This document shows positions 1-64,000 of a stretch of 64,000 bases of DNA, one piece after another. Under the pieces are notes generated by a model, which saw only the letters and a program-made list of their open reading frames with translations, was not told the origin of the DNA and ran no database searches. The DNA comes from Schaalia sp. ORNL0103 (GTDB lineage: Bacteria > Actinomycetota > Actinomycetes > Actinomycetales > Actinomycetaceae): positions 1-64,000 of the forward strand of contig NZ_JAHXSA010000003.1 of NCBI RefSeq assembly GCF_019429565.1, written 5' to 3'. Position 1 is the stretch's first letter. Each line of letters begins with the position of its first letter. The position numbers and the translations under genes were made by a program.

Positions 1-338
1 AAAATGACCACGATAAATTACGTGCGAAATTTGGGAGGCGGTAGTGTCGTTGCTGCCCGTAGGCACCGCAGCCAGGCCCCGTCGCCGCCCACCGGCACCG
101 CGGCAGGTCCCTCCGGCGCCCTCCACACCAGTGGTGCCTGGTGTGCTGATTGGTGGTTCGGCGCGTCGTCTCGAAGCCCGGCTAGGCCCCGCCGCCGCCC
201 ACCGGCACCGCGGCAGGTCCCTCCGGCGCCCTTCACACCGGCGGTGCTTGGGGTTCTTGTGGCTTCGTGTGTTCCTGTCTACGGGTGATGTGTGCGGGGC
301 GGCAGACTCTTCTTTGGGGTATTCGAGCGTTGTGCGGT

Positions 339-460
339 GCACCCGATCCGTAGGCATTGCACCCGATCCGTAGGCATTGCACCCGTTCTGATCGGGTGTA
401 GGGCCACGTAACGGGTGCATCACCACGTAACGGGTGCATCACCACGTAACGGGTGCAGTG
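339..460 (-). repeat. GGGTGCA-type repeat, tandemly expanded copy
   Basis: The 20-bp unit ACCCGATCCGTAGGCATTGC occurs twice in a row, followed by about three copies of an 18-19-bp unit containing ACGTAACGGGTGCATC. The whole block is the reverse complement of the element found at 11297-11376 and 12791-12870. CACCCGATC and GATCGGGTG can pair as a 9-bp stem. There are no unique spacers, so it is not a CRISPR array. Confidence 0.75.
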
Positions 461-862
461 CCCCCCGCCGCCCACGGGTGCCGCAGCCGGGCCCTGACGC
501 CGTCTCAGCAATTTCGCATGCAATTCCCTTGATTGTATTTCGGGTTTGAAATCTGATCGTTGGTATTCTGCGGTTTTGAGCTCTCGATTATTATTGCTCC
601 GGGGAATTGCATGCGATTTTTGGAGGAAAGGATCTGCCGCCGCCACCGGTACTGCAACTGGGAACATAGGCGCCGCAGCTAGGCCCTCTTGTACCCTCAG
701 GTTCCTCTGGTGCCCCCATACCGGTATGCCTCCACATTCATGAAAATCCTTGTTACGCAGAGGCATACACCCGATCGGGAGGATTCAACCCCTTCTGATC
801 GGGTTGAATCTTCCCGATGAGGTTGAATCTTCTGAATCTCTGCTGATTTCGACGTCAGTGGT

Positions 863-1105
863 GGGGGTTTTGCACTACACGAAGCCTTCTGGGCGCGTGT
901 CATCGGTGTGTCGGAGCCTCATGTAGTGCAATTCCCCCCGTTTGGTGGCGGTGAGGCCGCGACGTGAGTCGGAGTGCTCGCCAAAGTGCAGACCACCTCG
1001 GTGAAAATGCTGAAAACGGGCTGTTATGGACGAGGTGGTCTGCGTTTTGGGTAAAACTCTCTCGGACATGGTGTGTTGTTCGTACGTAGCCCCTGAGTAC
1101 GCGCA
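863..1105. repeat. Two-hairpin repeat element, copy 1
   Basis: The first hairpin pairs TTGCACTACA (870-879) with TGTAGTGCAA (922-931), extended by GGGGG/CCCCC. The second pairs GCAGACCACCTCG (988-1000) with CGAGGTGGTCTGC (1031-1043), 13 bp perfect. A conserved tail follows (GTGTGTTGTTCGTACGTA). A second copy lies at 25953-26200, where the first stem has a different sequence but still pairs. No gene overlaps it. Confidence 0.7.
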
Positions 1106-1234
1106 TAGGTGGGCCCAGGCCGCCAGCTGTCGGCCTGAGTGTGGCGGCTGGGTGCAACGTGCGGCGGCTGGGTGTAGCGCGTAGGCGGTCGGGCGTCATG
1201 TGCGGCTGGTTGTGCTCGCGCGTGCGTACAGCAA

Positions 1235-1260
1235 CGCCCCGCCCGAAGCCGGGCGGGGCG
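1235..1260 (-). terminator. Terminator hairpin of the CPBP gene
   Basis: CGCCCCGCCCG and CGGGCGGGGCG form a perfect 11-bp stem with a 4-nt loop, 16 bases beyond the stop codon of the minus-strand gene that ends at 1277. No long T-tract follows, as is common in high-GC actinobacteria. Confidence 0.65.
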
Positions 1261-1276
1261 TCACGACATCCCGCAA

Positions 1277-2101
1277 TCAGACGTTCTGCAGTGCTCCCTG
1301 CATGGCGAACATGAGGCCCACCATGATCGAGTTATTGAGCGCGTGGTACATCCACGAGTAGGCAATGTTCTTGCCGGACTTGATGTACACGAGTGTCAAG
1401 ATGATGCCGACGGGCAGGTACATGGTCATGTCCTGCCACTCGTGGCAGTGCATGTAGGCGAAGAGGAATGCGGAGATTGACCCGAGAAGCCAGGTTGGTG
1501 CGTACGGGCTCAGCTTGCCGATCAGGATGTGACGGTAGAAGATCTCCTCAACCAAGGGCATGCCAATAGCTACGAAGAACGCGAATGTGAGACCTAGAGC
1601 GTTGTCGGATAGTGCGCTGACGACCCCCTGTTGGTTCTGTGCGACCGGCGGGTTCGGACCGTAGATCGAGAGGCGTATAGCGCCTTGGACCATGGTGGTC
1701 AGGAGCCACAGGCCGCAGAGAAGCGCAATCTTGCGCACGGGGCGCCTACGCAGGTACGAGAATGCGGAGAGGACCTCGCGTCCAAAGAATGCCAGCGCCA
1801 TCACCAGGAAAATCGAGTCGAGTATGACGTTGACGAGGGTGGCGTTCCATGACGCGGGGAAGATCGATGTCGGGATGATGTCGAGCAGGAAAAACGAGGC
1901 GTAGGGGATCCCGAAGATCGCGATGCGCGCCCAGTCGCTGCGCGTGAGGTGCTTGGGGGACGAGGCCAGGGCTGCTTCGCCCGACACCGCGTCGGTGGGG
2001 AGAGGCAAGGGCTCGGTGACTGTGGGCCCTTGCGGGCTTGTCATCGTTGCTGGAGTGGTGCCAGTTTCCTCTGTGGGGGACGCGCTGGGATCGGGAGACA
2101 T
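1277..2101 (-). CDS. CPBP family intramembrane endopeptidase
   Basis: A 274-residue protein with a Ser/Thr/Pro-rich cytoplasmic N-terminus of about 50 residues followed by roughly seven hydrophobic segments. It carries the three CPBP (CAAX protease / bacteriocin-processing) motifs in order: EEIFYR (EExxxR), FAYMH (FxxxH) and HALNN (HxxxN-like). The family consists of membrane metalloendopeptidases used in prenyl-protein processing, bacteriocin immunity or regulated proteolysis; the substrate here is unknown. The chosen ATG has only a weak ribosome site, and a start at the internal Met near residue 20 is possible. It stands alone, diverges from the iron operon and is followed by a strong hairpin. 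Confidence 0.85.
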   Translation of the reverse strand: MSPDPSASPTEETGTTPATMTSPQGPTVTEPLPLPTDAVSGEAALASSPKHLTRSDWARIAIFGIPYASFFLLDIIPTSIFPASWNATLVNVILDSIFLVMALAFFGREVLSAFSYLRRRPVRKIALLCGLWLLTTMVQGAIRLSIYGPNPPVAQNQQGVVSALSDNALGLTFAFFVAIGMPLVEEIFYRHILIGKLSPYAPTWLLGSISAFLFAYMHCHEWQDMTMYLPVGIILTLVYIKSGKNIAYSWMYHALNNSIMVGLMFAMQGALQNV

Positions 2102-2309
2102 GGGTACCGAACCGCTTTCTATGTAACTATCGATGCCTGAGGATTATGACAGGATTTTAAATTCTTGTGCAAGTTGGCGCCCTTGTGGGGTGTTTGTGTA
2201 GTTAATGAGTCATTTTTATGGCATCGTGTCAGTAAGCGATCATCCTGGGCCCTTAGTCCCTCAACGGGGCTATGTCCCCGCGCTAGACACCGTCACAGCA
2301 TGGTCACAA

Positions 2310-2325
2310 TTTAGGACGACCTAAA
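2310..2325 (+). promoter_or_regulatory. Palindromic operator candidate for the iron operon
   Basis: TTTAGG-ACGA-CCTAAA is a perfect 6-bp inverted repeat with a 4-bp centre, about 100 bp upstream of the FTR1 start. The half-sites recall the TTAGG/CCTAA arms of DtxR/IdeR iron boxes, but the spacing is shorter than in the 19-bp consensus. Control by an iron-responsive repressor is inference. The rest of the 323-bp gap (2102-2424) holds divergent promoters I cannot place firmly. Confidence 0.4.
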
Positions 2326-2424
2326 CGGACTACTTTTCACCTGGGCGAGATGTGGCTACGCTCAATGCTTAGGAATTCCATCATCCCGGCGTTACCTAAT
2401 CGCCGGATCGTCAGGAGGCAAGCG

Positions 2425-4080
2425 GTGACAGTGCTTCGCGCTCACGCGCATAGTATTCGCGCTCACGTACGCAATGTCGGTCAGCGACTCAGTCGCGTCC
2501 TCGTCGTCGCAGTTATGGCGGCCTTGGCGGTGGCGATGTTCGCCGCGCCCTCGCGCGCAGCAGATCAGACGTGGAGCGATGTCTCGACGACGATCAATGG
2601 CCTGATCGACGAAGGCGTGTCCACCTTCAAGGCGGGCGACGCTAAGGGCGGCAAGGACAAAGTCAACGACGCCTACTACAAGCACTACGAGATCACCGGC
2701 ATGGAGAAGCAGGTCATGGCCCGCATCTCCGGTTCGCGCGTCTCCCAGGTGGAGATGGAGTTCTCTCTCCTGAAGAAGGCCATGAGTGACGCCGACAGCG
2801 CGGGCGTTGATAGCCACGCGAAGACCCTCAAGCAGTACATGGTCGAAGACGGCGCATCTCTGGACGGCGTGGCCCCCGGGTCGGCAGCCCAGGCCTCGTC
2901 GGACGATTACAGCCCCGGCGCGTGGGGCGAGGTTGCCAAGACGATCAACGGCATCCTCGAGGACGGCGCTAACGCCTACAAGGGCGGCGATGCCAAGGCC
3001 GGTAAGGACAAGGTCAACGAGGCCTACTACAAGCACTACGAGATCACTGGCATGGAGAAGCAGGTCATGAGCCGCATCTCCGGTTCGCGCGTCTCGCAGG
3101 TGGAGATGGAGTTCTCTCTCCTCAAGAAGGCCATGACCGACGACGACTCGGCCGCGGTCGACCAGCACCTCTCGACGCTGACGAACTACATCCGCGAGGA
3201 CGCCAATAGCCTCGACGGCTACACCGGCAAGGCCGCCGATAAGACCACTGACAGCTCGGGCACCTCCCCGTGGATCGCCCAGTTCCTGCCCTCCCTCCTT
3301 GTGATCCTGCGTGAGGGCATGGAGGCGATCCTGGTCGTCGCCGCGGTCCTGGCTTACCTGGCTAAGGCCGGCCACAAGAACAAGGCCCCCATCGTGTGGG
3401 GCGGCGTGGCCCTCGCCCTTGGATTGTCAGTGGGCCTGGCCTTCCTCTTCAGCTACGTGACCTCCCTGGCGGGCGCCAACCAGGAGCTCCTCGAGGGCTT
3501 CGCCGCGCTCTTCGCGGTCGTCATGCTGATCTGGGTCTCCAACTGGATGATCAACAAGTCCTCCAACAAGGCCTGGGACGACTACATCAAGAAGCAGACG
3601 GACGCCTCGCTGACCAGCGGCTCCCTGCTGGGCCTGGCGTTTATCTCCTTCCTCGCGGTCCTGCGCGAGGGCGCCGAGACGATGCTCTTCTACGTGCCGA
3701 TCGTCGCCGCCGCAGGCGACAAGGTCCACTACGTGTGGATCGGCCTGGCGGTCGGCCTCGTCGTCCTGGTCGTCATCTACCTGCTCATCCAGTTCGCGGC
3801 GGTGCGCATCCCGCTGCGCCCCTTCTTCACCGTCACCTCGCTGCTGATGGCCTTCATGGCCTTCACCTTCGCGGGTGCGGGCATCGCGGAGCTCCAGGAG
3901 GCGGACGTCGTGTCGCTGACGCCCATCTCCGGATTCCCCACCATTGACCTCTTGGGGATCTACCCCCGAGTGGAGAACCTGGCCGCGCAAGCCATCGTTC
4001 TCGCCATCATCGTCGGTCTCTATTTCTTCGGAAAAGCTCGCCTCGCCCGCGAGGCCGCCCAGTCGCGGGCCGAGGACTGA
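2425..4080 (+). CDS. FTR1-family iron permease with duplicated N-terminal domain
   Basis: Iron transporter of the FTR1/EfeU family, 551 residues from GTG 2425, chosen because AGGAGG lies 6 nt upstream; an ATG at 2350 is in frame but lacks a ribosome site. A signal peptide ends near PSRAADQ. Two tandem repeats of about 90 residues follow, each containing DAYYKHYEITGMEKQV or a close variant, and would face outside. The C-terminal half has about seven membrane helices with the two FTR1 iron motifs REGMEA and REGAET. It is first gene of the iron/flavin operon, with a P19-like lipoprotein 57 bp downstream. Family function is high-affinity iron import across the membrane. Confidence 0.92.
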   Translation: MTVLRAHAHSIRAHVRNVGQRLSRVLVVAVMAALAVAMFAAPSRAADQTWSDVSTTINGLIDEGVSTFKAGDAKGGKDKVNDAYYKHYEITGMEKQVMARISGSRVSQVEMEFSLLKKAMSDADSAGVDSHAKTLKQYMVEDGASLDGVAPGSAAQASSDDYSPGAWGEVAKTINGILEDGANAYKGGDAKAGKDKVNEAYYKHYEITGMEKQVMSRISGSRVSQVEMEFSLLKKAMTDDDSAAVDQHLSTLTNYIREDANSLDGYTGKAADKTTDSSGTSPWIAQFLPSLLVILREGMEAILVVAAVLAYLAKAGHKNKAPIVWGGVALALGLSVGLAFLFSYVTSLAGANQELLEGFAALFAVVMLIWVSNWMINKSSNKAWDDYIKKQTDASLTSGSLLGLAFISFLAVLREGAETMLFYVPIVAAAGDKVHYVWIGLAVGLVVLVVIYLLIQFAAVRIPLRPFFTVTSLLMAFMAFTFAGAGIAELQEADVVSLTPISGFPTIDLLGIYPRVENLAAQAIVLAIIVGLYFFGKARLAREAAQSRAED

Positions 4081-4137
4081 TTCCTCTCGAGCGACACCGA
4101 CGTTTCACCCAACCAACACGCACAGGAGATCAACATT

Positions 4138-4770
4138 ATGAAGCGTTCTCTGTTCCGCGTCGGCGCGGCCCTGGCCACGCTGGCCCTCGCAGGCACCCTG
4201 GCTGCCTGCTCCAACAACTCCTCCTCGTCCTCCAGCGAGAAGCCGTCGACCTCGTCCTCGGCGGCCGCTGACTCTGCCGCCCCCGCCCCCGGCGAGGACG
4301 CTGGCTTCGAAGAGCAGCCCCTCGGCGACGAGGTCCACGTCGGCCCCCTCGTCGTGGGTGGCGTCTACTTCCAGCCCGTCGAGATGGAGCCCACGGTGGG
4401 CACCCCGGCCGCCGAGTCCTCGATGCACATTGAGGCCGACATCGCCGCTGCCGCCGACAACAAGCTCGGCTACGGCGCGGGCGACTTCGTCCCCGGCCTG
4501 ACCGTGGACTACTCGATCAAGGACAAGTCCGGCAACGTCGTCCAGGAGGGCACGCTCATGCCGATGAACGCGTCCGATGGCCCGCACTACGGCCTGAACC
4601 TGCCCAAGCTGGACGCCGGCACCTACGACGTGGCGTTCTCGATCAAGCCCCCGAGCGGCTGGCTGCTGCACACCGATAAGACCACGGGTGTCGAGGGCCG
4701 CTTCTGGACCGAGCCGCTCGTCGCCGAGTTCCCGGATTGGCAGTGGGATCCCACGGCCGTTTCCTGGTGA
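4138..4770 (+). CDS. P19/FetP-like iron-binding lipoprotein
   Basis: A 210-residue secreted lipoprotein: signal peptide with lipobox LAAC, then a Ser-rich linker (about residues 25-60) and a domain resembling periplasmic P19/Tpd/FetP proteins. Visible landmarks are VGPLVVGGVYFQPVEMEP, SSMHIEADI, GDFVPGLTVDYSI, GPHYGLNLP and SGWLLHTDK. The Met and His residues in these segments match the family's Cu/Fe-binding positions. In Campylobacter and uropathogenic E. coli such proteins partner an FTR1-type permease. The ATG has AGGAG upstream. The gene lies between FTR1 and the DUF2318 protein, so it probably binds iron outside the membrane and hands it to FTR1. Confidence 0.88.
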   Translation: MKRSLFRVGAALATLALAGTLAACSNNSSSSSSEKPSTSSSAAADSAAPAPGEDAGFEEQPLGDEVHVGPLVVGGVYFQPVEMEPTVGTPAAESSMHIEADIAAAADNKLGYGAGDFVPGLTVDYSIKDKSGNVVQEGTLMPMNASDGPHYGLNLPKLDAGTYDVAFSIKPPSGWLLHTDKTTGVEGRFWTEPLVAEFPDWQWDPTAVSW

Positions 4771-4788
4771 TCGACGCGCACTCTTCGC

Positions 4789-4834
4789 GGGGCCGAGGCA
4801 GTGGTTCTTTGTGGGGACCTCTCGCCTCGGCCCC
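4789..4834 (+). terminator. Intra-operon hairpin
   Basis: GGGGCCGAGGC (4789-4799) pairs with GCCTCGGCCCC (4824-4834), 11 bp perfect, in the 137-bp gap after the P19-like gene. It could attenuate transcription or separate the transporter pair from the distal genes. A -10-like TAGAAT at 4851-4856 may restart transcription. Confidence 0.5.
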
Positions 4835-4907
4835 CGCCCCGTGACGGGACTAGAATCGACACCGTAGCTTAAGACTTCGGTGAACCTTTATTTCAGGAGG
4901 AAAGCCA

Positions 4908-6227
4908 ATGCTTCAGCAGATGAGTGAAGCAACCCTGACGTTGCTGTTGACTATGCTCGCGCTCGGCGCCGTTATCCGCTTCATGCCGGCCGCCGGGCGT
5001 GGTCGCCGCGGTAAGAAGGCGCGCTCGGTCGCCGTGTGGGCCGGCATCGGCCTGGGCATGGTCTCCTCCCTGGCCCTGACGATCATCAACGTCGAGGCCC
5101 CCAAGTCGGTGAACCGCCAGACCGTTGGCCTGTTCACCCTCCCCGTCGCGATCGTCTTCGCGGTCCTCTTCCTCACGCTCATCGCGGTGCGCTCGCGCCG
5201 CGTGCGTTCCCTCCTGCCCGCAGGCGCAGACGACGAGGCCCGGGCTGCCTCGTCGATGGAAACCGCGGTGAGTGGGGATACCCTCGTGCGCATCGTCGGC
5301 GCCCTCTACATTGCGGCCGCCCTGTTCCGCGCAGTCCCCACGGCCATGAACCAGGCCGTCATGATGCTCTCGGGCGGCGTCGAGATCTACTCGACCCCGG
5401 TCGTCCTCGCGCTCGTCGGCTACGTGCTGGCGTGGGTGCTCGTCTGCTTTGTCACATGGGTCTCCTACCGCCTGTGCTCGTGGAACAACCGCGTGTGGCC
5501 GGCGGCCTTCATCCTGATCTCGCTGCTGGCCAACCACGCCCTGATGATCGTGCGCATCATCAAGGCCAAGCGCTGGATTGCGATTCCCAAGGACGCGTGG
5601 AACGTCATGTCGTGGTTCATCAACCACGAGGCCGTCTTCACGATCGCCGCGGGCCTGGCCCTGTGCGCCGTCGTGGTCATGACCTGGCTGGCCTCGCGCT
5701 CGATTCCGACCGTCGGGGCCAACCCCGCCGAGGGACGCCTGGGCCGCGCGCGCTCGCGCCTCTACAAGTCCATGGCGGGCACCGCCGCCCTCGGCTACCT
5801 GTGCGGCGCGCTGCTCATCACCGTCGGCGTCGCCTACGGCAGCCAGGAGATCGAGCTGTCCCCGCCCGAGTCCTACAGCGTCGTCGACGACCAGGTGAGC
5901 GTCAACCTCGCCGACATCTCCGACGGTCACCTGCACCGCTTCGAGTACACGACCTCGGGCGGCGTGAAGGTGCGCTTCATCGTCATCCAGAAGTCCGGCT
6001 CTTCCTTCGGCGTGGGCCTGGACGCGTGCGATATCTGCGGCCCCACCGGCTACTACGAGAAGGACGGCAAGGTCATCTGCAAGCTGTGTGAAGTGGCGAT
6101 GAACATCGCGACCATCGGCTTTAAGGGCGGCTGCAACCCGATCCCCATCGACTACAAGGTCTCCAACGGTACGCTGACCGTGCCGATCTCGGCTCTCGAG
6201 GCCTCGGCCTCCGTCTTCGCGAAGTAA
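4908..6227 (+). CDS. DUF2318 membrane protein of the iron operon
   Basis: A 439-residue membrane protein with about seven to eight hydrophobic helices in the first 310 residues and a C-terminal extracytoplasmic DUF2318 domain. That domain carries CDIC, CKLC and a further Cys (GGCNPIPI), a pattern expected to bind a metal or Fe-S centre. In Campylobacter the homologue sits between p19 and the ABC permeases. The start has GGAGGAAAG upstream. The role is unproven; a membrane electron-transfer component that keeps iron reduced for FTR1 is a reasonable inference given the FMN-binding protein and ApbE downstream. Confidence 0.85.
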   Translation: MLQQMSEATLTLLLTMLALGAVIRFMPAAGRGRRGKKARSVAVWAGIGLGMVSSLALTIINVEAPKSVNRQTVGLFTLPVAIVFAVLFLTLIAVRSRRVRSLLPAGADDEARAASSMETAVSGDTLVRIVGALYIAAALFRAVPTAMNQAVMMLSGGVEIYSTPVVLALVGYVLAWVLVCFVTWVSYRLCSWNNRVWPAAFILISLLANHALMIVRIIKAKRWIAIPKDAWNVMSWFINHEAVFTIAAGLALCAVVVMTWLASRSIPTVGANPAEGRLGRARSRLYKSMAGTAALGYLCGALLITVGVAYGSQEIELSPPESYSVVDDQVSVNLADISDGHLHRFEYTTSGGVKVRFIVIQKSGSSFGVGLDACDICGPTGYYEKDGKVICKLCEVAMNIATIGFKGGCNPIPIDYKVSNGTLTVPISALEASASVFAK

Positions 6228-6236
6228 GGGGATCGC

Positions 6237-7514
6237 GTGTTCTTCCGAATGCTGCGCGGCGCCCTCACGAGGCGTGGTAACCGCCACCTGATGATCGCCC
6301 TGACCGTCGCGCTGGGTGCCTGCGTTGCCACGTCCATGCTCTCCGTCATGTTCAACGTGGGCGACAAGGTCAACCAGGAACTCAAGTCCTACGGCGCGAA
6401 CATCGTCGTGCGCCCCCAGGGCGCGGCCGTCCTCGACGACCTCTACTCCACGGGCGAGGCCACCGAGTCCCGTTCCTACCTGCGCGAGGACGAGCTCGGC
6501 AACATCAAGACGATCTTCTGGACATACAACATCCTCGACTTCACACCCCTGCTGAGCGTGTCCGTCACGGATGGGAGCGGCGAGCACGTGCCTACGACCG
6601 GCACCTGGTTCAGCCATCACCTCGAGCTGGCCACCGGCGAGAGCGTCGAGACCGGCCTCGACAAGCTGCGCGGCTGGTGGGGAATCGAGGGCGCATGGCC
6701 GACGGACGACGATGAGGACGGCGCCCTCGTCGGCACCTCCTACGCGGCCGCCCACGGCCTGAAGGTCGGCGACACCTTCGCCCTCACCCGCGAAGGCATC
6801 ACCCGCGACTTCACGGTGCGCGGCATCCTCACCAGCGGTGACGACTCCGACCGCGGCGTGTTCATCCAGCTCCCGCAGGCCCAGGCGCTCCTGAACCGCG
6901 AGGGCGTCGTCGGCAGCGTCGAGGTCTCGGCCCTGACCACGCCTGACAATGACCTGGCCCGCAAGGCCGCGAAGAACCCGAACTCGCTGAGCGTGTCCGA
7001 GAAGGAAACCTGGTACTGCACCGCCTACGTCTCCTCCATCGCCTACCAGATCGAGGAAGTCATGACGGACTCCGTGGCACGCCCGGTCCGCCAGGTCGCC
7101 CAGTCCGAGGGCACGATCCTCGAGAAGACCCAGCTGCTCATGGTCCTCGTGACCGTCCTGGCGCTGATCGCCTCGGCCCTGGCCATCGCTAACCTGGTGA
7201 CCGCGGGCGTCATGGAACGCTCCAACGAGATTGGCCTCATGAAGGCCGTGGGTGCCAAAGACAAGCAGATCATCGCGCTGTTCTTGACGGAGACGATCAT
7301 CGTCGGCCTGGTGGGCGGCGTCCTCGGCTACGGCGGAGGCCTCGCGCTGGCCCAGGCGATCGGCTACATGGTCTTCCACTCGTCGATCTCCTTCGTGCCC
7401 GTCGTCGTCGGCCTCGTCGCCGTCCTCGTCATCCTCGTCGTCCTGGGAGCCTCCATCCCAGCGATCCGCTACCTGCTGCGCCTCAACGCGGCGGAAGTCC
7501 TGCACGGAAGGTGA
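6237..7514 (+). CDS. ABC transporter permease, FtsX/MacB type (1)
   Basis: A 425-residue permease with the FtsX/MacB layout: one N-terminal membrane helix (around HLMIALTVALGACVATSML), a large extracytoplasmic domain (residues 45-290), then three C-terminal helices with the family segment ERSNEIGLMKAVGA. GTG start 9 bases after the previous stop, with AAGGGGA upstream. It overlaps the next permease and probably pairs with it and the ATPase at 8716. FtsX/MacB systems usually transmit mechanical force or export rather than import, so its part in iron handling is not obvious; Campylobacter carries equivalent permeases at the same operon position. Confidence 0.88.
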   Translation: MFFRMLRGALTRRGNRHLMIALTVALGACVATSMLSVMFNVGDKVNQELKSYGANIVVRPQGAAVLDDLYSTGEATESRSYLREDELGNIKTIFWTYNILDFTPLLSVSVTDGSGEHVPTTGTWFSHHLELATGESVETGLDKLRGWWGIEGAWPTDDDEDGALVGTSYAAAHGLKVGDTFALTREGITRDFTVRGILTSGDDSDRGVFIQLPQAQALLNREGVVGSVEVSALTTPDNDLARKAAKNPNSLSVSEKETWYCTAYVSSIAYQIEEVMTDSVARPVRQVAQSEGTILEKTQLLMVLVTVLALIASALAIANLVTAGVMERSNEIGLMKAVGAKDKQIIALFLTETIIVGLVGGVLGYGGGLALAQAIGYMVFHSSISFVPVVVGLVAVLVILVVLGASIPAIRYLLRLNAAEVLHGR

Positions 7515-7519
7515 TGCCC

Positions 7520-8707
7520 ATGTCCAGACGAGCAATGTTCTGGCGGATGGTCACCTCCTCCATCCTGCGCCGCCGCTCACGCGTCCTCATCGCGATCCTC
7601 GCCGTCGCCATCGGCGCGACCACCCTGTCCGGCCTCGTCACGATCGCGGTCGACGTGCCCGCGCAGATGGCCCGCGAGATCCGCTCCTACGGCGCCAACC
7701 TCGTCGTCACCCCCGCCGGTGACGTGCCCATCACGGACGAGGCCGTGGCCGCCGCGACCGCCCAGGTTCCCGCGAGCGCTCTGGTCGGATCCGCCGCTTT
7801 CGACTACGAGACCGTCACCATCAACGACCAGCCCTACGTGGCGGGCGGCGCCGACCTGGAGGCCGTGCACGCCATGAACCCGTACTGGTTCGTGGACGGG
7901 CAGTGGCCCGCTGCGACGGGCCAGGTGCTCGTGGGCGAGCAGGTCGCCTCGACGATTGACGTGAAGGCCGGGGACACGATCACGGTGAGCCAGCTGGACG
8001 CCGGCGCCTCCTCGAAGGGCGCGCAGGTGCAGTCGGGTGCTCCGGCCTCGGGCCTGAAGGTCGATCCACGCACCGTGACCCTGACCGTGTCCGGCATCCT
8101 CAAGACCGGCGGCAACGAAGACGGCTACGTGTACATGTCCAGCCAGGACATGAGCGCCCTGACCGGCCAGAGCGGCACCGTGTCGCTCGCCGAGTACTCG
8201 ATCGCGCTGGAGGGCGAGCAGCTGAGCGCCATCGCCGACGCGATGAACGCCGCGAACCCCGAGATTCACGCCCAGACCGTGCGCCGCCTCGCCCAGTCCG
8301 ACACGGGCGTCCTCGCGATGCTGAGCTCCCTCCTCGTCGTCATCACCGTCATCGTGCTGGCGCTGACCATGATCGGCGTGTCCACGACGATGATTGCCGT
8401 CGTCACCGAGCGCCGCAACGAGATCGGTCTGCGCAAGGCCTTGGGCGCGACCGCCCGCTCCATCACCCGCGAGTTCATGGGTGAGGGTGTCATGCTCGGG
8501 CTCATCGGAGGCATCCTGGGCGCCGGGGCAGGCTACGGCCTCGCCGTCCTCATCTCCACCTCCGTGTTCCACCGATCCATCTCGCTGCACCCCGTCATCC
8601 TCCTCGGCACGGTCGCTTGCTCGATCCTCGTCGCCGTCCTCGCCTGCCTCACGCCCGTGCGCCGCGCACTGGCCGTCGACCCCGCGCTCGTCCTGCGCGG
8701 AGAATGA
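7520..8707 (+). CDS. ABC transporter permease, FtsX/MacB type (2)
   Basis: A 395-residue second permease with the same layout: N-terminal helix (VLIAILAVAIGATTLSGL), extracytoplasmic domain and three C-terminal helices with ERRNEIGLRKALGA. ATG 7520 is preferred because GGAAGG lies 8 nt upstream; in-frame GTG 7511 would overlap the preceding gene. The extracytoplasmic domains of the two permeases differ, suggesting a heterodimer. Its end touches the start region of the ATPase gene, consistent with translational coupling. Confidence 0.87.
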   Translation: MSRRAMFWRMVTSSILRRRSRVLIAILAVAIGATTLSGLVTIAVDVPAQMAREIRSYGANLVVTPAGDVPITDEAVAAATAQVPASALVGSAAFDYETVTINDQPYVAGGADLEAVHAMNPYWFVDGQWPAATGQVLVGEQVASTIDVKAGDTITVSQLDAGASSKGAQVQSGAPASGLKVDPRTVTLTVSGILKTGGNEDGYVYMSSQDMSALTGQSGTVSLAEYSIALEGEQLSAIADAMNAANPEIHAQTVRRLAQSDTGVLAMLSSLLVVITVIVLALTMIGVSTTMIAVVTERRNEIGLRKALGATARSITREFMGEGVMLGLIGGILGAGAGYGLAVLISTSVFHRSISLHPVILLGTVACSILVAVLACLTPVRRALAVDPALVLRGE

Positions 8708-8715
8708 GAGTCACC

Positions 8716-9501
8716 ATGACCACCTCCACCGCCACCCCGGCCTCATCGGCCCCTACGGACGCGCTGCTGAGCCTCGAGGGCGTCTCGAAGATCTACGGCG
8801 ACCTGCACGCCCTCGACAACGTGTCCCTCGAGATCCCGCGCGGCCAGTGGGTCTCCATCGTCGGCCCCTCCGGATCCGGCAAGACCACCCTCATGAACAT
8901 CGTCGGCGCCATGGACACCGCCACCAAGGGCACCGTCATGCTGGACGGCCACGACATCTCCGACCTGACCGCCGACGAACTCACCGAGGTGCGCTGCCGG
9001 ACCATCGGCCTCGTCTTCCAGCAGTTCCACCTCATCGGTCACCTGACGGCCCTCGAGAACGTCATGGTCGCCCAGTACTACCACTCGATGCCTGACGAGA
9101 AGGAGGCCCTCGAGGCCCTCGACCGCGTCGGCCTCGCCGATCGTGCCACCCACCTGCCGCGCCAGCTCTCCGGCGGCGAGCAGCAGCGCGTGTGCGTGGC
9201 CCGCGCCCTTATCAACTACCCCAAGCTGCTGCTGGCCGACGAGCCCACCGGCAACCTGGACGAAACCAACGAGGAGATCGTCCTCGACCTGTTCAACCAG
9301 CTCCACCAGGACGGTACGACCCTCATGGTCGTCACCCACGACGCGCTTGTCGCCGAACAGGGCCAGCGCGAAATCCGACTCGACCACGGCAAGGTCGTCA
9401 AGGAAACCTGGCATGACCACGACTTCGAACAGCGCGCATCCGGCCTGGTTCTGCCCGGCCGCGACGGCGACGCGCGCAGCGGAAAGGACAAGGTGCGATG
9501 A
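8716..9501 (+). CDS. ABC transporter ATP-binding protein
   Basis: A 261-residue ATPase of the LolD/MacB class that would energise the two preceding permeases. Visible motifs in order are Walker [11 protein letters not shown]-loop LVFQQFHLI, signature LSGGEQQR, Walker [14 protein letters not shown] and the switch His in VVTHDA. I chose ATG 8716; the ATG at 8704 overlaps the previous stop and has poor spacing. The 3' end overlaps the FMN-binding gene by four bases (ATGA). Confidence 0.92.
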
Positions 9502-10073
9502 CCACGCCCACCCCTGTTGAGAGCCGATCCCGTTGGGTTGCCCCGGCCTCGTACGCGGTCCTCGGCGCCCTCGGCGCGACCATCCTGGCCGCGTGCACGC
9601 CCAACACCGGCCTGGACATGACCAAGCCCATGAGCGACGGCACCTGGACCGCCCAGTCCAACGCCGACGACCAGGGCTCCATCGGTACGATCACCATCAC
9701 CGTCGAGGGCGGGCGCATCACCGCCACCTCCTACGAGACGACGCTGGCCGACGGCACCGACAAGGGCACCGAGTACGGCAAGAACTCCGCGGGCGAAGTC
9801 TTCAACGAGGACTACTACAAGAAGGCTCAGGCCGCCGTCGCCTCCTACCAGGAGTACTCCGACAACCTCACCAAGGTCGGCGACCCCGCCAAGGTCGACG
9901 TCATCACCGGTGCCACCGTCGCCCACCAGCAGTTCGTGCAGGCCGCCATCCGCGCCATCGCCGCCGCCCAGGGCGTCTCCCCGGACGGCGCCGACGACAT
10001 CAACATCCCCGGCCTGAACGACGCCACGAAGGACGGCGACCTCGACAAGGACCTCGGAGGCTCCGACGGCTGA
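9498..10073 (+). CDS. FMN-binding domain lipoprotein
   Basis: A 191-residue lipoprotein (lipobox LAAC near residue 33) with an FMN-binding domain. The motif DVITGAT matches the D-x-x-T-G-A-T site whose Thr receives covalent FMN from ApbE in RnfG/NqrC/PplA-type proteins. The body (MSDGTWTAQ, TITITVEGGRITATSYE) fits the small domain seen in extracellular electron-transfer flavoproteins. It is followed after one base by apbE, which supports flavinylation. I infer that it moves electrons outside the membrane, perhaps to ferric iron for the P19/FTR1 pair. Confidence 0.88.
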   Translation: MTTPTPVESRSRWVAPASYAVLGALGATILAACTPNTGLDMTKPMSDGTWTAQSNADDQGSIGTITITVEGGRITATSYETTLADGTDKGTEYGKNSAGEVFNEDYYKKAQAAVASYQEYSDNLTKVGDPAKVDVITGATVAHQQFVQAAIRAIAAAQGVSPDGADDINIPGLNDATKDGDLDKDLGGSDG

Positions 10074-10074
10074 T

Positions 10075-11235
10075 TTGGCGCGTACCACCGGCGCGCCGGG
10101 GGACGAGGCCGTGGCCGGGTCCCCGGGGTCTGCTCCCACGTGGCGCTCCTCCTTCCCAGCGATGGGCACCCGCGTCGACATCATCGGCTGGGGCGGGGAC
10201 GGCATGGCGATCGTCAACGCTGTCGTGGGCGTTGTTGCACGCCACGAGGACATGTGGAGCGTGTTCCGGCCTTCGTCCGAGGTGTCGCGGCTCAATTCTG
10301 TTGTTGCTTCGGCAGGGGGCAGTGACGGTACGTCCCGTTGCGGGGCTGATTCCGCGGTGGCCGGCCCCGTCCTCGTCGTGAGCGAAGAAACCGACCGGCT
10401 GCTGCGTGACGCGCTGGCGCTCGCGGAGGCGACCGGGGGAGCGTTCAACCCGTTGATCGGGCCGCTCGTTGCCGCGTGGGACGTCAAGGCGATGCGGGCC
10501 GCGTACGTCGCGGGTGTGCCCTTGCCGCCCGCGCCTTCTGAGCGTGTTGTGGAGGCGGCGTTGCGGGCGTCGTCGTGGGGCTTGCTGTCGCGCGTTGGCG
10601 AGCGGCGGTGGGTGATGGGTGCCCCTGCTGAGTGCGTCGGTGGCGTGGATGTTCCCAGTCCGCGCCTCGACCTGGGCGGTATCGCGAAGGGGCGCACCGC
10701 CGATGCGTGCCGCGACCTGGCCGTGGCCATGGGGGCGCGTGGCGTGTTGGTGTCGGTGGGGACCTCGTCGGTGTCGGTGTTCGGGACTCGCGCCGACGGC
10801 TCTTCGTGGCGTGCCGGCCTGCGCGACCCTCATGGCGGGCCCACGTCGGTCGCTGGCGTCGTGGATCTGCCTGCGGGTGGCATGGCGTCCCTGTCGACGT
10901 CCGGCGACAACCTGGGGCCGCTGGGTGGTGTGCGTGCTGTTTGTGCGGGGTCTGCGGCGGATCATCGTGCGCGTGAAACATCGCGTGAAACATCCGTGGG
11001 TGGCGGTCGGATTTTCGACCACCACATCATCGACCCGCGTACGGGTTACCCCGCGCGTGCGGGCGTTCGACAAGTCAGCGTCGTGGCCTCGTCGGGCGTG
11101 TTGGCGGAGGCACTGTCGACAGCACTGCTCGTCGATCCGTCCATCGATGTTTCGGACGTCGAGGCCCGCTGGGCCCGCGAGACGGGCGCCCCTGCCTCGG
11201 CGAAGGTTGTTGGCCTGGTGCGGGTGGGATCCTGA
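10075..11235 (+). CDS. apbE: FAD:protein FMN transferase (ApbE)
   Basis: A 386-residue ApbE-family enzyme that transfers FMN from FAD to a Thr of FMN-binding domains. Landmarks are FPAMGTRVDI near the N-terminus, GAFNPLIGPL, DLGGIAKGRTADA, a Gly-Val-rich strand GVLVSVGTSS, and HHIIDPRTGYPA, the Mg/FAD-binding segment. The substrate is almost certainly the preceding lipoprotein, whose DVITGAT site is intact. Start: TTG 10075 is directly behind the upstream stop; a later GTG is possible. No signal peptide is clear, unlike many ApbE proteins. Codon use becomes less GC-rich toward the 3' end, where the repeat-rich region begins. Confidence 0.9.
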   Translation: MARTTGAPGDEAVAGSPGSAPTWRSSFPAMGTRVDIIGWGGDGMAIVNAVVGVVARHEDMWSVFRPSSEVSRLNSVVASAGGSDGTSRCGADSAVAGPVLVVSEETDRLLRDALALAEATGGAFNPLIGPLVAAWDVKAMRAAYVAGVPLPPAPSERVVEAALRASSWGLLSRVGERRWVMGAPAECVGGVDVPSPRLDLGGIAKGRTADACRDLAVAMGARGVLVSVGTSSVSVFGTRADGSSWRAGLRDPHGGPTSVAGVVDLPAGGMASLSTSGDNLGPLGGVRAVCAGSAADHRARETSRETSVGGGRIFDHHIIDPRTGYPARAGVRQVSVVASSGVLAEALSTALLVDPSIDVSDVEARWARETGAPASAKVVGLVRVGS

Positions 11236-11660
11236 GTGCTGGCGGGTCATCACTGTTGTACTTCTGCTGATGCGCAGGGCTGGGGTAGCTAGCGCTGCAC
11301 CCGTTACCTCCTGCTGCACCCTTTACGTCGCGATGCACCCGAACAGAAGGGGTGTAATGCCTACGGATCGGGTGTACTGCCAGCGAGGACAAGTGAACCT
11401 GTGGTCAGTGAATGATGGAGCGTCTTGTGTTGAGAAGAGGCGAGGGATGACTACTGCTCCATCCCCGGCCGTTCTTGATGCTCCCGCCGCAGTTGGGGGC
11501 AAGACAAAGGATGTGGTTCTCGCTATCCACAGCTGTTTGCTCGTGTCGTGGTTTATCCACAGGGCGTGAGTTTCTTGGTGTGCTGTGTTTGTTGTGCTGT
11601 GACAATCGAATTATGAGCAGCCATCAAATGACAGTTATTCGCTCCTCGGAGAGGTGCCGA
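11236..11660. repeat. Intergenic region with 80-bp direct repeat, left copy
   Basis: Lower GC than its surroundings. The element at 11297-11376 is matched at 12791-12870, with the last 54 bases (11323-11376) identical. No gene is convincing in the rest; two ATGs at 11613 and 11661 are candidate starts for the following gene. Confidence 0.75.
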
Positions 11661-12707
11661 ATGGCCCGTGAGGAGCAAGAGCCAGGCCTTTGCTTGCACG
11701 TGATGCGAGGGTGCTACGTTCAAGTCGAAGATCCGCGTCTTCTCGAGACTCCATGGAGCACATGGACAACAGTGGCGCGAGCACGTCTCCTTGCGGTTCA
11801 CGCATCCGGGAGTGGAGATCGAGTCTTCGTCGGTGCGAGTTCACTTGTCTGTCACGGGATTCCGCTGTGGGAGGCAAATCCGGACGTTTTCGTATGGGCT
11901 CATACCCGTCGTGGGAGCAAGCCCCTTCGTGCAGTCCGTGCAGCAGGGTTCCTGGTGCCTGCAGTCGCGGTGCGCTGGTCTATTGCTCCTCCTCTTGAGA
12001 AAAGACTACAGTCCGCTGGAGGCGTCTTAGCGGAAGGAGCTAGTGATGCTGCGGTACGAATGGCGTGCTGGTCTGAGCACCTGAGTGCATTCGTGGGTGT
12101 CTGCATGGTTCTCAATCGGCTCTCGTCCTTCTCCCTCTTTTCGCAGGATGAATGCCGTGGCCGAGCGGAAGAAGTCAGATCAGGAATGCTAGCCAGGTTG
12201 ACGCAGTGGAGCCAACAAACGGGCAACATTCCGTCACGGCGAGCGCAAGCCATCATTCGGGCCGCTGACCCGGGGTGCGACAATCCTGCTGAGGCCGCTT
12301 TGCTATGGGTTGTGAAGTCGGTGTGTGGGTTCAAAGTGGTTACCCAGCATGAAATTGTTGTTAACGGGCGTCATTACTTTTTGGACATTGCGATTCCTGG
12401 ACTCATGATCATCTTCGAGTTCGATGGCATTGGAAAACTGGGCAAGGATGATGCTGAGTTCGCGCGGGCGAAGCGTGACTGGATCCAACGTGAAAATGAC
12501 CTGCGCAGTGCTGGATGGACGATCTATCGGGTTTCATGGATGGATTATGAGGATGTTGTGAGGCTGAGAGCTTGGGTAGCTGAGGTGCTCGCACCGTATC
12601 AAGCATCGATTCCCGCATCGGCACAGAACTTGTGGGCAGCTCCAACCGTGGCCTGCGACGGCCCACATCGGCGTTTTCATATGGGAGCATTTCGACGGTG
12701 GTCGTAG
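11661..12707 (+). CDS. DUF559/AbiEi-like endonuclease-domain protein
   Basis: A 348-residue protein. The N-terminal two-thirds resembles actinobacterial AbiEi-like proteins (a cue is VFVGASSLVCHGIPLW). The C-terminus has a DUF559 / very-short-patch-repair-like nuclease fold: FLDIAIPGLMIIFEFDG, a run of charged residues, then LRSAGWTIYRVSW, giving a D...E-x-D pattern. Cellular role is unknown; relatives are scattered among Actinobacteria and often lie in variable regions. ATG 11661 is chosen because GGAGAGG is 6 nt upstream; ATG 11613 is in frame but lacks a site. GC and codon use are clearly lower than in neighbours, and 80-bp direct repeats flank it, which suggests acquisition. Confidence 0.7.
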   Translation: MAREEQEPGLCLHVMRGCYVQVEDPRLLETPWSTWTTVARARLLAVHASGSGDRVFVGASSLVCHGIPLWEANPDVFVWAHTRRGSKPLRAVRAAGFLVPAVAVRWSIAPPLEKRLQSAGGVLAEGASDAAVRMACWSEHLSAFVGVCMVLNRLSSFSLFSQDECRGRAEEVRSGMLARLTQWSQQTGNIPSRRAQAIIRAADPGCDNPAEAALLWVVKSVCGFKVVTQHEIVVNGRHYFLDIAIPGLMIIFEFDGIGKLGKDDAEFARAKRDWIQRENDLRSAGWTIYRVSWMDYEDVVRLRAWVAEVLAPYQASIPASAQNLWAAPTVACDGPHRRFHMGAFRRWS

Positions 12708-13398
12708 GAGTTCTGAACACCAACGGAAGTGCTCCACCGGTTACGTGGCGCTTCATGCGTTGCGAGGTGCTGCGCTTTTTGCGTCGCGATGCACCCGTTA
12801 TGTCCCGCTACACCCGTTACGTCGCGATGCACCCGAACAGAAGGGGTGTAATGCCTACGGATCGGGTGTAGGGCCCTCATCAACAAGGGAAGTCGCGGTT
12901 GTCTGCTGGATGACAATGCTGGGCTCGCCACTAAATGCCGCTGCGAGGGCATGAAAAGATCGTGATACCCGTGTTGTGAGCGAGCTCGGTGGGAAGGCCC
13001 CAGCAATCAAGGGCCTGCCGACATCTCAGGACTACTGGTCGCCTGCGATTAAGGCGTTGTGGCCAGGCCGGGCTTCGAGCCGACGCGCTAAACCCATGAG
13101 AACACCAGGCTCCACAGGTGTGGAGGGCGCCGGAGGGACCGGAGGGCCTGGCTGCGGTGCCCGTGGGCGGTGGCGGGGCCTGGCCTTGGTGTCCGTTGGC
13201 GGTGGCGAAAACTGTCTCAGGCAAATGTCGCACGTAATTTAAGGCGGTCATTTTTTAAGTGCGTCTGAAAACGTTGCAATTCCAACGACCGATCTTCTCA
13301 GTTTGAAGTACCCGCAAGGGAATTACGTGCGGAATTGTCGAGCATGACCCGCAAGCTCCGCCCGGAACACTCGCGGGGCCACTCATCGACGCCAGAAT
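12708..13398. repeat. Intergenic region with right direct repeat and inverted GC-rich element
   Basis: 12791-12870 is the right copy of the 80-bp direct repeat. 13060-13255 is the reverse complement of the element at 1-190: both share TAAATTACGTGCGA near one end, blocks such as GGTCCCTCCGGCGCCCTCC, and CTCGAAGCCCGGC at the other. No protein-coding gene is supported. Confidence 0.75.
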
Positions 13399-16300
13399 TC
13401 AGGCGGAACGCCCCGCAAGCAGCGTCGCCAGGTGGACGCCCCCGCGGCCCGCCAGCTGGGCGGCCTGGGTGCGGCAGGAGAAGCCGTCCGCCAGGTACAC
13501 CGCATCCGGCTGGGCCGACAGGGACGGCAGCAGCGAATGGGAAGCGACGGCCACAGATAGGTCATAGTGGCCCGCCTCCATGCCGAAATTCCCGGCCAGG
13601 CCACAGCAGCCCTCGAGCCGTGTTACGCGTGCGCCCAGCGACTCGAGCAACGCCTGGTCCGCGTCCCACCCCATGACGGAGTAGTGGTGGCAGTGTGGCT
13701 GTGCGACGATCTCGACGCCCTCCAGGCTCGGCAGGCGACGCCCGGATGCGGGCACGGCTGACAGCACCTCGGCGAGGGTGTGCGTCGCGCCCGACACGAG
13801 CATAGAGCGCGGGTCCTCGGGCAGCAGGTCCAGCAGGTCGTCGCGCAGCACTGCCGTGCACGATGGCTCAACGCCGACGATCGGGATCCCCGATGCCGCG
13901 AAAGGCGCAAGAACGCCCAGCAACGACGCCAAGTGCTTCTTCGCCCCCGTCAGCTGACCCGTCGTAATCCACGTGAGGCCGCAGCACGCGTCCGGCGCGA
14001 CGATTGGCGCGAACCCGTTCGCCTCGAGCACGTCGACGACCGCGCGCGCACCAGCATCGTCCAGGGTCTGGCTAAACGAGTCTGCCCACACGAGCGCGTA
14101 TGGCCGCCCGCTGGGGTCGCGCGGCCCGGAAAGGATCGGAGAGTCCGACATCGACGAGGCCTGTGCACCCTCGCGCTCGCGGGCATCGGATACGGCATCC
14201 GACGAAGCCGACGCAGGAACGCTGTCCGCCAACAGGGAGCGGCGGCGAGCCCACGCGGTGAAGGTGCCGGACTGGAGGGCGGGCATGCCTCGTCGAGGAT
14301 CGAGGCCAATGATGCGGAATGCGAGTGAGCGCAGGGGTGCGACCGACATGACGGCGTTCGCGATGCTTGCCAGGCCGGGCACGCGCGCGGTGACGCGGGT
14401 GAGGCGAGGCAGCCAACCGAGCGTGTAGTGGCTGAGGGGACGCATGCGGCCCCGGTAGGTGCGGAACAGCGCTTCGGAGCGGTAGCGGGCCATGTCGACG
14501 CCGGCGGGGCAGTCGGCGGAGCAGGCCTTGCAGGCGAGGCACAGGTCGAGGGCCTCGAGGACCTCGGGGGAGTCGATGGCCTTGACGAGCTGCGAGTTTG
14601 CGGCCTCCTGGAGGATGCGGGCGCGGCCGCGGGTCACGTCCTTCTCCTCGCGCGTGGCCAGGTAGGACGGGCACATGAAGGTGCCGGACACTCCCGCGCG
14701 GCACTTGCCGACGCCCGTGCAGCGGTGGACGGCGGCCGTGAAGTCGCCGCCGTCGTGGGTGAAGGCGAAGCCACCGTCCGCGGGCATGGGGCGCGCGGCG
14801 ACGCGGCGCAAACTGAAGTCGAGGGGGTCGACGCCGGGCTGGAGCTCGAGGGCCCCGCCGGCAACTCCGGCACTACCGGCATTCCGCACCCGCGCGCGGG
14901 AGGTGGCCTCGGCCTCGTCCATGGGGGCGGCGAGCACCCCGGGGTTGAGCAGGTTGTCCGGGTCGAAGACGTGCTTGACGCGGGCGAACAGGTCGAGCAT
15001 CTCGGGGGAGTACATGAAGCGCAGGAGCTCGCCGCGGGCGCGCCCGTCGCCGTGCTCGCCGGAGACGGAGCCGCCGTGGGCCGCGCAGATGCGGGCCGCG
15101 GACTGCAGGAAGGCGCGCGAGTGGGCGACGCCCTCCGGGGTGTCGAGCGGCATGGCGAGGCGCACGTGCACGCACCCGTCGCCGAAGTGCCCGTACAGGA
15201 GCCCGTCGATGTCGAACTCTTCCATGAGGGCGGTGAAGTCGCGCAGGTACGCGCCGAGGTTCTCGGGCGGGACGGCCGCATCCTCGAAGCCGGGCCAGGC
15301 CTGCTGGTCGCCGCCGCCTGCGCCGTCCGGCGGGGTGCGCCCGCCCAGGCCCGCACCGTCGGCGCGGATCCTCCACAGGGCCGAGGCCTGGGCCCCCGGC
15401 GGGTACACGACCGTGTCGATGGCGGCCGAGTCGGCGCACAGGGCGCGTGCGCGCTCCAGGGAGGCGGTGATGTCTTCGCCGGGGGCGCCGACTTCGACGA
15501 GGAGCCAGCCTTCGCCCTCGGGCAGGGCGGGGACGGCGCCGGGGCCCTTGTGGGCGCGTACGACGTCGACGAGGCGACGGTCCATGCCTTCCACCGCGAG
15601 GGGCGAGTGGGTGAGCAGTGCGGGCACGTCGTCGGCGGCCTCGATCATGGAGCGGTAGCCGAGGGCGGCGAGCACGGGCGCGTCGGGCAGGGGCACGAGG
15701 CGCACGGTGATGGACAGGATGAGGACGAGGGTTCCTTCGGTACCCGTGAGCATGGCGGCGAGGTTGCGCCCGCCCTCGGGGGTGAGGTGCTCGAGGGAGT
15801 AGCCGGAGACTTGGCGCTTGAAGCGGCCGAGCTCGGTGCGGATGGGCGCCAGGTTGGAGTCGATGAGGGAGGCCAACCCCGGTACGTCGCTGAGGGCGGC
15901 GTCGTGGTCGGTCGTGGCCGTGAATCGCCGCCCCTGCCCGTCCACGCAGTCGAGGGAGACGATGTTGTCGGAGGTGCGCCCCCAGGCGGTTGCATGCGGG
16001 CCGCACGCGTTGTTGGCGACCATGCCGGCGATCGTCGCGCGGTTCTGGGAGGACGGGTCGGGGCCGAAGCGCAGGCCGTGCTTCGCGGACGCGGCCTGGA
16101 GGGTGGAGCCGACGCAGCCGGGTTCGATGGTGGCCGTGCGGGCCTCGGGGTCGATGGAGATGACGCGGTTCATGTGCCGCGAGAAGTCGAGGACGAGGCC
16201 GGGGCCGATCGCGTTGGACGCGCACGAGGTGCCGCCGCCTCGGGCGGTGAGGGGGACGCCGTGGGCGCGGGCGAGGTCGAAGGCCGCGATCGCCTGCTCG

Positions 16301-16434
16301 GGCGTGCGCGGGAATGCGACGGCCAGGGGTGGGATGCGCGTTAGGCCGGCGTCGGAGGAGTAGCGCGCTCGCGTGCCGCTTGAGGCGTCGACGTCGATGA
16401 GTGCGCGCAGGTCCGTCAGGAAGCTCTCGCTCAT
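13399..16434 (-). CDS. FAD-linked oxidase with Fe-S and CCG domains (D-lactate/glycolate dehydrogenase type)
   Basis: A 1011-residue three-part oxidoreductase. Residues about 20-220 form the FAD-binding (VAO/PCMH) domain with PLTARGGGTSCASNAIGPG. Residues about 230-520 form the FAD-oxidase C-terminal domain, containing YGHFGDGCVHVR and SGEHGDGRARGELL. Residues about 560-680 hold two Fe-S clusters, including CLACKACSADCP. The end carries two Cys-Cys-Gly (CCG) regions, DACCGLTW and EGCCGLAGNFGMEAGHY. Such fusions oxidise D-lactate or related 2-hydroxy acids and pass electrons to quinone. The exact substrate cannot be read from sequence. It appears monocistronic. Confidence 0.88.
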   Translation of the reverse strand: MSESFLTDLRALIDVDASSGTRARYSSDAGLTRIPPLAVAFPRTPEQAIAAFDLARAHGVPLTARGGGTSCASNAIGPGLVLDFSRHMNRVISIDPEARTATIEPGCVGSTLQAASAKHGLRFGPDPSSQNRATIAGMVANNACGPHATAWGRTSDNIVSLDCVDGQGRRFTATTDHDAALSDVPGLASLIDSNLAPIRTELGRFKRQVSGYSLEHLTPEGGRNLAAMLTGTEGTLVLILSITVRLVPLPDAPVLAALGYRSMIEAADDVPALLTHSPLAVEGMDRRLVDVVRAHKGPGAVPALPEGEGWLLVEVGAPGEDITASLERARALCADSAAIDTVVYPPGAQASALWRIRADGAGLGGRTPPDGAGGGDQQAWPGFEDAAVPPENLGAYLRDFTALMEEFDIDGLLYGHFGDGCVHVRLAMPLDTPEGVAHSRAFLQSAARICAAHGGSVSGEHGDGRARGELLRFMYSPEMLDLFARVKHVFDPDNLLNPGVLAAPMDEAEATSRARVRNAGSAGVAGGALELQPGVDPLDFSLRRVAARPMPADGGFAFTHDGGDFTAAVHRCTGVGKCRAGVSGTFMCPSYLATREEKDVTRGRARILQEAANSQLVKAIDSPEVLEALDLCLACKACSADCPAGVDMARYRSEALFRTYRGRMRPLSHYTLGWLPRLTRVTARVPGLASIANAVMSVAPLRSLAFRIIGLDPRRGMPALQSGTFTAWARRRSLLADSVPASASSDAVSDAREREGAQASSMSDSPILSGPRDPSGRPYALVWADSFSQTLDDAGARAVVDVLEANGFAPIVAPDACCGLTWITTGQLTGAKKHLASLLGVLAPFAASGIPIVGVEPSCTAVLRDDLLDLLPEDPRSMLVSGATHTLAEVLSAVPASGRRLPSLEGVEIVAQPHCHHYSVMGWDADQALLESLGARVTRLEGCCGLAGNFGMEAGHYDLSVAVASHSLLPSLSAQPDAVYLADGFSCRTQAAQLAGRGGVHLATLLAGRSA

Positions 16435-16585
16435 GGTGCCAGTCTGTCACGCGGATGCGCCCGGGGCGGCGGGTATCCGGTGTGCGGATGGTCGCGCGAG
16501 GCCGTGGCCGGTTGGGGTGTGCGTGGGGGTTCGTGGCGCTGTCGGGAAAGGGGGGCGAGGAAGCGGGTGCCTGCGGCCCTGTAGA

Positions 16586-16819
16586 TTACGCGGGTTCCGG
16601 GTCGTCGCGGAAGAGCTTGGGGAAGGGTGTCACGGGGACGGGCATGCGCTCCACGGGCGGCAGATGCGGGCTGACCGCGTGTTCGGAATGCGGGTAAATG
16701 CGGGGGGAGGAGTCTGCGTTCAGGCAGTAGGGTGACAGTTCGCGGCGCGTTTCATCGGACGCTGGAACCTGCAGCTCCGGCGCCGAATATTCAACGATAC
16801 GCAGCTTATCCCTGCCCAT
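16586..16819 (-). CDS. Small hypothetical protein
   Basis: A 77-residue frame starting MGRDKLRIVEYSAPELQVP. Third codon positions are mostly G or C, as in real genes of this genome, and an AGGGTG-like site precedes the ATG. It is Pro-rich with no membrane segment and no recognisable domain. It could instead be a chance frame. Confidence 0.45.
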   Translation of the reverse strand: MGRDKLRIVEYSAPELQVPASDETRRELSPYCLNADSSPRIYPHSEHAVSPHLPPVERMPVPVTPFPKLFRDDPEPA

Positions 16820-17078
16820 TGAGTGTCACCCTGTTCTGTCTCATATGCTCAGCCGCGCAGTAGTCTAACCGGGTGGAAGATGCTGCGCCATCCGGATTCC
16901 GAGCGACATCTGTCATCGTACACGACATTGGTCCCAAGTCATCGGACAACTGAGGATAGTTGCTCAGCATGTGTCAGTGGCTAGCATTTCCCTTCGCCCG
17001 GGTTGCTGTCGGGACTGGTGTGTGCGCGTGCGACGGCGGCCCCGCCCGTGGGAGGCTGGGAGTGCCACTCAGCATGAG

Positions 17079-17303
17079 TTAGCGGTTGGAGGCCTTGTTT
17101 GTCCGCGCCTCCTTGAGCGCTGCCCACTCTTCGTCCGTCGTCTGGTTTCTGCCGGCGATGATGTTGGCGAAGTCCTGCGAGGTGCGGGTGCCCTCGATGG
17201 CCATGAGGGTACCGTTGACGTTGGTGAGGTCGCGCTCGAGAGAGGCGAGGTTGGTGATGGTCGTCGCGCGCATCGCCGTGACGGCTTCGTCCTCGGACTG
17301 GAT
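17079..17303 (-). pseudogene. Remnant or 5'-truncated small helical protein
   Basis: A frame beginning at ATG 17273 gives 64 residues (MRATTITNLASLERDLTNVN...), hydrophilic and helical in character. The same frame remains open for about 30 more codons upstream with protein-like sequence (DEQDDLNTIQSEDEAVTA) until a stop, but contains no ATG, GTG or TTG there. That suggests the 3' end of a gene whose front was lost. It matches no family I recognise. Confidence 0.35.
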
Positions 17304-17538
17304 GGTATTCAGGTCGTCCTGTTCGTCGTACCGGCATCGTGTCGTACTAGCGAACTATTCTACCGGCTTGAAAGACTGTGGGTACGGTGGATTTCGCGGG
17401 TGTGATGCCTCGTCGACGCCCGTAATATCGCCTGATAATTACGTGGTATCTACCGCAATGTGCCTGTGTCGTCCTAGCTTCTTTTGGAACGTATGAAACA
17501 ATGGCCACGAGCGCCCCATACACGTGAAGGAAAGAGCG

Positions 17539-19248
17539 ATGGCCCTGTTTGAGTTCGAGGATGGTCACCTCGTACCCGCTCAATTCGGATACCCGGTCGC
17601 CCAAGACCTGGGACCCGACCTCGTTGACGCTATCTGCCAGCAGGTCCTGCAGATCGTCTCGCGTCCGCTTTTCCCCGTGACCTGGCGCGACATGACCGGC
17701 CAGGACGATGAGGAAACGCCTCGCCTGACGGCCCTCGACGTGACCGGCCAGATCGTCTCCGTCGAAATCCTCAAAGAACTCGACTCCGAGACCCTCATTA
17801 CTTCCCTGTCTCGACTGGCCGAGGTCGCCTCGATCTCCTGGTCGGATCTCGCCGCCGAGTACCCGTCCGGCCCCGAGGGCTTCCGCGCCGGTTGGGCGCA
17901 GTTCCGCGACTCGATGCCCCCTGCCGTCGGCCCGGGCCCCCGCCTGATCATGGTCGCGGGCGACATTGACCCCTCCGTGCGCCCCGCCCTGTCTGTGCTG
18001 GCGACCTCCGGCGTCGAGGTGCACCTCATGAACCTGCGCCAGATGTCCAACGGACGCCTCTTCCTCGATGTGAATGCGGTTGGTCCGCGCCTCTACGGCC
18101 ACGCCCCGCAGCTCCTCGCCTCCGCCGCGGCAGCCCCTGAGTTGGCCGCCGCGACCGAGCAGCCGGCTCCCTTCGAGGAAAGCGTGCCCGCAGAGTCCGT
18201 GATCCCCGCGCCTCCCGCAGAGAGCGCCGAGGCCTCGAACGAGGAGGACTCGGAGACCCCCACGACGCGCCCCACGCCGAAGGTCGCCCCGCACCTGCGC
18301 GAGGTCTTCACCTACCCGATGGACGAGGAGCCCCCGGCTCCCTGGAAGCCCGCCGCCGAAGAGTCCTCCACTGAAGAGTCCTCCGACGAGCAGCCGTCCG
18401 ACGAGGCCGTGGAAGCTTCGCGTGAAGAGGCAGAGCCGGGTGAGGAGCAAGCTGAATCCGAGTCTGACAACCGCGCGGATGGTGCCGACGAGTTCGAGGA
18501 TGCCGAGGCCGAGCTGGCCGACGAGCTCCTCGATCACGAAGACAACGCCGCTGAGGCCCAGGAGCATGACGCCGCGGACGAGAACGCTGATGACGCGGCC
18601 GATGAGTCCGACGTCGACGCTCACGACGACGCCGATGCTTCCGCCGACGAGTCGCGCTCCGAGGAGTCCCACGAGCCGGCCACGGAGCCGCAGGCCGATG
18701 ATCAGCCGGCCGACGAACCCCAGGTCGACGAGCAGCCGACCCCCGAGGAAGACAAGCCCCGCTGGGAGCGCCCCGCCCACATGAGCCGCCGCGCCACGCG
18801 CCGCGCTCGCGAGGAGTCGAGCGAACTCAACGATGGCGGTGCGACCGACGCGGCCACGGCCTCGTCCGTGGATCGCTCCGAAGAATCCCCCGAGGTTGCA
18901 CAGGCACGCGCGGAGGGCCTGCCGGTCCTTGGCCGCGACGAGGCCGGACTGCGCACCCTTGCGGAGATTCTCGGCCAGGACACGCCCCTTGTGGCCCGCA
19001 GCGAACTCGGCCTGCCCGCCGACCTGGTGCTCGCCGCGAGCGGTGCCATCTCCGGCGCGGGCCTCACCTACCCGTCGCTGGACACCCTGCTCACCGCGCG
19101 CGGCCTCGGCCATATCGACGCGTGGGGCCAGGTGCGCATCGGCGACCGCCTGGGCCCGACCCTGGCGGAAGCCCTCGACGAGATCAACCGCGAGATCGTG
19201 CGCGAGTACGCGCAGGCTCCGCGCGGACAGCACTCCGCCAAGCACTGA
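17539..19248 (+). CDS. Uncharacterised protein with long acidic linker
   Basis: A 569-residue protein of unknown function. Residues 1-195 are globular; a segment PRLIMVAGDIDPSVRPALSV followed by GRLFLDVNAV faintly recalls the core strands of DUF91/restriction-like folds. Residues about 200-440 are a disordered linker dominated by Glu, Asp, Ala and Ser. The last 130 residues are folded again; GLTYPSLDTLLTARGLGHID and the following strands weakly resemble RAMA/DUF4357 modified-DNA-reader domains. These resemblances are inference. ATG 17539 has AAGGAAAG just upstream; GTG 17524 is an alternative. It is alone, ahead of a bidirectional terminator. Confidence 0.75.
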   Translation: MALFEFEDGHLVPAQFGYPVAQDLGPDLVDAICQQVLQIVSRPLFPVTWRDMTGQDDEETPRLTALDVTGQIVSVEILKELDSETLITSLSRLAEVASISWSDLAAEYPSGPEGFRAGWAQFRDSMPPAVGPGPRLIMVAGDIDPSVRPALSVLATSGVEVHLMNLRQMSNGRLFLDVNAVGPRLYGHAPQLLASAAAAPELAAATEQPAPFEESVPAESVIPAPPAESAEASNEEDSETPTTRPTPKVAPHLREVFTYPMDEEPPAPWKPAAEESSTEESSDEQPSDEAVEASREEAEPGEEQAESESDNRADGADEFEDAEAELADELLDHEDNAAEAQEHDAADENADDAADESDVDAHDDADASADESRSEESHEPATEPQADDQPADEPQVDEQPTPEEDKPRWERPAHMSRRATRRAREESSELNDGGATDAATASSVDRSEESPEVAQARAEGLPVLGRDEAGLRTLAEILGQDTPLVARSELGLPADLVLAASGAISGAGLTYPSLDTLLTARGLGHIDAWGQVRIGDRLGPTLAEALDEINREIVREYAQAPRGQHSAKH

Positions 19249-19295
19249 CGCGACCGCGGCGGGCGTCCACACAACGCGACGCACACGCACGAAGA

Positions 19296-19325
19296 GAGGC
19301 CCGGGATCACGCGATCCCGGGCCTC
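19296..19325. terminator. Bidirectional terminator
   Basis: GAGGCCCGGGATC and GATCCCGGGCCTC form a perfect 13-bp stem with a 4-nt loop between convergent genes ending at 19248 (+) and 19341 (-). Confidence 0.8.
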
Positions 19326-19340
19326 CTCGCTACCTGAGGC

Positions 19341-20486
19341 TCAGTGCACGAAAGCGTCCAGCCAGCCGCGCATCGTCGCGTACACGGCCTCGCGCACGGG
19401 AGCGTCCGACAGGACCAGATCGTGCTTGCCGGGGAAACGGGCGATCGTCACCAGGTCCGAGAGGCCCAAGCTCCGCTCGGCGATAACCGTGGGGTCCAGG
19501 ACGGTGTCGGACGTGAAGACGCGTTCGCACCACTCCTCCTCGAAATAGGCCGACGTGGACACCATCGACAGGACCGGGCAGTTCAGGTGCACGCGCTTCT
19601 CGATCGTGTCGTGCCCAGCCATGATCGCCTCGAGCCACGAGGCGGGGACCGGGTAGGACTCGGGGCGCTTCCACTCCTGGATGATCGGCCAGCCGGCGAC
19701 CGACGGGTCCTGCGCCGACAGCCCCTCCGGGATCGGCAGTTCCGAGGAGGCGCGCCCCGCGAGCGAGCGACCGTAGTGGCCGGTCCCGCCCGAAGGCACC
19801 TCCCACATGGGGTTGCGCGACGCGATGCGCCCGATGACGGGGGCCATCGCCCCGCGCCAGGCGGCCATCGACTGCATCTCCAGCCAGCCCGAGTTCAGGA
19901 TCAGGCCGTCCAGGACGCCCGGGTGGCGGTGCGCCCACAGGGTCGCAATCAGGCCGCCCGTCGAGTGGCCCATGAGGACGATCGGCTCGTCCTCGCGCTC
20001 GGAACGGATGATCTCGATGGCCTCGCCGATCTCCTCGTCGTACACGGACAGGTCGTCGGCGTATCCGATCGTCTGGTGGGGGCGCAGGGACCGCCCGTAC
20101 TTGCGCATGTCGAGCGCGTAGAACGCGGCGCCCGCGTCGACCAGCTGCTGCGCCATCTCGGTCTGGAAGAAGTAGTCGTTGCGCCCGTGCAGGTACAGGA
20201 CCGTCATGCGGGCGCTCTTAGGTGGGGTCGCGCGCACCAGGGTCGCCACGCAGGGCCCCTCCGCGTCGTCGAGCAGCTCGATCGTGCGCGACTCGTACCC
20301 GTCGCCGAGGATGTCGGTGCGCCACTGAAGCCCGGGAGGGCCGTCCTCGCCCCACGGTGCCATGACGTCGCGCTCGGGGATCCCCTCGGGGGACGAGGCC
20401 GGGGTGTCCACCCCGGACAGCTCGGGCAGACCGCTCGTGTCTGGGATCGGCTCGTCGCCGGGTTCGGGATTGCTGGTAACGCTCAT
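19341..20486 (-). CDS. Alpha/beta hydrolase (lysophospholipase-like)
   Basis: A 381-residue serine hydrolase of the alpha/beta fold. Signs are the oxyanion strand TVLYLHGRNDYFF, nucleophile elbow GHSTGG (GxSxG) in VLMGHSTGGLIATLWAHRHPG, and a late His in FPGKHDLVLSDAPV, with the Asp likely in the segment before it. The first 60 residues are Pro/Glu/Asp-rich and probably unstructured. Monoglyceride-lipase or lysophospholipase activity fits the fold, but no substrate is evident. The ATG has no clear ribosome site, so a later start is possible. Confidence 0.8.
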   Translation of the reverse strand: MSVTSNPEPGDEPIPDTSGLPELSGVDTPASSPEGIPERDVMAPWGEDGPPGLQWRTDILGDGYESRTIELLDDAEGPCVATLVRATPPKSARMTVLYLHGRNDYFFQTEMAQQLVDAGAAFYALDMRKYGRSLRPHQTIGYADDLSVYDEEIGEAIEIIRSEREDEPIVLMGHSTGGLIATLWAHRHPGVLDGLILNSGWLEMQSMAAWRGAMAPVIGRIASRNPMWEVPSGGTGHYGRSLAGRASSELPIPEGLSAQDPSVAGWPIIQEWKRPESYPVPASWLEAIMAGHDTIEKRVHLNCPVLSMVSTSAYFEEEWCERVFTSDTVLDPTVIAERSLGLSDLVTIARFPGKHDLVLSDAPVREAVYATMRGWLDAFVH

Positions 20487-20570
20487 GGGGTCAGCATAAC
20501 GCGCGAGGCCACCCCGGCCTCGTTGATGAGGAGGAGGAGACGGGGCGGCCTCGCGGAGAATGGGGCTCGA

Positions 20571-21728
20571 TCAGGCGAAGGAGGACGCGCGCGAGGGGAT
20601 GCGCTCGTTGAGGAACTCGTCGAGGAGGGCGGTCAGCTGGTCATGCTCGATGAGGAAGCCGTCGTGACCGTGGTCGGAGTGGATCTCGCGGTAGAACGCA
20701 CCCGAAATTCCGGCGGCCATCTGCCAGACCTGCTCGGGGAAGAACAGGCGATCCGAGTCGACCGCGACGACGAGCGTGCGCGCGGTGACGGCCTTGAGGG
20801 CCTCGACGACGCCGCCGCGGTCGCGGCCCACGTCGTGGGAGAGCATCGTACGGCACAGCGCCACGTAGGAACCCGCGTCGAAGCGGCGCACGATCTTCTC
20901 ACCGTGGTAGTCCAGGTAGGACTCCACCGCCAGGCGACCGCCGTGCAGCGGATCCTCGTCGTTCTGGGGGATGCGGCCGAAGCGCTCGTCCAGCTCCGAG
21001 GGGGAGCGGTAGGTCGTGTGCGCGATCTGGCGGGCGAGCGCAAGACCCGCATTCGGGCCGGGGCCCGCGTGGTAGTCGCCGCCGTGCCACGCTGGATCCA
21101 GCTCGATCGCGCGGATCTGCGTGTGGGTCCACGCGGCCTGATCGGCGGTCGTCTGCGCGCCCGAGGCCACGACCACGAGTCGGCGCACGCGCTCCGGGTA
21201 GCTGACCGCCCACTCGATGGCGCGGTGTCCGCCCAGTGACGCGCCCACGACGATGCTCCACTCGTCAATGCCGAGCAGGTCGGCCAGGCGGGACTCGGCG
21301 TAGACCTGGTCGCGCGTGGAAATCACGGGGAAGCGCGAGCCCCACGGCGTGCCGTCGGGAGCGAGGGACGCCGGGCCCGTGGAGCCCTGACAGCCGCCCA
21401 GCACGTTCGCGGCGACCACGTAGTAGCGGTCCGTGTCGATGATGCGCCCCGGCCCCACGATCTGCTCCCACCAGCCGGGGGTCGGCTGGCCGGGTGCCGC
21501 CTCGCCGCACACGTGCGCGTCGCCGGTCAGCGCGTGCAGGATGAGGACCGCGTTGGACGAGGCCTCGTCCAGCTCGCCCCACGTCTCGTAAGCGAGCGTC
21601 ACGGAGGGCAGGATCTCGCCGTTCTCCAGGCGCTGAGCGCCCAGGTTCGCGAACTTGCGGAAGGCGACCGGGTCGCCCTCGCGCCACGCACCGGACGTGG
21701 GTGCGGGGGGCAGGTTGTGACGGCTCAT
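20571..21728 (-). CDS. metX: Homoserine O-acyltransferase MetX
   Basis: A 385-residue alpha/beta-hydrolase-fold acyltransferase that activates homoserine for methionine synthesis. Landmarks are SNAVLILHALTGDAHV, the substrate segment GGCQGSTGPAS, nucleophile elbow GASLGG (family usually GxSMGG), catalytic Asp in VAVDSDRLFFPEQ and His in SDHGHDGFLIEH. The acyl donor, acetyl- or succinyl-CoA, cannot be fixed here. AAGAAGGA precedes the ATG. It follows metY with a 111-bp gap containing a hairpin, forming a metY-metX operon. Confidence 0.93.
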   Translation of the reverse strand: MSRHNLPPAPTSGAWREGDPVAFRKFANLGAQRLENGEILPSVTLAYETWGELDEASSNAVLILHALTGDAHVCGEAAPGQPTPGWWEQIVGPGRIIDTDRYYVVAANVLGGCQGSTGPASLAPDGTPWGSRFPVISTRDQVYAESRLADLLGIDEWSIVVGASLGGHRAIEWAVSYPERVRRLVVVASGAQTTADQAAWTHTQIRAIELDPAWHGGDYHAGPGPNAGLALARQIAHTTYRSPSELDERFGRIPQNDEDPLHGGRLAVESYLDYHGEKIVRRFDAGSYVALCRTMLSHDVGRDRGGVVEALKAVTARTLVVAVDSDRLFFPEQVWQMAAGISGAFYREIHSDHGHDGFLIEHDQLTALLDEFLNERIPSRASSFA

Positions 21729-21785
21729 GATGTCCTTCTTTCGCAGGGGTGCTTCGCTGTCGAGGGAGACGGGGGGAGGGGCAGC

Positions 21786-21829
21786 GGCGGCCTCGGAGCC
21801 TCAGGAGTGTGTGTATCCCCGAGGCCGCC
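21786..21829 (-). terminator. Hairpin between metY and metX
   Basis: GGCGGCCTCGG (21786-21796) and CCGAGGCCGCC (21819-21829) form an 11-bp perfect stem in the intergenic gap. It may be a partial terminator or protect the metY mRNA end. Confidence 0.5.
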
Positions 21830-21839
21830 GACGGGTCTG

Positions 21840-23165
21840 TTAGGCCGTGGCCGCGCGGGCCGCGTCGAAGCCGAGCTCCAGGTCGGCGAGGATGTCCTTG
21901 ATGTTCTCCAGGCCGATCGACAGGCGCACGGTGCCGGGCGCGACGCCGGCCTTGACCAGCTCCTCTTCGGTCAGCTGTGAGTGCGTCGTCGACGCGGGGT
22001 GGATGACGAGGGACTTCGCGTCGCCGATGTTGGCGACCACGGGCAGGAGCTGCACGCCGTCCGCGAAGGCCCGGCCGGCCTCGTACCCGCCCTTGAGGAC
22101 GAAGGAGAGCAGGCCGCCCGTGCCCAGCGGCGCGTACTTCTTGCCCAGCTCGTAGTAGGGGGAGGACTCCAGGCCCGCGTAGTTGACGGACTCGACATCC
22201 GGGTGGGCCTCGAGGAATCGGGCGACTGCCAGCGCGTTGGAGACGTGGCGCTCGATGCGCAGGGACAGTGTCTCGATGCCCTGCGAAATCAGGAACGCGT
22301 TGAAGGGGGAGGTGACGGCGCCCAGGTCACGGTTGATGAGCGTCTGGATGCGCAGCAGGAACGCCAGGTTCGCGCCCAGCGCGCCGCCCACGCCCAGGTC
22401 ACGGGCGTAGACGAGGCCGTGGTAGGACTCGTCGGGCGCGTTGTACAGGGGGAAGCGCTCGGGCTGGGAGGCGAAGTCGAAGTTGCCCGAGTCGACGATC
22501 GCGCCCGCGATCGAGGTTCCGTGACCGCCCAGGTACTTGGTGGCCGAGTGGATGACGATGTCGGCGCCCCACTCGATCGGTCGGATCAGGTAGGGGGTGG
22601 CGACCGTGTTGTCGACGATGAGGGGCACGCCGACCTCGTGGGCGACCGTTGCGATCGGCTCGATGTCGAGGATGTCGCCCAGCGGGTTGGGGATGGTCTC
22701 GCCGTAGAAGGCGACCGTCTTGTCGTCGGCGAGCGCGCGCCAGGCCTCGGGGTCGAGGGGGTCTGCGACGAAGCGTGTCTCGATGCCCAGGCGTCCCAGC
22801 GTGTTCTTCAGTAGGGTGACGCTGCCGCCGTAGAGGGAGGGGGAGGCGACCACGTTGTTGCCGGCGACGGCCAGGGCGAGGATCGACAGGGCGGTCGCGG
22901 ATTGGCCGGAGGAAACGAGGAGGCCGCCGACTCCGCCCTCGAGGGCCGCGATGCGGGCGCCGACGCCGTCGGTCGTCGGGTTGGTGAGGCGCGTGTAGAT
23001 GGGGCCCAGCTCCTGCAGGGCGAAGCGGCTCGCTGCCTGCGCGGTGTCTTCAAAGGCGTAGGAGGAGGTCTGGTAGATGGGCAGCGCGGTCGCGCCGGTG
23101 GCGGGGTCGAGGTTGTATCCGGCGTGAATCTGCTTGGTTTCGAAGGACCAGTCGTTGGCGGTCAT
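21840..23165 (-). CDS. metY: O-acetylhomoserine sulfhydrylase MetY
   Basis: A 441-residue PLP enzyme of the Cys/Met metabolism family that makes homocysteine from O-acylhomoserine and sulfide. It has YQTSSYAFEDTAQAA, YTRLTNPT, LIVDNTVATPYL and the PLP-lysine segment HSATKYLGGHGT. The 441-residue length fits MetY rather than the shorter cystathionine synthases, as does pairing with metX. AAGGAG lies 7 nt before the ATG. Upstream is a candidate leader peptide and attenuator. Confidence 0.94.
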   Translation of the reverse strand: MTANDWSFETKQIHAGYNLDPATGATALPIYQTSSYAFEDTAQAASRFALQELGPIYTRLTNPTTDGVGARIAALEGGVGGLLVSSGQSATALSILALAVAGNNVVASPSLYGGSVTLLKNTLGRLGIETRFVADPLDPEAWRALADDKTVAFYGETIPNPLGDILDIEPIATVAHEVGVPLIVDNTVATPYLIRPIEWGADIVIHSATKYLGGHGTSIAGAIVDSGNFDFASQPERFPLYNAPDESYHGLVYARDLGVGGALGANLAFLLRIQTLINRDLGAVTSPFNAFLISQGIETLSLRIERHVSNALAVARFLEAHPDVESVNYAGLESSPYYELGKKYAPLGTGGLLSFVLKGGYEAGRAFADGVQLLPVVANIGDAKSLVIHPASTTHSQLTEEELVKAGVAPGTVRLSIGLENIKDILADLELGFDAARAATA

Positions 23166-23268
23166 TGTGCGGCTCCTTAGGTGAGGGGTGGTTCGTCTCT
23201 GATTCCCCTCCGGCGGGCCGCAGATGCGGTGAAGTGAACATGCGTCGAGGCGCGTCCCGCTGTCGGGG

Positions 23269-23325
23269 GACTGCGCGGCAGTCGCTTGTGCTGACGCGCA
23301 GTCAGCGGCACATTCGACGGTTCAT
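23269..23325 (-). promoter_or_regulatory. Candidate leader-peptide attenuator upstream of metY
   Basis: On the minus strand an 8-codon frame (23325 to 23302) encodes MNRRMCR and a stop, with Met and Cys codons near its end. The stop codon overlaps the 5' arm of a 9-bp stem (GACTGCGCG/CGCGCAGTC, 23269-23303). The same bases can form two smaller alternative hairpins (TGAC...GTCA and GACTGC-CGC-GCAGTC). That is the layout of a translation-coupled attenuator responding to sulfur amino acids. The uORF's AAGG sits too close to its ATG, so the case is suggestive only. Confidence 0.35.
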
Positions 23326-23542
23326 GCCTTCAATTGTTTGTCATCGACGAGGTCGGGGCGCGATGGTCCCGGATGGTGGACTTTTGTGACAGCTGCCGTC
23401 CGTCGGTCGAGTATGTGAGCAGGCTCATGATGGTGGTTGAAAATGTTATGAAAACGCAGGTATTTGTGCGGTAATCATGGTGCCGGTGTTACTTATGTTG
23501 CGATTGGTGCATGTGTGAAATTTGAGTTTTGTGGTGTGTTTG

Positions 23543-23571
23543 TTGCCAAGCGTGACGAAAGTGGATAGGCT
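23543..23571 (+). promoter_or_regulatory. Sigma-70-type promoter of the NlpC/P60 gene
   Basis: TTGCCA and TAGGCT are separated by 17 bp, about 52 bases before the ATG at 23624. The upstream 200 bases are AT-richer than the local average. Nothing else is evident in the 458-bp gap apart from the metY leader. Confidence 0.55.
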
Positions 23572-23623
23572 CTTTCCCAGTACGCGCGCTCCGGCGCACC
23601 TAATTGGACGAGATGAGACAACG

Positions 23624-24955
23624 ATGAGACGACGCGGAACCATTCGCACGGGCCTGATGGCTATCGCCGCCTGTGCCCTCCTCGTGCTGCCCCAGATGGC
23701 GCAAGCCGCCCCCTCTGAGGAAGAGATCGCTGCCGCCAAGGCCGCCGAAGAGGCTGCGAAGATGAGCGTCGCCCAGATTGAGGTCAAGCTCGCCGAAGTC
23801 AACGCCAGCGCCGCAACCGCGATGCAGAACGCGCAGATCGCGGGCGAAGACCTCAACGAAGCGAATATTGCGCTGCAAGAGGCGACCACAACCGCCAATC
23901 AGGCGTCGGCTGACGCGGACGCCGCCGAGGCTGCCTTCGAGGAAGGCAAGCAGCAGATCGCCTCCGTCGCACAGGCTGCCTACCGTAACGGTGGTGGCAC
24001 GCTCGACGCGATCGCCCCCTACCTCGACTCCGACGGACTGCGCAGCGTCGAGACCAAGCAGGCCGGCATCAGCTCCTTCTCCTCCTCCGCCGAGGCGAAG
24101 ATGCAGAACGTTACTGCACTCGAGCAGGTCGCCAAGGTGACCCGCGACGCCGCGAACACCGCGCTCGCCAACCAGAAGGCCGCCACGGACGAGGTGCAGA
24201 AGCGCACCGACGCCGCCAACCAGGCCGCGACCGCCGCCCAGAACGAGGCCGCGATCGTCGCCGCCCAGCGTGGCGCCTACGTGCAGGAGCTGGCCACCAA
24301 GCAGAACACGACCGTCGACCTCATCAACCAGCGTGAGGCCGCCCTCGAAGCCGAGCGTCAGGAAGCCGCGCGCGTCGCCGCCGAGCAGGCAGCCGCCGCT
24401 GCTGAAGCCCAGCGTCAGGCCGATGCCGCCGCAGCCGCCGAACGCCAGGCTGCCGCCGATTCCGCCGCCCAGGCCTCGTCCTCCTACGACGATGACGATG
24501 ACGACGACTCCTCGTACTCGGCGCCGTCTTACTCTGCGCCCTCCTACTCCTACGAGGAGCCCTCGTACTCGGCGCCCTCCTACTCCGGCGGCGGCGCTGA
24601 CACGGCCATTGCGACCGCGAAGAGCTACCTCGGCGTTCCCTACGTGTGGGGCGGCGAATCCTACGGTGGCGTGGACTGCTCCGGCCTGACCATGCTCGCC
24701 TGGGAGAGCGCCGGCGTCGACCTGCCGCACCTCTCCCGCGCCCAGTACAGCTACGGCACGCACGTGCCGATCGGCTCCATGGAGGCCGGCGACCTGATCT
24801 TCTGGTCCTCCAACGGCACCCAGTCCGGCATCTACCACGTCGCCATCTACCTGGGCGGCGGCCAGATGATCGAGGCTCCCACCTTCGGCGTGCCCGTGCG
24901 CATCACCGGCGTGTACAGCTGGGGCTCGATCATGCCCTACGCCGTGAGGCTCTGA
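23624..24955 (+). CDS. NlpC/P60 peptidoglycan hydrolase with coiled-coil N-terminus
   Basis: A 443-residue secreted cell-wall endopeptidase. A signal peptide (LMAIAACALLVLPQMAQAA) is followed by a long Ala/Glu/Gln-rich coiled coil (about residues 28-275), a Ser/Tyr/Asp-rich linker (YDDDDDDDSSYSAPSYS) and a C-terminal NlpC/P60 domain of about 115 residues. Catalytic Cys is in GGVDCSGLTMLAW and His in IYHVAIYLGGGQMIEA. The layout matches RipA-like or PcsB-like daughter-cell-separation enzymes, where the coiled coil is a regulatory partner site for FtsEX. A strong promoter and terminator make it monocistronic. Confidence 0.9.
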   Translation: MRRRGTIRTGLMAIAACALLVLPQMAQAAPSEEEIAAAKAAEEAAKMSVAQIEVKLAEVNASAATAMQNAQIAGEDLNEANIALQEATTTANQASADADAAEAAFEEGKQQIASVAQAAYRNGGGTLDAIAPYLDSDGLRSVETKQAGISSFSSSAEAKMQNVTALEQVAKVTRDAANTALANQKAATDEVQKRTDAANQAATAAQNEAAIVAAQRGAYVQELATKQNTTVDLINQREAALEAERQEAARVAAEQAAAAAEAQRQADAAAAAERQAAADSAAQASSSYDDDDDDDSSYSAPSYSAPSYSYEEPSYSAPSYSGGGADTAIATAKSYLGVPYVWGGESYGGVDCSGLTMLAWESAGVDLPHLSRAQYSYGTHVPIGSMEAGDLIFWSSNGTQSGIYHVAIYLGGGQMIEAPTFGVPVRITGVYSWGSIMPYAVRL

Positions 24956-24975
24956 GCCGCATCGTTGCTTGACGA

Positions 24976-25016
24976 GCCGAGGGCCGCGCAGACTGTGTGT
25001 CTGCGCGGCCCTCGGC
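24976..25016 (+). terminator. Strong terminator hairpin
   Basis: An 18-bp perfect stem (24976-24993 with 24999-25016) and 5-nt loop, 20 bases after the NlpC/P60 stop, followed by CTTGGTGCGTTG. Confidence 0.85.
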
Positions 25017-25127
25017 CTTGGTGCGTTGTGTGCGTTGGTCTGCTGACCTGCCCCGGCCTCGTTCCTGGTGTGCCGACCTGCCCCGATGGGGAACCCGCGA
25101 GCGCGCTTGCGGGAGCGCGTGGCTAAC

Positions 25128-25832
25128 ATGAACGGCATGAGTGCACCCACCGTCGACACGAACACCCACCAGATCGGTGCCACCTCCACGGTCCCGCGCG
25201 TCGTCAAGCCGTGGCCCGCGTACGGGTACACCCTGTTCCTCTGGTTCTGCGTGGTGTCTCCTGCGTGGGGGTTCATTGGTTTCCTCAGTAGGGATAACTG
25301 GACGCGGTGGGCATTCCAGTTGAGTCAGGTGCGAGTGATCATTGCGGCCATCGCTGTCCTCGCGTTCCTCCCCATCGTCCGGGCGGCGTTCGGTCGTTTC
25401 ATCCTCGACCTGATTCGCCGGATCAAGCCGATGCGCAGCGGCAAGCACGCGACGGAAGCCCACCCCGGCACCATGTTCCTGGGGGTCGTGGCCTCGCTCG
25501 TGGTGCTTGGACTGGTTGGTCTGGTCGCGTGGGGCATGTGTGGTCAGGCTGCCCTCGACTGGCGCGATGGTCCGGTGACCCGCGAGGGCGTCACGTGCAC
25601 CGCCATGAATCCCGAGGAGCGTGACGATAGGCCGGCCGTGCACATCGAGCTGACTGAGGAAGGTGGGGTCGTGCGCGCCTACGACCTGCTCCAATACGAG
25701 CTCGATCGCCACGCCGAGAAGGGCACGCCCCTGTATGCCACTATCGTCGAGGCCTGCCAGGCCCCCGGCACGCAGATCGGGATCAGCATCTACGACCGCA
25801 CGGGCATCATCGTCGACGCCTGGAAGAAGTAG
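25128..25832 (+). CDS. Hypothetical membrane protein
   Basis: A 234-residue protein with three hydrophobic segments: YGYTLFLWFCVVSPAWGFIGF, VIIAAIAVLAFLPIVRAAF and MFLGVVASLVVLGLVGLVAWG. A C-terminal domain of about 90 residues (GVTCTAMNPEERDDRPAVH...) would sit on one side of the membrane. I do not recognise the family. The start is uncertain between ATG 25128 and ATG 25137. It precedes the large non-coding hairpin region, which could be its 3' untranslated tail. Confidence 0.65.
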   Translation: MNGMSAPTVDTNTHQIGATSTVPRVVKPWPAYGYTLFLWFCVVSPAWGFIGFLSRDNWTRWAFQLSQVRVIIAAIAVLAFLPIVRAAFGRFILDLIRRIKPMRSGKHATEAHPGTMFLGVVASLVVLGLVGLVAWGMCGQAALDWRDGPVTREGVTCTAMNPEERDDRPAVHIELTEEGGVVRAYDLLQYELDRHAEKGTPLYATIVEACQAPGTQIGISIYDRTGIIVDAWKK

Positions 25833-26936
25833 CGCGTAAAGCGAGGTTATAGGGCACTACGTGTTGCTGTGTGGTGCTGGTTGTTGCTTGTGGACCCGCA
25901 GGTTTTCTGGGCGCCGGGCCCGGCGGTTCCTCCGGTGCCCTTCATGCCGGTGGCGGTGGGGGTTTTGCAGCATTAGAAGCTGGCTGGCGGCGTGTCGCCG
26001 GCGTGTCGTGGTTCTAATGACGTCATTTCCCCCGTTTGGTGACAGAGCGAGCGTCGCTTTTGTCGGTGTGGTGCCCACAGTGCAGACCACCTCGGCGAAA
26101 AGTGCTGAAAATGGGCGGTTGTGGGCGAGGTGGTCTGCGTTTTGGGCACAAGTGTTTCTCGCGGTGTGTGTTGTTCGTACGTAAGCCCTTGAGTATGCGC
26201 GTTGACCCCTTGATGCGCACGTTAACCCTTAGATGTGCATGTGGGCGGCGATGCCCACGCGCATGACATCGGGTTAACGTGCGGGTTGTAGGGCCCAGGT
26301 GCAGGTCATTGGGCCCACGTGCGAGTGAGAGGGACCAGGTGTGAAATCGCGGGGCTGGACATGGCTTCAGGGCCCGCGGGCGCCGCAGCCTGGCCCTGTC
26401 GACCAGGTGGCCCGGTTGTCTGAAACCATCGTCGCCTTTGCTTGCTGGTACCCGTGTGGGATTGAAACCGCCATCGCCTTTGCGGGTGAGAAATGAGCGT
26501 TTTTAGTGCGGTTTTCGGGTGCAGAGGTGATGGTGGTTTCAACGGTCCCTTGTTGGGGGTGTGCAGAGGTGTTGTCGGTTTCAATGTCGCTATGTTGTCG
26601 CGCCTCGTGCGCGACATTCTTCGCGCTGATCGGCCTGATGTGGGTGCGAGCGCGAAAAAGTTCGCCCTGCGGCACTGTGGTCATCGTGTAGGCGCGAAAA
26701 AGTTCGCCCAGCACACGAAAAATGGCCCAAAATGGGGGTTTTATGGCGCGCTGGGCGAGTTTTTTCGCGGACCAGCAGTCGTGGGATCCCGCCGGGCGAG
26801 TTTGTTGCGCCGTGTGCCTGGCAGTCGGGCCCTTCTGTTGACAGTGTTAACCCTTTAATGCGCAGCTAAACCCTACTGGTGGCATGGTGGGCAGCCCGCC
26901 CAGGCCACCACCTATCGGGTTAACGTGCGAATTGAA
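25833..26936 (+). other. Gene-free region with long hairpins; candidate structured RNA
   Basis: No protein gene is supported. In order: a partial GC-rich element (about 25880-25965); the two-hairpin element, copy 2 (25953-26200); an inverted repeat GCACGTTAACCC/GGGTTAACGTGC (26217-26228 with 26271-26282) enclosing another hairpin. Next is a nested A-B-B'-A' inverted repeat (arms 26421-26441, 26462-26483, 26521-26542, 26563-26583). Last are an 18-bp direct repeat (26650-26667, 26692-26709) whose second copy pairs with 26750-26769, and a second GTTAACCC-type hairpin (26846-26930). Departures from perfect pairing are mainly G-U on the + strand, which argues for a + strand RNA. Confidence 0.6.
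25953..26200. repeat. Two-hairpin repeat element, copy 2
   Basis: Same order as 863-1105. Stem 1 here is CATTAGAA/TTCTAATG, a different sequence from copy 1 but in the same place between conserved GGGGG and CCCCC. Stem 2, GCAGACCACCTCG/CGAGGTGGTCTGC (26082-26094 with 26126-26138), is identical to copy 1. The tail GTGTGTTGTTCGTACGTA is shared. Confidence 0.7.
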
Positions 26937-26970
26937 GGGGGCCGCGCGGACGCAAGTCCGCGCGGCCCCC
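26937..26970 (-). terminator. Terminator of ppa
   Basis: GGGGGCCGCGCGGAC and GTCCGCGCGGCCCCC form a 15-bp perfect stem with a 4-nt loop, 15 bases past the ppa stop codon. It would also stop plus-strand transcription from the region to its left. Confidence 0.85.
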
Positions 26971-26985
26971 TCGCAAGCAGTCAGC

Positions 26986-27480
26986 TCAGTGCTCGCCCTC
27001 GTGCTCCTTCAGGCGCTCGTAGGAGCGGCGAATCTCGGCCTCGGCCTCTTCGCGACCCACCCAGTGGGCGCCCTCGACGCTCTTGCCGGGCTCGAGGTCC
27101 TTGTAGACCTCGAAGAAGTGCTGGATTTCCAGGCGGTGGAACTCCGACACGTCGTCGATCTCGGTACGCCAGGAGGCGCGCTGGTCCGAGGCAGGAACGC
27201 ACAGGACCTTGTCGTCGCCGCCCTTCTCGTCGCGCATGCGGAACATGCCGAGCGCGCGGCAGCGGATCACGCAGCCGGGGAAGGTGGGTTCCTCGAGGAG
27301 GACCAGGGCGTCCAGCGGGTCGCCGTCCTCGCCCAGGGTGTCGTCGATGAAGCCGTAGTCATCCGGGTAACGGGTGGACGTGAAGAGCATGCGGTCCAGG
27401 CGGATACGGCCCGTCACGTGGTCGATCTCGTACTTGTTTCGATTCCCCTTGGGGATCTCGATGGTCACGTCAAATTCCAT
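26986..27480 (-). CDS. ppa: Inorganic pyrophosphatase
   Basis: A 164-residue family I soluble pyrophosphatase that splits PPi to drive biosynthesis. The Mg-binding motif region [21 protein letters not shown] includes the DGDPLD signature, and [13 protein letters not shown] is near the N-terminus. GAGGAAGG precedes the ATG. It diverges from dacB with a 100-bp shared promoter region, the usual actinobacterial arrangement. Confidence 0.95.
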
Positions 27481-27582
27481 GGCCGCGCCTTCCTCGTTAG
27501 CCCCGAAACTCGGGGGTCCAGTTGGTTGTGTCGGCGCATGGACGGGTACTGTAGGTACCGAAGTAACCACGAAGGGAAATCC

Positions 27583-28938
27583 ATGCATCGCACGTCTATG
27601 GGGGCCATTGTAAGCGCTAGCGCCGCACTCGTGGCGACGGCGGCGCTGGTGGGTGCCGGTTGTTCGACGCAAACGGCCACTCCGGCGGACGCTCCCACGG
27701 CCTCGACGCTTGAACCCGCAGCGATTTCCGGTGATGCGAAGGGCGGTGGGAACCCGGTTTCCGCCGAGGATGTCCAGGCGCTGTGGGCGCCGGTCGCGGC
27801 AGCCGCGGCTGAGGGCGGCTACACGGCGTGGGGCACGGTTGTCGACGCGCAGACCGGTGAGGTCCTCCTGGATGCGGCCGCCGCCACCCCTCACACGCCC
27901 GCCTCGACGACGAAGACCCTTGCGGCTTTCTCCGCGCTGCACCACCTGGATCCGACGGCGACGCTGACGACCAGCGCGCTCCTGGGCGCCGACAACCAGA
28001 CCCTCTACCTGGATTCGGAGGGCGACCTGCTCCTGGGGATTGGCACCTCCGACGAGGTTGAGGTCTCGGGCCGCGCGGGCCTGCAGACCCTCGCGAAGGA
28101 CACGGCCGCGGCCCTGGCGCAGCGCGGCATCACCTCCGTGACCCTGAATTGGCGTGGCACTCTCTTCGAGGGCGCCTCGCACCTGTCCTCCTGGGACGCG
28201 CAGGAAGTCGGCTCCTACGAGGGCCACGTCGGCCCCATGGCGATCGACGCCGGACGCACCTACGAGGGCGCCAACGCTTTCTTCTCGGACGCGCCGGGAC
28301 GCGTCGCCGAGGTCTTCTCGCAGGCCCTCGGCGCGGAGGGGATCTCCGCGACCCTCGGCGAGGCCGGGGATCCGCCCGCGGGAGCGGGAGCTGTGGCCCA
28401 GGTGAGCTCGGCGACGATGGGGGAGCAGCTGCGCTGGATGCTCGCCCACTCGGATAACACCCTCGCCGACCAGTATTGCCGTTTCGCCGCGCGCGCGGCG
28501 GGAGCCCCCTCGACCTATGAGGGCGCCACCGAGACGGTGCGCAAGACCCTGACCGAGGCCGGTGTGCCCACGGAGGGCCTGACCCTCGAGGACTGCTCGG
28601 GCCTGTCCAGCAACGACAAGATCAGCGCAAACACCCTCGTCGGTGTCCTCAAGGCCTCGTACGAGGGCACGGGCACCGAGGCGAACACGATGCGCCTCCT
28701 GCCGTGGGCGGGCCTGGTGGGAACGCTCTCCAAGCGCATGACTGAGGAGCCCGCGGTCGGAAACGTGCAGGCGAAGACGGGCGCTCTTCAGGAGGTCACC
28801 TCCCTGTCCGGGTCCGTCATGACGAAGAGCGGGCGCGTCCTCCTTGTGTCGATCGGTCACGACAACGTCACCGAGGGCGCCTACGCCACGCGCGGCCACC
28901 TCGACGCCTTCGAGGAGGGCCTCGCCGGGCTAGACTGA
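27583..28938 (+). CDS. dacB: D-Ala-D-Ala carboxypeptidase/endopeptidase, PBP4 (DacB) type
   Basis: A 451-residue penicillin-binding protein of peptidase family S13. The lipobox-like LVGAGCS suggests a lipoprotein anchor. Active-site motifs are STTK (SxxK) in [15 protein letters not shown] in [11 protein letters not shown] and KTG in [11 protein letters not shown], with the family insert between the first two. It trims peptidoglycan stem peptides outside the membrane. ATG 27583 is chosen for AAGGGA upstream. It starts the run dacB-DUF2342-tilS-hpt-ftsH. Confidence 0.92.
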
Positions 28939-28942
28939 GGCC

Positions 28943-29785
28943 ATGGATATGCCGTTTGGCCCGCGCAACGTCGCGGGAGTTCTCGCTTCGTTGTCCTACG
29001 CGGGGCCCTCGGCCTCTCGCGTGGGTGCCTCCGCCGTCGTGGCGCGCCTGCGCCGCTCGGTCGCATGGTCGGATCGCCGGCTCGCCGAGCTGTCCACCCT
29101 GCCCGAGGCCTCCGAGAAGGTGGCCGGCTCCCCGACCCTCGTCGTCGACCGCCGTGGCCTGATTCGTTCGGTCGGCTCGCTCCTGGAGAGTTTCGAAGAC
29201 ACGCGCACGCCCAAGGTCTTGGCCGCCGAGGCCGTCATCCTGCGCGCCCTGGCCAAGGACGCGACGGGCATCTGGGACGTGCGTTCCGGCCGCCGGATCC
29301 TTGTGGCCCCTAACGTGCTCGCCGATGCGCAGCGCTACGCCCTGGACCAGACGGACTGGTGCCGCTGGGTCTCCCTGTGCACGGGTCTGCGCGGCGTCCA
29401 CCTCACTCACGCCCCCCACCTCGTCCCCTACATCGCCGACCTGATGCGCTCCCTGCCCGAACGCAGCGACGAACTCGTGCGCATCGTCCTGCTCCTGGAC
29501 GCCCTGCCCACCGCGGAGATGGAGGTCCTCACGCCCCGCGACCTGCCCTCGATCCAGTGGCTGCGCACCCACCGCGCACACGCCGGGGGCGTCGGCCTGG
29601 TGCGCGCGTGCGCGGCCGCCGGAATGCCCCTGGCCGGGGTCGAGGCCCTGCAGGCACAGACCGAAGGATTTGCGCGCACCGTCGTGCGTGAGGGCGCGAT
29701 CGCGCAGCTTCTGTCCAGCATCGAGGCCCTGCCGAGCGCCCGCGAGTACGCGGAGCCGACAGCGTGGCTGGCGCGTGTGCGCTGA
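28943..29785 (+). CDS. DUF2342 (zincin-2) homologue lacking the HExxH site
   Basis: A 280-residue protein in the position where actinobacteria keep the DUF2342/zincin-2 predicted metalloprotease, between dacB and tilS. Family-like segments are LVVDRRGLIRS, RRILVAPNVLA, DWCRWVSL, GFARTVVREG and the ending LPSAREYAEPTAWLARV. Where the family normally has a zinc-binding HExTH after the WVxL strand, this protein reads CTGLR (residues 146-150), so zinc catalysis is not expected. It is also shorter than typical members. It overlaps the tilS start region. Confidence 0.75.
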   Translation: MDMPFGPRNVAGVLASLSYAGPSASRVGASAVVARLRRSVAWSDRRLAELSTLPEASEKVAGSPTLVVDRRGLIRSVGSLLESFEDTRTPKVLAAEAVILRALAKDATGIWDVRSGRRILVAPNVLADAQRYALDQTDWCRWVSLCTGLRGVHLTHAPHLVPYIADLMRSLPERSDELVRIVLLLDALPTAEMEVLTPRDLPSIQWLRTHRAHAGGVGLVRACAAAGMPLAGVEALQAQTEGFARTVVREGAIAQLLSSIEALPSAREYAEPTAWLARVR

Positions 29786-30884
29786 CGCATCCCGCCTCGT
29801 GGGCGCAAACCCGCGCGGCTCTCTGCGCGCCTGCTCCCTGGCGGTGCGCGCTTCTCTGACCTCCTTCATCGACGAGGCCGGGGCCCCTCCCGCTCTCGTC
29901 GTCGGCCTGTCGGGGGGCGCGGATTCGCTGGCGCTGGCGCTCACGACGATCGACGTGGCGGCGCGCGCGGGAATCCCGGTTGTGACGGTGACCGTCGACC
30001 ACGGGCTGCGCGCGGGCAGCGGCGAGGAGGCTCGCCGCGTCGCGGATCTGGCTGCCTCCCTGGGGGCGCGTGCCGTCGTTGAGACCGTGTCGGTGGAGGG
30101 CCCGGGAGGGCCCGAAGGCTCAGCCCGCGACGCCCGCCGAGCCGCCCTGCGAGCGGTCGCCCAGCGTGAGGGGGCCCCGATCCTCCTCGGCCACACGATG
30201 GACGACCAGGCTGAAACGGTCCTCCTGCGCCTCGCGCGCGGCTCTGGCCCCTCGTCCCTGCGGGCCATCGCCCCCGTCTCGCGCGACGATGATGGGGTGA
30301 CGTGGCTGCGCCCCCTCCTCGGGCTGCGGCGAACGGACACGGAGCAGGCGTGCGCCCAGGCGGGCCTCGCCCCGCTTCAGGACCCGACCAACGACATCGA
30401 CGGGCCGTGGCGCGCCGCGGACGGCAGCCCCCTGCGCCGCTCGGCACTGCGCCACGCCGCGATCCCCGCCCTGGCCTCGGCTCTGGGGGTGGACCCGGTT
30501 CCCGCTCTGGCCCGCACGGCCGCCCTGTGCGCTGCCGACGACGACGCGCTCACCCAGTGGGCGAGCGCGCTCGCGGCCTCGGCGACGCCGGGGGAGGAAC
30601 ACGACTCCGAGACGGGACACCCGTCCCTGGCGGTGTCCGCCCTGCTGGGCGCCCCCCGAGCGGTGCGCACCCGGGCGCTGCGCGAGGCCGCCCGCGCAGC
30701 CGGAATTCGCGCGTTGTCTAGCGCCCATGTGGACGCCCTCGACGACCTCGTGGTCGCGTGGCGCGGCCAGGGGCCCATCGACCTGCCCGGAGGCATCGCC
30801 TCACGTGTTGGACGCGGCGCGCACGCGCGCATCGCTTTCGTCGCGCGCGAGGTGGGCGACCCGACGGCCCCAGACCGCGACTAA
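29775..30884 (+). CDS. tilS: tRNA(Ile)-lysidine synthase
   Basis: A 369-residue PP-loop ATPase that converts C34 of tRNA-Ile(CAU) to lysidine so it reads AUA. The PP-loop SGGADS is at about residues 46-51, followed by VTVTVDHGLR and LGHTMDDQAETVLLRLARGSG. The C-terminal extension is short, as in actinobacteria. GTG 29775 overlaps the previous gene; GTG 29799 is an alternative start. Confidence 0.9.
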   Translation: MCADASRLVGANPRGSLRACSLAVRASLTSFIDEAGAPPALVVGLSGGADSLALALTTIDVAARAGIPVVTVTVDHGLRAGSGEEARRVADLAASLGARAVVETVSVEGPGGPEGSARDARRAALRAVAQREGAPILLGHTMDDQAETVLLRLARGSGPSSLRAIAPVSRDDDGVTWLRPLLGLRRTDTEQACAQAGLAPLQDPTNDIDGPWRAADGSPLRRSALRHAAIPALASALGVDPVPALARTAALCAADDDALTQWASALAASATPGEEHDSETGHPSLAVSALLGAPRAVRTRALREAARAAGIRALSSAHVDALDDLVVAWRGQGPIDLPGGIASRVGRGAHARIAFVAREVGDPTAPDRD

Positions 30885-31056
30885 ACAGCGGGAATACGCC
30901 GCGATAGCCCCCACCGGAGCGGCCCGGCACTGCCTGCGCGATCACAGGATGTTGCGCTGACAGTGAGAATCTCGTCCTTCCTGGAACAGGCGAGCGTTTG
31001 TGTGGCACGCTTATAGTGGAATCGCTCGCGTAGCATCGATACGAAAAGAGGACACG

Positions 31057-31611
31057 GTGGACGCCACCGATATGGGTAACGACCTGAAAGAAATCCTGGT
31101 CACCGCCGAGGATATGGACCGTCGGCTCGCCGAAATGGCTGAGCAGATCGACCGCGACTACGCGGGCGAAGAACTGCTGATCGTCGGCGTCCTGCGCGGC
31201 GCCGTCATGGTCATGGCGGACCTGTCCCGCAAGCTGCACACCCCCCTCGAGATGGACTGGATGGCCGTGTCCTCCTACGGTTCCGGTACCAAGACCTCGG
31301 GCGTTGTGCGCATCCTGAAGGACCTCGACCAGGACGTGGCCGGACGCCACGTGCTCATCGTCGAGGACATCATCGATTCGGGCCTGACCCTGTCCTGGCT
31401 GCAGGCGAACCTGCTCGGACGAGGCGCTGCCTCCGTCAAGATCGCGACCGCGCTGCGTAAGCCGGAGGCCGCCAAGGTCGACGTGGACGTTGCCTACGTG
31501 GGCTTCGACATTCCCGACGAGTTCGTCGTCGGTTACGGCCTGGATTACGCGGAAAAGTACCGTAATTTGCCTTTCGTCGGCACGCTGCAGCCGCACGTCT
31601 ACAACAACTGA
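31057..31611 (+). CDS. hpt: Hypoxanthine phosphoribosyltransferase
   Basis: A 184-residue purine-salvage enzyme joining hypoxanthine or guanine to PRPP. The PRPP loop is VLIVEDIIDSGLTL; the dipeptide loop region is LLIVGVLRGAVM and the flexible loop SSYGSGTKTSG. GTG 31057 has AAGAGGA upstream. A -10-like TATAGT at 31012-31017 may give it its own promoter. ftsH follows, the standard actinobacterial order. Confidence 0.95.
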   Translation: MDATDMGNDLKEILVTAEDMDRRLAEMAEQIDRDYAGEELLIVGVLRGAVMVMADLSRKLHTPLEMDWMAVSSYGSGTKTSGVVRILKDLDQDVAGRHVLIVEDIIDSGLTLSWLQANLLGRGAASVKIATALRKPEAAKVDVDVAYVGFDIPDEFVVGYGLDYAEKYRNLPFVGTLQPHVYNN

Positions 31612-31636
31612 GAACGCATACCTGTAGGGGACCCAC

Positions 31637-33682
31637 GTGAACGAGAAGATCAAGAACAAACGCCCCAGCCTGGGGTGGGTGATGGTTCCGCTCATCATGC
31701 TGCTTGCCGGCGGCTGGTTCATGTGGGGCTTCTTCGCCCCTCGTGCCGTGACGACGTCCGAGGGCCTCGCGCTCATCTCGGGCGACACGGTCGAGCGGGT
31801 GGTCCTCAACGAGGGCACCCAGCAGGTGAACCTGACGCTGACGGAAAACTACGTCCACCAGAGCACCGGTGGCGACGATAAGACCGTTGATCTGGGCAAG
31901 GACGTGTACTTCACGTACTCCTACGTGCAGACCAAGGACATCCTGGACACGGTGGCCGACAAGGCTCCCGCGAAGGGCTGGAACGCGGTGCGTCCCCAGT
32001 CTGGCATCCTCGGCGGTGTCGTTCAGCTGCTGATCTCGCTGGTGATCCTGGGTGTCGCCTTCTACTTCATCATGCGCTCCATGTCGGGCTCACGGATGAT
32101 GGGCGGCTTCACGCAGTCGCGCGCCAAGGAATTCAACCAGGAGCGCCCGGACGTCACCTTCGCGGACGTCGCCGGTGAGGACGAGGCCGTGGAGGAGCTC
32201 GAGGAAATCCGCGAGTTCCTGGCCTCCCCGGATAAGTTCCACAAGGTGGGTGCGCGCATCCCGCGCGGCGTCCTGCTCTACGGTCCTCCCGGAACGGGTA
32301 AGACCCTCCTCGCCAAGGCCGTCGCCGGCGAGGCGAACGCCCCCTTCTTCTCGATCTCCGGTTCGGAGTTCATGGAGCTGTACGTCGGCGTGGGTGCCTC
32401 CCGCGTGCGTGAGCTCTTCGAGCGCGCCAAGAAGAACGCGCCGGCCATCATCTTCGTCGACGAGATTGACGCCGTGGGTCGCCACCGCGGCAGCGGCATC
32501 GGCGGCGGCAACGACGAGCGCGAGCAGACGCTCAACCAGCTCCTCGTCGAGATGGACGGTTTCGACGAGCGCGCCAACATCATCCTGATCGCGGCGACCA
32601 ACCGCCCCGACATCCTCGATCCGGCTCTGCTGCGCCCCGGGCGTTTCGACCGCCAGATCGCCGTCGAGGCCCCCGACCTGAAGGGCCGCGAGGCCATCCT
32701 GAAGGTCCACGCGCAGGGCAAGCCCCTCACCGAGCAGGTCGACCTGCGCCAGATCGCCAAGCGCACGCCCGGCTTCACGGGCGCCGACCTGGCGAACGTC
32801 CTCAACGAGGCCGCGCTGCTCACCGCGCGCTCGAACATGCAGTTCATCGATGAGCGCGCCATCGACGAGGCCATCGACCGCGTGATTGCGGGCCCGCAGA
32901 AGCGCACCCGTGTCATGAACGACCACGACAAGGCCGTGACCGCCTACCACGAGGCCGGCCACGCCCTGGCCGCCGCCGCCCTGAACTACACGGATCCGGT
33001 CACGAAGGTGACGATCCTGCCGCGCGGCCGCGCCCTGGGCTACACGATGGTCATGCCCACCGAGGATCGCTTCAACAAGACCCGCAACCAGCTCCTCGAC
33101 GATCTGGTCTACGGCATGGGCGGCCGCGTCGCCGAGGAGATCGTGTTCCGCGACCCGTCGACCGGCCCCGCTAACGACATCCAGCAGGCCACGAAGACGG
33201 CCCGCGCCATGGTCACCGACTACGGCATGAGCGACCGCATCGGCATGGTCAAGCTGGGCGACGCCGACACCGAGGCCTTTGGGCACGGTAGCGGCGAGGG
33301 CCCGCGCGCCTTCTCCGACGAGACGGCCGCGATCATCGACGAGGAGGTGCGTCGCCTCCTCGACAACGCGATGCGCGAGGCGTGGCGGATCCTGTCGGAA
33401 AACCGCGCGGTTCTGGACACGCTGGCCTCGCGCCTGCTCGAGGAGGAGACCCTCGACGAGGCGCAGCTCGCGGAGATCTTCAAGGACGTCGTGAAGGCCC
33501 CCGAGCGTCCCGTGTGGAACTACCAGTCCGACGCCGCGGTTCCGGGTGTCCTCCTGGGCAACCCGGTCGGCGTGGGGTCGGCCGAGGCCTCGGCCACCTC
33601 CGAGGTGTCGTTTGAGGCCCCCTCGATCGACGTCTCCGACGTGATGGACACCCAGACGAACGAGGGAGAGGAGCAGGCGTGA
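31637..33682 (+). CDS. ftsH: ATP-dependent zinc metalloprotease FtsH
   Basis: A 681-residue membrane AAA+ protease for quality control of membrane and short-lived proteins. Two N-terminal helices ([20 protein letters not shown] and [18 protein letters not shown]) flank an outside domain of about 85 residues. Walker A GPPGTGKT, Walker B IIFVDEID, the second region of homology, and zinc site HEAGH are present. The acidic tail of about 60 residues is typical of actinobacterial FtsH. GTG start with TAGGGGA upstream; the stop overlaps folE. Confidence 0.97.
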
Positions 33683-34248
33683 CCTACGATCCCGCTGGCG
33701 TCGAGAAGGCGTCGCGCGACCTGCTCGTCGCAATCGGTGAAGACCCCGAGCGCGAGGGCCTTGTCGGCACCCCCGACCGCATGGCGCGCGCGTGGCGTGA
33801 GATGTGCAAGGGCCTGACCGAGGACCCGCGCGAGCACCTGCGCACCCAGTTCCACGCCGGCACCGACGAGCTGGTCCTGGTCCGCGACATCACATTCTTC
33901 TCGGTGTGCGAGCACCACCTGCTGCCCTTCTACGGCCGCGCCCACGTGGGCTACATCCCGCGCGGCGGCGTCGTGACTGGCCTGTCCAAGCTGGCCCGCG
34001 TGGTCGAAGGCTACGCGCGCCGCCCCCAGGTCCAGGAGCGCTTGACTGCCCAGGTCGCTGACGCGATCGATGAGATCCTGGATCCCCAGGGCGTCATCGT
34101 CGTCATCGAGGCCGAGCACATGTGCATGTCGATGCGCGGCATCTCCAAGCCGGGTTCCTCGACCGTGACCAGCGCGCTGCGCGGCATCATGAGCGACGGT
34201 GCGACCCGCGCCGAGATGATGGCCCTCGTCCTGTCCGGGAGCCGATGA
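33679..34248 (+). CDS. folE: GTP cyclohydrolase I
   Basis: A 189-residue enzyme for the first step of folate synthesis, GTP to dihydroneopterin triphosphate. Zinc-binding Cys/His are in [14 protein letters not shown] and HMCMSMRGI, and the GLSKLARVV segment is typical. GTG start overlaps the ftsH stop by four bases (GTGA), so it is co-translated. Confidence 0.96.
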
Positions 34249-34249
34249 C

Positions 34250-35116
34250 GTGAGCGCCCTGCCCCTGCCCGCCGCCCCGGCCTCGTTCCCGGTTCCGCCG
34301 CCCCCGGCTCTACCGGGCGGCCTGAGCCTGCCCAGAGGGCGGACGGCGATCATGGGCATCCTCAACGTCACCCCGGATTCTTTCTCGGACGGGGGACGCT
34401 ACACGGACGTGGCCGCCGCTCTGCGCCATGCGCGGGAGATGGTGGCCGCCGGAGCGGACCTTATCGACGTGGGCGGGGAGTCGACCGGCCCGAATTCGAC
34501 GCGCATCAGCGCGGACGAGGAGTGGGCGCGCATCTGCGCCATCGTCGAGTCCCTGGCCGCCGACGGCGTCATCGTGTCGGTGGATACGCTGCACGCGTCG
34601 ACGGCCCGCGAGGCCGCGCGCGCGGGTGCGGCGATTATCAACGACGTGAGCGGCGGGCGCTGGGATCCCGAGATGAACGCGGCTGTCGCGCAGTCGGGCT
34701 GCGCGTACGTCGTTCAGCACTACCGCGCGCTGCCGGGCATGCCGGAGGAGCACTTCGACTACGGGGATGACCTCGTGGGCACGCTCATCGAGCGCGTGGG
34801 GTCCCAGGTTCAAGACGCTATTGATGCTGGTGTGACAGCTGATAAAATTGTGGTTGACCCGGGCCTCGGCTTCTCGCTGACGGGCGACCAGTGCTGGCAG
34901 ATCCTGCGCGAACTGCCGCGCTTCGCGCAGGGCGGATACCCCGTCCTCGTCGGCGCGTCTCGCAAGCGTTTCGTCAAGGCCCTCGGGGGCGACGTGGACG
35001 CGGACAGCGCGGCCATTGCCGCCCACTGCGCGGCTGTCGGTGCGTGGGCCGTTCGGGTCCACGACGTAGCAGCCACCGTGGCAGCCATCGCCCGAAAGGA
35101 GAACGACGTTGAGTAG
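34250..35116 (+). CDS. folP: Dihydropteroate synthase
   Basis: A 288-residue TIM-barrel enzyme condensing pABA with the pterin pyrophosphate; it is the sulfonamide target. Landmarks are MGILNVTPDSFSDGG, DLIDVGGEST and LVGASRKRFV. The first 25 residues are Pro/Ala-rich. GTG start right after folE. Its stop codon lies inside an 8-bp tandem duplication shared with the start of folB-folK. Confidence 0.95.
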   Translation: MSALPLPAAPASFPVPPPPALPGGLSLPRGRTAIMGILNVTPDSFSDGGRYTDVAAALRHAREMVAAGADLIDVGGESTGPNSTRISADEEWARICAIVESLAADGVIVSVDTLHASTAREAARAGAAIINDVSGGRWDPEMNAAVAQSGCAYVVQHYRALPGMPEEHFDYGDDLVGTLIERVGSQVQDAIDAGVTADKIVVDPGLGFSLTGDQCWQILRELPRFAQGGYPVLVGASRKRFVKALGGDVDADSAAIAAHCAAVGAWAVRVHDVAATVAAIARKENDVE

Positions 35117-35124
35117 TTGAGTAG
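35109..35124 (+). repeat. 8-bp tandem duplication at the folP/folBK junction
   Basis: TTGAGTAG occurs twice in a row. AAGGAG at 35096-35101 is 7 nt before the first TTG (35109), but that TTG opens TTG AGT AGT TGA, a three-codon dead end. The TTG in frame with FolB is the second (35117), 15 nt from the ribosome site. One copy would place folBK perfectly. Confidence 0.8.
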
Positions 35125-37132
35125 TCGACGCGTCATCATCGCCCTGAAAGGACTCGGGGCGCTGGCCAACCACGGCGTCTACGACTTCGAGCGCGACCGC
35201 AACCAGCGCTTCAGCGCGGACATCGTCATGTGGGTCGAGACCGCCGGCGCCGCCGACGACATCGCCGCCACCGTCTCCTACGCTGACATCGCCGACGAGG
35301 CCATGGCCGTCCTCACCGGCACCGCCGTCGACCTCATCGAGACCCTCGCCGAAACCATCGCCTCGCGCGTCATGAGCCACGAGGGCGTCGTTGGCACCGA
35401 GGTCACCGTCCACAAGCCCGACGCCCCCATCGACCACCCCTTCGCTGACGTGTCCGTGACCGTGCGAGCGGGCCAGACTGACGCGATGCCCCTGTCGCTG
35501 TCCCTCAAGGGCATTTACGAGGCCGAGGACGGCTCCGTCCTCACCGGCGAGATCGAGGCCTATGGCCACGCCCAGGCCCCCAGCCCCGCCGAGCAGGAAC
35601 AGAGCGGTGCCCTGCCCACGCGCCGCGATGTGCAGGCTGCACACGCCGCGCCCGTCCATGACGCAAGGCGCCCCGAGCACCTGCGCTCGCGCCGCGTCGT
35701 CCTGGCGATCGGCGGCAACCTCGGGGACGTGCCCGTGACCCTCATGCACACGGTCGAGGCCCTGTCCTACATGGAGGGCTTCCAGATCGACGACGTCTCG
35801 CCGATCATGCGCACCAAGCCCGTGCTGGCCCCCGGCCAAGCCCCCCAGCCCGACTACTGGAACGCCGTCGTCGTCGGCTCCGCGATCGCGACCCCCGACG
35901 AGCTGTTCGCCCAGACCAGCCGCATCGAGCGCGAGCTGGGACGCGAGCGCCACGAGCGCTGGGGCGCGCGCACCGTCGACATCGACATCATTCAGATCGA
36001 GGGCCTGGCCTCCTCCGACCCGGTCCTCACTCTGCCGCACCCGCGCGCCAAGGAACGCGCCTTCGTTCTGGCGCCCTGGCTCCTGTGCGAGCCCGACGCC
36101 GTCCTCGAGGGCGTGGGTCGCGTGTCCGACCTGCTGGCCGACACCCCCGACCGTGAGGGCATCATCGACGCCGTCGACGACTGGCTGGAGGACCCCGCGG
36201 CCGTCATGGCCGACTCCGACCAGCTCCTCGCCCAGCGCGCAGAGCAGGCCAGCGCAGACATGCGCGAGCTCATCGAGGCCCTAACCGGCGAGATCAGCCA
36301 GGTCAGTGACCTCGTCACCCGGCCGGGCGAGCCCGCCGAGCCGGTGGAGATTCCCGCCGCCCACACGGTGATCGAGGACTCCGGCGACGACGTTGAGGAG
36401 GCCGCAGACTCCGAGTCGGCCCACGAGCAGGCCGAGGAACCCGAGGCTGCCCCCGTCTCCGCCGACGAGGCCCCCGCCCCTCGTGCCAGCATCTGGGGCC
36501 GCCTGTCCGCCGCCCAGGCTTCGCACGAGGCCGTGAGCACCGACGAGCATGAGGCCAGTGAGCCAGAGCTCGACGAACCCGACGCAGCCCCGCAGGCCGC
36601 AGCGCCGCAGGGCGAAGCCCCCGCGGACGAGGCCGTGACCGCCCCGGCGGTGCCCGGCCCGCCCCACCGCCAGCGCCGCCGCCGCGCGGACGAAGCCAAG
36701 GCCTCGTCGCGCCCGTCCTGGCACCCCGTGTCCTCCGTGCCCGCCGACTCTGCGGCCGGTCGCATGACCCGCAAGATCGGCACCGGCACCTACAAGCCGA
36801 GCGGGACCGAAAAGCCCCGCTGGGCCCCCGTGTTCGAGTCCAAGCGCGAAGAGTCCCGCTCCAAGATCGCGCTGCCCGACTGGAACTTCTCCGTGGGCAC
36901 CTCCCACGACGTGCGCGTCGTCGACGACCGCTCTGGCCTGGGGCGCGACGATGAGGCCCCCAAGGCCACCGTGCACGCCGACGGGCGTTCCACCATCCTC
37001 GCCCCCGGGCTGCCCGACAACACCCCCGTCGGCCCCATCCCCGAGGAAGAGGCCACTCAGACCGGCATCCTGCGCCGCGTTGTCGTGCGGCCCACGATGA
37101 CGGGTGCGATCCCCATCGTCAAGAGGCGTTAA
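35117..37132 (+). CDS. folB-folK fusion: Bifunctional dihydroneopterin aldolase / HPPK with long tail
   Basis: A 671-residue fusion. Residues about 1-125 are FolB (IALKGLGALANHGVYDFERD, EVTVHKPDAPI). Residues about 190-350 are FolK (AIGGNLGD, ERHERWGARTVDIDII, LPHPRAKERAFVLAPW). These perform consecutive folate steps. The last 310 residues are a low-complexity Glu/Ala/Pro-rich tail ending in a more ordered part (LPDWNFSVGTSHDVRVVDDR) and VKRR; no domain is recognised there. The TTG start is the only in-frame option near the front. Confidence 0.9.
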   Translation: MSSRRVIIALKGLGALANHGVYDFERDRNQRFSADIVMWVETAGAADDIAATVSYADIADEAMAVLTGTAVDLIETLAETIASRVMSHEGVVGTEVTVHKPDAPIDHPFADVSVTVRAGQTDAMPLSLSLKGIYEAEDGSVLTGEIEAYGHAQAPSPAEQEQSGALPTRRDVQAAHAAPVHDARRPEHLRSRRVVLAIGGNLGDVPVTLMHTVEALSYMEGFQIDDVSPIMRTKPVLAPGQAPQPDYWNAVVVGSAIATPDELFAQTSRIERELGRERHERWGARTVDIDIIQIEGLASSDPVLTLPHPRAKERAFVLAPWLLCEPDAVLEGVGRVSDLLADTPDREGIIDAVDDWLEDPAAVMADSDQLLAQRAEQASADMRELIEALTGEISQVSDLVTRPGEPAEPVEIPAAHTVIEDSGDDVEEAADSESAHEQAEEPEAAPVSADEAPAPRASIWGRLSAAQASHEAVSTDEHEASEPELDEPDAAPQAAAPQGEAPADEAVTAPAVPGPPHRQRRRRADEAKASSRPSWHPVSSVPADSAAGRMTRKIGTGTYKPSGTEKPRWAPVFESKREESRSKIALPDWNFSVGTSHDVRVVDDRSGLGRDDEAPKATVHADGRSTILAPGLPDNTPVGPIPEEEATQTGILRRVVVRPTMTGAIPIVKRR

Positions 37133-37612
37133 ATGAAACCCCTGTCGATCACCTGGGTGACGCTGGTCGGCTTCGTCTGTGCCCTTCTCAGCTTCCTCGG
37201 CTTCTTCGCGCACATGCGCGCGGGAGGCACCCCCATGATCGTCACGCCCGGCCCGGCTGTCGTCTTCGCGGTCGCGACCGCGCTCCTCATCTGGTCCGGC
37301 CTGGCTGTGCGCCGCCTGCGCGCGAACAAGGACACGTGGATCGACGCGATTGGCGCGATGCGGGTCGCCGTGTTCGCCAGGGCCAGCGCGATCGTCGGGA
37401 GCGCGCTCGCCGGCGTCCTCATCGGTGTCATGATCGTGTCCCTCACGCAGCTCGAGGCCTCGGCGATGGTCGCCAACGCGATTGCCTCGGGCCTCAGCGG
37501 CCTCGTCGGCCTCGTCTGGATTATCGTCGCTCTCGTCGTGGAACGCTGGTGCGTCATCAACCCGGACGACGATGGATCATCGAGCTCGCACAAGCGCAGC
37601 GCCGCCGCCTAA
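37133..37612 (+). CDS. DUF3180 membrane protein
   Basis: A 159-residue protein with four predicted membrane helices (WVTLVGFVCALLSFLGFF, AVVFAVATALLIWSGLAV, IVGSALAGVLIGVMIVSL, GLVGLVWIIVALVVERW). DUF3180 proteins follow folK in many actinobacteria; function is unknown. The ATG directly follows the folBK stop, indicating coupling. Confidence 0.85.
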   Translation: MKPLSITWVTLVGFVCALLSFLGFFAHMRAGGTPMIVTPGPAVVFAVATALLIWSGLAVRRLRANKDTWIDAIGAMRVAVFARASAIVGSALAGVLIGVMIVSLTQLEASAMVANAIASGLSGLVGLVWIIVALVVERWCVINPDDDGSSSSHKRSAAA

Positions 37613-37703
37613 ACAGCGCGTGTGGGAGTCCTCTCGCGCGCGAAAGTGAGCCCGCCCCGAGCGTTAGTCGCGCCCCGATGGCGCGGGCCGGTATCGTGGA
37701 CGC

Positions 37704-38612
37704 GTGGCTGACCAGCGTAAGAATTCCCCCAGGCGACCCTCGTCCCGTCGCTCCGCGTCCGCATCCGGACGCGTCGGCGACCGCGCCTCCCGAGCCGCAA
37801 CGGGCGGTCGGGGAGCCTCGACGCGCGCGGCGTCTTCCGCCGGCGCCTCGGCGGCCAAGCGGGGGAGTGGGGCAGGCGCGCGTCGGCCCAAGAAGGCCCC
37901 CTCGGGCGGCGGACGTCCGCCTGTGAATCTGTGGCCCCGGCGCATCATCACTGGCGTGGGCCTGCTCCTCATCATCGTGCTCATCGTGTGGGGTATCGTC
38001 GCCGCCGTGCGCGCTATCGCGGGAGCCTTCAGCGCCGATCCTGAGCCTCAGTCGACCCCGCAGTCCGTCGTCCAGTCCGGGGCCCTCGACGCCTCCGGAT
38101 ACACGCTCAAGGGCGGCCAGGAGGCGACCGCCGACGGCCTGCTCACCGACGGCACGACGATCGACATTCCCGCCTGCCTGGACCGCGACATCACGGCCAC
38201 CGCGAAGGCGAGCCCCGTGGCTTCTGGTTCCGCCATGCCCGTGACGCTCACGCTGGAAAACCGCGGCTCGGTCGCCTGCTCGACGTCGCTGACGCGCTTC
38301 AACCTGGCGGTGACCACCGGCGACCACCAGGTCTACGACTCCTCGCGCTGCGCCGACAGCCAGCAGTCCTCGACGACGCTGCTGCTGCGCCCGGGCGGCA
38401 CCTGGTCCGGCGCGCTGCGCTGGGATGGATACGTCTACACGAACGGCTGCACGGCTCCCGCGGGCGGCGCGAGCGCGGCCGCGGCGGGCACCTACAAGGT
38501 GGCCGTCACGATGGGCACGCGCGAAGTTGGTTCGACCGTCGTCGACGTGACGCCGGCGCCCACCCCCGCGCCCCAGTCGGGCGCCCAGTCCGGCGCCCAG
38601 TCGGGCCGCTAA
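37704..38612 (+). CDS. Hypothetical single-pass membrane protein
   Basis: A 302-residue protein with a basic Ser/Arg/Ala-rich N-terminus (about 70 residues), one membrane helix (IITGVGLLLIIVLIVWGIVAAV), and an outside domain with beta-rich sequence (MPVTLTLENRGSVACSTSL, YDSSRCADS, YTNGCTAPA) that recalls DUF4232-type domains. Three Cys residues may form disulfides. GTG start; TATCGT about 7 nt upstream suggests a leaderless transcript. Confidence 0.7.
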   Translation: MADQRKNSPRRPSSRRSASASGRVGDRASRAATGGRGASTRAASSAGASAAKRGSGAGARRPKKAPSGGGRPPVNLWPRRIITGVGLLLIIVLIVWGIVAAVRAIAGAFSADPEPQSTPQSVVQSGALDASGYTLKGGQEATADGLLTDGTTIDIPACLDRDITATAKASPVASGSAMPVTLTLENRGSVACSTSLTRFNLAVTTGDHQVYDSSRCADSQQSSTTLLLRPGGTWSGALRWDGYVYTNGCTAPAGGASAAAAGTYKVAVTMGTREVGSTVVDVTPAPTPAPQSGAQSGAQSGR

Positions 38613-38633
38613 AGGCTAAGAGCCGGCGAGCGG

Positions 38634-39704
38634 CTACCAGCCGACGATGCCGGCGCTCACGGCCTGGGCCTGGTGGGCCAGGTTCTCCGTGATGAGTTTC
38701 GCCCGGTAGGGGCCGATCCCCTCGAGCTCCTCCAGGTCCGCGATGGTGGCCGCGCGCAGCTGCGGCAGCGAGTTGAAGTGCGCCGACACGACCTTGATGG
38801 CGCTCCACGACAGGTGCGGAACCAGGGACAGGGCGCGCACGCCGCGCGGCGTGATCTCGCGATCCAGGTCCGCGACCTCGTATACGTCCAGGCCGAGGAT
38901 GTTCGAAATCGCGGTGAGATCCACGATGCGCTCGGAGCCGAGCGAGGACAGCTCGGCCTCGACGCGGGCCAGGTCGTCCGGGTTCGCGATGTAGTCGCGC
39001 ATGACGAGGGCGCGCTCGGACGCGGAGCCGCGCACGAGGTCCTCGACCTGCAGGGCCAGCAGGCGGCCCTCCGAGCCCAGCTCCTCGAGGTATTCCGTGA
39101 TCTCGGAGGTGATGCGCCGGATCATTTCCATGCGCTGCATGACGGTGGCGACGTCGCGCACTGTTGCGCTGTCGCGCATTTCCAGGATCGTGAGGGTCTG
39201 CAGAACCTCGTCGAGGCGCTGGCTGTAGCGGTCGAGCGTGTCGACAGCGAGATTTGCGCGCGAGAGCAGAGCCTCGGGCTCCTCCACCAGGCGATGCTCG
39301 GAGCCCACGTAGATGGAGATCATGCGCATGGACGCGGACAGCGACAGGACCGGCAGGTGGGTCTGTCGGGCGGTGCGCTGCGCGGTGCGGTGACGCATAC
39401 CCGACTCGTCCGTGGGGATCGTCGGGTCCGGGAAGAGCTGCACGTTCGCCTTGCGGATGCGCCACTGGTCGGGATCGATGATGACCGCACCGTCCATCTT
39501 GCACAGCTCGCGCAGGCGCGCGGCCGTGAAAGCGACGTCGAGGTCGAAGCCGCCCGAGCACATGGCCTGCACTTCCGGGGTGTACCCCAGGACGATGAGA
39601 GCACCCGTGTGGGAGCGCTGGATTCGTTCCAGTCCCTCTCGCAGAGGCGTGCCGGGCGCGACTGCGCGCAGTGCGTCACGAAGGATCGCTGCATCGGACG
39701 TCAA
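38634..39704 (-). CDS. disA: Diadenylate cyclase DisA
   Basis: A 356-residue DNA-integrity scanning protein that makes c-di-AMP. The N-terminal DAC domain has KMDGAVII (DGA) and GMRHRTAQRTA (RHR) motifs. A helical linker and C-terminal HhH region (LEELEGIGPYRAKLI) bind branched DNA. TTG start with GGAGGGA 7 nt upstream. It lies 36 bp after radA, the usual partner that inhibits DisA in other bacteria. Confidence 0.96.
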   Translation of the reverse strand: MTSDAAILRDALRAVAPGTPLREGLERIQRSHTGALIVLGYTPEVQAMCSGGFDLDVAFTAARLRELCKMDGAVIIDPDQWRIRKANVQLFPDPTIPTDESGMRHRTAQRTARQTHLPVLSLSASMRMISIYVGSEHRLVEEPEALLSRANLAVDTLDRYSQRLDEVLQTLTILEMRDSATVRDVATVMQRMEMIRRITSEITEYLEELGSEGRLLALQVEDLVRGSASERALVMRDYIANPDDLARVEAELSSLGSERIVDLTAISNILGLDVYEVADLDREITPRGVRALSLVPHLSWSAIKVVSAHFNSLPQLRAATIADLEELEGIGPYRAKLITENLAHQAQAVSAGIVGW

Positions 39705-39740
39705 TGTGATTCCCTCCCAGAACAGTCGGTGTGATTCCTA

Positions 39741-41126
39741 TTATTGCGAGTCCGCGGGGAAAGCGACACGAATAGCCGTCGCCAGATCCGACACAGTAAA
39801 CACGGTGATGCCGTCGACTCCCGACAGGTCCTCGCTGCCCTGAGCGGGCACGATCGCACTAGAGAAGCCCAGGCGCGCGGCCTCGGCGAGGCGGCGCTGG
39901 GTGCCCGTGCAGGCGCGTACCTCGCCCGTCAGCGAGATCTCTCCGACCGCGACGAGGTCGGGGCGCGGGGGAGTGCCCTTGAGCGAGGACACGATGGAGA
40001 TGGCCATCGCCAGGTCGATCGCGGGCTCGACCGTGCGCGCTCCGCCGACCGTGGAGACGTAGACGTCGGCCCCCGACGTGTCCGCGCCGATGCGGGCCTG
40101 CAGGACCGCGAGGATCATGGCGACGCGCGCGTGGTCCACGCCCGAGGTCGTGCGCCGGGGCGAGCCGCCCGACGAGGGGGCGACGAGGGACTGGATCTCC
40201 GTGGGCAGCGGGCGGCGTCCCTCCAGAGAAACGGCCGCGCACGTGCCGGGCACGCCGCGCGTCGTGCGCGACAGGAACAGGCCGGACGGATCGGCGAGGC
40301 CGTAGATACCCGAGTCAGTCAGCTCGAAGCAGCCGACCTCGTCGGTGGGGCCGTAGCGGTTTTTCACCGCGCGCAGCAGGCGCAGTCGGGAATGACGGTC
40401 GCCCTCGAACTGGCAGACGACGTCCACGAGGTGCTCGAGGACGCGCGGACCGGCGATGCCGCCGTCCTTGGTGACGTGGCCGACGAGCAGGGTCGGCAGG
40501 TCGGACTCCTTGGCGACCCGGATCAGCGAGGCCGCGACCGCGCGCACCTGCGCGACGCCGCCCGCCCCGCCCTCGACCTGGGCGGAGGAGATGGTCTGCA
40601 CGGAGTCGACGATGAGCAGAGAGGGGCGCGAGGCCTCGACGTGCCCGAGGACGACGCCGAGCTCCGTCTCATCCGCGATCAGGAGGTTCGGTTCGAGCGC
40701 GCCGATGCGTTCCGCGCGCCCGCGCACCTGGGCCGCCGACTCCTCGCCCGTCACGTAGAGGACGGGGCCGCGCCCGCCCGCCGCCGCGGTGCGCGCGGCC
40801 TTCGCGGCCACGTCCAGCAACAGCGTCGACTTACCCACGCCGGGTTCGCCCGCCAGGAGGATCACCGCGCCGGGAACGATGCCGCCGCCGAGGACACGGT
40901 CCAGCTCGCCCACGCCCGTCGAGCGAGACGAGGCCCGCTCGCCGTCCACCTCGCCGATCGGCAGGGCGGGGCGACGCGGGGGAGTCGCGGCCGCGCGCGG
41001 CCCGCCCGAGGCCTCTCCGGCCTGGTCGACGGTGCCCCATGCCCCGCACTCGCGGCACTGGCCCACCCACTTGGGGGAGGTCCACCCGCACTCGGAGCAG
41101 CGGTAGGTGATCTTCTCTTTCGCCAT
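39741..41126 (-). CDS. radA: DNA repair protein RadA
   Basis: A 461-residue branch-migration ATPase. Order: zinc finger CSECGWTSPKWVGQCRECG, Walker A GEPGVGKST, RadA motif KNRYGPTDEVG, and a C-terminal Lon-like domain (SGADVYVSTVGG, AVGEISLTGEVRA). ATG 41126 gives the conserved MAKEKITYRCSECG start. First gene of the radA-disA pair. Confidence 0.96.
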   Translation of the reverse strand: MAKEKITYRCSECGWTSPKWVGQCRECGAWGTVDQAGEASGGPRAAATPPRRPALPIGEVDGERASSRSTGVGELDRVLGGGIVPGAVILLAGEPGVGKSTLLLDVAAKAARTAAAGGRGPVLYVTGEESAAQVRGRAERIGALEPNLLIADETELGVVLGHVEASRPSLLIVDSVQTISSAQVEGGAGGVAQVRAVAASLIRVAKESDLPTLLVGHVTKDGGIAGPRVLEHLVDVVCQFEGDRHSRLRLLRAVKNRYGPTDEVGCFELTDSGIYGLADPSGLFLSRTTRGVPGTCAAVSLEGRRPLPTEIQSLVAPSSGGSPRRTTSGVDHARVAMILAVLQARIGADTSGADVYVSTVGGARTVEPAIDLAMAISIVSSLKGTPPRPDLVAVGEISLTGEVRACTGTQRRLAEAARLGFSSAIVPAQGSEDLSGVDGITVFTVSDLATAIRVAFPADSQ

Positions 41127-41468
41127 ACACTCACCGTAACCCGACCCGCCCTCATCTGCGGTTCCCGCGCGCGGGCGGGCGCCGTGACGGCGGCGTTGGG
41201 AGAGTGGACCCGAGACCCGCCCCGGCCTCATCGACGAGGTGCGATAGCCCAAATGCACGACTGTGGTCAGGTTCTCGCGCGTGCGGAATGGCCATGCATC
41301 GCGGCGAGAACCTTGTTCAACAGGTTAGAGATTTCTCGGTACCTGTTGTTGTCTGCGGGGTTTATCCATAGGGTTGGTCGGTGTGTATCCTTGGGATGGT
41401 TGCCCATACCCTCCGCGGATACAGACAACGCCCCCTAGCAGTGCGCACATTGAGACTGAGGAAGCCAC
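41127..41468. promoter_or_regulatory. Divergent promoter region with two inverted repeats
   Basis: No gene. AGGTTCTCGC/GCGAGAACCT (41269-41278 with 41304-41313) and CAACAGGT/ACCTGTTG (41318-41325 with 41341-41348) are adjacent inverted repeats ahead of the surface-protein operon and could be operators or leader hairpins. GAGGAAG precedes the ATG at 41469. Confidence 0.45.
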
Positions 41469-44400
41469 ATGAACAAGGCGCGTCGATCGCGAAACACCTG
41501 GTCGAAGCGGATACCCGCGCTCGCCGTCCTATTGGTGTCCGCGATGCTGTGCGTGCTCGCGGTCGTGTATCGGGGCGTCGAGGTCACCCAGGTGAGCGTC
41601 GACGACGGTGGCATTTGGGTGACGAACCAGGATCGTAAGCTCCTCGGACACCTCAACTACGACGCCCTCATGCTGGACGGCACGGTCTCGGTGAAGTCCG
41701 CGTCCTTCGACATCGGTCAGGAGGGCGGCGACGTGACCCTGGGTGAGACCGTGAGCCGCACGGTCACCCCGGTGCGTCCGACCTCCTTCTCCCTCGGCCA
41801 GTCCGTCACCCTGCCCGACAACGCGGTCCAGGTCCAGGGCGGCTCGGTCCTGGCGGTCCTCGACCCCAACGAGGGCCTCCTGTGGGTCGGCAGCGCCAAC
41901 GAGCCCGCCACCATGTCGCTCCTGCGCGAGGACGCGGTCGCCAACGACCTGAGCGACGGCATCGTGACGGTGTCGAACTCGGGCACGGTCTTCGCGTACT
42001 CTCCCGGCTCATCCAAGCTCGTGACGCTGACGCGCGAGGGTCAGGCGTGGCGCGCCAAGACCACGGAGATCAAAGACTTTACGCCCGCCGGCACCCCGAC
42101 GATCACCGCGGTCGGCGACAAGCCGGTCGTCTACGACCAGACCGGCAACAAGCTCGTCCTGCCCGGCGGCAAGGTCCGCGACCTGTCCGAGGAGCACGTG
42201 AGCGGCGCCGTCCTGCAGGCCCCCGGCGATGAGGCTGCCTCGGTCCTCCTCGCGACCGGTGACCAGCTGGTGTCCGTCCCCCTGAACGGCAAGGCGATCG
42301 AGCGCCAGGAGGCCTCGGAGAGCGGCCAGAAGGGCACACCCGCGCCCCCCGTCTTCCACCGTGGCTGCTCCTACGGCGCATGGGCGGGCTCGGGCGCGTT
42401 CGTGCGTACCTGCACGGACTCCACGCGCAACCAGGCGCAGACGGTCCCGAGCCTGGCCGAGGCCTCCTCTGCCGTCTTCCGCACGAACCGCACGCGCATC
42501 GTCCTCAACGACGTCTCGACGGGCACGCTGTGGCTGCCCGACAAGAACATGGTCGTGGTCAGCAACTGGGACCAGACCCCCACCGAGGAGCAGGAGGAAG
42601 AGGACACTCCGACCCCCGACCAGCGCGAGCAGGTCTCCGAGCCGGAGCACAAGGACAAGAACACGCCGCCCGAGGCCGTGGATGACGAGTTCGGCATCCG
42701 CCCGGGCCGCTCGACGCTGCTGCCCGTCCTGGACAACGACTCCGACGACGACGGCGACGTGCTGACGGCGCGCGCGGTCACCAACCCCGAGTTCGGCTCG
42801 ATCGTGCGCACGCGTGGCGGCCGCGCCCTGCAGATCACGGACGTCCCCGAGAACATGACGAGCGGATCGACGTCCTTCACGTACGAGGCCTCGGACGGCC
42901 TCGCGGGCGCGACGGCGAACGTGACGCTGACGATCCATCCGTGGAGCCAGAACGAGGGCCCGCGTCAGCTCAAGCACCCCGTCATCAAGGTGGGTGCGAA
43001 CGCGCAGGTCGAGTACAACCTCCTGTCGGACTGGATCGACCCGGACGGCGACCAGTTCTACCTGGTGTCGGCGACGGCCCCCGAGGGCATGGCCGTGCAG
43101 TTCTCCGAGGACGGCACCGTCCAGATCCGCGATTTGGGTTCGGGCGCTGGCGTCAAGGCGATCGCCGTGACCCTGTCGGATGGCCACGCTGAGACCACCG
43201 GCGAGCTGAAGGTGAGCGTCCAGGAGGCGGGCAATGTGCCGCCGGTGGCGCGCGCCGACTTCTACGTGGCGCGCGTGGCTGAGCCGCTGACGATCGACCC
43301 GATCGCCAACGACACGGATCCCAACGGCGACGCGCTGTCCCTCGTGGCTGCGGGTACGGCTCCGGCGGGCACCTCGGTCTCCGCTGATCTTTCGCGCGGT
43401 ACGCTGACGTTCACGGGCTCGGTGCCGGGATCCTTCCAGTTCACCTACACGGTCTCCGACGGCCCGTCGACGACCGTGGGCGTGATCCGCGTGGACGTGG
43501 TCGATGACGACACGAATGCTCTGCCGATCGCCGAGGACGACCTGGCGGTCCTGCCCAGCGGTGGTGCCTCGCTGATCGCGCCGCTGGCCAACGACACGGA
43601 TCCGTCGGGCGGCGTCCTCGTCGTTCAGTCGATCGACGTGCCCGCGAACTCGGGCCTCGAGGTCACGCTCATCGAGCGCCACCTGCTGCGCATCACGTCG
43701 CCGCGCGGCCTGGCCGACGTGACGACCTTTACCTACACGGTCTCCAATGGCGCGGGTTCCGCGACCGCCCAGGTGAGCGTCATCCCGACGGATGCACAGA
43801 GTGAGGAAACGCCGCCCCAGGCCACGGCCGACACCGCGAAGGTGCGCGCCGACGACATCGGCTCGGTGAGCGTCCTGTCGAACGACCGCTCGCCGATTGG
43901 CCTGTCGCTGAGCCTGGACCCGGAGGTGGAGGTCCTGTCGGGTGCCGAGCTGGGCACGGTGTTCGTGACCGGCAACCAGGTGCGCCTGGCCGCCGGCTCC
44001 GAGGCCGGCGTGGTGCGCGTGTTGTACACGGCCGTCGATTCGGTCGGCAATCGCGCGACGTCGACCGTCACGTTTGAGATCATCGCTTCCTCCGCGGCCA
44101 ACAGCGCACCCGTGCCCAAGCCGCTCAGCGCCTGGGCCGTGCAGGGGCAGATGACGCGCATCCCGGTGCCGCTGACGGGCATCGACCCCGACGGCGACTC
44201 GGTCGCCCTGGTGGGCATCGACCAGCCGCCGGCCAAGGGTAGCGTCGTGCTGGGCACGGAGTGGCTGGAATACACGCCCTCCGACGATGCGACCGGCACG
44301 GACACCTTCTCCTACATCGTCGAGGACCGCCTCGGCGTGCAGGGACGCGCCCGCGTGCGCGTCGGCATCGCCCCTCCGGGCTCGCAGAACCACAACCCGA

Positions 44401-47400
44401 CGGCCGTTCCCGACTCGGTGACGGTGCGTCCGGGGCGCGAGGTGAGCATCAACGTCCTGAGTAACGATCTGGATGCGGACGGCGACGCCCTGTACATGGA
44501 CACGGATCCGGCGACGGTGTCGGTGTCGGATCCGGCCGCGACCGTGACGGTGGCCGAGGACCTGGTGACGGTCAAGGCGCCCGCCACGAACGGCGTGTTC
44601 GTCGTGGCCTACCAGATCGAGGACGGCCGAGGCGGACGCGCCCAGGGTCAGCTGACCGTGACGGTGGACGCGGATGCGCCGCTGCGCGCGCCGATCGCCC
44701 GCGACGACGTCGTGCCGGTCTCCGACCTGCCCTCGGACTCCAAGCCTGTCAGCGTTGCCGTCCTCGTCAACGACGAGGACCCGGACGGCACCACGGCTGC
44801 GCTGACGGTGTCCTCGGACGCCTCGGGCGTGAGCGTGTCGGGGCAGAACCTGTCCATTTCCCCGGACGCGCGCCGTCGCCTCGTCGTGTACACGGTGACG
44901 GACCCCGACGGCCTGAGCGCGAGCGCGGTCGTGACTGTTCCGGGTACCGACCTGCTGGCTCCGCGTCTGGACACGACGCGCGTCCCGGTGGCGATGCGCG
45001 CGGGCTCCACGCTGACCCTCGATATGCGCGACTACGTGCTGGTGCGCGACAACTCGCGCTCCCCGATCATCACCGACGCGTCGTCGGTGAAGTTCAGCGG
45101 CGGCCTGGATTCGGCCTCGCTTCAGGACTCCACGCACATCACGCTGAGCGCGCCCGACACTGCCTCGGGCAAGGCCTCGGTCTCCTTCACGGTGCGTGAC
45201 GGTGCCTCGGACGACGCCTCGGCCCTGACATCGACCCTGACGATCCCGATCACGATCCAGCCAGCCAGGAACCTGCCGCCGCGCCTGACCCCGACCCCGA
45301 TCCTCGTGGGCCAGGGTGAGTCCGTGACGGTCGACCTCACGCAGATGGTGGACGACCCGGACGACCAGGCGAAGGGCTCCTTCGAGTACCGCGTGGTGAA
45401 GGCCCCCGGCGGCGTGGACGTCTCCCTGGACGGCTACAACCTGACCGTGTCCGGCAAGAAGGACCAGCCCAAGGGCCCGGTCGGCGCGATTACCGTCAGC
45501 GTCGACGACGGCTCGGGCGCGGTCAACGCCGACATTCCGGTCACGATCGTGAAGTCCTCCAAGCCCCTCGTGACGACCACGGAGGCCCGCATCAAGGCGA
45601 AGGCCGGCCAGACGGTGGACGTGAACCTGTCGGAGTACACGACGAATCCGTTCCCGGAACCGCTCGTGGTCCTGGATGCGTCGGTGCACGTGGGCCAGGG
45701 AACCGCCTCGGGCAACGGCAACGTCCTGTCGGTGACCCCCAAGGCGGGCTTCCACGGCGATATGATCGTTGTTTATCGCGTCATGGACGCGACGAACGAC
45801 CCCGATCGTGTGGTCCAGGGCCGCGTCGTTGTCAAGGTCTTGGATCGCCCTGAACCGCCGCAAAACGTGAAGGCGACGGCGATGGGGTCGCAGACCGCCT
45901 TCGTGCAGTTCGATGAGCCTGCCTCGAACGGTGGCACGATTTCTGGCTACACGGTGACGGACCTGTTGGACGGGCGTACCTACAACACCACGAAGCCGGG
46001 TATGCAGATCAAGGGCCTGACGAATGGTGCGAAGCACCGCTTCACGGTCGTCGCGACGAACGAGGCCGGTGACTCCGATCCGTCGGCACCGTCCGCCGAG
46101 GTGAAGGTCGATGTCGAGCCCGATCAGATGGCCGCGCCCACGGTCGTGGGTTCGGATGGGACCCTGGATGTCACGTGGGCGGAGCCGCACAACGAGGGCT
46201 CTAAGATCCAAACGTACACGGTGTTCCTGTATCCGGAATCGGGCGGCCAGCCGATCCCGTACACGGCCGCTGGCACAGAGAGGAAAATGACTATCTCTGG
46301 GTTGAAGAACGGTGCCCTCTACTCGGTGAGAATCCAGGCCCAGAACGACGCGGACAAACCGTCGCTGCTGTCGGAGGCCACGGGCGCGCACCCGCATGGC
46401 GCACCGGACCAGCCGACTGACGTGAGGGCGGTGGCCGTGACAGCGGATAAGGATCCGAACCTAGCGACGGTCGAGGTCTCGTGGACGCCGGACCACTCGG
46501 GCGGAACCGGCTTCGGTCCTACCCACGTCATGGTGGGCGACAAGCCGGTGACGGCTCCGGCTGGTGCCAGGAGCGTCCAGGTGCCACTTGTGCCGACCGG
46601 TCGTGACAGGCAGGTGTCGGTGGAGCTGACGAACACCGACGGTGACACGTCGGCGAAGGGGTACACGACGGTGTCCATCGCAACCACTCCCGCGCCGATT
46701 GCGGACCCGACCCTCTCGGGCACCGGCAAGGCCGGTCAGCTGAAGGTCACTGGGCTGTCGGTGGTGACGGGCCGAGGTTTCGAGGCGTCGGATCTGACCT
46801 TGCGCTACTCGGCGGACCCCAATTCATGTGCGAGTGGAGAACGGGTCGACGACGGCGACATCCTGCCCGCCAACGGCTGGGAGTCGAAGACGTACTACTT
46901 CTGCCAGACGGGCATCGGCGTGAACAACCAGCCGGCGGCCTCACCGGTCGCGTCCGCCACGGGCACAGCGACGGGCCGCCCCTCGGATGTGGGCGTGCGG
47001 ATCACGAACGTCAACTCGACGAGCCTGACCGTGCGCTGGGATCCGATCGGTGCCAACCCCGCCTTGTCGGGTCTCAAGGTGTACCTGAATAACAGGGAGC
47101 AACCCGTCGGGGTTGGCGCCACGGAGGCGACCTTCAGTGACCTGGCACAGGGCACGGAGTACTCGGCCACGGTCGCGGCGACGAACGACTGGGGAACGAC
47201 TCAGATGCAGGCGGACTCGTCGGTTGTGACGAAGCTCGACGTGAACCTGACGTGGACGGAGGCCTGCCAGGGAGGCGAGAGGTACGCGTCCCCGGGTGGA
47301 TGCCACACCTTTACGTTCAGTGCTCCGGGGTGGGCTGGCACGTCGATCGCTCACAAATGTACGATCCGTTCGGATCTGGATGGTTGGACCGAAGAGGTGA

Positions 47401-47510
47401 CTATCGATCGTGCCGGTCCCGTAGAGTCGCACATCGCGACGCGGGCGGATTCCGACGCGGCGTTCGCGCAGAACGTGCACATCGTCGGCGATTGTCGCCC
47501 GGTGAGGTGA
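41469..47510 (+). CDS. Giant Ig-like/fibronectin type III surface protein
   Basis: A 2013-residue secreted or membrane-anchored protein. One N-terminal helix (IPALAVLLVSAMLCVLAVVY) leads into a beta-propeller-like region (residues about 35-370). Then come about ten Ig/cadherin-like repeats marked by NDxDPDGD motifs (LDNDSDDDGDVL, IANDTDPNGDAL, LSNDLDADGDAL). From about residue 1455 there are several fn3 domains (PPQNVKATAMGSQTAFVQF, QPTDVRAVAV). The last 100 residues contain four Cys. Such fn3 proteins head the pkb2 cluster of bifidobacteria and relatives. It probably bridges the cell surface and the wall or host; binding partner unknown. Confidence 0.85.
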   Translation: MNKARRSRNTWSKRIPALAVLLVSAMLCVLAVVYRGVEVTQVSVDDGGIWVTNQDRKLLGHLNYDALMLDGTVSVKSASFDIGQEGGDVTLGETVSRTVTPVRPTSFSLGQSVTLPDNAVQVQGGSVLAVLDPNEGLLWVGSANEPATMSLLREDAVANDLSDGIVTVSNSGTVFAYSPGSSKLVTLTREGQAWRAKTTEIKDFTPAGTPTITAVGDKPVVYDQTGNKLVLPGGKVRDLSEEHVSGAVLQAPGDEAASVLLATGDQLVSVPLNGKAIERQEASESGQKGTPAPPVFHRGCSYGAWAGSGAFVRTCTDSTRNQAQTVPSLAEASSAVFRTNRTRIVLNDVSTGTLWLPDKNMVVVSNWDQTPTEEQEEEDTPTPDQREQVSEPEHKDKNTPPEAVDDEFGIRPGRSTLLPVLDNDSDDDGDVLTARAVTNPEFGSIVRTRGGRALQITDVPENMTSGSTSFTYEASDGLAGATANVTLTIHPWSQNEGPRQLKHPVIKVGANAQVEYNLLSDWIDPDGDQFYLVSATAPEGMAVQFSEDGTVQIRDLGSGAGVKAIAVTLSDGHAETTGELKVSVQEAGNVPPVARADFYVARVAEPLTIDPIANDTDPNGDALSLVAAGTAPAGTSVSADLSRGTLTFTGSVPGSFQFTYTVSDGPSTTVGVIRVDVVDDDTNALPIAEDDLAVLPSGGASLIAPLANDTDPSGGVLVVQSIDVPANSGLEVTLIERHLLRITSPRGLADVTTFTYTVSNGAGSATAQVSVIPTDAQSEETPPQATADTAKVRADDIGSVSVLSNDRSPIGLSLSLDPEVEVLSGAELGTVFVTGNQVRLAAGSEAGVVRVLYTAVDSVGNRATSTVTFEIIASSAANSAPVPKPLSAWAVQGQMTRIPVPLTGIDPDGDSVALVGIDQPPAKGSVVLGTEWLEYTPSDDATGTDTFSYIVEDRLGVQGRARVRVGIAPPGSQNHNPTAVPDSVTVRPGREVSINVLSNDLDADGDALYMDTDPATVSVSDPAATVTVAEDLVTVKAPATNGVFVVAYQIEDGRGGRAQGQLTVTVDADAPLRAPIARDDVVPVSDLPSDSKPVSVAVLVNDEDPDGTTAALTVSSDASGVSVSGQNLSISPDARRRLVVYTVTDPDGLSASAVVTVPGTDLLAPRLDTTRVPVAMRAGSTLTLDMRDYVLVRDNSRSPIITDASSVKFSGGLDSASLQDSTHITLSAPDTASGKASVSFTVRDGASDDASALTSTLTIPITIQPARNLPPRLTPTPILVGQGESVTVDLTQMVDDPDDQAKGSFEYRVVKAPGGVDVSLDGYNLTVSGKKDQPKGPVGAITVSVDDGSGAVNADIPVTIVKSSKPLVTTTEARIKAKAGQTVDVNLSEYTTNPFPEPLVVLDASVHVGQGTASGNGNVLSVTPKAGFHGDMIVVYRVMDATNDPDRVVQGRVVVKVLDRPEPPQNVKATAMGSQTAFVQFDEPASNGGTISGYTVTDLLDGRTYNTTKPGMQIKGLTNGAKHRFTVVATNEAGDSDPSAPSAEVKVDVEPDQMAAPTVVGSDGTLDVTWAEPHNEGSKIQTYTVFLYPESGGQPIPYTAAGTERKMTISGLKNGALYSVRIQAQNDADKPSLLSEATGAHPHGAPDQPTDVRAVAVTADKDPNLATVEVSWTPDHSGGTGFGPTHVMVGDKPVTAPAGARSVQVPLVPTGRDRQVSVELTNTDGDTSAKGYTTVSIATTPAPIADPTLSGTGKAGQLKVTGLSVVTGRGFEASDLTLRYSADPNSCASGERVDDGDILPANGWESKTYYFCQTGIGVNNQPAASPVASATGTATGRPSDVGVRITNVNSTSLTVRWDPIGANPALSGLKVYLNNREQPVGVGATEATFSDLAQGTEYSATVAATNDWGTTQMQADSSVVTKLDVNLTWTEACQGGERYASPGGCHTFTFSAPGWAGTSIAHKCTIRSDLDGWTEEVTIDRAGPVESHIATRADSDAAFAQNVHIVGDCRPVR

Positions 47511-47514
47511 GCCA

Positions 47515-48750
47515 GTGAAGAAACTACGTCGACTTGTGAGGCATGCGTGGCGCGCTCTGAGCGCCCGCGTGCAGGCGCTGCCCGGCTACGAGGGCGTCGC
47601 CCGCTGGCTGGGCGCGCTGACCCCGGTGGGGTGGGCGGTGATCGCGGCGATGGTTGCGGGCACCGTCGCGGCCCTCGCCTTCGGCTGGCTGGAGGGCTTT
47701 ATCGTGGCCGTGATGGGCTTGGTGGCCCTCGTGGTCGCGGTCGCCTCGGTCGCCTCCCCGTCCCCGCTGTCCGTGTCCCTGCGCATGAAGAACGACCGCA
47801 TTGTCGCCGGCCAGGTGGCGGTGGGCCGAGTCCGCGTGGTCAACGAGTCCGGGCGCCGCTCGGGTTCGACCCTCGTGGAGGTGACGATCGGACGAGGCAG
47901 TGGCGAGTTCCTCGTGCCCCCGATCAGCGGAAACGGCACCTGGAACGAGTCTTTCTCGGTCATGACGAAGCGCCGCGGCGTCATCAACGTGGGCCCCGCG
48001 CGCACCGTGCGCATGGACGGCCTGGGCCTGCTGCGCCGCGTGCGTTCGTGGGATGACCCGATCCTCGTGCACGTGCACCCGCCGACGGTGCGTTTCTCCT
48101 TCGACGCGACGGGCATGCAGATGGACGTCGAGGGCGTGGCCAGCGAGAAGCTGACGAGCTCCGACGTGTCCTTCCACGCCCTGCGTGACTACGAGCCGGG
48201 CGACGACCGTCGCGCGGTGCACTGGCCGTCGACGGCGCGCTTTGGCCGCCTGATCGTCCGTCAGTTCGAGGAGACTCACCGCTCGCACCACATGGTGCTG
48301 TTGGATACGCGCGTGGACGCGTGGGATCGGCGCTCCTTTGAGACGGCCGTGTCGGTTGCCGCCTCGCTGGCGCTCGCCGGCTCGGGCGAGGCCCGCACGG
48401 TCTCGATGCACACCGCGGACGAGTGGATCCCCACGGGCTCGCCCATGGCGATGCTGGACGCGCTGTCCGAGATGGAGACGTCGACGCGCTCGGAGTTCGC
48501 GGGCATCGTGCGCCGCTGCATCATGGAACGCGGTGGGATCTCGGTGCTCTCGATCGTCGTCGGCGCCGGCGTGGACGACGAGGAGGCGGCTCGCCTGGCG
48601 AACATCGCTCCTGTCGACGTCATCGTGTCGGTGATTCGCGTGGTCCCGGGCCGATCCCGTCGCCGCCGCAAGATCACGCGCGGCGTCATCATCGACTGCC
48701 CCTCCCTCGAAGATCTGCCGATGCTCGTGTCCCGGGGGGTGAACGCGTGA
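47515..48750 (+). CDS. DUF58 domain protein
   Basis: A 411-residue protein with two adjacent N-terminal membrane helices (GWAVIAAMVAGTVAALAFGW and IVAVMGLVALVVAVASVAS). A domain follows with the DUF58 signature DYEPGDDRRAVHWPSTAR and a vWA-like end (HHMVLLDTRVDAW). DUF58 proteins normally act with a MoxR AAA ATPase, which is absent here. GTG start 4 bases after the previous stop; its end overlaps the next gene (GTGA). Confidence 0.88.
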   Translation: MKKLRRLVRHAWRALSARVQALPGYEGVARWLGALTPVGWAVIAAMVAGTVAALAFGWLEGFIVAVMGLVALVVAVASVASPSPLSVSLRMKNDRIVAGQVAVGRVRVVNESGRRSGSTLVEVTIGRGSGEFLVPPISGNGTWNESFSVMTKRRGVINVGPARTVRMDGLGLLRRVRSWDDPILVHVHPPTVRFSFDATGMQMDVEGVASEKLTSSDVSFHALRDYEPGDDRRAVHWPSTARFGRLIVRQFEETHRSHHMVLLDTRVDAWDRRSFETAVSVAASLALAGSGEARTVSMHTADEWIPTGSPMAMLDALSEMETSTRSEFAGIVRRCIMERGGISVLSIVVGAGVDDEEAARLANIAPVDVIVSVIRVVPGRSRRRRKITRGVIIDCPSLEDLPMLVSRGVNA

Positions 48751-51302
48751 GTACTCCTGCTCGCAACGCCTCGCGTCCGGTTCCTCCGCCGCGTCGCTCC
48801 CGCCGCCCCGCCGCCCAGGAAACCACGATGGGTGGGTCGATCCACCGTGCCGCCATGCCCGCATGGTCCCTGCTGGTCCTCGCGGTCCTCTTTTCCGGTC
48901 CGATCCTCATGTTCGAGTCCGTCTTCGGCGGCGGCCAGGGCGCGATCGCGGCGCTCGCGGGCGTCGTGGTTGGCCTCGTGGTCGCGTGGGCGGCCGCCAA
49001 GCGGCGCTGGGACCTGCTCTCGATTGTCGCGGCGGTCGTGGCCTCGCACTTCCTCTTCGGTGGCGCCGCCGCGCTGCGTGAGACGACCCGCTGGGGTGTG
49101 GTCCCGACGTCGCGGACCATCCAGACGCTGGTCGTCGGTTCGGTCGAGGCCTGGAAAGACCTCCTGACGCTGACGCCGCCGGCCGGCTCCTACGTGGGGC
49201 CCGCGATGGTGCCGTGGATGGCCTGCCTCGTGTGTTCCGTCGCGGCGGGCGTCGTCACGGTGCGCTACGGGCGCCCCATGTGGGGATCCGTGCCGCTGAT
49301 CCTCGCCGGCGTGATCGCGATCGTGTGGGGGCCGTCGAATCACTCTCCGTCCGCCCTCCTCATCATCGCCTGGTGGGTGGGACTCATCGTGTGGTGGGCG
49401 TGGGCCTCGGCGATCGGACGCGCACGATTGGGCGCCGACATCGTCATTGGTATGGCCTCTACGGCGACCACCGCGTCGACGACCATGGGCGGTTCCCAGC
49501 GCCAGATCGTGCACGTGTGGTGGCGCGTGGGCATGGGCGCGCTCATGGTGGGCGTCATGGTCGCTGCGGCGATCCCTGCGGCGTCCCTGCTTGGCCCCAC
49601 GGCCTCGGACCGCGTCGTCGGACGCGACGTCGTCGAGCCGCCCGTGGACGCGCGCCAGTACCCCTCGCCGCTATCGAGCTACCGCCACTACAACAAGGAC
49701 CTTGAGGATGAATCCCTGATCCGCGTGTCCAACATGCCCAAGGAGGCGCGCGTGCGCCTGGGCGCGATGGACGTGTACGACGGGACGACCTTCGGCATGG
49801 GCGTCACGAACACGGCTGACGGCACGGCTGGATACCGCCGCGTGGGGTCCACGATCCCGGGGCGCAGCGCCGATACGGCGGGCGTGCAGACCTCGGTGTC
49901 GACCTCGCAGCTGCTGGGACCGTGGGTGCCCACGATCGGCCAGGTGTCGGTCCTGCGTTTTGAGCCCTCCGCCCCCAACGCGGCCGAGCAGCAGGATGGC
50001 CTGAACTACGACCTGTGGGCGGATACCGCCCTGACGACGGGCCCGACCGGCCAGCTGAGCTACTCGCTGAGCACGACGATGCCGCGCGAACACGCGGACT
50101 CGGAGTTCGCCAGCGTGAACGCGGCGCGCTACGCCGGGGGAGACACGAACGTCCCGAAGGACGTGGACTCCCTGGCCGCGGATCACACGTCGACCGCGCG
50201 CTCGGACCTGGAGAAGGCCCGCGCGATCGAGCAGTTCCTGCACACGGATGGCTACTACTCCAACGAGGACACGATCAATTCGCGTCCCGGCTCCTCCCAG
50301 GACCGCATCGAGCGCATGATCAGCGCTGAGGCGCTGGTGGGCGACGACGAGCAGTACGCGACCCTCATGGCCCTGATGCTGCACTCGCAGGGCATCAACG
50401 CCCGCGTCGTTATGGGCGCCTACCGCGAGGGCACGTCCGGCAGCGTCGACCTGACGGGTTCGGACATGCACGCGTGGGTCGAGGTGGAGTTCCCCGGCGT
50501 GGGATGGGCGACGTTCGATCCGACTCCGCCGCGCGATCAGCAGCCCACGACGCAGGTCAACAAGCCCAAGTCCGTGCCCAAGCCGCAGGTCCTGCAGCCC
50601 CCGGAGCCGCCCGAGCAGCCGGTCGAGCTGCCGCCCGCGACCCGCGATCAGGCGACGGATCCGCACGATCCGAGCGGCGTCCACATCCCGTGGATGGCGA
50701 TCGGAACGGTGTCGGTGTCCCTCCTCCTGCTGCTGGGCCCGGTCCTGGCGGTGCTCCTGGCGAAGTCTCGCCGCCGCAAGAGCCGCCGCCGCGCGCAGGC
50801 CGCCGAGTCGGTGCGCGGCTCGTGGGACGAGCTCGTGGATACCGCGATCGACTCCGGCCTCGTCGTCGAGCCGCACCTGACGCGCCAGGAGGTCGCGTGG
50901 GCGCTGGCCTCGCAGTGGACGCCCAAGAAGTCCGAGAGCGACGAGGAGGGGAACGCCAAGGCCCGTAAGGCGCGCAAGCGCTCTGCTGCGGACGTGCGCG
51001 TGCCCGGCTGGTCGCTCTTCTCGGGCGCGGTTCCCCGGGCCGTCACCGTGGCGCGCCGCGCGGACGTCGCGGACTTCGCTGCCGGCGGTGCCCGCCCCGA
51101 GGACGCGGAGCAGGCGTGGAACGACGTGGATGAGCTGCGTCGCGAGTGGGCGGCCTCGGTGTCGCCGTTCGCGCGACTGCGTTACGCGCTGTCGCTGAAG
51201 TCGCTGCGCTGGCGCCGTCGCGCCCGCCGCCAGGCTGATGCCGCTCGCAAGGGCGGTCGCTCGCTGGCCAAGCGCATGGGTCGTAGGAAAGGGAAACGTT
51301 GA
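48747..51302 (+). CDS. Transglutaminase-fold membrane protein, catalytic Cys replaced
   Basis: An 851-residue protein with about six membrane helices in the first 290 residues, an extracellular transglutaminase-like domain (about 480-600), a Pro-rich linker, one more helix (IGTVSVSLLLLLGPVLAVLL) and a basic cytoplasmic tail. The core reads GDDEQYATLMALMLHSQGIN then DMHAWVEVEFPG and WATFDPTPP. His and Asp of the Cys-His-Asp triad are present, but the Cys position (GxCxxYA) is Asp534, so the domain may bind rather than cut or link peptides. GTG 48747 overlaps DUF58. Confidence 0.85.
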   Translation: MSTPARNASRPVPPPRRSRRPAAQETTMGGSIHRAAMPAWSLLVLAVLFSGPILMFESVFGGGQGAIAALAGVVVGLVVAWAAAKRRWDLLSIVAAVVASHFLFGGAAALRETTRWGVVPTSRTIQTLVVGSVEAWKDLLTLTPPAGSYVGPAMVPWMACLVCSVAAGVVTVRYGRPMWGSVPLILAGVIAIVWGPSNHSPSALLIIAWWVGLIVWWAWASAIGRARLGADIVIGMASTATTASTTMGGSQRQIVHVWWRVGMGALMVGVMVAAAIPAASLLGPTASDRVVGRDVVEPPVDARQYPSPLSSYRHYNKDLEDESLIRVSNMPKEARVRLGAMDVYDGTTFGMGVTNTADGTAGYRRVGSTIPGRSADTAGVQTSVSTSQLLGPWVPTIGQVSVLRFEPSAPNAAEQQDGLNYDLWADTALTTGPTGQLSYSLSTTMPREHADSEFASVNAARYAGGDTNVPKDVDSLAADHTSTARSDLEKARAIEQFLHTDGYYSNEDTINSRPGSSQDRIERMISAEALVGDDEQYATLMALMLHSQGINARVVMGAYREGTSGSVDLTGSDMHAWVEVEFPGVGWATFDPTPPRDQQPTTQVNKPKSVPKPQVLQPPEPPEQPVELPPATRDQATDPHDPSGVHIPWMAIGTVSVSLLLLLGPVLAVLLAKSRRRKSRRRAQAAESVRGSWDELVDTAIDSGLVVEPHLTRQEVAWALASQWTPKKSESDEEGNAKARKARKRSAADVRVPGWSLFSGAVPRAVTVARRADVADFAAGGARPEDAEQAWNDVDELRREWAASVSPFARLRYALSLKSLRWRRRARRQADAARKGGRSLAKRMGRRKGKR

Positions 51303-52819
51303 TGGATAGCGACGCTCGCGTCGGAATGGTGCCGTCGCTGCCGGGTTACGAGTGGATTCGTCCGCTCGGGTCGGGTGGTTTCGCGGACGTGTTCCTGTGC
51401 CGTCAGGAGCTGCCCAGCCGTGAGGTGGCCGTCAAGGTGGCGCGCAGGGATCGCGGGGCGGACGGCGAGGCCGGTATCGCCCGCGAGGCCGACGTGATGG
51501 CTCTCGTGTCGGGTCACCCGGCGGTGGCCCAGCTGTACGGCGCGGGGCGCACGCCGGATGGTCGCCCGTACCTGGTGATGGAGTATTGCCCGGTCGCGAA
51601 CATTCTCGATCAGGTGCGCGCAAACCCGATGTCGACGGATCGCGCGCTGTCGATGGTGATCCGCATGTGCGGTGGCGCTGAGATGCTGCACCGCGCGGGC
51701 TACGTGCACCGGGACATTAAGCCCAGCAACATCATGATCAACGCCTTCGGGTCGCCGGTGCTCACCGACTTCGGCGTGTCCGAGCCGGTGGGTGCAGACC
51801 CGCGTGGCGGCCGCGACGGCTTCTCGGTGATGTGGGCGCCGCCCGAGCAGATTGCGGGCACGGCACGCGCTCACCCGACGCAGGACGTGTGGGCACTGGG
51901 CGCGACCCTGTGGACGCTTCTCATGGGCCGCTCGCCCTTCGAGGTGGAGGACGGGGACAACTCGGCCCACGCGGTCGCCCAGCGCGTCGCCCGCGGCCGC
52001 GTGTCGCGCATCGACCGCCCGGGCGTGCCCGACGCTGTGACGGCTATCGTGCGCCGCGCGATGAGCCTGGACCCGGAGCAGCGCTTCGGGTCGGCGGCAG
52101 CCCTCGGCTACGCGCTGCAGACGGTCGAGCGAGAGATGCACCGCCCGGTCACGGAGATGAAGCTGAGCGTGGTGGCCTCCTCGAGCGCGCCCTCCTCGGC
52201 CCTGTCCGCCCCGTCTGCGGCGGCCCTGGACGCGGAGCGTACGCGCACCCGCCGCGGGAGTTTCGCGGACGGTCCCCAGGCCTCGTCGAACGAGGCGTGG
52301 GCCGGTAACTCGACGACGAACCGAACCGGGTTGGTTGAGGGGCAGTCGAAGCGTCCCGCGTGGGTGGTGCCGGTCCTCGCGCTCGTGATGGTGCTGGCGA
52401 CAGCCGGCCTGGTCGTCGCGATGCTCACCGGCGGCGGACACAGCATCCACCTGGGCGGAGGCGGTGGCGGCGTCTCCACGCCGACGCCCTCCTCGAGCGC
52501 GGGGACAGTGAGCAACTCCGATCAGGGCGACGCGGGCGCCGTCCCGCCCGAGGCCGTCACCGGGTTGACGGCCACACCGAACGGCAACGAGATCCGCTGG
52601 GGCTGGGAGGTGCCCGAGCAGGGCCAGTACCAGCCCGGAGCGCTGGAGTTTAAGTACGTGCTCACCCGCCCGGGCGAGGCCGTGGTGGCCGAGACGATGC
52701 GCCGCAACAGCCTGACGACCACCGCGGTGAGCGGCGAGAACTGCCTGACCGTGAGCCTCGTCGTGACCTCCACGGGCCGCGAGTCTGCCCCGGTGACGCA
52801 GTGTGTGACGGTGCCGTAG
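51302..52819 (+). CDS. Receptor-type Ser/Thr protein kinase
   Basis: A 505-residue membrane kinase. The kinase domain (about 12-280) has glycine loop GSGGFADVF, VAVKVARR, catalytic loop YVHRDIKPSNIM, DFG in LTDFGVSE and WAPPEQ. A linker of about 75 residues, one membrane helix (VVPVLALVMVLATAGLVVAML) and an extracellular domain of about 110 residues follow. That outer part (PPEAVTGLTATPNGNEIRWGW) is fn3-like, not PASTA. It corresponds to Pkb2-type kinases of the fn3-DUF58-transglutaminase cluster. ATG 51302 overlaps the previous stop (TGATG). No PP2C phosphatase is nearby. Confidence 0.92.
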   Translation: MDSDARVGMVPSLPGYEWIRPLGSGGFADVFLCRQELPSREVAVKVARRDRGADGEAGIAREADVMALVSGHPAVAQLYGAGRTPDGRPYLVMEYCPVANILDQVRANPMSTDRALSMVIRMCGGAEMLHRAGYVHRDIKPSNIMINAFGSPVLTDFGVSEPVGADPRGGRDGFSVMWAPPEQIAGTARAHPTQDVWALGATLWTLLMGRSPFEVEDGDNSAHAVAQRVARGRVSRIDRPGVPDAVTAIVRRAMSLDPEQRFGSAAALGYALQTVEREMHRPVTEMKLSVVASSSAPSSALSAPSAAALDAERTRTRRGSFADGPQASSNEAWAGNSTTNRTGLVEGQSKRPAWVVPVLALVMVLATAGLVVAMLTGGGHSIHLGGGGGGVSTPTPSSSAGTVSNSDQGDAGAVPPEAVTGLTATPNGNEIRWGWEVPEQGQYQPGALEFKYVLTRPGEAVVAETMRRNSLTTTAVSGENCLTVSLVVTSTGRESAPVTQCVTVP

Positions 52820-52848
52820 GGCGCTGGTGTCATGCCCTTTCACGACTG

Positions 52849-52878
52849 GCTCGACGGTGCATGACCGAGTGGTAGACT
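52849..52878 (+). promoter_or_regulatory. Promoter candidate for the plus-strand subtilase pair
   Basis: CTCGAC and TAGACT are spaced 18 bp, 44 bases before ATG 52922. The 83-bp gap otherwise holds nothing. Confidence 0.45.
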
Positions 52879-52921
52879 GCTGTGTTGCGCGCCGCCGGGG
52901 CGCGTGGCGAAAGGATGTGTA

Positions 52922-54130
52922 ATGAGGCGCGATATTGCCCGCGTGGCGCAGCGAGGTACGGGGGTCGCCCTGGCCGGCGTGCTTGCTCTTGCAGCACTCG
53001 TGGTTCCTGCGGCCCCAGCATCGGCGGACACCACGATCACGGCGAACGAACAGACCTTCTACGGCTACTACCGCCTGGATGCGATTCACTCGTCGGGCTA
53101 CACGGGTGAAGGCGTGACGATCGCGCTCATTGACGGCCCGGTCAACACGCAGATCCCGGAGCTGGCCGGTGCGCGCATCCAGTCCTACAGTCCCTGCGCC
53201 GTGGGCTCCCAAGACAAGTACTGGGACCACGGCACCGTCATCGCGCAGGTGATTTCCTCGCCTCAGTTCGGCGTGGCACCCGGCGCGAATCTACGCGCTT
53301 ACACAAAGTCGTTTGAAGGTGATACGACGGGTTCCGACTGTGCGATCGGGCAGTGGGGGCGAGGCTACTCCGACCTCGCTCTCCTCATCGAGGACGCGCT
53401 CAACGACGGCGTCGACGTGATCACGACGTCGTCGAGCTACCCCAGTGACTACGAGGGCATGCGCTGGGCTCTCGCCCGCGCGATCGCGGCCAAGGTTCCG
53501 GTCGTCGCCTGCACGGGTAATGATTCGGCGCGCAACTCGACGGAGTGGCTGCCCTCCTGGGGTGGCGTCGTCGGCGTGGGCGCGATCGAGACCAACGGTC
53601 GCCCCTCCGACTACCAGAACTGGGGAAGGCCCCTGTCGACGGTGGCCCTCGCGCGCCCTCTCGCCCGTTCGGGCGTGTCACAGGAACGAGGCGAGTGGTG
53701 GGGGACGTCCTTCGCGACCCCCGTCGTGGCCAGCTCCCTGGCACTGTCCATGCAGCGCTGGCCTCGCGCGACCGGCAACCAGATTATGCAGGGACTGGCC
53801 CGCACGGGTGTGGGCGGCAACGGCGGCGAATGGAACCAATACACGGGGTACGGCGCGCTCGACATCTACGCGATGCTGACGACGAACCCGACGAGTTTCC
53901 CGGATGAAAACCCGTTCATGGACAAGGGAACGAACACGGTTCCCAGCCGACAGGACGTGCAGGACTACATCGACGGCGTGGTGGATCCGCGCGTCGTCAT
54001 GAACGACAACTCATACGAATACCTGGGGTACGACGAGCGTCTCGCACTCAGCCGCGATCATGACTACCCGACGCATCTGGGCACCAGCCCCCGCTACCAC
54101 CAGAAGTTCCAGTCTCAGAAAAAGAACTAA
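52922..54130 (+). CDS. Mycosin-like subtilase 1
   Basis: A 402-residue S8 serine protease with signal peptide (VALAGVLALAALVVPAAPASA). Triad: Asp in VTIALIDGPVN, His in YWDHGTVIAQV, Ser in GTSFATPVVASS; oxyanion Asn in VVACTGNDS. Related to MycP proteases of type VII secretion, but without their C-terminal membrane helix; it ends THLGTSPRYH plus a short basic tail. ATG 52922 has AAAGGA 7 nt upstream. Followed after 41 bp by subtilase 2. Confidence 0.9.
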   Translation: MRRDIARVAQRGTGVALAGVLALAALVVPAAPASADTTITANEQTFYGYYRLDAIHSSGYTGEGVTIALIDGPVNTQIPELAGARIQSYSPCAVGSQDKYWDHGTVIAQVISSPQFGVAPGANLRAYTKSFEGDTTGSDCAIGQWGRGYSDLALLIEDALNDGVDVITTSSSYPSDYEGMRWALARAIAAKVPVVACTGNDSARNSTEWLPSWGGVVGVGAIETNGRPSDYQNWGRPLSTVALARPLARSGVSQERGEWWGTSFATPVVASSLALSMQRWPRATGNQIMQGLARTGVGGNGGEWNQYTGYGALDIYAMLTTNPTSFPDENPFMDKGTNTVPSRQDVQDYIDGVVDPRVVMNDNSYEYLGYDERLALSRDHDYPTHLGTSPRYHQKFQSQKKN

Positions 54131-54171
54131 CGCACGCGGGCGCCCCATTGCGCGCAGCGAAAGGACAGCTG

Positions 54172-55386
54172 ATGAGTCATCTGATGACACGCCTGGCGCG
54201 GCGCTGTTCGGGTGTGGCGGTAGCGGGTTCGCTCGCGGTGGCGGCGCTCGTCGTTCCTGCGGCGCCGGCTTCGGCGGCGCGAATTCCGATCACGGCGGAC
54301 GAGCAGGACTACTACTCGTACTACCACCTGGGGCAGCTGCGCGCGTCGGGTTACACCGGCCGGGGCGTGACGATCGGCCTGCTGGACGGCCCGGTGAACT
54401 GGAAGATCCCGGAGCTGCAGGGCGCGGATATGCAGTACATGAGCCGCTGCGACGTCGAGTCGAGCGACGACAGCTGGGAGCACGGCACGGTGATCGCTCA
54501 GGTGATGGTGGCCCCCGAGTTCGGGATCGCCCCCGAGGCGAGGCTCAACCGCTACACGGTGTCTCTGAAAGGCGATACACCGAGCAGGGACTGTGCAATC
54601 GGCTGGTGGGATGACGGCTATTCGGATACGTCGGTGCTCATCGAGCTGGCGCTCAACGACGGCGTGGATGTTGTGTCGATTTCGTCGACGTACAGCGCGG
54701 ACAGTGAGAGTATGCGCTGGGCTCTGGCCCGCGCGATCACCCAGAAGGTGCCGATCGTGGTGTCGATGGGCAACGATTCGGAGTACAACCCGCCGAAGTC
54801 TCTGGCGCGTATGACGGGCGTGGTGGGCGTGGCGTCGGTGGAGCCTAATGGGGAGTTGACTTCGTACTCCAACTATGGGGACTACGTGTCGACGGCGTCG
54901 GTGTCTCGTCCGTACGCGCGTTCGGGTGCGACGTGGGAGAAGGGGTACTGGCAGGGCACGTCTTTCGCGTCTCCGACGGTTGCGTCATTCCTGGCGTTGG
55001 CCAGGCAGAGCTGGCCCGAGGCGACGGGTAATCAGCTCCTGCAGGCCCTGGCCCGCACGGGGATCGGCGGCAACGGCGGCTACTGGAACCCGTACACGGG
55101 GTACGGGGCGGTGGATCCGTACGTGCTGCTGACCACGGACCCGTCGCAGTTCCCGGACGAGAACCCGTTCTTGAACAAGGGCTATGAGTCTATTCCGACC
55201 CGCCAGGACATCGCGGACTACGCGGACGGCCTGGTGGATCCGAGGCGCATCAACGCGGATGATTCCTACCAGTATCGGGGTTTCGATGAGCGTCTCACCC
55301 TGAGCCACGAGCACGGCTACCCGACGCACCTGGGGACAAGCCCTCGCTTCCATGCGAGCAACGCGAGCAACGCGAAGAAGAAGTAG
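54172..55386 (+). CDS. Mycosin-like subtilase 2
   Basis: A 404-residue paralogue of the preceding gene. Signal peptide (VAVAGSLAVAALVVPAAPASA); triad Asp in VTIGLLDGPVN, His in WEHGTVIAQV, Ser in GTSFASPTVASF; oxyanion Asn in VVSMGNDSEYN. C-terminus again has THLGTSPRFH and lacks a membrane helix. ATG 54172 preferred for AAAGGA 7 nt upstream; TTG 54148 is in frame. Confidence 0.9.
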   Translation: MSHLMTRLARRCSGVAVAGSLAVAALVVPAAPASAARIPITADEQDYYSYYHLGQLRASGYTGRGVTIGLLDGPVNWKIPELQGADMQYMSRCDVESSDDSWEHGTVIAQVMVAPEFGIAPEARLNRYTVSLKGDTPSRDCAIGWWDDGYSDTSVLIELALNDGVDVVSISSTYSADSESMRWALARAITQKVPIVVSMGNDSEYNPPKSLARMTGVVGVASVEPNGELTSYSNYGDYVSTASVSRPYARSGATWEKGYWQGTSFASPTVASFLALARQSWPEATGNQLLQALARTGIGGNGGYWNPYTGYGAVDPYVLLTTDPSQFPDENPFLNKGYESIPTRQDIADYADGLVDPRRINADDSYQYRGFDERLTLSHEHGYPTHLGTSPRFHASNASNAKKK

Positions 55387-55396
55387 CACGTAGGGA

Positions 55397-55438
55397 AGCG
55401 CCCCTGTCGCCCACGGCACGGTGGGTGGCAGGGGCGCT
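55397..55438. terminator. Bidirectional terminator between subtilase groups
   Basis: AGCGCCCCTG (55397-55406) pairs with CAGGGGCGCT (55429-55438), extended inward by CCCAC/GTGGG, between the convergent genes ending at 55386 (+) and 55461 (-). Confidence 0.75.
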
Positions 55439-55460
55439 GCGCTGTGTCGGGTTGCCGAGG

Positions 55461-56705
55461 CTACTTCCGGTGGTATCGGGGGCTCGTTCCCAGGTGGATG
55501 TTTAATCCGTTGTCGAGGCCGAAACCGATGATCAGGTCTTCGTTGGTGCCGCGATAGACGTAGGACTTGGGCATCGTATTCATGACGGTGTTGGGTGTGA
55601 TGGTACCGTCCGCGTAGTCCTGAAGTTCCTGCACAGTGGGGGAGGACCCGCCCGGCTTCTGCAGAATCGGGTTCTCGTCCGGATACTGGGAGGGATCCTC
55701 ATTCACGAGCGAACCCAAAGCGGCTGCACCGTAGCCAGTCTTAGGGTTCCAGTCATGGTTGGGGTTCAAACCCGTGTGTACCAGGAGCTGCAGGATCTGG
55801 TTGGGGGTGGCGTCGGGCCACTTCTGGCGAGCCAGCGCTATCATGCCGGCCACTAGAGCCGTGGATGCCGAAGTTCCTTCGTTCTGTGTGGGTGCGCCTG
55901 TATACGGATCGACAGTATTGATCGGGCCTCCGACTGCAGCGGTGACCACTCCGTTACCCCACGAGGAGTAGGACGCGAACGTGCCGTCGGTATTGATGGC
56001 GGAGGTGCCAACGACACCGGACCACTGGCTCAGGTGCGCACTGTTCTCGTCGGTGCTCTTGTTTCCCGCTGAGGCAACGATGATAACCCCGTGGGAGAGA
56101 GCGTTGGCGATAGCCCATTTCAATTCGTCAGACTGGTCTGATACGCCCTGAGAGACAGAAATGATCTGGGCGCCGTCCTCGACAGCTTGGTTGATGAGCT
56201 TGTCCCACGAATTCTGCTTTTCGCCACCTAGGTCACAGTTACCCGACGAGCGAGAGCTCGAGTTGGTCACCTGATAGCTGAGAAGGGTGGCATCGGGTGC
56301 GACACCCGTATAGGAAGAAACGAGGATCGTCGCCATGTCAGTGCCGTGACGTACCCCCTCCGGCGAGCCCTCGATAGTGCAGCGGCTCTTGTCGGTGATA
56401 TCGGCCCCGGCCAGTTCTGGGGCGTTGATGTCGACTGGGCTGTCGATGAGGGCGATGGTTACCCCCTTACCCGTGTATCCCTTTTGGCGTGCGGAGTCCA
56501 GGTGGTAGTAAGAGAAGTACTCCTGGGTGGTGATCGGGTCCGCAGCACGCGCGGGAGCCGGGGCCAGTGTCAAAACACCAACCGCCAGAGCGAGAGCGGA
56601 GAATGTGGTGGTCAGGGCGCGCGCGGCGCGCCCCGCCCTCCCCACAAAACCGAAGGGAGAACGGGGCGCAGGCTGCGCGCTTGGTCGCGCGTGTGTCATG
56701 GTCAC
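55461..56705 (-). CDS. Mycosin-like subtilase 5 (last of minus-strand trio)
   Basis: A 414-residue secreted S8 protease. Signal peptide ends at APARAADP. Triad: Asp in VTIALIDSPVD, His in VRHGTDMATI, Ser in GTSASTALVAG; oxyanion Asn in VASAGNKS. Ends with HLGTSPRYHRK and has no membrane helix. Nearly identical to the gene at 57931 except for two patches around and after the catalytic Ser. Start overlaps the preceding gene's stop by 4 bases (ATGA). Confidence 0.9.
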   Translation of the reverse strand: MTMTHARPSAQPAPRSPFGFVGRAGRAARALTTTFSALALAVGVLTLAPAPARAADPITTQEYFSYYHLDSARQKGYTGKGVTIALIDSPVDINAPELAGADITDKSRCTIEGSPEGVRHGTDMATILVSSYTGVAPDATLLSYQVTNSSSRSSGNCDLGGEKQNSWDKLINQAVEDGAQIISVSQGVSDQSDELKWAIANALSHGVIIVASAGNKSTDENSAHLSQWSGVVGTSAINTDGTFASYSSWGNGVVTAAVGGPINTVDPYTGAPTQNEGTSASTALVAGMIALARQKWPDATPNQILQLLVHTGLNPNHDWNPKTGYGAAALGSLVNEDPSQYPDENPILQKPGGSSPTVQELQDYADGTITPNTVMNTMPKSYVYRGTNEDLIIGFGLDNGLNIHLGTSPRYHRK

Positions 56706-57934
56706 TTCCGGTGGTAGCGGGGGCTGGTTCCCAGGTGGACGGTCAATTCCAAGTCGTCGAACATAGCCGCTACTTCATCTGCGCCTCGGTAGACGTAGGA
56801 CGATGGGAAGGTGGCCAGCGAGTTGAATACGATTCCGTCGGTGTAGTCCTGAATCTCCTGGACGGTAGGCTCGGAGCCCCCATGTTTTTGAATGATCGGA
56901 TTCTCGTCAGGGTACTGGGAGGGATCCGTGTTGACCAGATCTGCAAGAGAAGCTGAGCCGTAGCCGGTGTACTGGTCCCACGTATGGTTGGGATTGAGTC
57001 CTGTGTTGACCAGTACCTGGAGGATCTGGTTCGCGGTGGCGTCGGGCCACTTCTGGCGTGCAAGGGCCATCATGCCGGCCACGAGCGCTGCCGACACGGA
57101 TGTTCCGTTCACGGTTGTGGGCTCACCGGTCGATAGGTCATACGTGGTGTAGGGGCCGCCAAAAGCAGTGGTGACTACGCCATCGCCCCACGAAGAGTAG
57201 GACGCGAACGTGCCGTCGCTGTTGATCGCGGACACGCCAACAACCCCAGAGAACCTGCCCAGTTGAGTCACGTTATCATCGCTGGCGCCATTTCCGGCTG
57301 AGGCGACGATGATGACACCCTTGCTGATGGCGTTAGCGATCGCCCACTTGAGCTCAGGATTGTCCTCTGAGACACTTTGCGAAACCGAGATGATCTGAGC
57401 ACCGTCTTCGACAGCCTGGTTAATGAGATTGCCGAAAGAGTTGAGTCGGCGTTCGCCCGAATCACATGTTCCGTTCGACGTCGCGGACGCTGTCTCCGTC
57501 TGATACGTATTCAGCGTCGCATCCGGTGCCACACCGTTCTTGGAAGAGACCAAAATGATCGCCATGTCGGTACCGTGTCGGATACCCTCGGGCGAGGCTT
57601 CGACGGTGCAACGACTCTTATCAGTGACCTTGGCACCCTGAAGAGCAGCATTGCTGGTATCAACCGGGCTGCCAATAAGAGCAATGGTCACACCCTTGCC
57701 GGTGTATCCCTTCGCACGTGCGGAGTCTAGGTGGTAGTACGAGAAGTACTCCTGGGTGGTGATCGGGTCCGCAGCACGCGCGGGGGCCGGAGCCAGTGTG
57801 AGGGCCCCGGCTGCCAGTGCGAGAGCGGAGGCGGCGGTGGTCAGGGCGCGCGCGGCGCGCCCCGCCCTCCCCACAAAACCGAAGGGAGAACGGGGCGCGG
57901 GCTGCGCGCATGCTTGCGCGTGTGTCATGGTCAC
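56702..57934 (-). CDS. Mycosin-like subtilase 4, catalytic Asp replaced by Gly
   Basis: A 410-residue paralogue with the same signal peptide and C-terminal HLGTSPRYHRK. His (IRHGTDMAII), oxyanion Asn (ASAGNGAS) and Ser (GTSVSAALVAG) remain, but the Asp of the first motif is Gly: VTIALIGSPVD, Gly88, codon GGC at 57671-57673 read on the minus strand. Proteolysis should be lost or severely weakened. It diverges from its two neighbours throughout the domain, so it is not a recent copy. Overlaps both flanking genes by 4 bases. Confidence 0.88.
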   Translation of the reverse strand: MTMTHAQACAQPAPRSPFGFVGRAGRAARALTTAASALALAAGALTLAPAPARAADPITTQEYFSYYHLDSARAKGYTGKGVTIALIGSPVDTSNAALQGAKVTDKSRCTVEASPEGIRHGTDMAIILVSSKNGVAPDATLNTYQTETASATSNGTCDSGERRLNSFGNLINQAVEDGAQIISVSQSVSEDNPELKWAIANAISKGVIIVASAGNGASDDNVTQLGRFSGVVGVSAINSDGTFASYSSWGDGVVTTAFGGPYTTYDLSTGEPTTVNGTSVSAALVAGMMALARQKWPDATANQILQVLVNTGLNPNHTWDQYTGYGSASLADLVNTDPSQYPDENPIIQKHGGSEPTVQEIQDYTDGIVFNSLATFPSSYVYRGADEVAAMFDDLELTVHLGTSPRYHRK

Positions 57935-59160
57935 TTCCGGTGGTAGCGGGGGCTCGTTCCCAGGTGGATGTTCAAACCGTTGTCGAGGCCGAAACCGATG
58001 ATCAGGTCTTCGTTGGTGCCGCGATAGACGTAGGACTTGGGCATCGTATTCATGACGGTGTTGGGCGTGATGGTACCGTCCGCGTAGTCCTGAAGTTCCT
58101 GCACAGTGGGGGAGGACCCGCCCGGCTTCTGCAGAAGCGGATTCTCGTCCGGGTACTGCGAAGGATCCGTGTTGACCAGTGCGCCACCGTCAATCGCTCC
58201 ATATCCGGTGTATGGCGTCCACTCGTGGTTGGGGTTCAAGCTGGTGTGAACCAGGAGTTGCAGGATCTGGTTGGGGGTGGCGTCGGGCCACTTCTGGCGA
58301 GCCAGCGCTATCATGCCTGCGACCAGAGCCGTCGAATTCGAGGTGCCTTCTGTCTGTGCAGGCTCGCCTGTGTTGGCATCAAGTGAGTTGAAAGGCCCGC
58401 CGACAGCGGCGGTGACCACTCCGTTACCCCACGAGGAGTAGGACGCGAACGTGCCGTCGGTGTTGATGGCGGAGGTGCCAACGACACCGGACCACTGGCT
58501 CAGGTGCGCACTGTTCTCGTCGGTGCTCTTGTTTCCCGCTGAGGCAACGATGATAACCCCGTGGGAGACGGCGTTGGCGATAGCCCATTTCAATTCGTCA
58601 GACTGGTCTGATACGCCCTGAGAGACAGAAATGATCTGGGCGCCGTCCTCGACAGCTTGGTTGATGAGCTTGTCCCACGAATTCTGCTTTTCGCCCCCTA
58701 GGTCGCAGTTACCCGACGAGCGAGAGCTCGAGTTGGTCACCTGATAGCTGAGAAGGGTGGCATCGGGTGCGACACCCGTATAGGAAGAAACGAGGATCGT
58801 CGCCATGTCAGTGCCGTGACGTACCCCCTCCGGCGAGCCCTCGATAGTGCAGCGGCTCTTGTCGGTGATATCGGCCCCGGCCAGTTCTGGGGCATTGATG
58901 TCGACTGGGCTGTCGATGAGGGCGATGGTTACGCCCTTACCCGTGTACCCCTTCGCACGTGCAGCATCGAAGTGATAGTAAGAGAAATACTCCTGGGTGG
59001 TGATCGGGTCCGCAGCACGCGCGGGAGCCGGGGCCAGTGTCAAAACACCAACCGCCAGAGCGAGAGCGGAGAATGCGGTGGTCAGGGCGCGCGCGGCGCG
59101 CCCCGCCCTCCCCACAAAAGCGAAGGGAGAACGGGGCGCGACGTTGGAACGAATGCTCAC
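57931..59160 (-). CDS. Mycosin-like subtilase 3 (first of minus-strand trio)
   Basis: A 409-residue secreted S8 protease, close twin of the gene at 55461. Triad: Asp in VTIALIDSPVD, His in VRHGTDMATI, Ser in GTSNSTALVAG. GTG 59160 is preferred because it overlaps the upstream stop by four bases (GTGA), as at the other junctions; an ATG at 59178 is in frame but would overlap further. It directly follows the Gly-rich T7SS protein gene, tying the proteases to secretion. Confidence 0.88.
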   Translation of the reverse strand: MSIRSNVAPRSPFAFVGRAGRAARALTTAFSALALAVGVLTLAPAPARAADPITTQEYFSYYHFDAARAKGYTGKGVTIALIDSPVDINAPELAGADITDKSRCTIEGSPEGVRHGTDMATILVSSYTGVAPDATLLSYQVTNSSSRSSGNCDLGGEKQNSWDKLINQAVEDGAQIISVSQGVSDQSDELKWAIANAVSHGVIIVASAGNKSTDENSAHLSQWSGVVGTSAINTDGTFASYSSWGNGVVTAAVGGPFNSLDANTGEPAQTEGTSNSTALVAGMIALARQKWPDATPNQILQLLVHTSLNPNHEWTPYTGYGAIDGGALVNTDPSQYPDENPLLQKPGGSSPTVQELQDYADGTITPNTVMNTMPKSYVYRGTNEDLIIGFGLDNGLNIHLGTSPRYHRK

Positions 59161-60872
59161 CACTGGCGGGGGTCCCATCCGTCGTCCGCACGCTTTGCCG
59201 GCGTGATGTCCTTGTCGGTGCCGGAGGTCTGCGACAGGGGATTCACGTAGCCCGGAGGCAGCGCGTCCTCGTCATCGTCGAATTTGAATGCGACGTACTG
59301 GCGCTTGCGGCCCTTCTTGTCGTCCTTGCCAGCTCCACTACCAGCACCCGCTCCGGCACCCATGAAGCCACCGCTCGTCGTGCCGCCCTTGCCAGCCGCA
59401 CCGGCTGCACCCGCAGCGCCGCCGTTTGCGCCCGTGGAGCCCGTGACGCCGGAGGAACCGGCGACACCGTTCGCGCCGCCAGCGCCGGCCGCGCCCGCAG
59501 ATCCTGCGGGAGGCGTGTAGGAGCCGAAGCCGGAGCCGGAGTAAGAACCGACCTTCAGGCCAGCAGCGCTCGCGCCGCCAAGACCGTTGGTCGAGCCGGT
59601 GACGCCGCGCATGCCCGCGGCGCCCATGCGACCGGCACCGGACAGGCCGCCGGCCGAGCCGGACCCGCCGAGGCCGTTCGCACCCGCACCGGATCCGCCG
59701 AAGCGGCCAAGGGCACTGGAACCGGCGCCGCCGAAGCGCCCGAACATGCCGGAGCCGCCGAGGGAACCGGAGCCGCCGAAGCTGCCCGAACCCATGCGGG
59801 CTGTGCCGCGCAGGCCGAGGGCGCCCGCGCCGAGCACGCCCGCGCCACCGAGGCGGCCGGAGGTGGTCACGTCGGAAGCCCCGCCACCGTTGAGACGCCA
59901 CAGCGGGTGATGAGCGTCCGCCGGCGGTGCCGGGGTGTGACCACCGACGACGCCGTTGCGGTAAGTGGTACCGTTCACGCTCTTGTGCAGCAGGTCGGTG
60001 CCCATGAGCTCCTGGGGATCCGTGATCGGGTTCGTGCGGGAACCGAGCTCACCGTAGGGCAGCTCGCGCGTCGGAACGGCGCCCGAGGCCACGATGCGGT
60101 TTTGTGCGGCGGCCGCGTCGGCTTCGCTCCACCACGGCTGGTTGAAGCCGTCGGGGTAGTTCGGCGAAGAAGGGCTGCGGTCGTCATTACGGCCGTAACC
60201 ATTGCTACTCGTGCCGCCCCAGATCGGTGGTGTTCCACCGGTCCAGTTGTCCGGAGGCCTATACGAGCTGCTTTCATTACCATCCGGATCCGGAGTGGGA
60301 ACTGGAGTGGGAACTTTCGGTCCGGCACCGATGCGCATGCCGCTGCTCATCCTGGCCGTGCCAGAATTCATCTGCTCGAGGATGCGCGCGGCAGCTGCCT
60401 CGCGCTGGGCGTTGGCCTGGGCCTCGACTGCTTCGACGTAGGCTGCGCCGGTCGTGTAGCGCCTGCCCATGAACTCGATACCGCCACCCGGATCCTTGTC
60501 GGAGACGGAGACCACCCAGTCGTCGCGCATAGCGGCAGTCTTCGCATCCAGCAGATCGTCGGAGATCGTCTCGGCCTCGGCCAGAGCAAACCGCATGACC
60601 TGGCGGCCCATTTCGTAGCTCTGGTACCCGCGCGCGTAGTTTGACTGGTACCACTTAATGCGCTCGATCGATGCGTCGACCCATCGGTCCATCGCATCGC
60701 CCGTTGCACCGGTGAAGCCATGGCTCTCGCGGTAGGCGTTAAGCTGTTGGACTGACTCTTCGAATCCCTTGAGGATCTGTTCGTGATCGGTGTCCCATGC
60801 ATCAAGACCCTGATTAGCTTGAGCCGCCTTCATGAATTCCTTCAAGCGCTCATACATCGGAGATGAAACCAT
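59157..60872 (-). CDS. Gly-rich PPE/WXG-like T7SS protein
   Basis: A 571-residue protein. Residues 1-200 are helical with charged amphipathic segments (MYERLKEFMKAAQANQGLD, WVDASIERIKWYQSNYARG) like WXG100/PPE heads. The middle is Pro/Gly/Asn-rich. Residues about 310-510 are Gly/Ala/Ser low complexity with repeats such as GGSGSLGGSGMFGRFGG. The end is charged (KGRKRQYVAFKFDDDEDALP). No signal peptide, as expected for a T7SS substrate or chaperoned partner. ATG 60872 has GAAGGGA upstream. It follows the small WXG-like gene by 25 bp, suggesting a heterodimer pair. Confidence 0.75.
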   Translation of the reverse strand: MVSSPMYERLKEFMKAAQANQGLDAWDTDHEQILKGFEESVQQLNAYRESHGFTGATGDAMDRWVDASIERIKWYQSNYARGYQSYEMGRQVMRFALAEAETISDDLLDAKTAAMRDDWVVSVSDKDPGGGIEFMGRRYTTGAAYVEAVEAQANAQREAAAARILEQMNSGTARMSSGMRIGAGPKVPTPVPTPDPDGNESSSYRPPDNWTGGTPPIWGGTSSNGYGRNDDRSPSSPNYPDGFNQPWWSEADAAAAQNRIVASGAVPTRELPYGELGSRTNPITDPQELMGTDLLHKSVNGTTYRNGVVGGHTPAPPADAHHPLWRLNGGGASDVTTSGRLGGAGVLGAGALGLRGTARMGSGSFGGSGSLGGSGMFGRFGGAGSSALGRFGGSGAGANGLGGSGSAGGLSGAGRMGAAGMRGVTGSTNGLGGASAAGLKVGSYSGSGFGSYTPPAGSAGAAGAGGANGVAGSSGVTGSTGANGGAAGAAGAAGKGGTTSGGFMGAGAGAGSGAGKDDKKGRKRQYVAFKFDDDEDALPPGYVNPLSQTSGTDKDITPAKRADDGWDPRQW

Positions 60873-60897
60873 GGTGAAAATCCCTTCTAAAGCTAAC

Positions 60898-61476
60898 TCA
60901 GTACGTGCTAGGTTTTGGAGCTGCAGTTTGCGTCGCCGACGATGCCTGCTGGGCATCTGCTGTGGTTGCTCCTCGTACACCACTGAGACCAACTGCTGCG
61001 CCCAACGCTGCACCTGCGGCAGTCTTGTTCGTGGCACCACCCAGGAATCCCTGGGCGATGTCCGCAGTCGATACCTTCATTCCCATACGCGCGTAAATTC
61101 CCTGCATGGTTGCCAATGCAGAGCTCTTTGCGATGAAGCCACCTACTGTGTCCGACATGATCTTCTTCATCGCAGTTGCGTTTGCATACTCAACACCTGT
61201 GAATTCCTTCATGGCCCGGTGCATGTATGCCTCGAACTCCTGAATCAGATCCCTCTCTGCAGTGAGGAGCTCTGAGATCGTGTCGAACATATCCGTAGCG
61301 CGGGTTCGCATTTGGACGGGGCCGGTCTCCTGTCCCCAGAAGGAAGACTGTTGAGCAGCGCTCAGGGCGTTCGCGCCGTTGCGTGAGCCGTCGACGGCGT
61401 CCCAGGTTTCGACCACTTTCGTAGCCGCTGCTGTCTGCCGATCGTTATCGTACTGAACTCCGGAGTGTCCGGTCAT
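60898..61476 (-). CDS. WXG100-like ESX protein
   Basis: A 192-residue mostly helical protein. The first 110 residues suggest a helical hairpin with FWGQ (W-x-G-like turn) between helices; the segment DTISELLTAERDLIQEFEAY is a long amphipathic helix. The C-terminal 60 residues are Ala/Thr/Gly-rich. No signal peptide. Likely a secreted partner of the following PPE-like protein. ATG has AGGAG 6 nt upstream. Longer than the classical 100-residue EsxA type. Confidence 0.7.
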   Translation of the reverse strand: MTGHSGVQYDNDRQTAAATKVVETWDAVDGSRNGANALSAAQQSSFWGQETGPVQMRTRATDMFDTISELLTAERDLIQEFEAYMHRAMKEFTGVEYANATAMKKIMSDTVGGFIAKSSALATMQGIYARMGMKVSTADIAQGFLGGATNKTAAGAALGAAVGLSGVRGATTADAQQASSATQTAAPKPSTY

Positions 61477-61532
61477 TGTTAACTCCTAATTGTCGATGGA
61501 AGATGAAAGAGGGCTGCGATGCGCCCAGTTGC

Positions 61533-62075
61533 TTACTTGGCGACCTTGAAGCGGCGGACCAGCGGCTGGTCGGGCTGGTCAGAGCCCTCAATCTTCAGGG
61601 TCCACACGTAGGTCAGATCAGAGCCCGAACCCTCCACGTCCACGGTCCAAGACGAGTAGTACTCACAGTTCTGCTCCACGCACAGGTCATAGGTGTCATT
61701 GCCCAGCCGCCAAAAATCAGTCGCCGACATCATCTGGTAGATCGTCTCATTCTTATTGACGACCGTCTGGCCCTTGGGATCCAGCTTGAACCTCTGCTGA
61801 GAGATCGTCACGGGGGCCTCGGCCACCAGCTGCGCGCCGACCATGTTGTTCAAGGCGACGGCCTTCGCGGCGATCTGCTTCTTCTGATCGCCCGACGCGG
61901 ACTGCATCTGCTGCACCAGCTGCTGCTTCTGCCCCTGAGGAATGTTGGGCAGCTTGCTGATATCGGTGGCCTTAGAGCCACCCCCACCGAAGAGGGAGCA
62001 GCCCGACAGCGCGACGGCAGCGAGCAGCAGGGACGAGGTGGCCGCACATGCGCGACGGGACACGAGAGAGGACAT
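61533..62075 (-). CDS. T7SS-locus lipoprotein
   Basis: A 180-residue lipoprotein with lipobox LSGC (SLLLAAVALSGCSLFGGGG) and a domain of about 120 residues containing two Cys (LCVEQNCEYY) probably disulfide-bonded. No family recognised. ATG 62075 has TAGGAG 6 nt upstream. Placement between eccC and the WXG-like gene suggests a role at the outer face of the secretion machinery. Confidence 0.75.
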   Translation of the reverse strand: MSSLVSRRACAATSSLLLAAVALSGCSLFGGGGSKATDISKLPNIPQGQKQQLVQQMQSASGDQKKQIAAKAVALNNMVGAQLVAEAPVTISQQRFKLDPKGQTVVNKNETIYQMMSATDFWRLGNDTYDLCVEQNCEYYSSWTVDVEGSGSDLTYVWTLKIEGSDQPDQPLVRRFKVAK

Positions 62076-62139
62076 ATTTTCTCCTACTTTCAGACTGGTC
62101 AATCATATGCGACGAACGGGTCGCTGTGTCAACAAACGG

Positions 62140-64000
62140 TCAGATTGATGCGGGTGGGGTGTTCGCCAGCTGGGCAGCGACCACGCCGAGCTCACGGTGG
62201 ACAACCTGCGCGCGGCCCGGAACGGCGCGCTTGGGCTTGACACCGTTGATGATCGCGCCCTCGCTGGGATTGCCCGACAGGAGAATGCCGGTGACCGCCA
62301 GGTCGTTCATCATCTGCAGGACCTTCTCGTAGGCCGCACGCGACGCGCCACCCATACGGCGGGTGATGATCACGTGCAGGCCGATGTCGGCGGCCTGCGG
62401 CAGCAGGTCGATGAGCTCCATGAGCGGGTTGCCCGACGTCGTCGCGACCAGGTCGTAGTCGTCGACCAGGATCCACACCTCGGGGCCCGACCACCAGCTG
62501 CGGTCGCGAATCTGCTCGGGAGTCACGTCCGAACCCGGCAGGCGCGTGCGCAGGAATGCTGCGAGCTCGCGCATCTGCTTCATGGCCTCGGAGTGGTTCG
62601 TCAGGTACCCCAGCTGGTAGTCCTTCGGAATCGCTCCCATGAGCGTGCGGCGCATGTCGATCGACATGATCTTTGCCTCACCCGGCGTGTACAGGCGCGT
62701 GACCTCGGAAATGATCGAGCGCAGGAACGTCGTCTTGCCCGTCTTGCCGTCGCCGAACAGGTACAGGTGCGACTCTGCGCGGGTGTTGAACAGAAGGGGA
62801 CCGAGGCGGGACTCCTCCACGCCCAGGATCATGTCGCCACCGCCACGCGGCAGGACCAGCGGCTCGGGGATCTGCGCGAGGATCTCGGGAACCGTGACGT
62901 TTTCGGGCAGCAGGCGTAGCTTCGGGCCCTCGCCGTGGACCAGCGACTCGCGGATCTTCGCCACCGTGCGGGCAACGCCCTGTGACACGGTCGACGGATC
63001 CGGATCGTCGTCGGCGCGCGGCAGGCCGATCATCATCTCGTGGCCCACCATGTCGATGCCTCGACCCGGGCGTCCCTTCGGAATACGGGCGGCGCCCTCG
63101 CGGTTGACGATCGACTCCTTCGGGTTCGCCGTGTGCAGCTCCAGGCGCGAACCGAAGATGTCCTGCGCCTCCGAACGGATGTCCATCCAACGGGCGGCCG
63201 ACACGATGAGGTGGACGCCCAGCGACAGGCCTCGGCTCATCATCGTCGTCACCGTGCGGTCCAGGCCGTCGAACTCGCTGCGCAGCGCGCCCCAGCCGTC
63301 GATGACCAGGAACACGTCGCCGTAGCCGTCGTCGTAGGTGCCTTCTAGGCGCCCGCGACGGTAGGTGTCCATCGAGTCGATGCCGTGCGCGCGGAAGTAA
63401 CGCTCGCGGTCGTCCATGATCGCCGCGATCTCGGCGATCATACGAGTGCGCACTTCCTCGGTGTCGCGCGTCGCGATGCCCGCCACGTGCGGGGCGCCCG
63501 CAAAGCCGGCGAACGTACCGCCGCCGAAGTCCATGACGTAGAACTGGACTTCCTGCGGCGTGTAGGTCAGCGACAGGGCCTGCACGATCGTACGCAGCGC
63601 CGTCGACTTACCCGTCTGCGGGCCGCCGACCAGCGCGAAGTTACCGCCCGCGCCCGACAGGTCCAGGACGAGGGTCTCGCGACGCTGCTCGAGCGGCAGG
63701 TCGACCGTGCCCAGGGGCACGCGCAGGGGGCCGGACTCACGCCACGCGCGCGACACGAAGCCGAGCTCCGGGTCCGGGCGCAGGTCGGGCATGAGGGTCG
63801 CGAAGGTATCCGGGATCTCCAGCGGCGGCAGCCACACCTGGTGCGCCGGGTAGCCCTTGCCCTTCATCTTCTCCACGGCGATGTCCATCTCGGACATGTC
63901 CGCCCACACCTCGTCGCCGGCCAGAACGACTTCCTGGTTCTGGTCGATCTCTTCCTCCTCGCCCAGGTCCTCGCGCGTGATGACGGGAGCGACCGTGAAC
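62140..64000 (-). CDS. eccC: T7SS ATPase EccC, C-terminal part (5' end outside window)
   Basis: About 620 residues of the FtsK/SpoIIIE-type motor of type VII secretion; the frame stays open to the window edge. Two ATPase domains are visible: GGPQTGKSTAL with VFLVIDGWGAL, and GDGKTGKTTFL with VWILVDDYDLV. Full EccC proteins have an N-terminal membrane part and a first ATPase domain, which would lie beyond 64000. It probably heads the minus-strand operon and energises export of the WXG/PPE-like pair. Confidence 0.93.
   Translation of the reverse strand, partial: FTVAPVITREDLGEEEEIDQNQEVVLAGDEVWADMSEMDIAVEKMKGKGYPAHQVWLPPLEIPDTFATLMPDLRPDPELGFVSRAWRESGPLRVPLGTVDLPLEQRRETLVLDLSGAGGNFALVGGPQTGKSTALRTIVQALSLTYTPQEVQFYVMDFGGGTFAGFAGAPHVAGIATRDTEEVRTRMIAEIAAIMDDRERYFRAHGIDSMDTYRRGRLEGTYDDGYGDVFLVIDGWGALRSEFDGLDRTVTTMMSRGLSLGVHLIVSAARWMDIRSEAQDIFGSRLELHTANPKESIVNREGAARIPKGRPGRGIDMVGHEMMIGLPRADDDPDPSTVSQGVARTVAKIRESLVHGEGPKLRLLPENVTVPEILAQIPEPLVLPRGGGDMILGVEESRLGPLLFNTRAESHLYLFGDGKTGKTTFLRSIISEVTRLYTPGEAKIMSIDMRRTLMGAIPKDYQLGYLTNHSEAMKQMRELAAFLRTRLPGSDVTPEQIRDRSWWSGPEVWILVDDYDLVATTSGNPLMELIDLLPQAADIGLHVIITRRMGGASRAAYEKVLQMMNDLAVTGILLSGNPSEGAIINGVKPKRAVPGRAQVVHRELGVVAAQLANTPPASI

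Follow-up and report, generated by a model that had tools for sequence, protein, structure and literature searches.

Unanchored subtilases distinct from MycP at an ESX-type locus of Schaalia and their association with putative T7SS substrate genes

Why should an ESX-type locus carry several subtilases, when one mycosin is the norm, and are these proteins mycosins at all? The question arises from a sequence-only reading of 64,000 nucleotides of Schaalia sp. ORNL0103 (contig NZ_JAHXSA010000003.1, positions 1 to 64,000; the window, hereafter), which described five mycosin-like subtilases, two on the plus and three on the minus strand, next to EccC. The host is an oral actinobacterium of the Schaalia (Actinomyces) odontolytica group, which belongs to the human mouth flora. 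The features concerned are the following.

51299..52819, plus strand: Ser/Thr kinase gene, a neighbour just upstream of S1
52904..54130, plus strand: S1, mycosin-like subtilase, secreted, with an intact triad and the tail HLGTSPRYH; 3' of the kinase gene, no adjacent Gly-rich partner
54148..55386, plus strand: S2, mycosin-like subtilase, secreted, with an intact triad and the tail HLGTSPRFH; runs convergently to S3
55461..56705, minus strand: S3, subtilase, third in the cassette; a near-copy of S5 with divergent islands
56702..57934, minus strand: S4, subtilase, middle one in the cassette; Gly in place of the catalytic Asp
57931..59178, minus strand: S5, subtilase, first in the cassette; its start overlaps the GLY stop by 22 nt
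59157..60872 (open reading frame 59157-61040), minus strand: GLY, Gly-rich protein, proposed T7SS substrate; predicted N-terminal helical hairpin, disordered Gly-rich remainder, C-terminus DDGWDPRQW; start probably near 60872 instead of 61040, as inferred from an alignment (A2)
60898..61476, minus strand: SMALL, with a WGxE motif and outside any Pfam family; proposed as the helical partner of GLY
61533..62102, minus strand: LIPO, lipoprotein with lipobox; heads most multi-protease cassettes
62140..64000 in the window, continuing to contig position 66231, minus strand: EccC, T7SS motor ATPase (NCBIfam)

The five open reading frames S1-S5 were confirmed in the places and orientations described, all of them exceeding the Pfam Peptidase_S8 cut-off (68.2-105.3 bits against 21.8). 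Nevertheless, the locus holds eight subtilases and not five, three of them lying beyond the window (C3:72955-76924, C3 being the window's contig), and contig C2 adds another four of similar size, for a genome total of 12 of mycosin size. The single true MycP among them is S6 (C3:72955-74478), a little past the window, and the remaining 11, including all five of the window, form a clade separate from it. The T7SSa/ESX set of EccC, EccB, EccD, a WXG100 pair and MycP (S6) stands together in the locus, with the WXG100, EccD and EccB genes past the window's end. EccC passes both NCBIfam EccC cut-offs and both WXG100 proteins are above theirs; EccB (147.6 versus 154 bits) and EccD (91.1 versus 94.95 bits) are below the NCBIfam cut-offs and above those of Pfam. 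For comparison, 17 EccC-bearing genomes of other genera of the family were hand-picked from the 42 found. Within 25 kb of the best EccC, 14 of them have one mycosin-like match, one has two and one has none, and in one genome EccC and MycP are on separate contigs. The subtilase excess at the Schaalia locus is real with respect to those 17 genomes.

The minus-strand proteases close a cassette with a fixed order: in some cases a lipoprotein, then a small WxG-bearing protein, a Gly-rich protein ending in DDGWDPRQW, and one to three subtilases. The trio had been described as chained by 4-bp overlaps directly after the Gly-rich gene; the S3/S4 and S4/S5 junctions do overlap by 4 bp each, S5 and the Gly-rich frame by 22 bp, and the proposed integration of the proteases into a T7SS operon is supported. 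A later in-frame GTG, taken as the start of S5, would leave a 4-nt GTGA overlap with GLY. The single-subtilase type is exemplified by the cassette at C2:42428-45633. Seven of the host genome's 11 secreted subtilases sit in cassettes, as do 52 of the 86 secreted copies collected, which chain to a GLY end, and at 33 of the 33 sites that could be checked the subtilase begins immediately at the GLY stop. There are 36 copies of the GLY end motif, in seven of 35 genomes of the genus (reversed-pattern control, 0), with the exact 22-nt overlap at 31 sites; three sites lie inside a longer frame, and the two without overlap fall at a contig edge and in an unfetched stretch. The secreted family is multiplied in the odontolytica clade, where over half of its members stand at the end of a cassette, and the cassettes recur across species at common chromosomal sites, with four to seven long GLY genes in each genome. 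Moreover, distances between GLY N-domains correlate with those between subtilases (r 0.86, 30 cassettes) and with those between SMALL proteins (0.91); with genome difference there is no correlation (-0.06). In five cassettes a hexamer search showed LIPO to be preceded by TTGACA-17-CATATG, the second hexamer being too poor for a promoter to be claimed. A scan of 52500-62400 gave no promoter-like sites (mean of shuffles, 1.5) and 11 terminator-like ones (5.3 expected), several of them within S3 and S5.

GLY is predicted to consist of an N-terminal helical hairpin (about residues 1-180) and a disordered remainder, since in its model residues 1-180 are helical, with block pLDDT of 65-92, and residues 181-571 remain below 50. 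Searches of the window's GLY and SMALL against curated WXG100, PPE, LXG and EspB/EspC families gave no match at E 1; among other members, WXG100 matched one of 19 GLY proteins (E 0.027) and EspC two of 18 SMALL proteins (best E 0.036). The Pfam matches of the two proteins include no PE or PPE family, and Pfam recognised no toxin domain in GLY. The GLY model had no Foldseek match at E 0.001, sequence profiles against solved structures gave no weighty match (best E 0.43 for GLY; 0.006, a capsid fusion, for SMALL), and no EspB chain appeared among the GLY profile's matches up to E 10.

The best reading, to which we give about an even chance, is that of a family of T7SS substrate–protease cassettes, in which the MycP1–EspB theme has been multiplied and freed from linkage to the core, in parallel with the PE/PPE expansion. 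It is built on the anatomy described, the separate clade, the absence of an anchor, mostly intact triads, the strict order behind GLY and a subtilase tail confined to EccC-bearing genomes of the genus. In addition, the joining of more than half of the secreted subtilases to cargo-like genes points to cargoes that are each accompanied by a processing enzyme of their own. From this we infer the export routes, the pairing and the cleavage by the neighbouring protease: SMALL and GLY would form a helical pair exported by a single ESX-type machine, for which the fixed C-terminus of GLY would be the docking signal, and the co-encoded subtilase would leave via Sec and then cut GLY outside the membrane, as MycP1 does with EspB. 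That a multi-protease set processes several substrates, as had been suggested, is plausible.

The subtilases could, instead, be general secreted proteases, acting in feeding or on host proteins and expanded by chance beside T7SS genes. Many homologues are unlinked to EccC, which counts against the mycosins of the sequence-only reading; the T7SS link survives through the cassettes and through the distribution of the tail within the genus. In fact, the tail pattern was found in 19 of 25 EccC-bearing genomes and in none of the 10 lacking EccC, where neither a match above the cut-off nor a fragmented gene was present (Fisher p 4.4e-5, uncorrected for kinship). Outside the genus a shorter tail pattern gave seven matches versus nine for its reversed control; five of the seven were checked as candidate family members and no relative was found in any, and the other two have Cys or Trp in place of the tail Ser. 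This distribution, together with the subtilase directly behind every GLY end that was checked, makes the general-protease explanation unlikely.

A second alternative makes effectors of the subtilases; SMALL and GLY would be their chaperones, and the conserved tail a T7SS signal. The family carries the tail H[LI]GTSPR[YF]H, present in all 86 collected copies, a count biased by the tail's inclusion in the collecting profile, and it has diversified strongly through mosaic exchange, both of which favour such a role. Nevertheless, the N-terminal hydrophobic stretches (82 of 86 copies) and the AxA-type cleavage sites in the host genome's copies, judged by eye, argue for Sec, and we hold the effector explanation to be still less probable than the previous one. 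The subtilase model gave no role for the GTSPRYH tail, because its block pLDDT there is 39-53. The C-terminal part of the subtilases reads Y-x-G-x-[DN], with YRGxD in most host copies, and a search by eye for a YxxxD/E signal in SMALL and GLY found nothing consistent. The Asp-His-Ser triad and the oxyanion Asn are complete in 78 of 86 copies, including S1, S2, S3 and S5; the loss of the catalytic Asp seen in S4 is shared with four other copies, making five in four genomes, the host's included.

As for mycosins proper, a C-terminal hydrophobic segment, the anchor, is found in none of the 86 secreted copies versus 14 of 14 MycP. The secreted clade is well defined (SH-aLRT 99 with 85 rows, bootstrap 100 with 20), and S6, which has the anchor, groups with mycobacterial MycP. 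The five fall outside the MycP clade, the outcome named beforehand by the sequence-only reading as its refutation, and a constraint that grouped them with MycP and separated them from the other secreted copies was rejected (AU p = 1.2e-133); one placing the whole secreted family and MycP together, apart from other S8 proteins, was not rejected (p 0.45). That the five are mycosins serving the machine, or processing several substrates or each other, is very improbable in spite of the unrejected joint clade and of TIGR03921 matches at 112.6-164.7 bits, given the separate clade, the missing anchor, scores under the NCBIfam cut-off of 278.75 (although S6, at 216.2, also falls short) and the presence of a true MycP in the locus. 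The five proteases of the window belong to an unanchored subtilase family with N-terminal export signals, distinct from MycP.

Returning to the substrate–protease cassettes, a more specific picture can be offered tentatively: cargo would be organised as self-contained cassettes of a diversifying helical pair and a matched protease, addressed to one shared machine by the C-terminal code DDGWDxxQW, with the proteases diversifying by mosaic exchange and the Asp-less member, kept across species, as a non-cutting partner. MycP is also needed, as a protein, for secretion, and mycosin-type proteolysis in T7SS is for this reason hard to study. Here the two jobs appear to be split, the machine keeping one anchored MycP and likely substrates being accompanied by many unanchored subtilases, and therefore substrate cleavage could be studied without breaking the machine. 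If true, paired Gly-rich substrates would have multiplied in a second, independent T7SS lineage, one of the human mouth flora. The literature on mycosins, T7SS, WXG100 and subtilisin-like proteins in Actinomyces, Schaalia and Streptomyces, as far as it was within reach, gave no account of this cassette.

With MycP of ESX/T7SSa the secreted family shares the S8 fold, a gene in the EccC/EccB/EccD locus and the likely processing of an EspB-like substrate; it differs in lacking the C-terminal anchor, in its own clade, tail and many copies, and in that more than half of it is paired with a substrate-like gene and not with the core, in a locus with a MycP of its own. EspB combines helical structure with a disordered C-terminal region, and a protein of that kind likewise stands here beside a T7SS-linked subtilase. 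In ESX-1, EspB is cleaved by MycP1, according to PMC5156307; here, unlike there, every cassette carries a protease, and the proteases are dispersed. For Ntox38 polymorphic toxins, PMC3482391 places a mycosin-like protease gene in the neighbourhood, adjoining a WXG-type secreted protein as in our case, although GLY ends in a fixed motif and not in a variable toxin domain. Finally, the PE/PPE families (PE_PGRS, PPE) resemble the cassettes in their paired helical proteins, Gly-rich extension and expansion in a lineage with a T7SS locus, whereas here each unit has its own protease.

The five S8 open reading frames proposed by the sequence-only reading lie where they had been placed (all score above the Pfam cut-off of 21.8 bits, at 68.2-105.3), and the 4-bp overlaps chaining the minus-strand trio are also confirmed. 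Their assignment as mycosins was not borne out, since they fall outside MycP in the trees and have no C-terminal anchor; the multi-subtilase count is sound, but it does not describe a mycosin set. The genome comprises 2.35 Mb in four contigs, the window being the opening 64 kb of contig C3, and it most likely belongs to the S. odontolytica group, judging by the sources of the seven loci holding close relatives of S5: Schaalia odontolytica FDAARGOS_732 (two), Actinomyces sp. HPA0247, Actinomyces sp. S6-Spd3, and records labelled Xylanimonas (two) and Sanguibacter (one). The odontolytica-type subtilases of L016, L018 and L021 stand in records that bear the names Xylanimonas cellulosilytica 352_XCEL and Sanguibacter keddieii 250_SKED and look misnamed. 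The region of C3 is organized as follows.

41469-52819, plus strand: 2013-aa Ig-like/fn3 protein, DUF58 protein, transglutaminase and Ser/Thr kinase, with S1 and S2 directly after
52904-59178: subtilases S1 and S2 (plus strand, behind the kinase gene, convergent with S3) and S3, S4 and S5 (minus strand)
Minus-strand order: EccC, LIPO (lipobox-bearing lipoprotein), SMALL (proposed helical partner), GLY (Gly-rich putative T7SS substrate), S5, S4, S3
Past EccC: gene matching EccD weakly, two WXG100 genes, EccD, EccB, then subtilases S6, S7 and S8 (72955-76924)
77059-80002, after S8: YbaB/EbfC-like gene, then two genes whose EspC and WXG100 matches fall below threshold

The plus-strand run recalls the bifidobacterial kinase-fn3-DUF58-transglutaminase (PFNA) cluster, and the gene order after S8 recalls espL-espB of ESX-1.

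The genome contains 21 S8 matches, 12 of them of mycosin size, namely the eight at the ESX locus and four on contig C2, together with one EccCa over the cut-off. In the alignment, eleven of the twelve carry a C-terminal tail, H[LI]GTSPR[YF]H. The exception, S6, has a hydrophobic C-terminal anchor (residues 465-493) and the highest mycosin score of the eight locus subtilases (216.2 bits). Very large subtilase frames (703-2180 aa) are grouped at C1:365338-381740, C1:1260268-1275758 and C2:108036-113476.

In a 111-row tree, 85 secreted rows formed a single clade (SH-aLRT 99), and 14 anchored genus proteins clustered with mycobacterial and Nocardia MycP. A more careful tree of 42 rows concurred (20 secreted rows at bootstrap 100); it rejected the placement of the five with MycP, away from their secreted kin (p 1.2e-133), and did not reject the secreted family and MycP as a single clade among S8 proteins (p 0.45). 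The C-terminal anchor was present in 0/86 secreted copies and 14/14 MycP, and the tail in 86/86 and 0/14, respectively; these figures for tail and clade favour family members and should not be read as a census, because the profile used to collect the copies came from the full-length sequences of the 11 own ones, with their tail, and was run over selected stretches from 16 genomes of the genus (out of 35), 15 of which yielded copies. Asp, His, Asn and Ser are all retained in 78 of the 86; Glu replaces Asp in two, and a further copy lacks Asp, His and Asn. Gly replaces Asp in five (S4, C2_79629 and a single copy from each of G006, G023 and G024), and these form one clade (SH-aLRT 81), so that an Asp-less line is retained across four genomes.

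Actinobacterial EccC occurs in 25 of the 35 genus genomes (24 over the cut-off, plus G030 as two contig-edge pieces); four of the other ten hold long EccC-like matches (298-343 bits, cut-off 509). A shorter tail pattern was found in 19/25 EccC-bearing genomes and in 0/10 of the remainder (Fisher p 4.4e-5, uncorrected for kinship). Within the bacterial family searched, the tail family is found in this genus only, since 178 other genomes gave seven single matches versus nine for the reversed control, and the five of those seven that were fetched hold no relative. Around the best EccC (25 kb), one mycosin-like gene was present in 14 of 17 chosen genomes of other genera, and one to three in eight other members of the genus. 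Odontolytica-clade EccC loci fetched on both sides carry 4 to 9 subtilases (G013 4, G018 6, G005 7, the present genome 8, G020 9), with G006, G023 and G024 excluded as partly fetched or split at contig ends.

The C2 copies have the same neighbours as those at the ESX locus, and profile searches of the fetched stretches gave a regular cassette: optional LIPO, SMALL, GLY, and one to three subtilases. The GLY-end pattern (DGWDPRQW plus stop) matched 36 times in 7/35 genus genomes (reversed control, 0), with a subtilase directly after it at all 33 checkable sites. Counted from the first start codon, the overlap is exactly 22 nt at 31 of the 36; three others lie within a longer open frame, and two show no overlap (contig edge or beyond the fetched stretches). 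Among 31 GLY-subtilase pairs the ends were DDGWDPRQW (26), DDGWDLRQW (3), DDGWDPGQW (1) and DDGWDISQW (1). In G006 (L061 3586-6315), GLY N-domain and subtilase are read as a single long frame and the GLY end falls in a different one, through either a genuine frameshift or an error in the sequence. Chaining to a GLY end holds for 52/86 collected subtilases and 7/11 own copies. The GLY profile matched in 11/35 genus genomes, strongly in eight (roughly four to seven long GLY genes apiece, plus fragments) and weakly and partially in G001, G021 and G027; a looser N-domain profile added weak matches in G007 and G009. Flank comparison placed cassettes of different species often at common chromosomal sites, the ESX locus aside. 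S1, S2, S7 and S8 have no GLY, nor do the lone subtilases adjoining LIPO in G022 and G016 (L103 6364-6903, L107 6500-7108), which hints that LIPO partners the protease rather than GLY.

Between the C3 and C2 cassettes (120-column windows), LIPO is 77 and then 94-99 percent alike, SMALL 28-60, and GLY 37-70 in its first part and 76-90 at its end. For S3 and S5, likeness over 21 windows of 60 columns is 95-100 percent in 14 and 53-90 in the remaining seven. This pattern of variable middle and conserved ends looks like exchange between copies. Over 30 cassettes, distances correlate between SMALL and the GLY N-domain (0.91) and between the latter and the subtilase (0.86), and genome difference explains nothing of them (-0.06); joint inheritance and co-adaptation would fit equally well.

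Every step beyond gene order is what we infer: SMALL and GLY would leave as a helical pair through the single ESX machine, the fixed GLY C-terminus serving as docking signal, and the cassette subtilase, Sec-exported and unattached at the cell surface, would cleave GLY there. Export and cleavage are proposed by transfer from mycobacterial MycP1/EspB: according to PMC5156307, the MycP1 protein is required for secretion and its protease activity cuts EspB, and PMC11217815 describes MycP as a loosely associated cap which may process substrates. A mycosin-like protease beside a T7SS toxin is a precedent already listed (PMC3482391). Finally, that cassettes of this kind would have multiplied from a T7SS locus recalls the PE/PPE families (PMC1660551).
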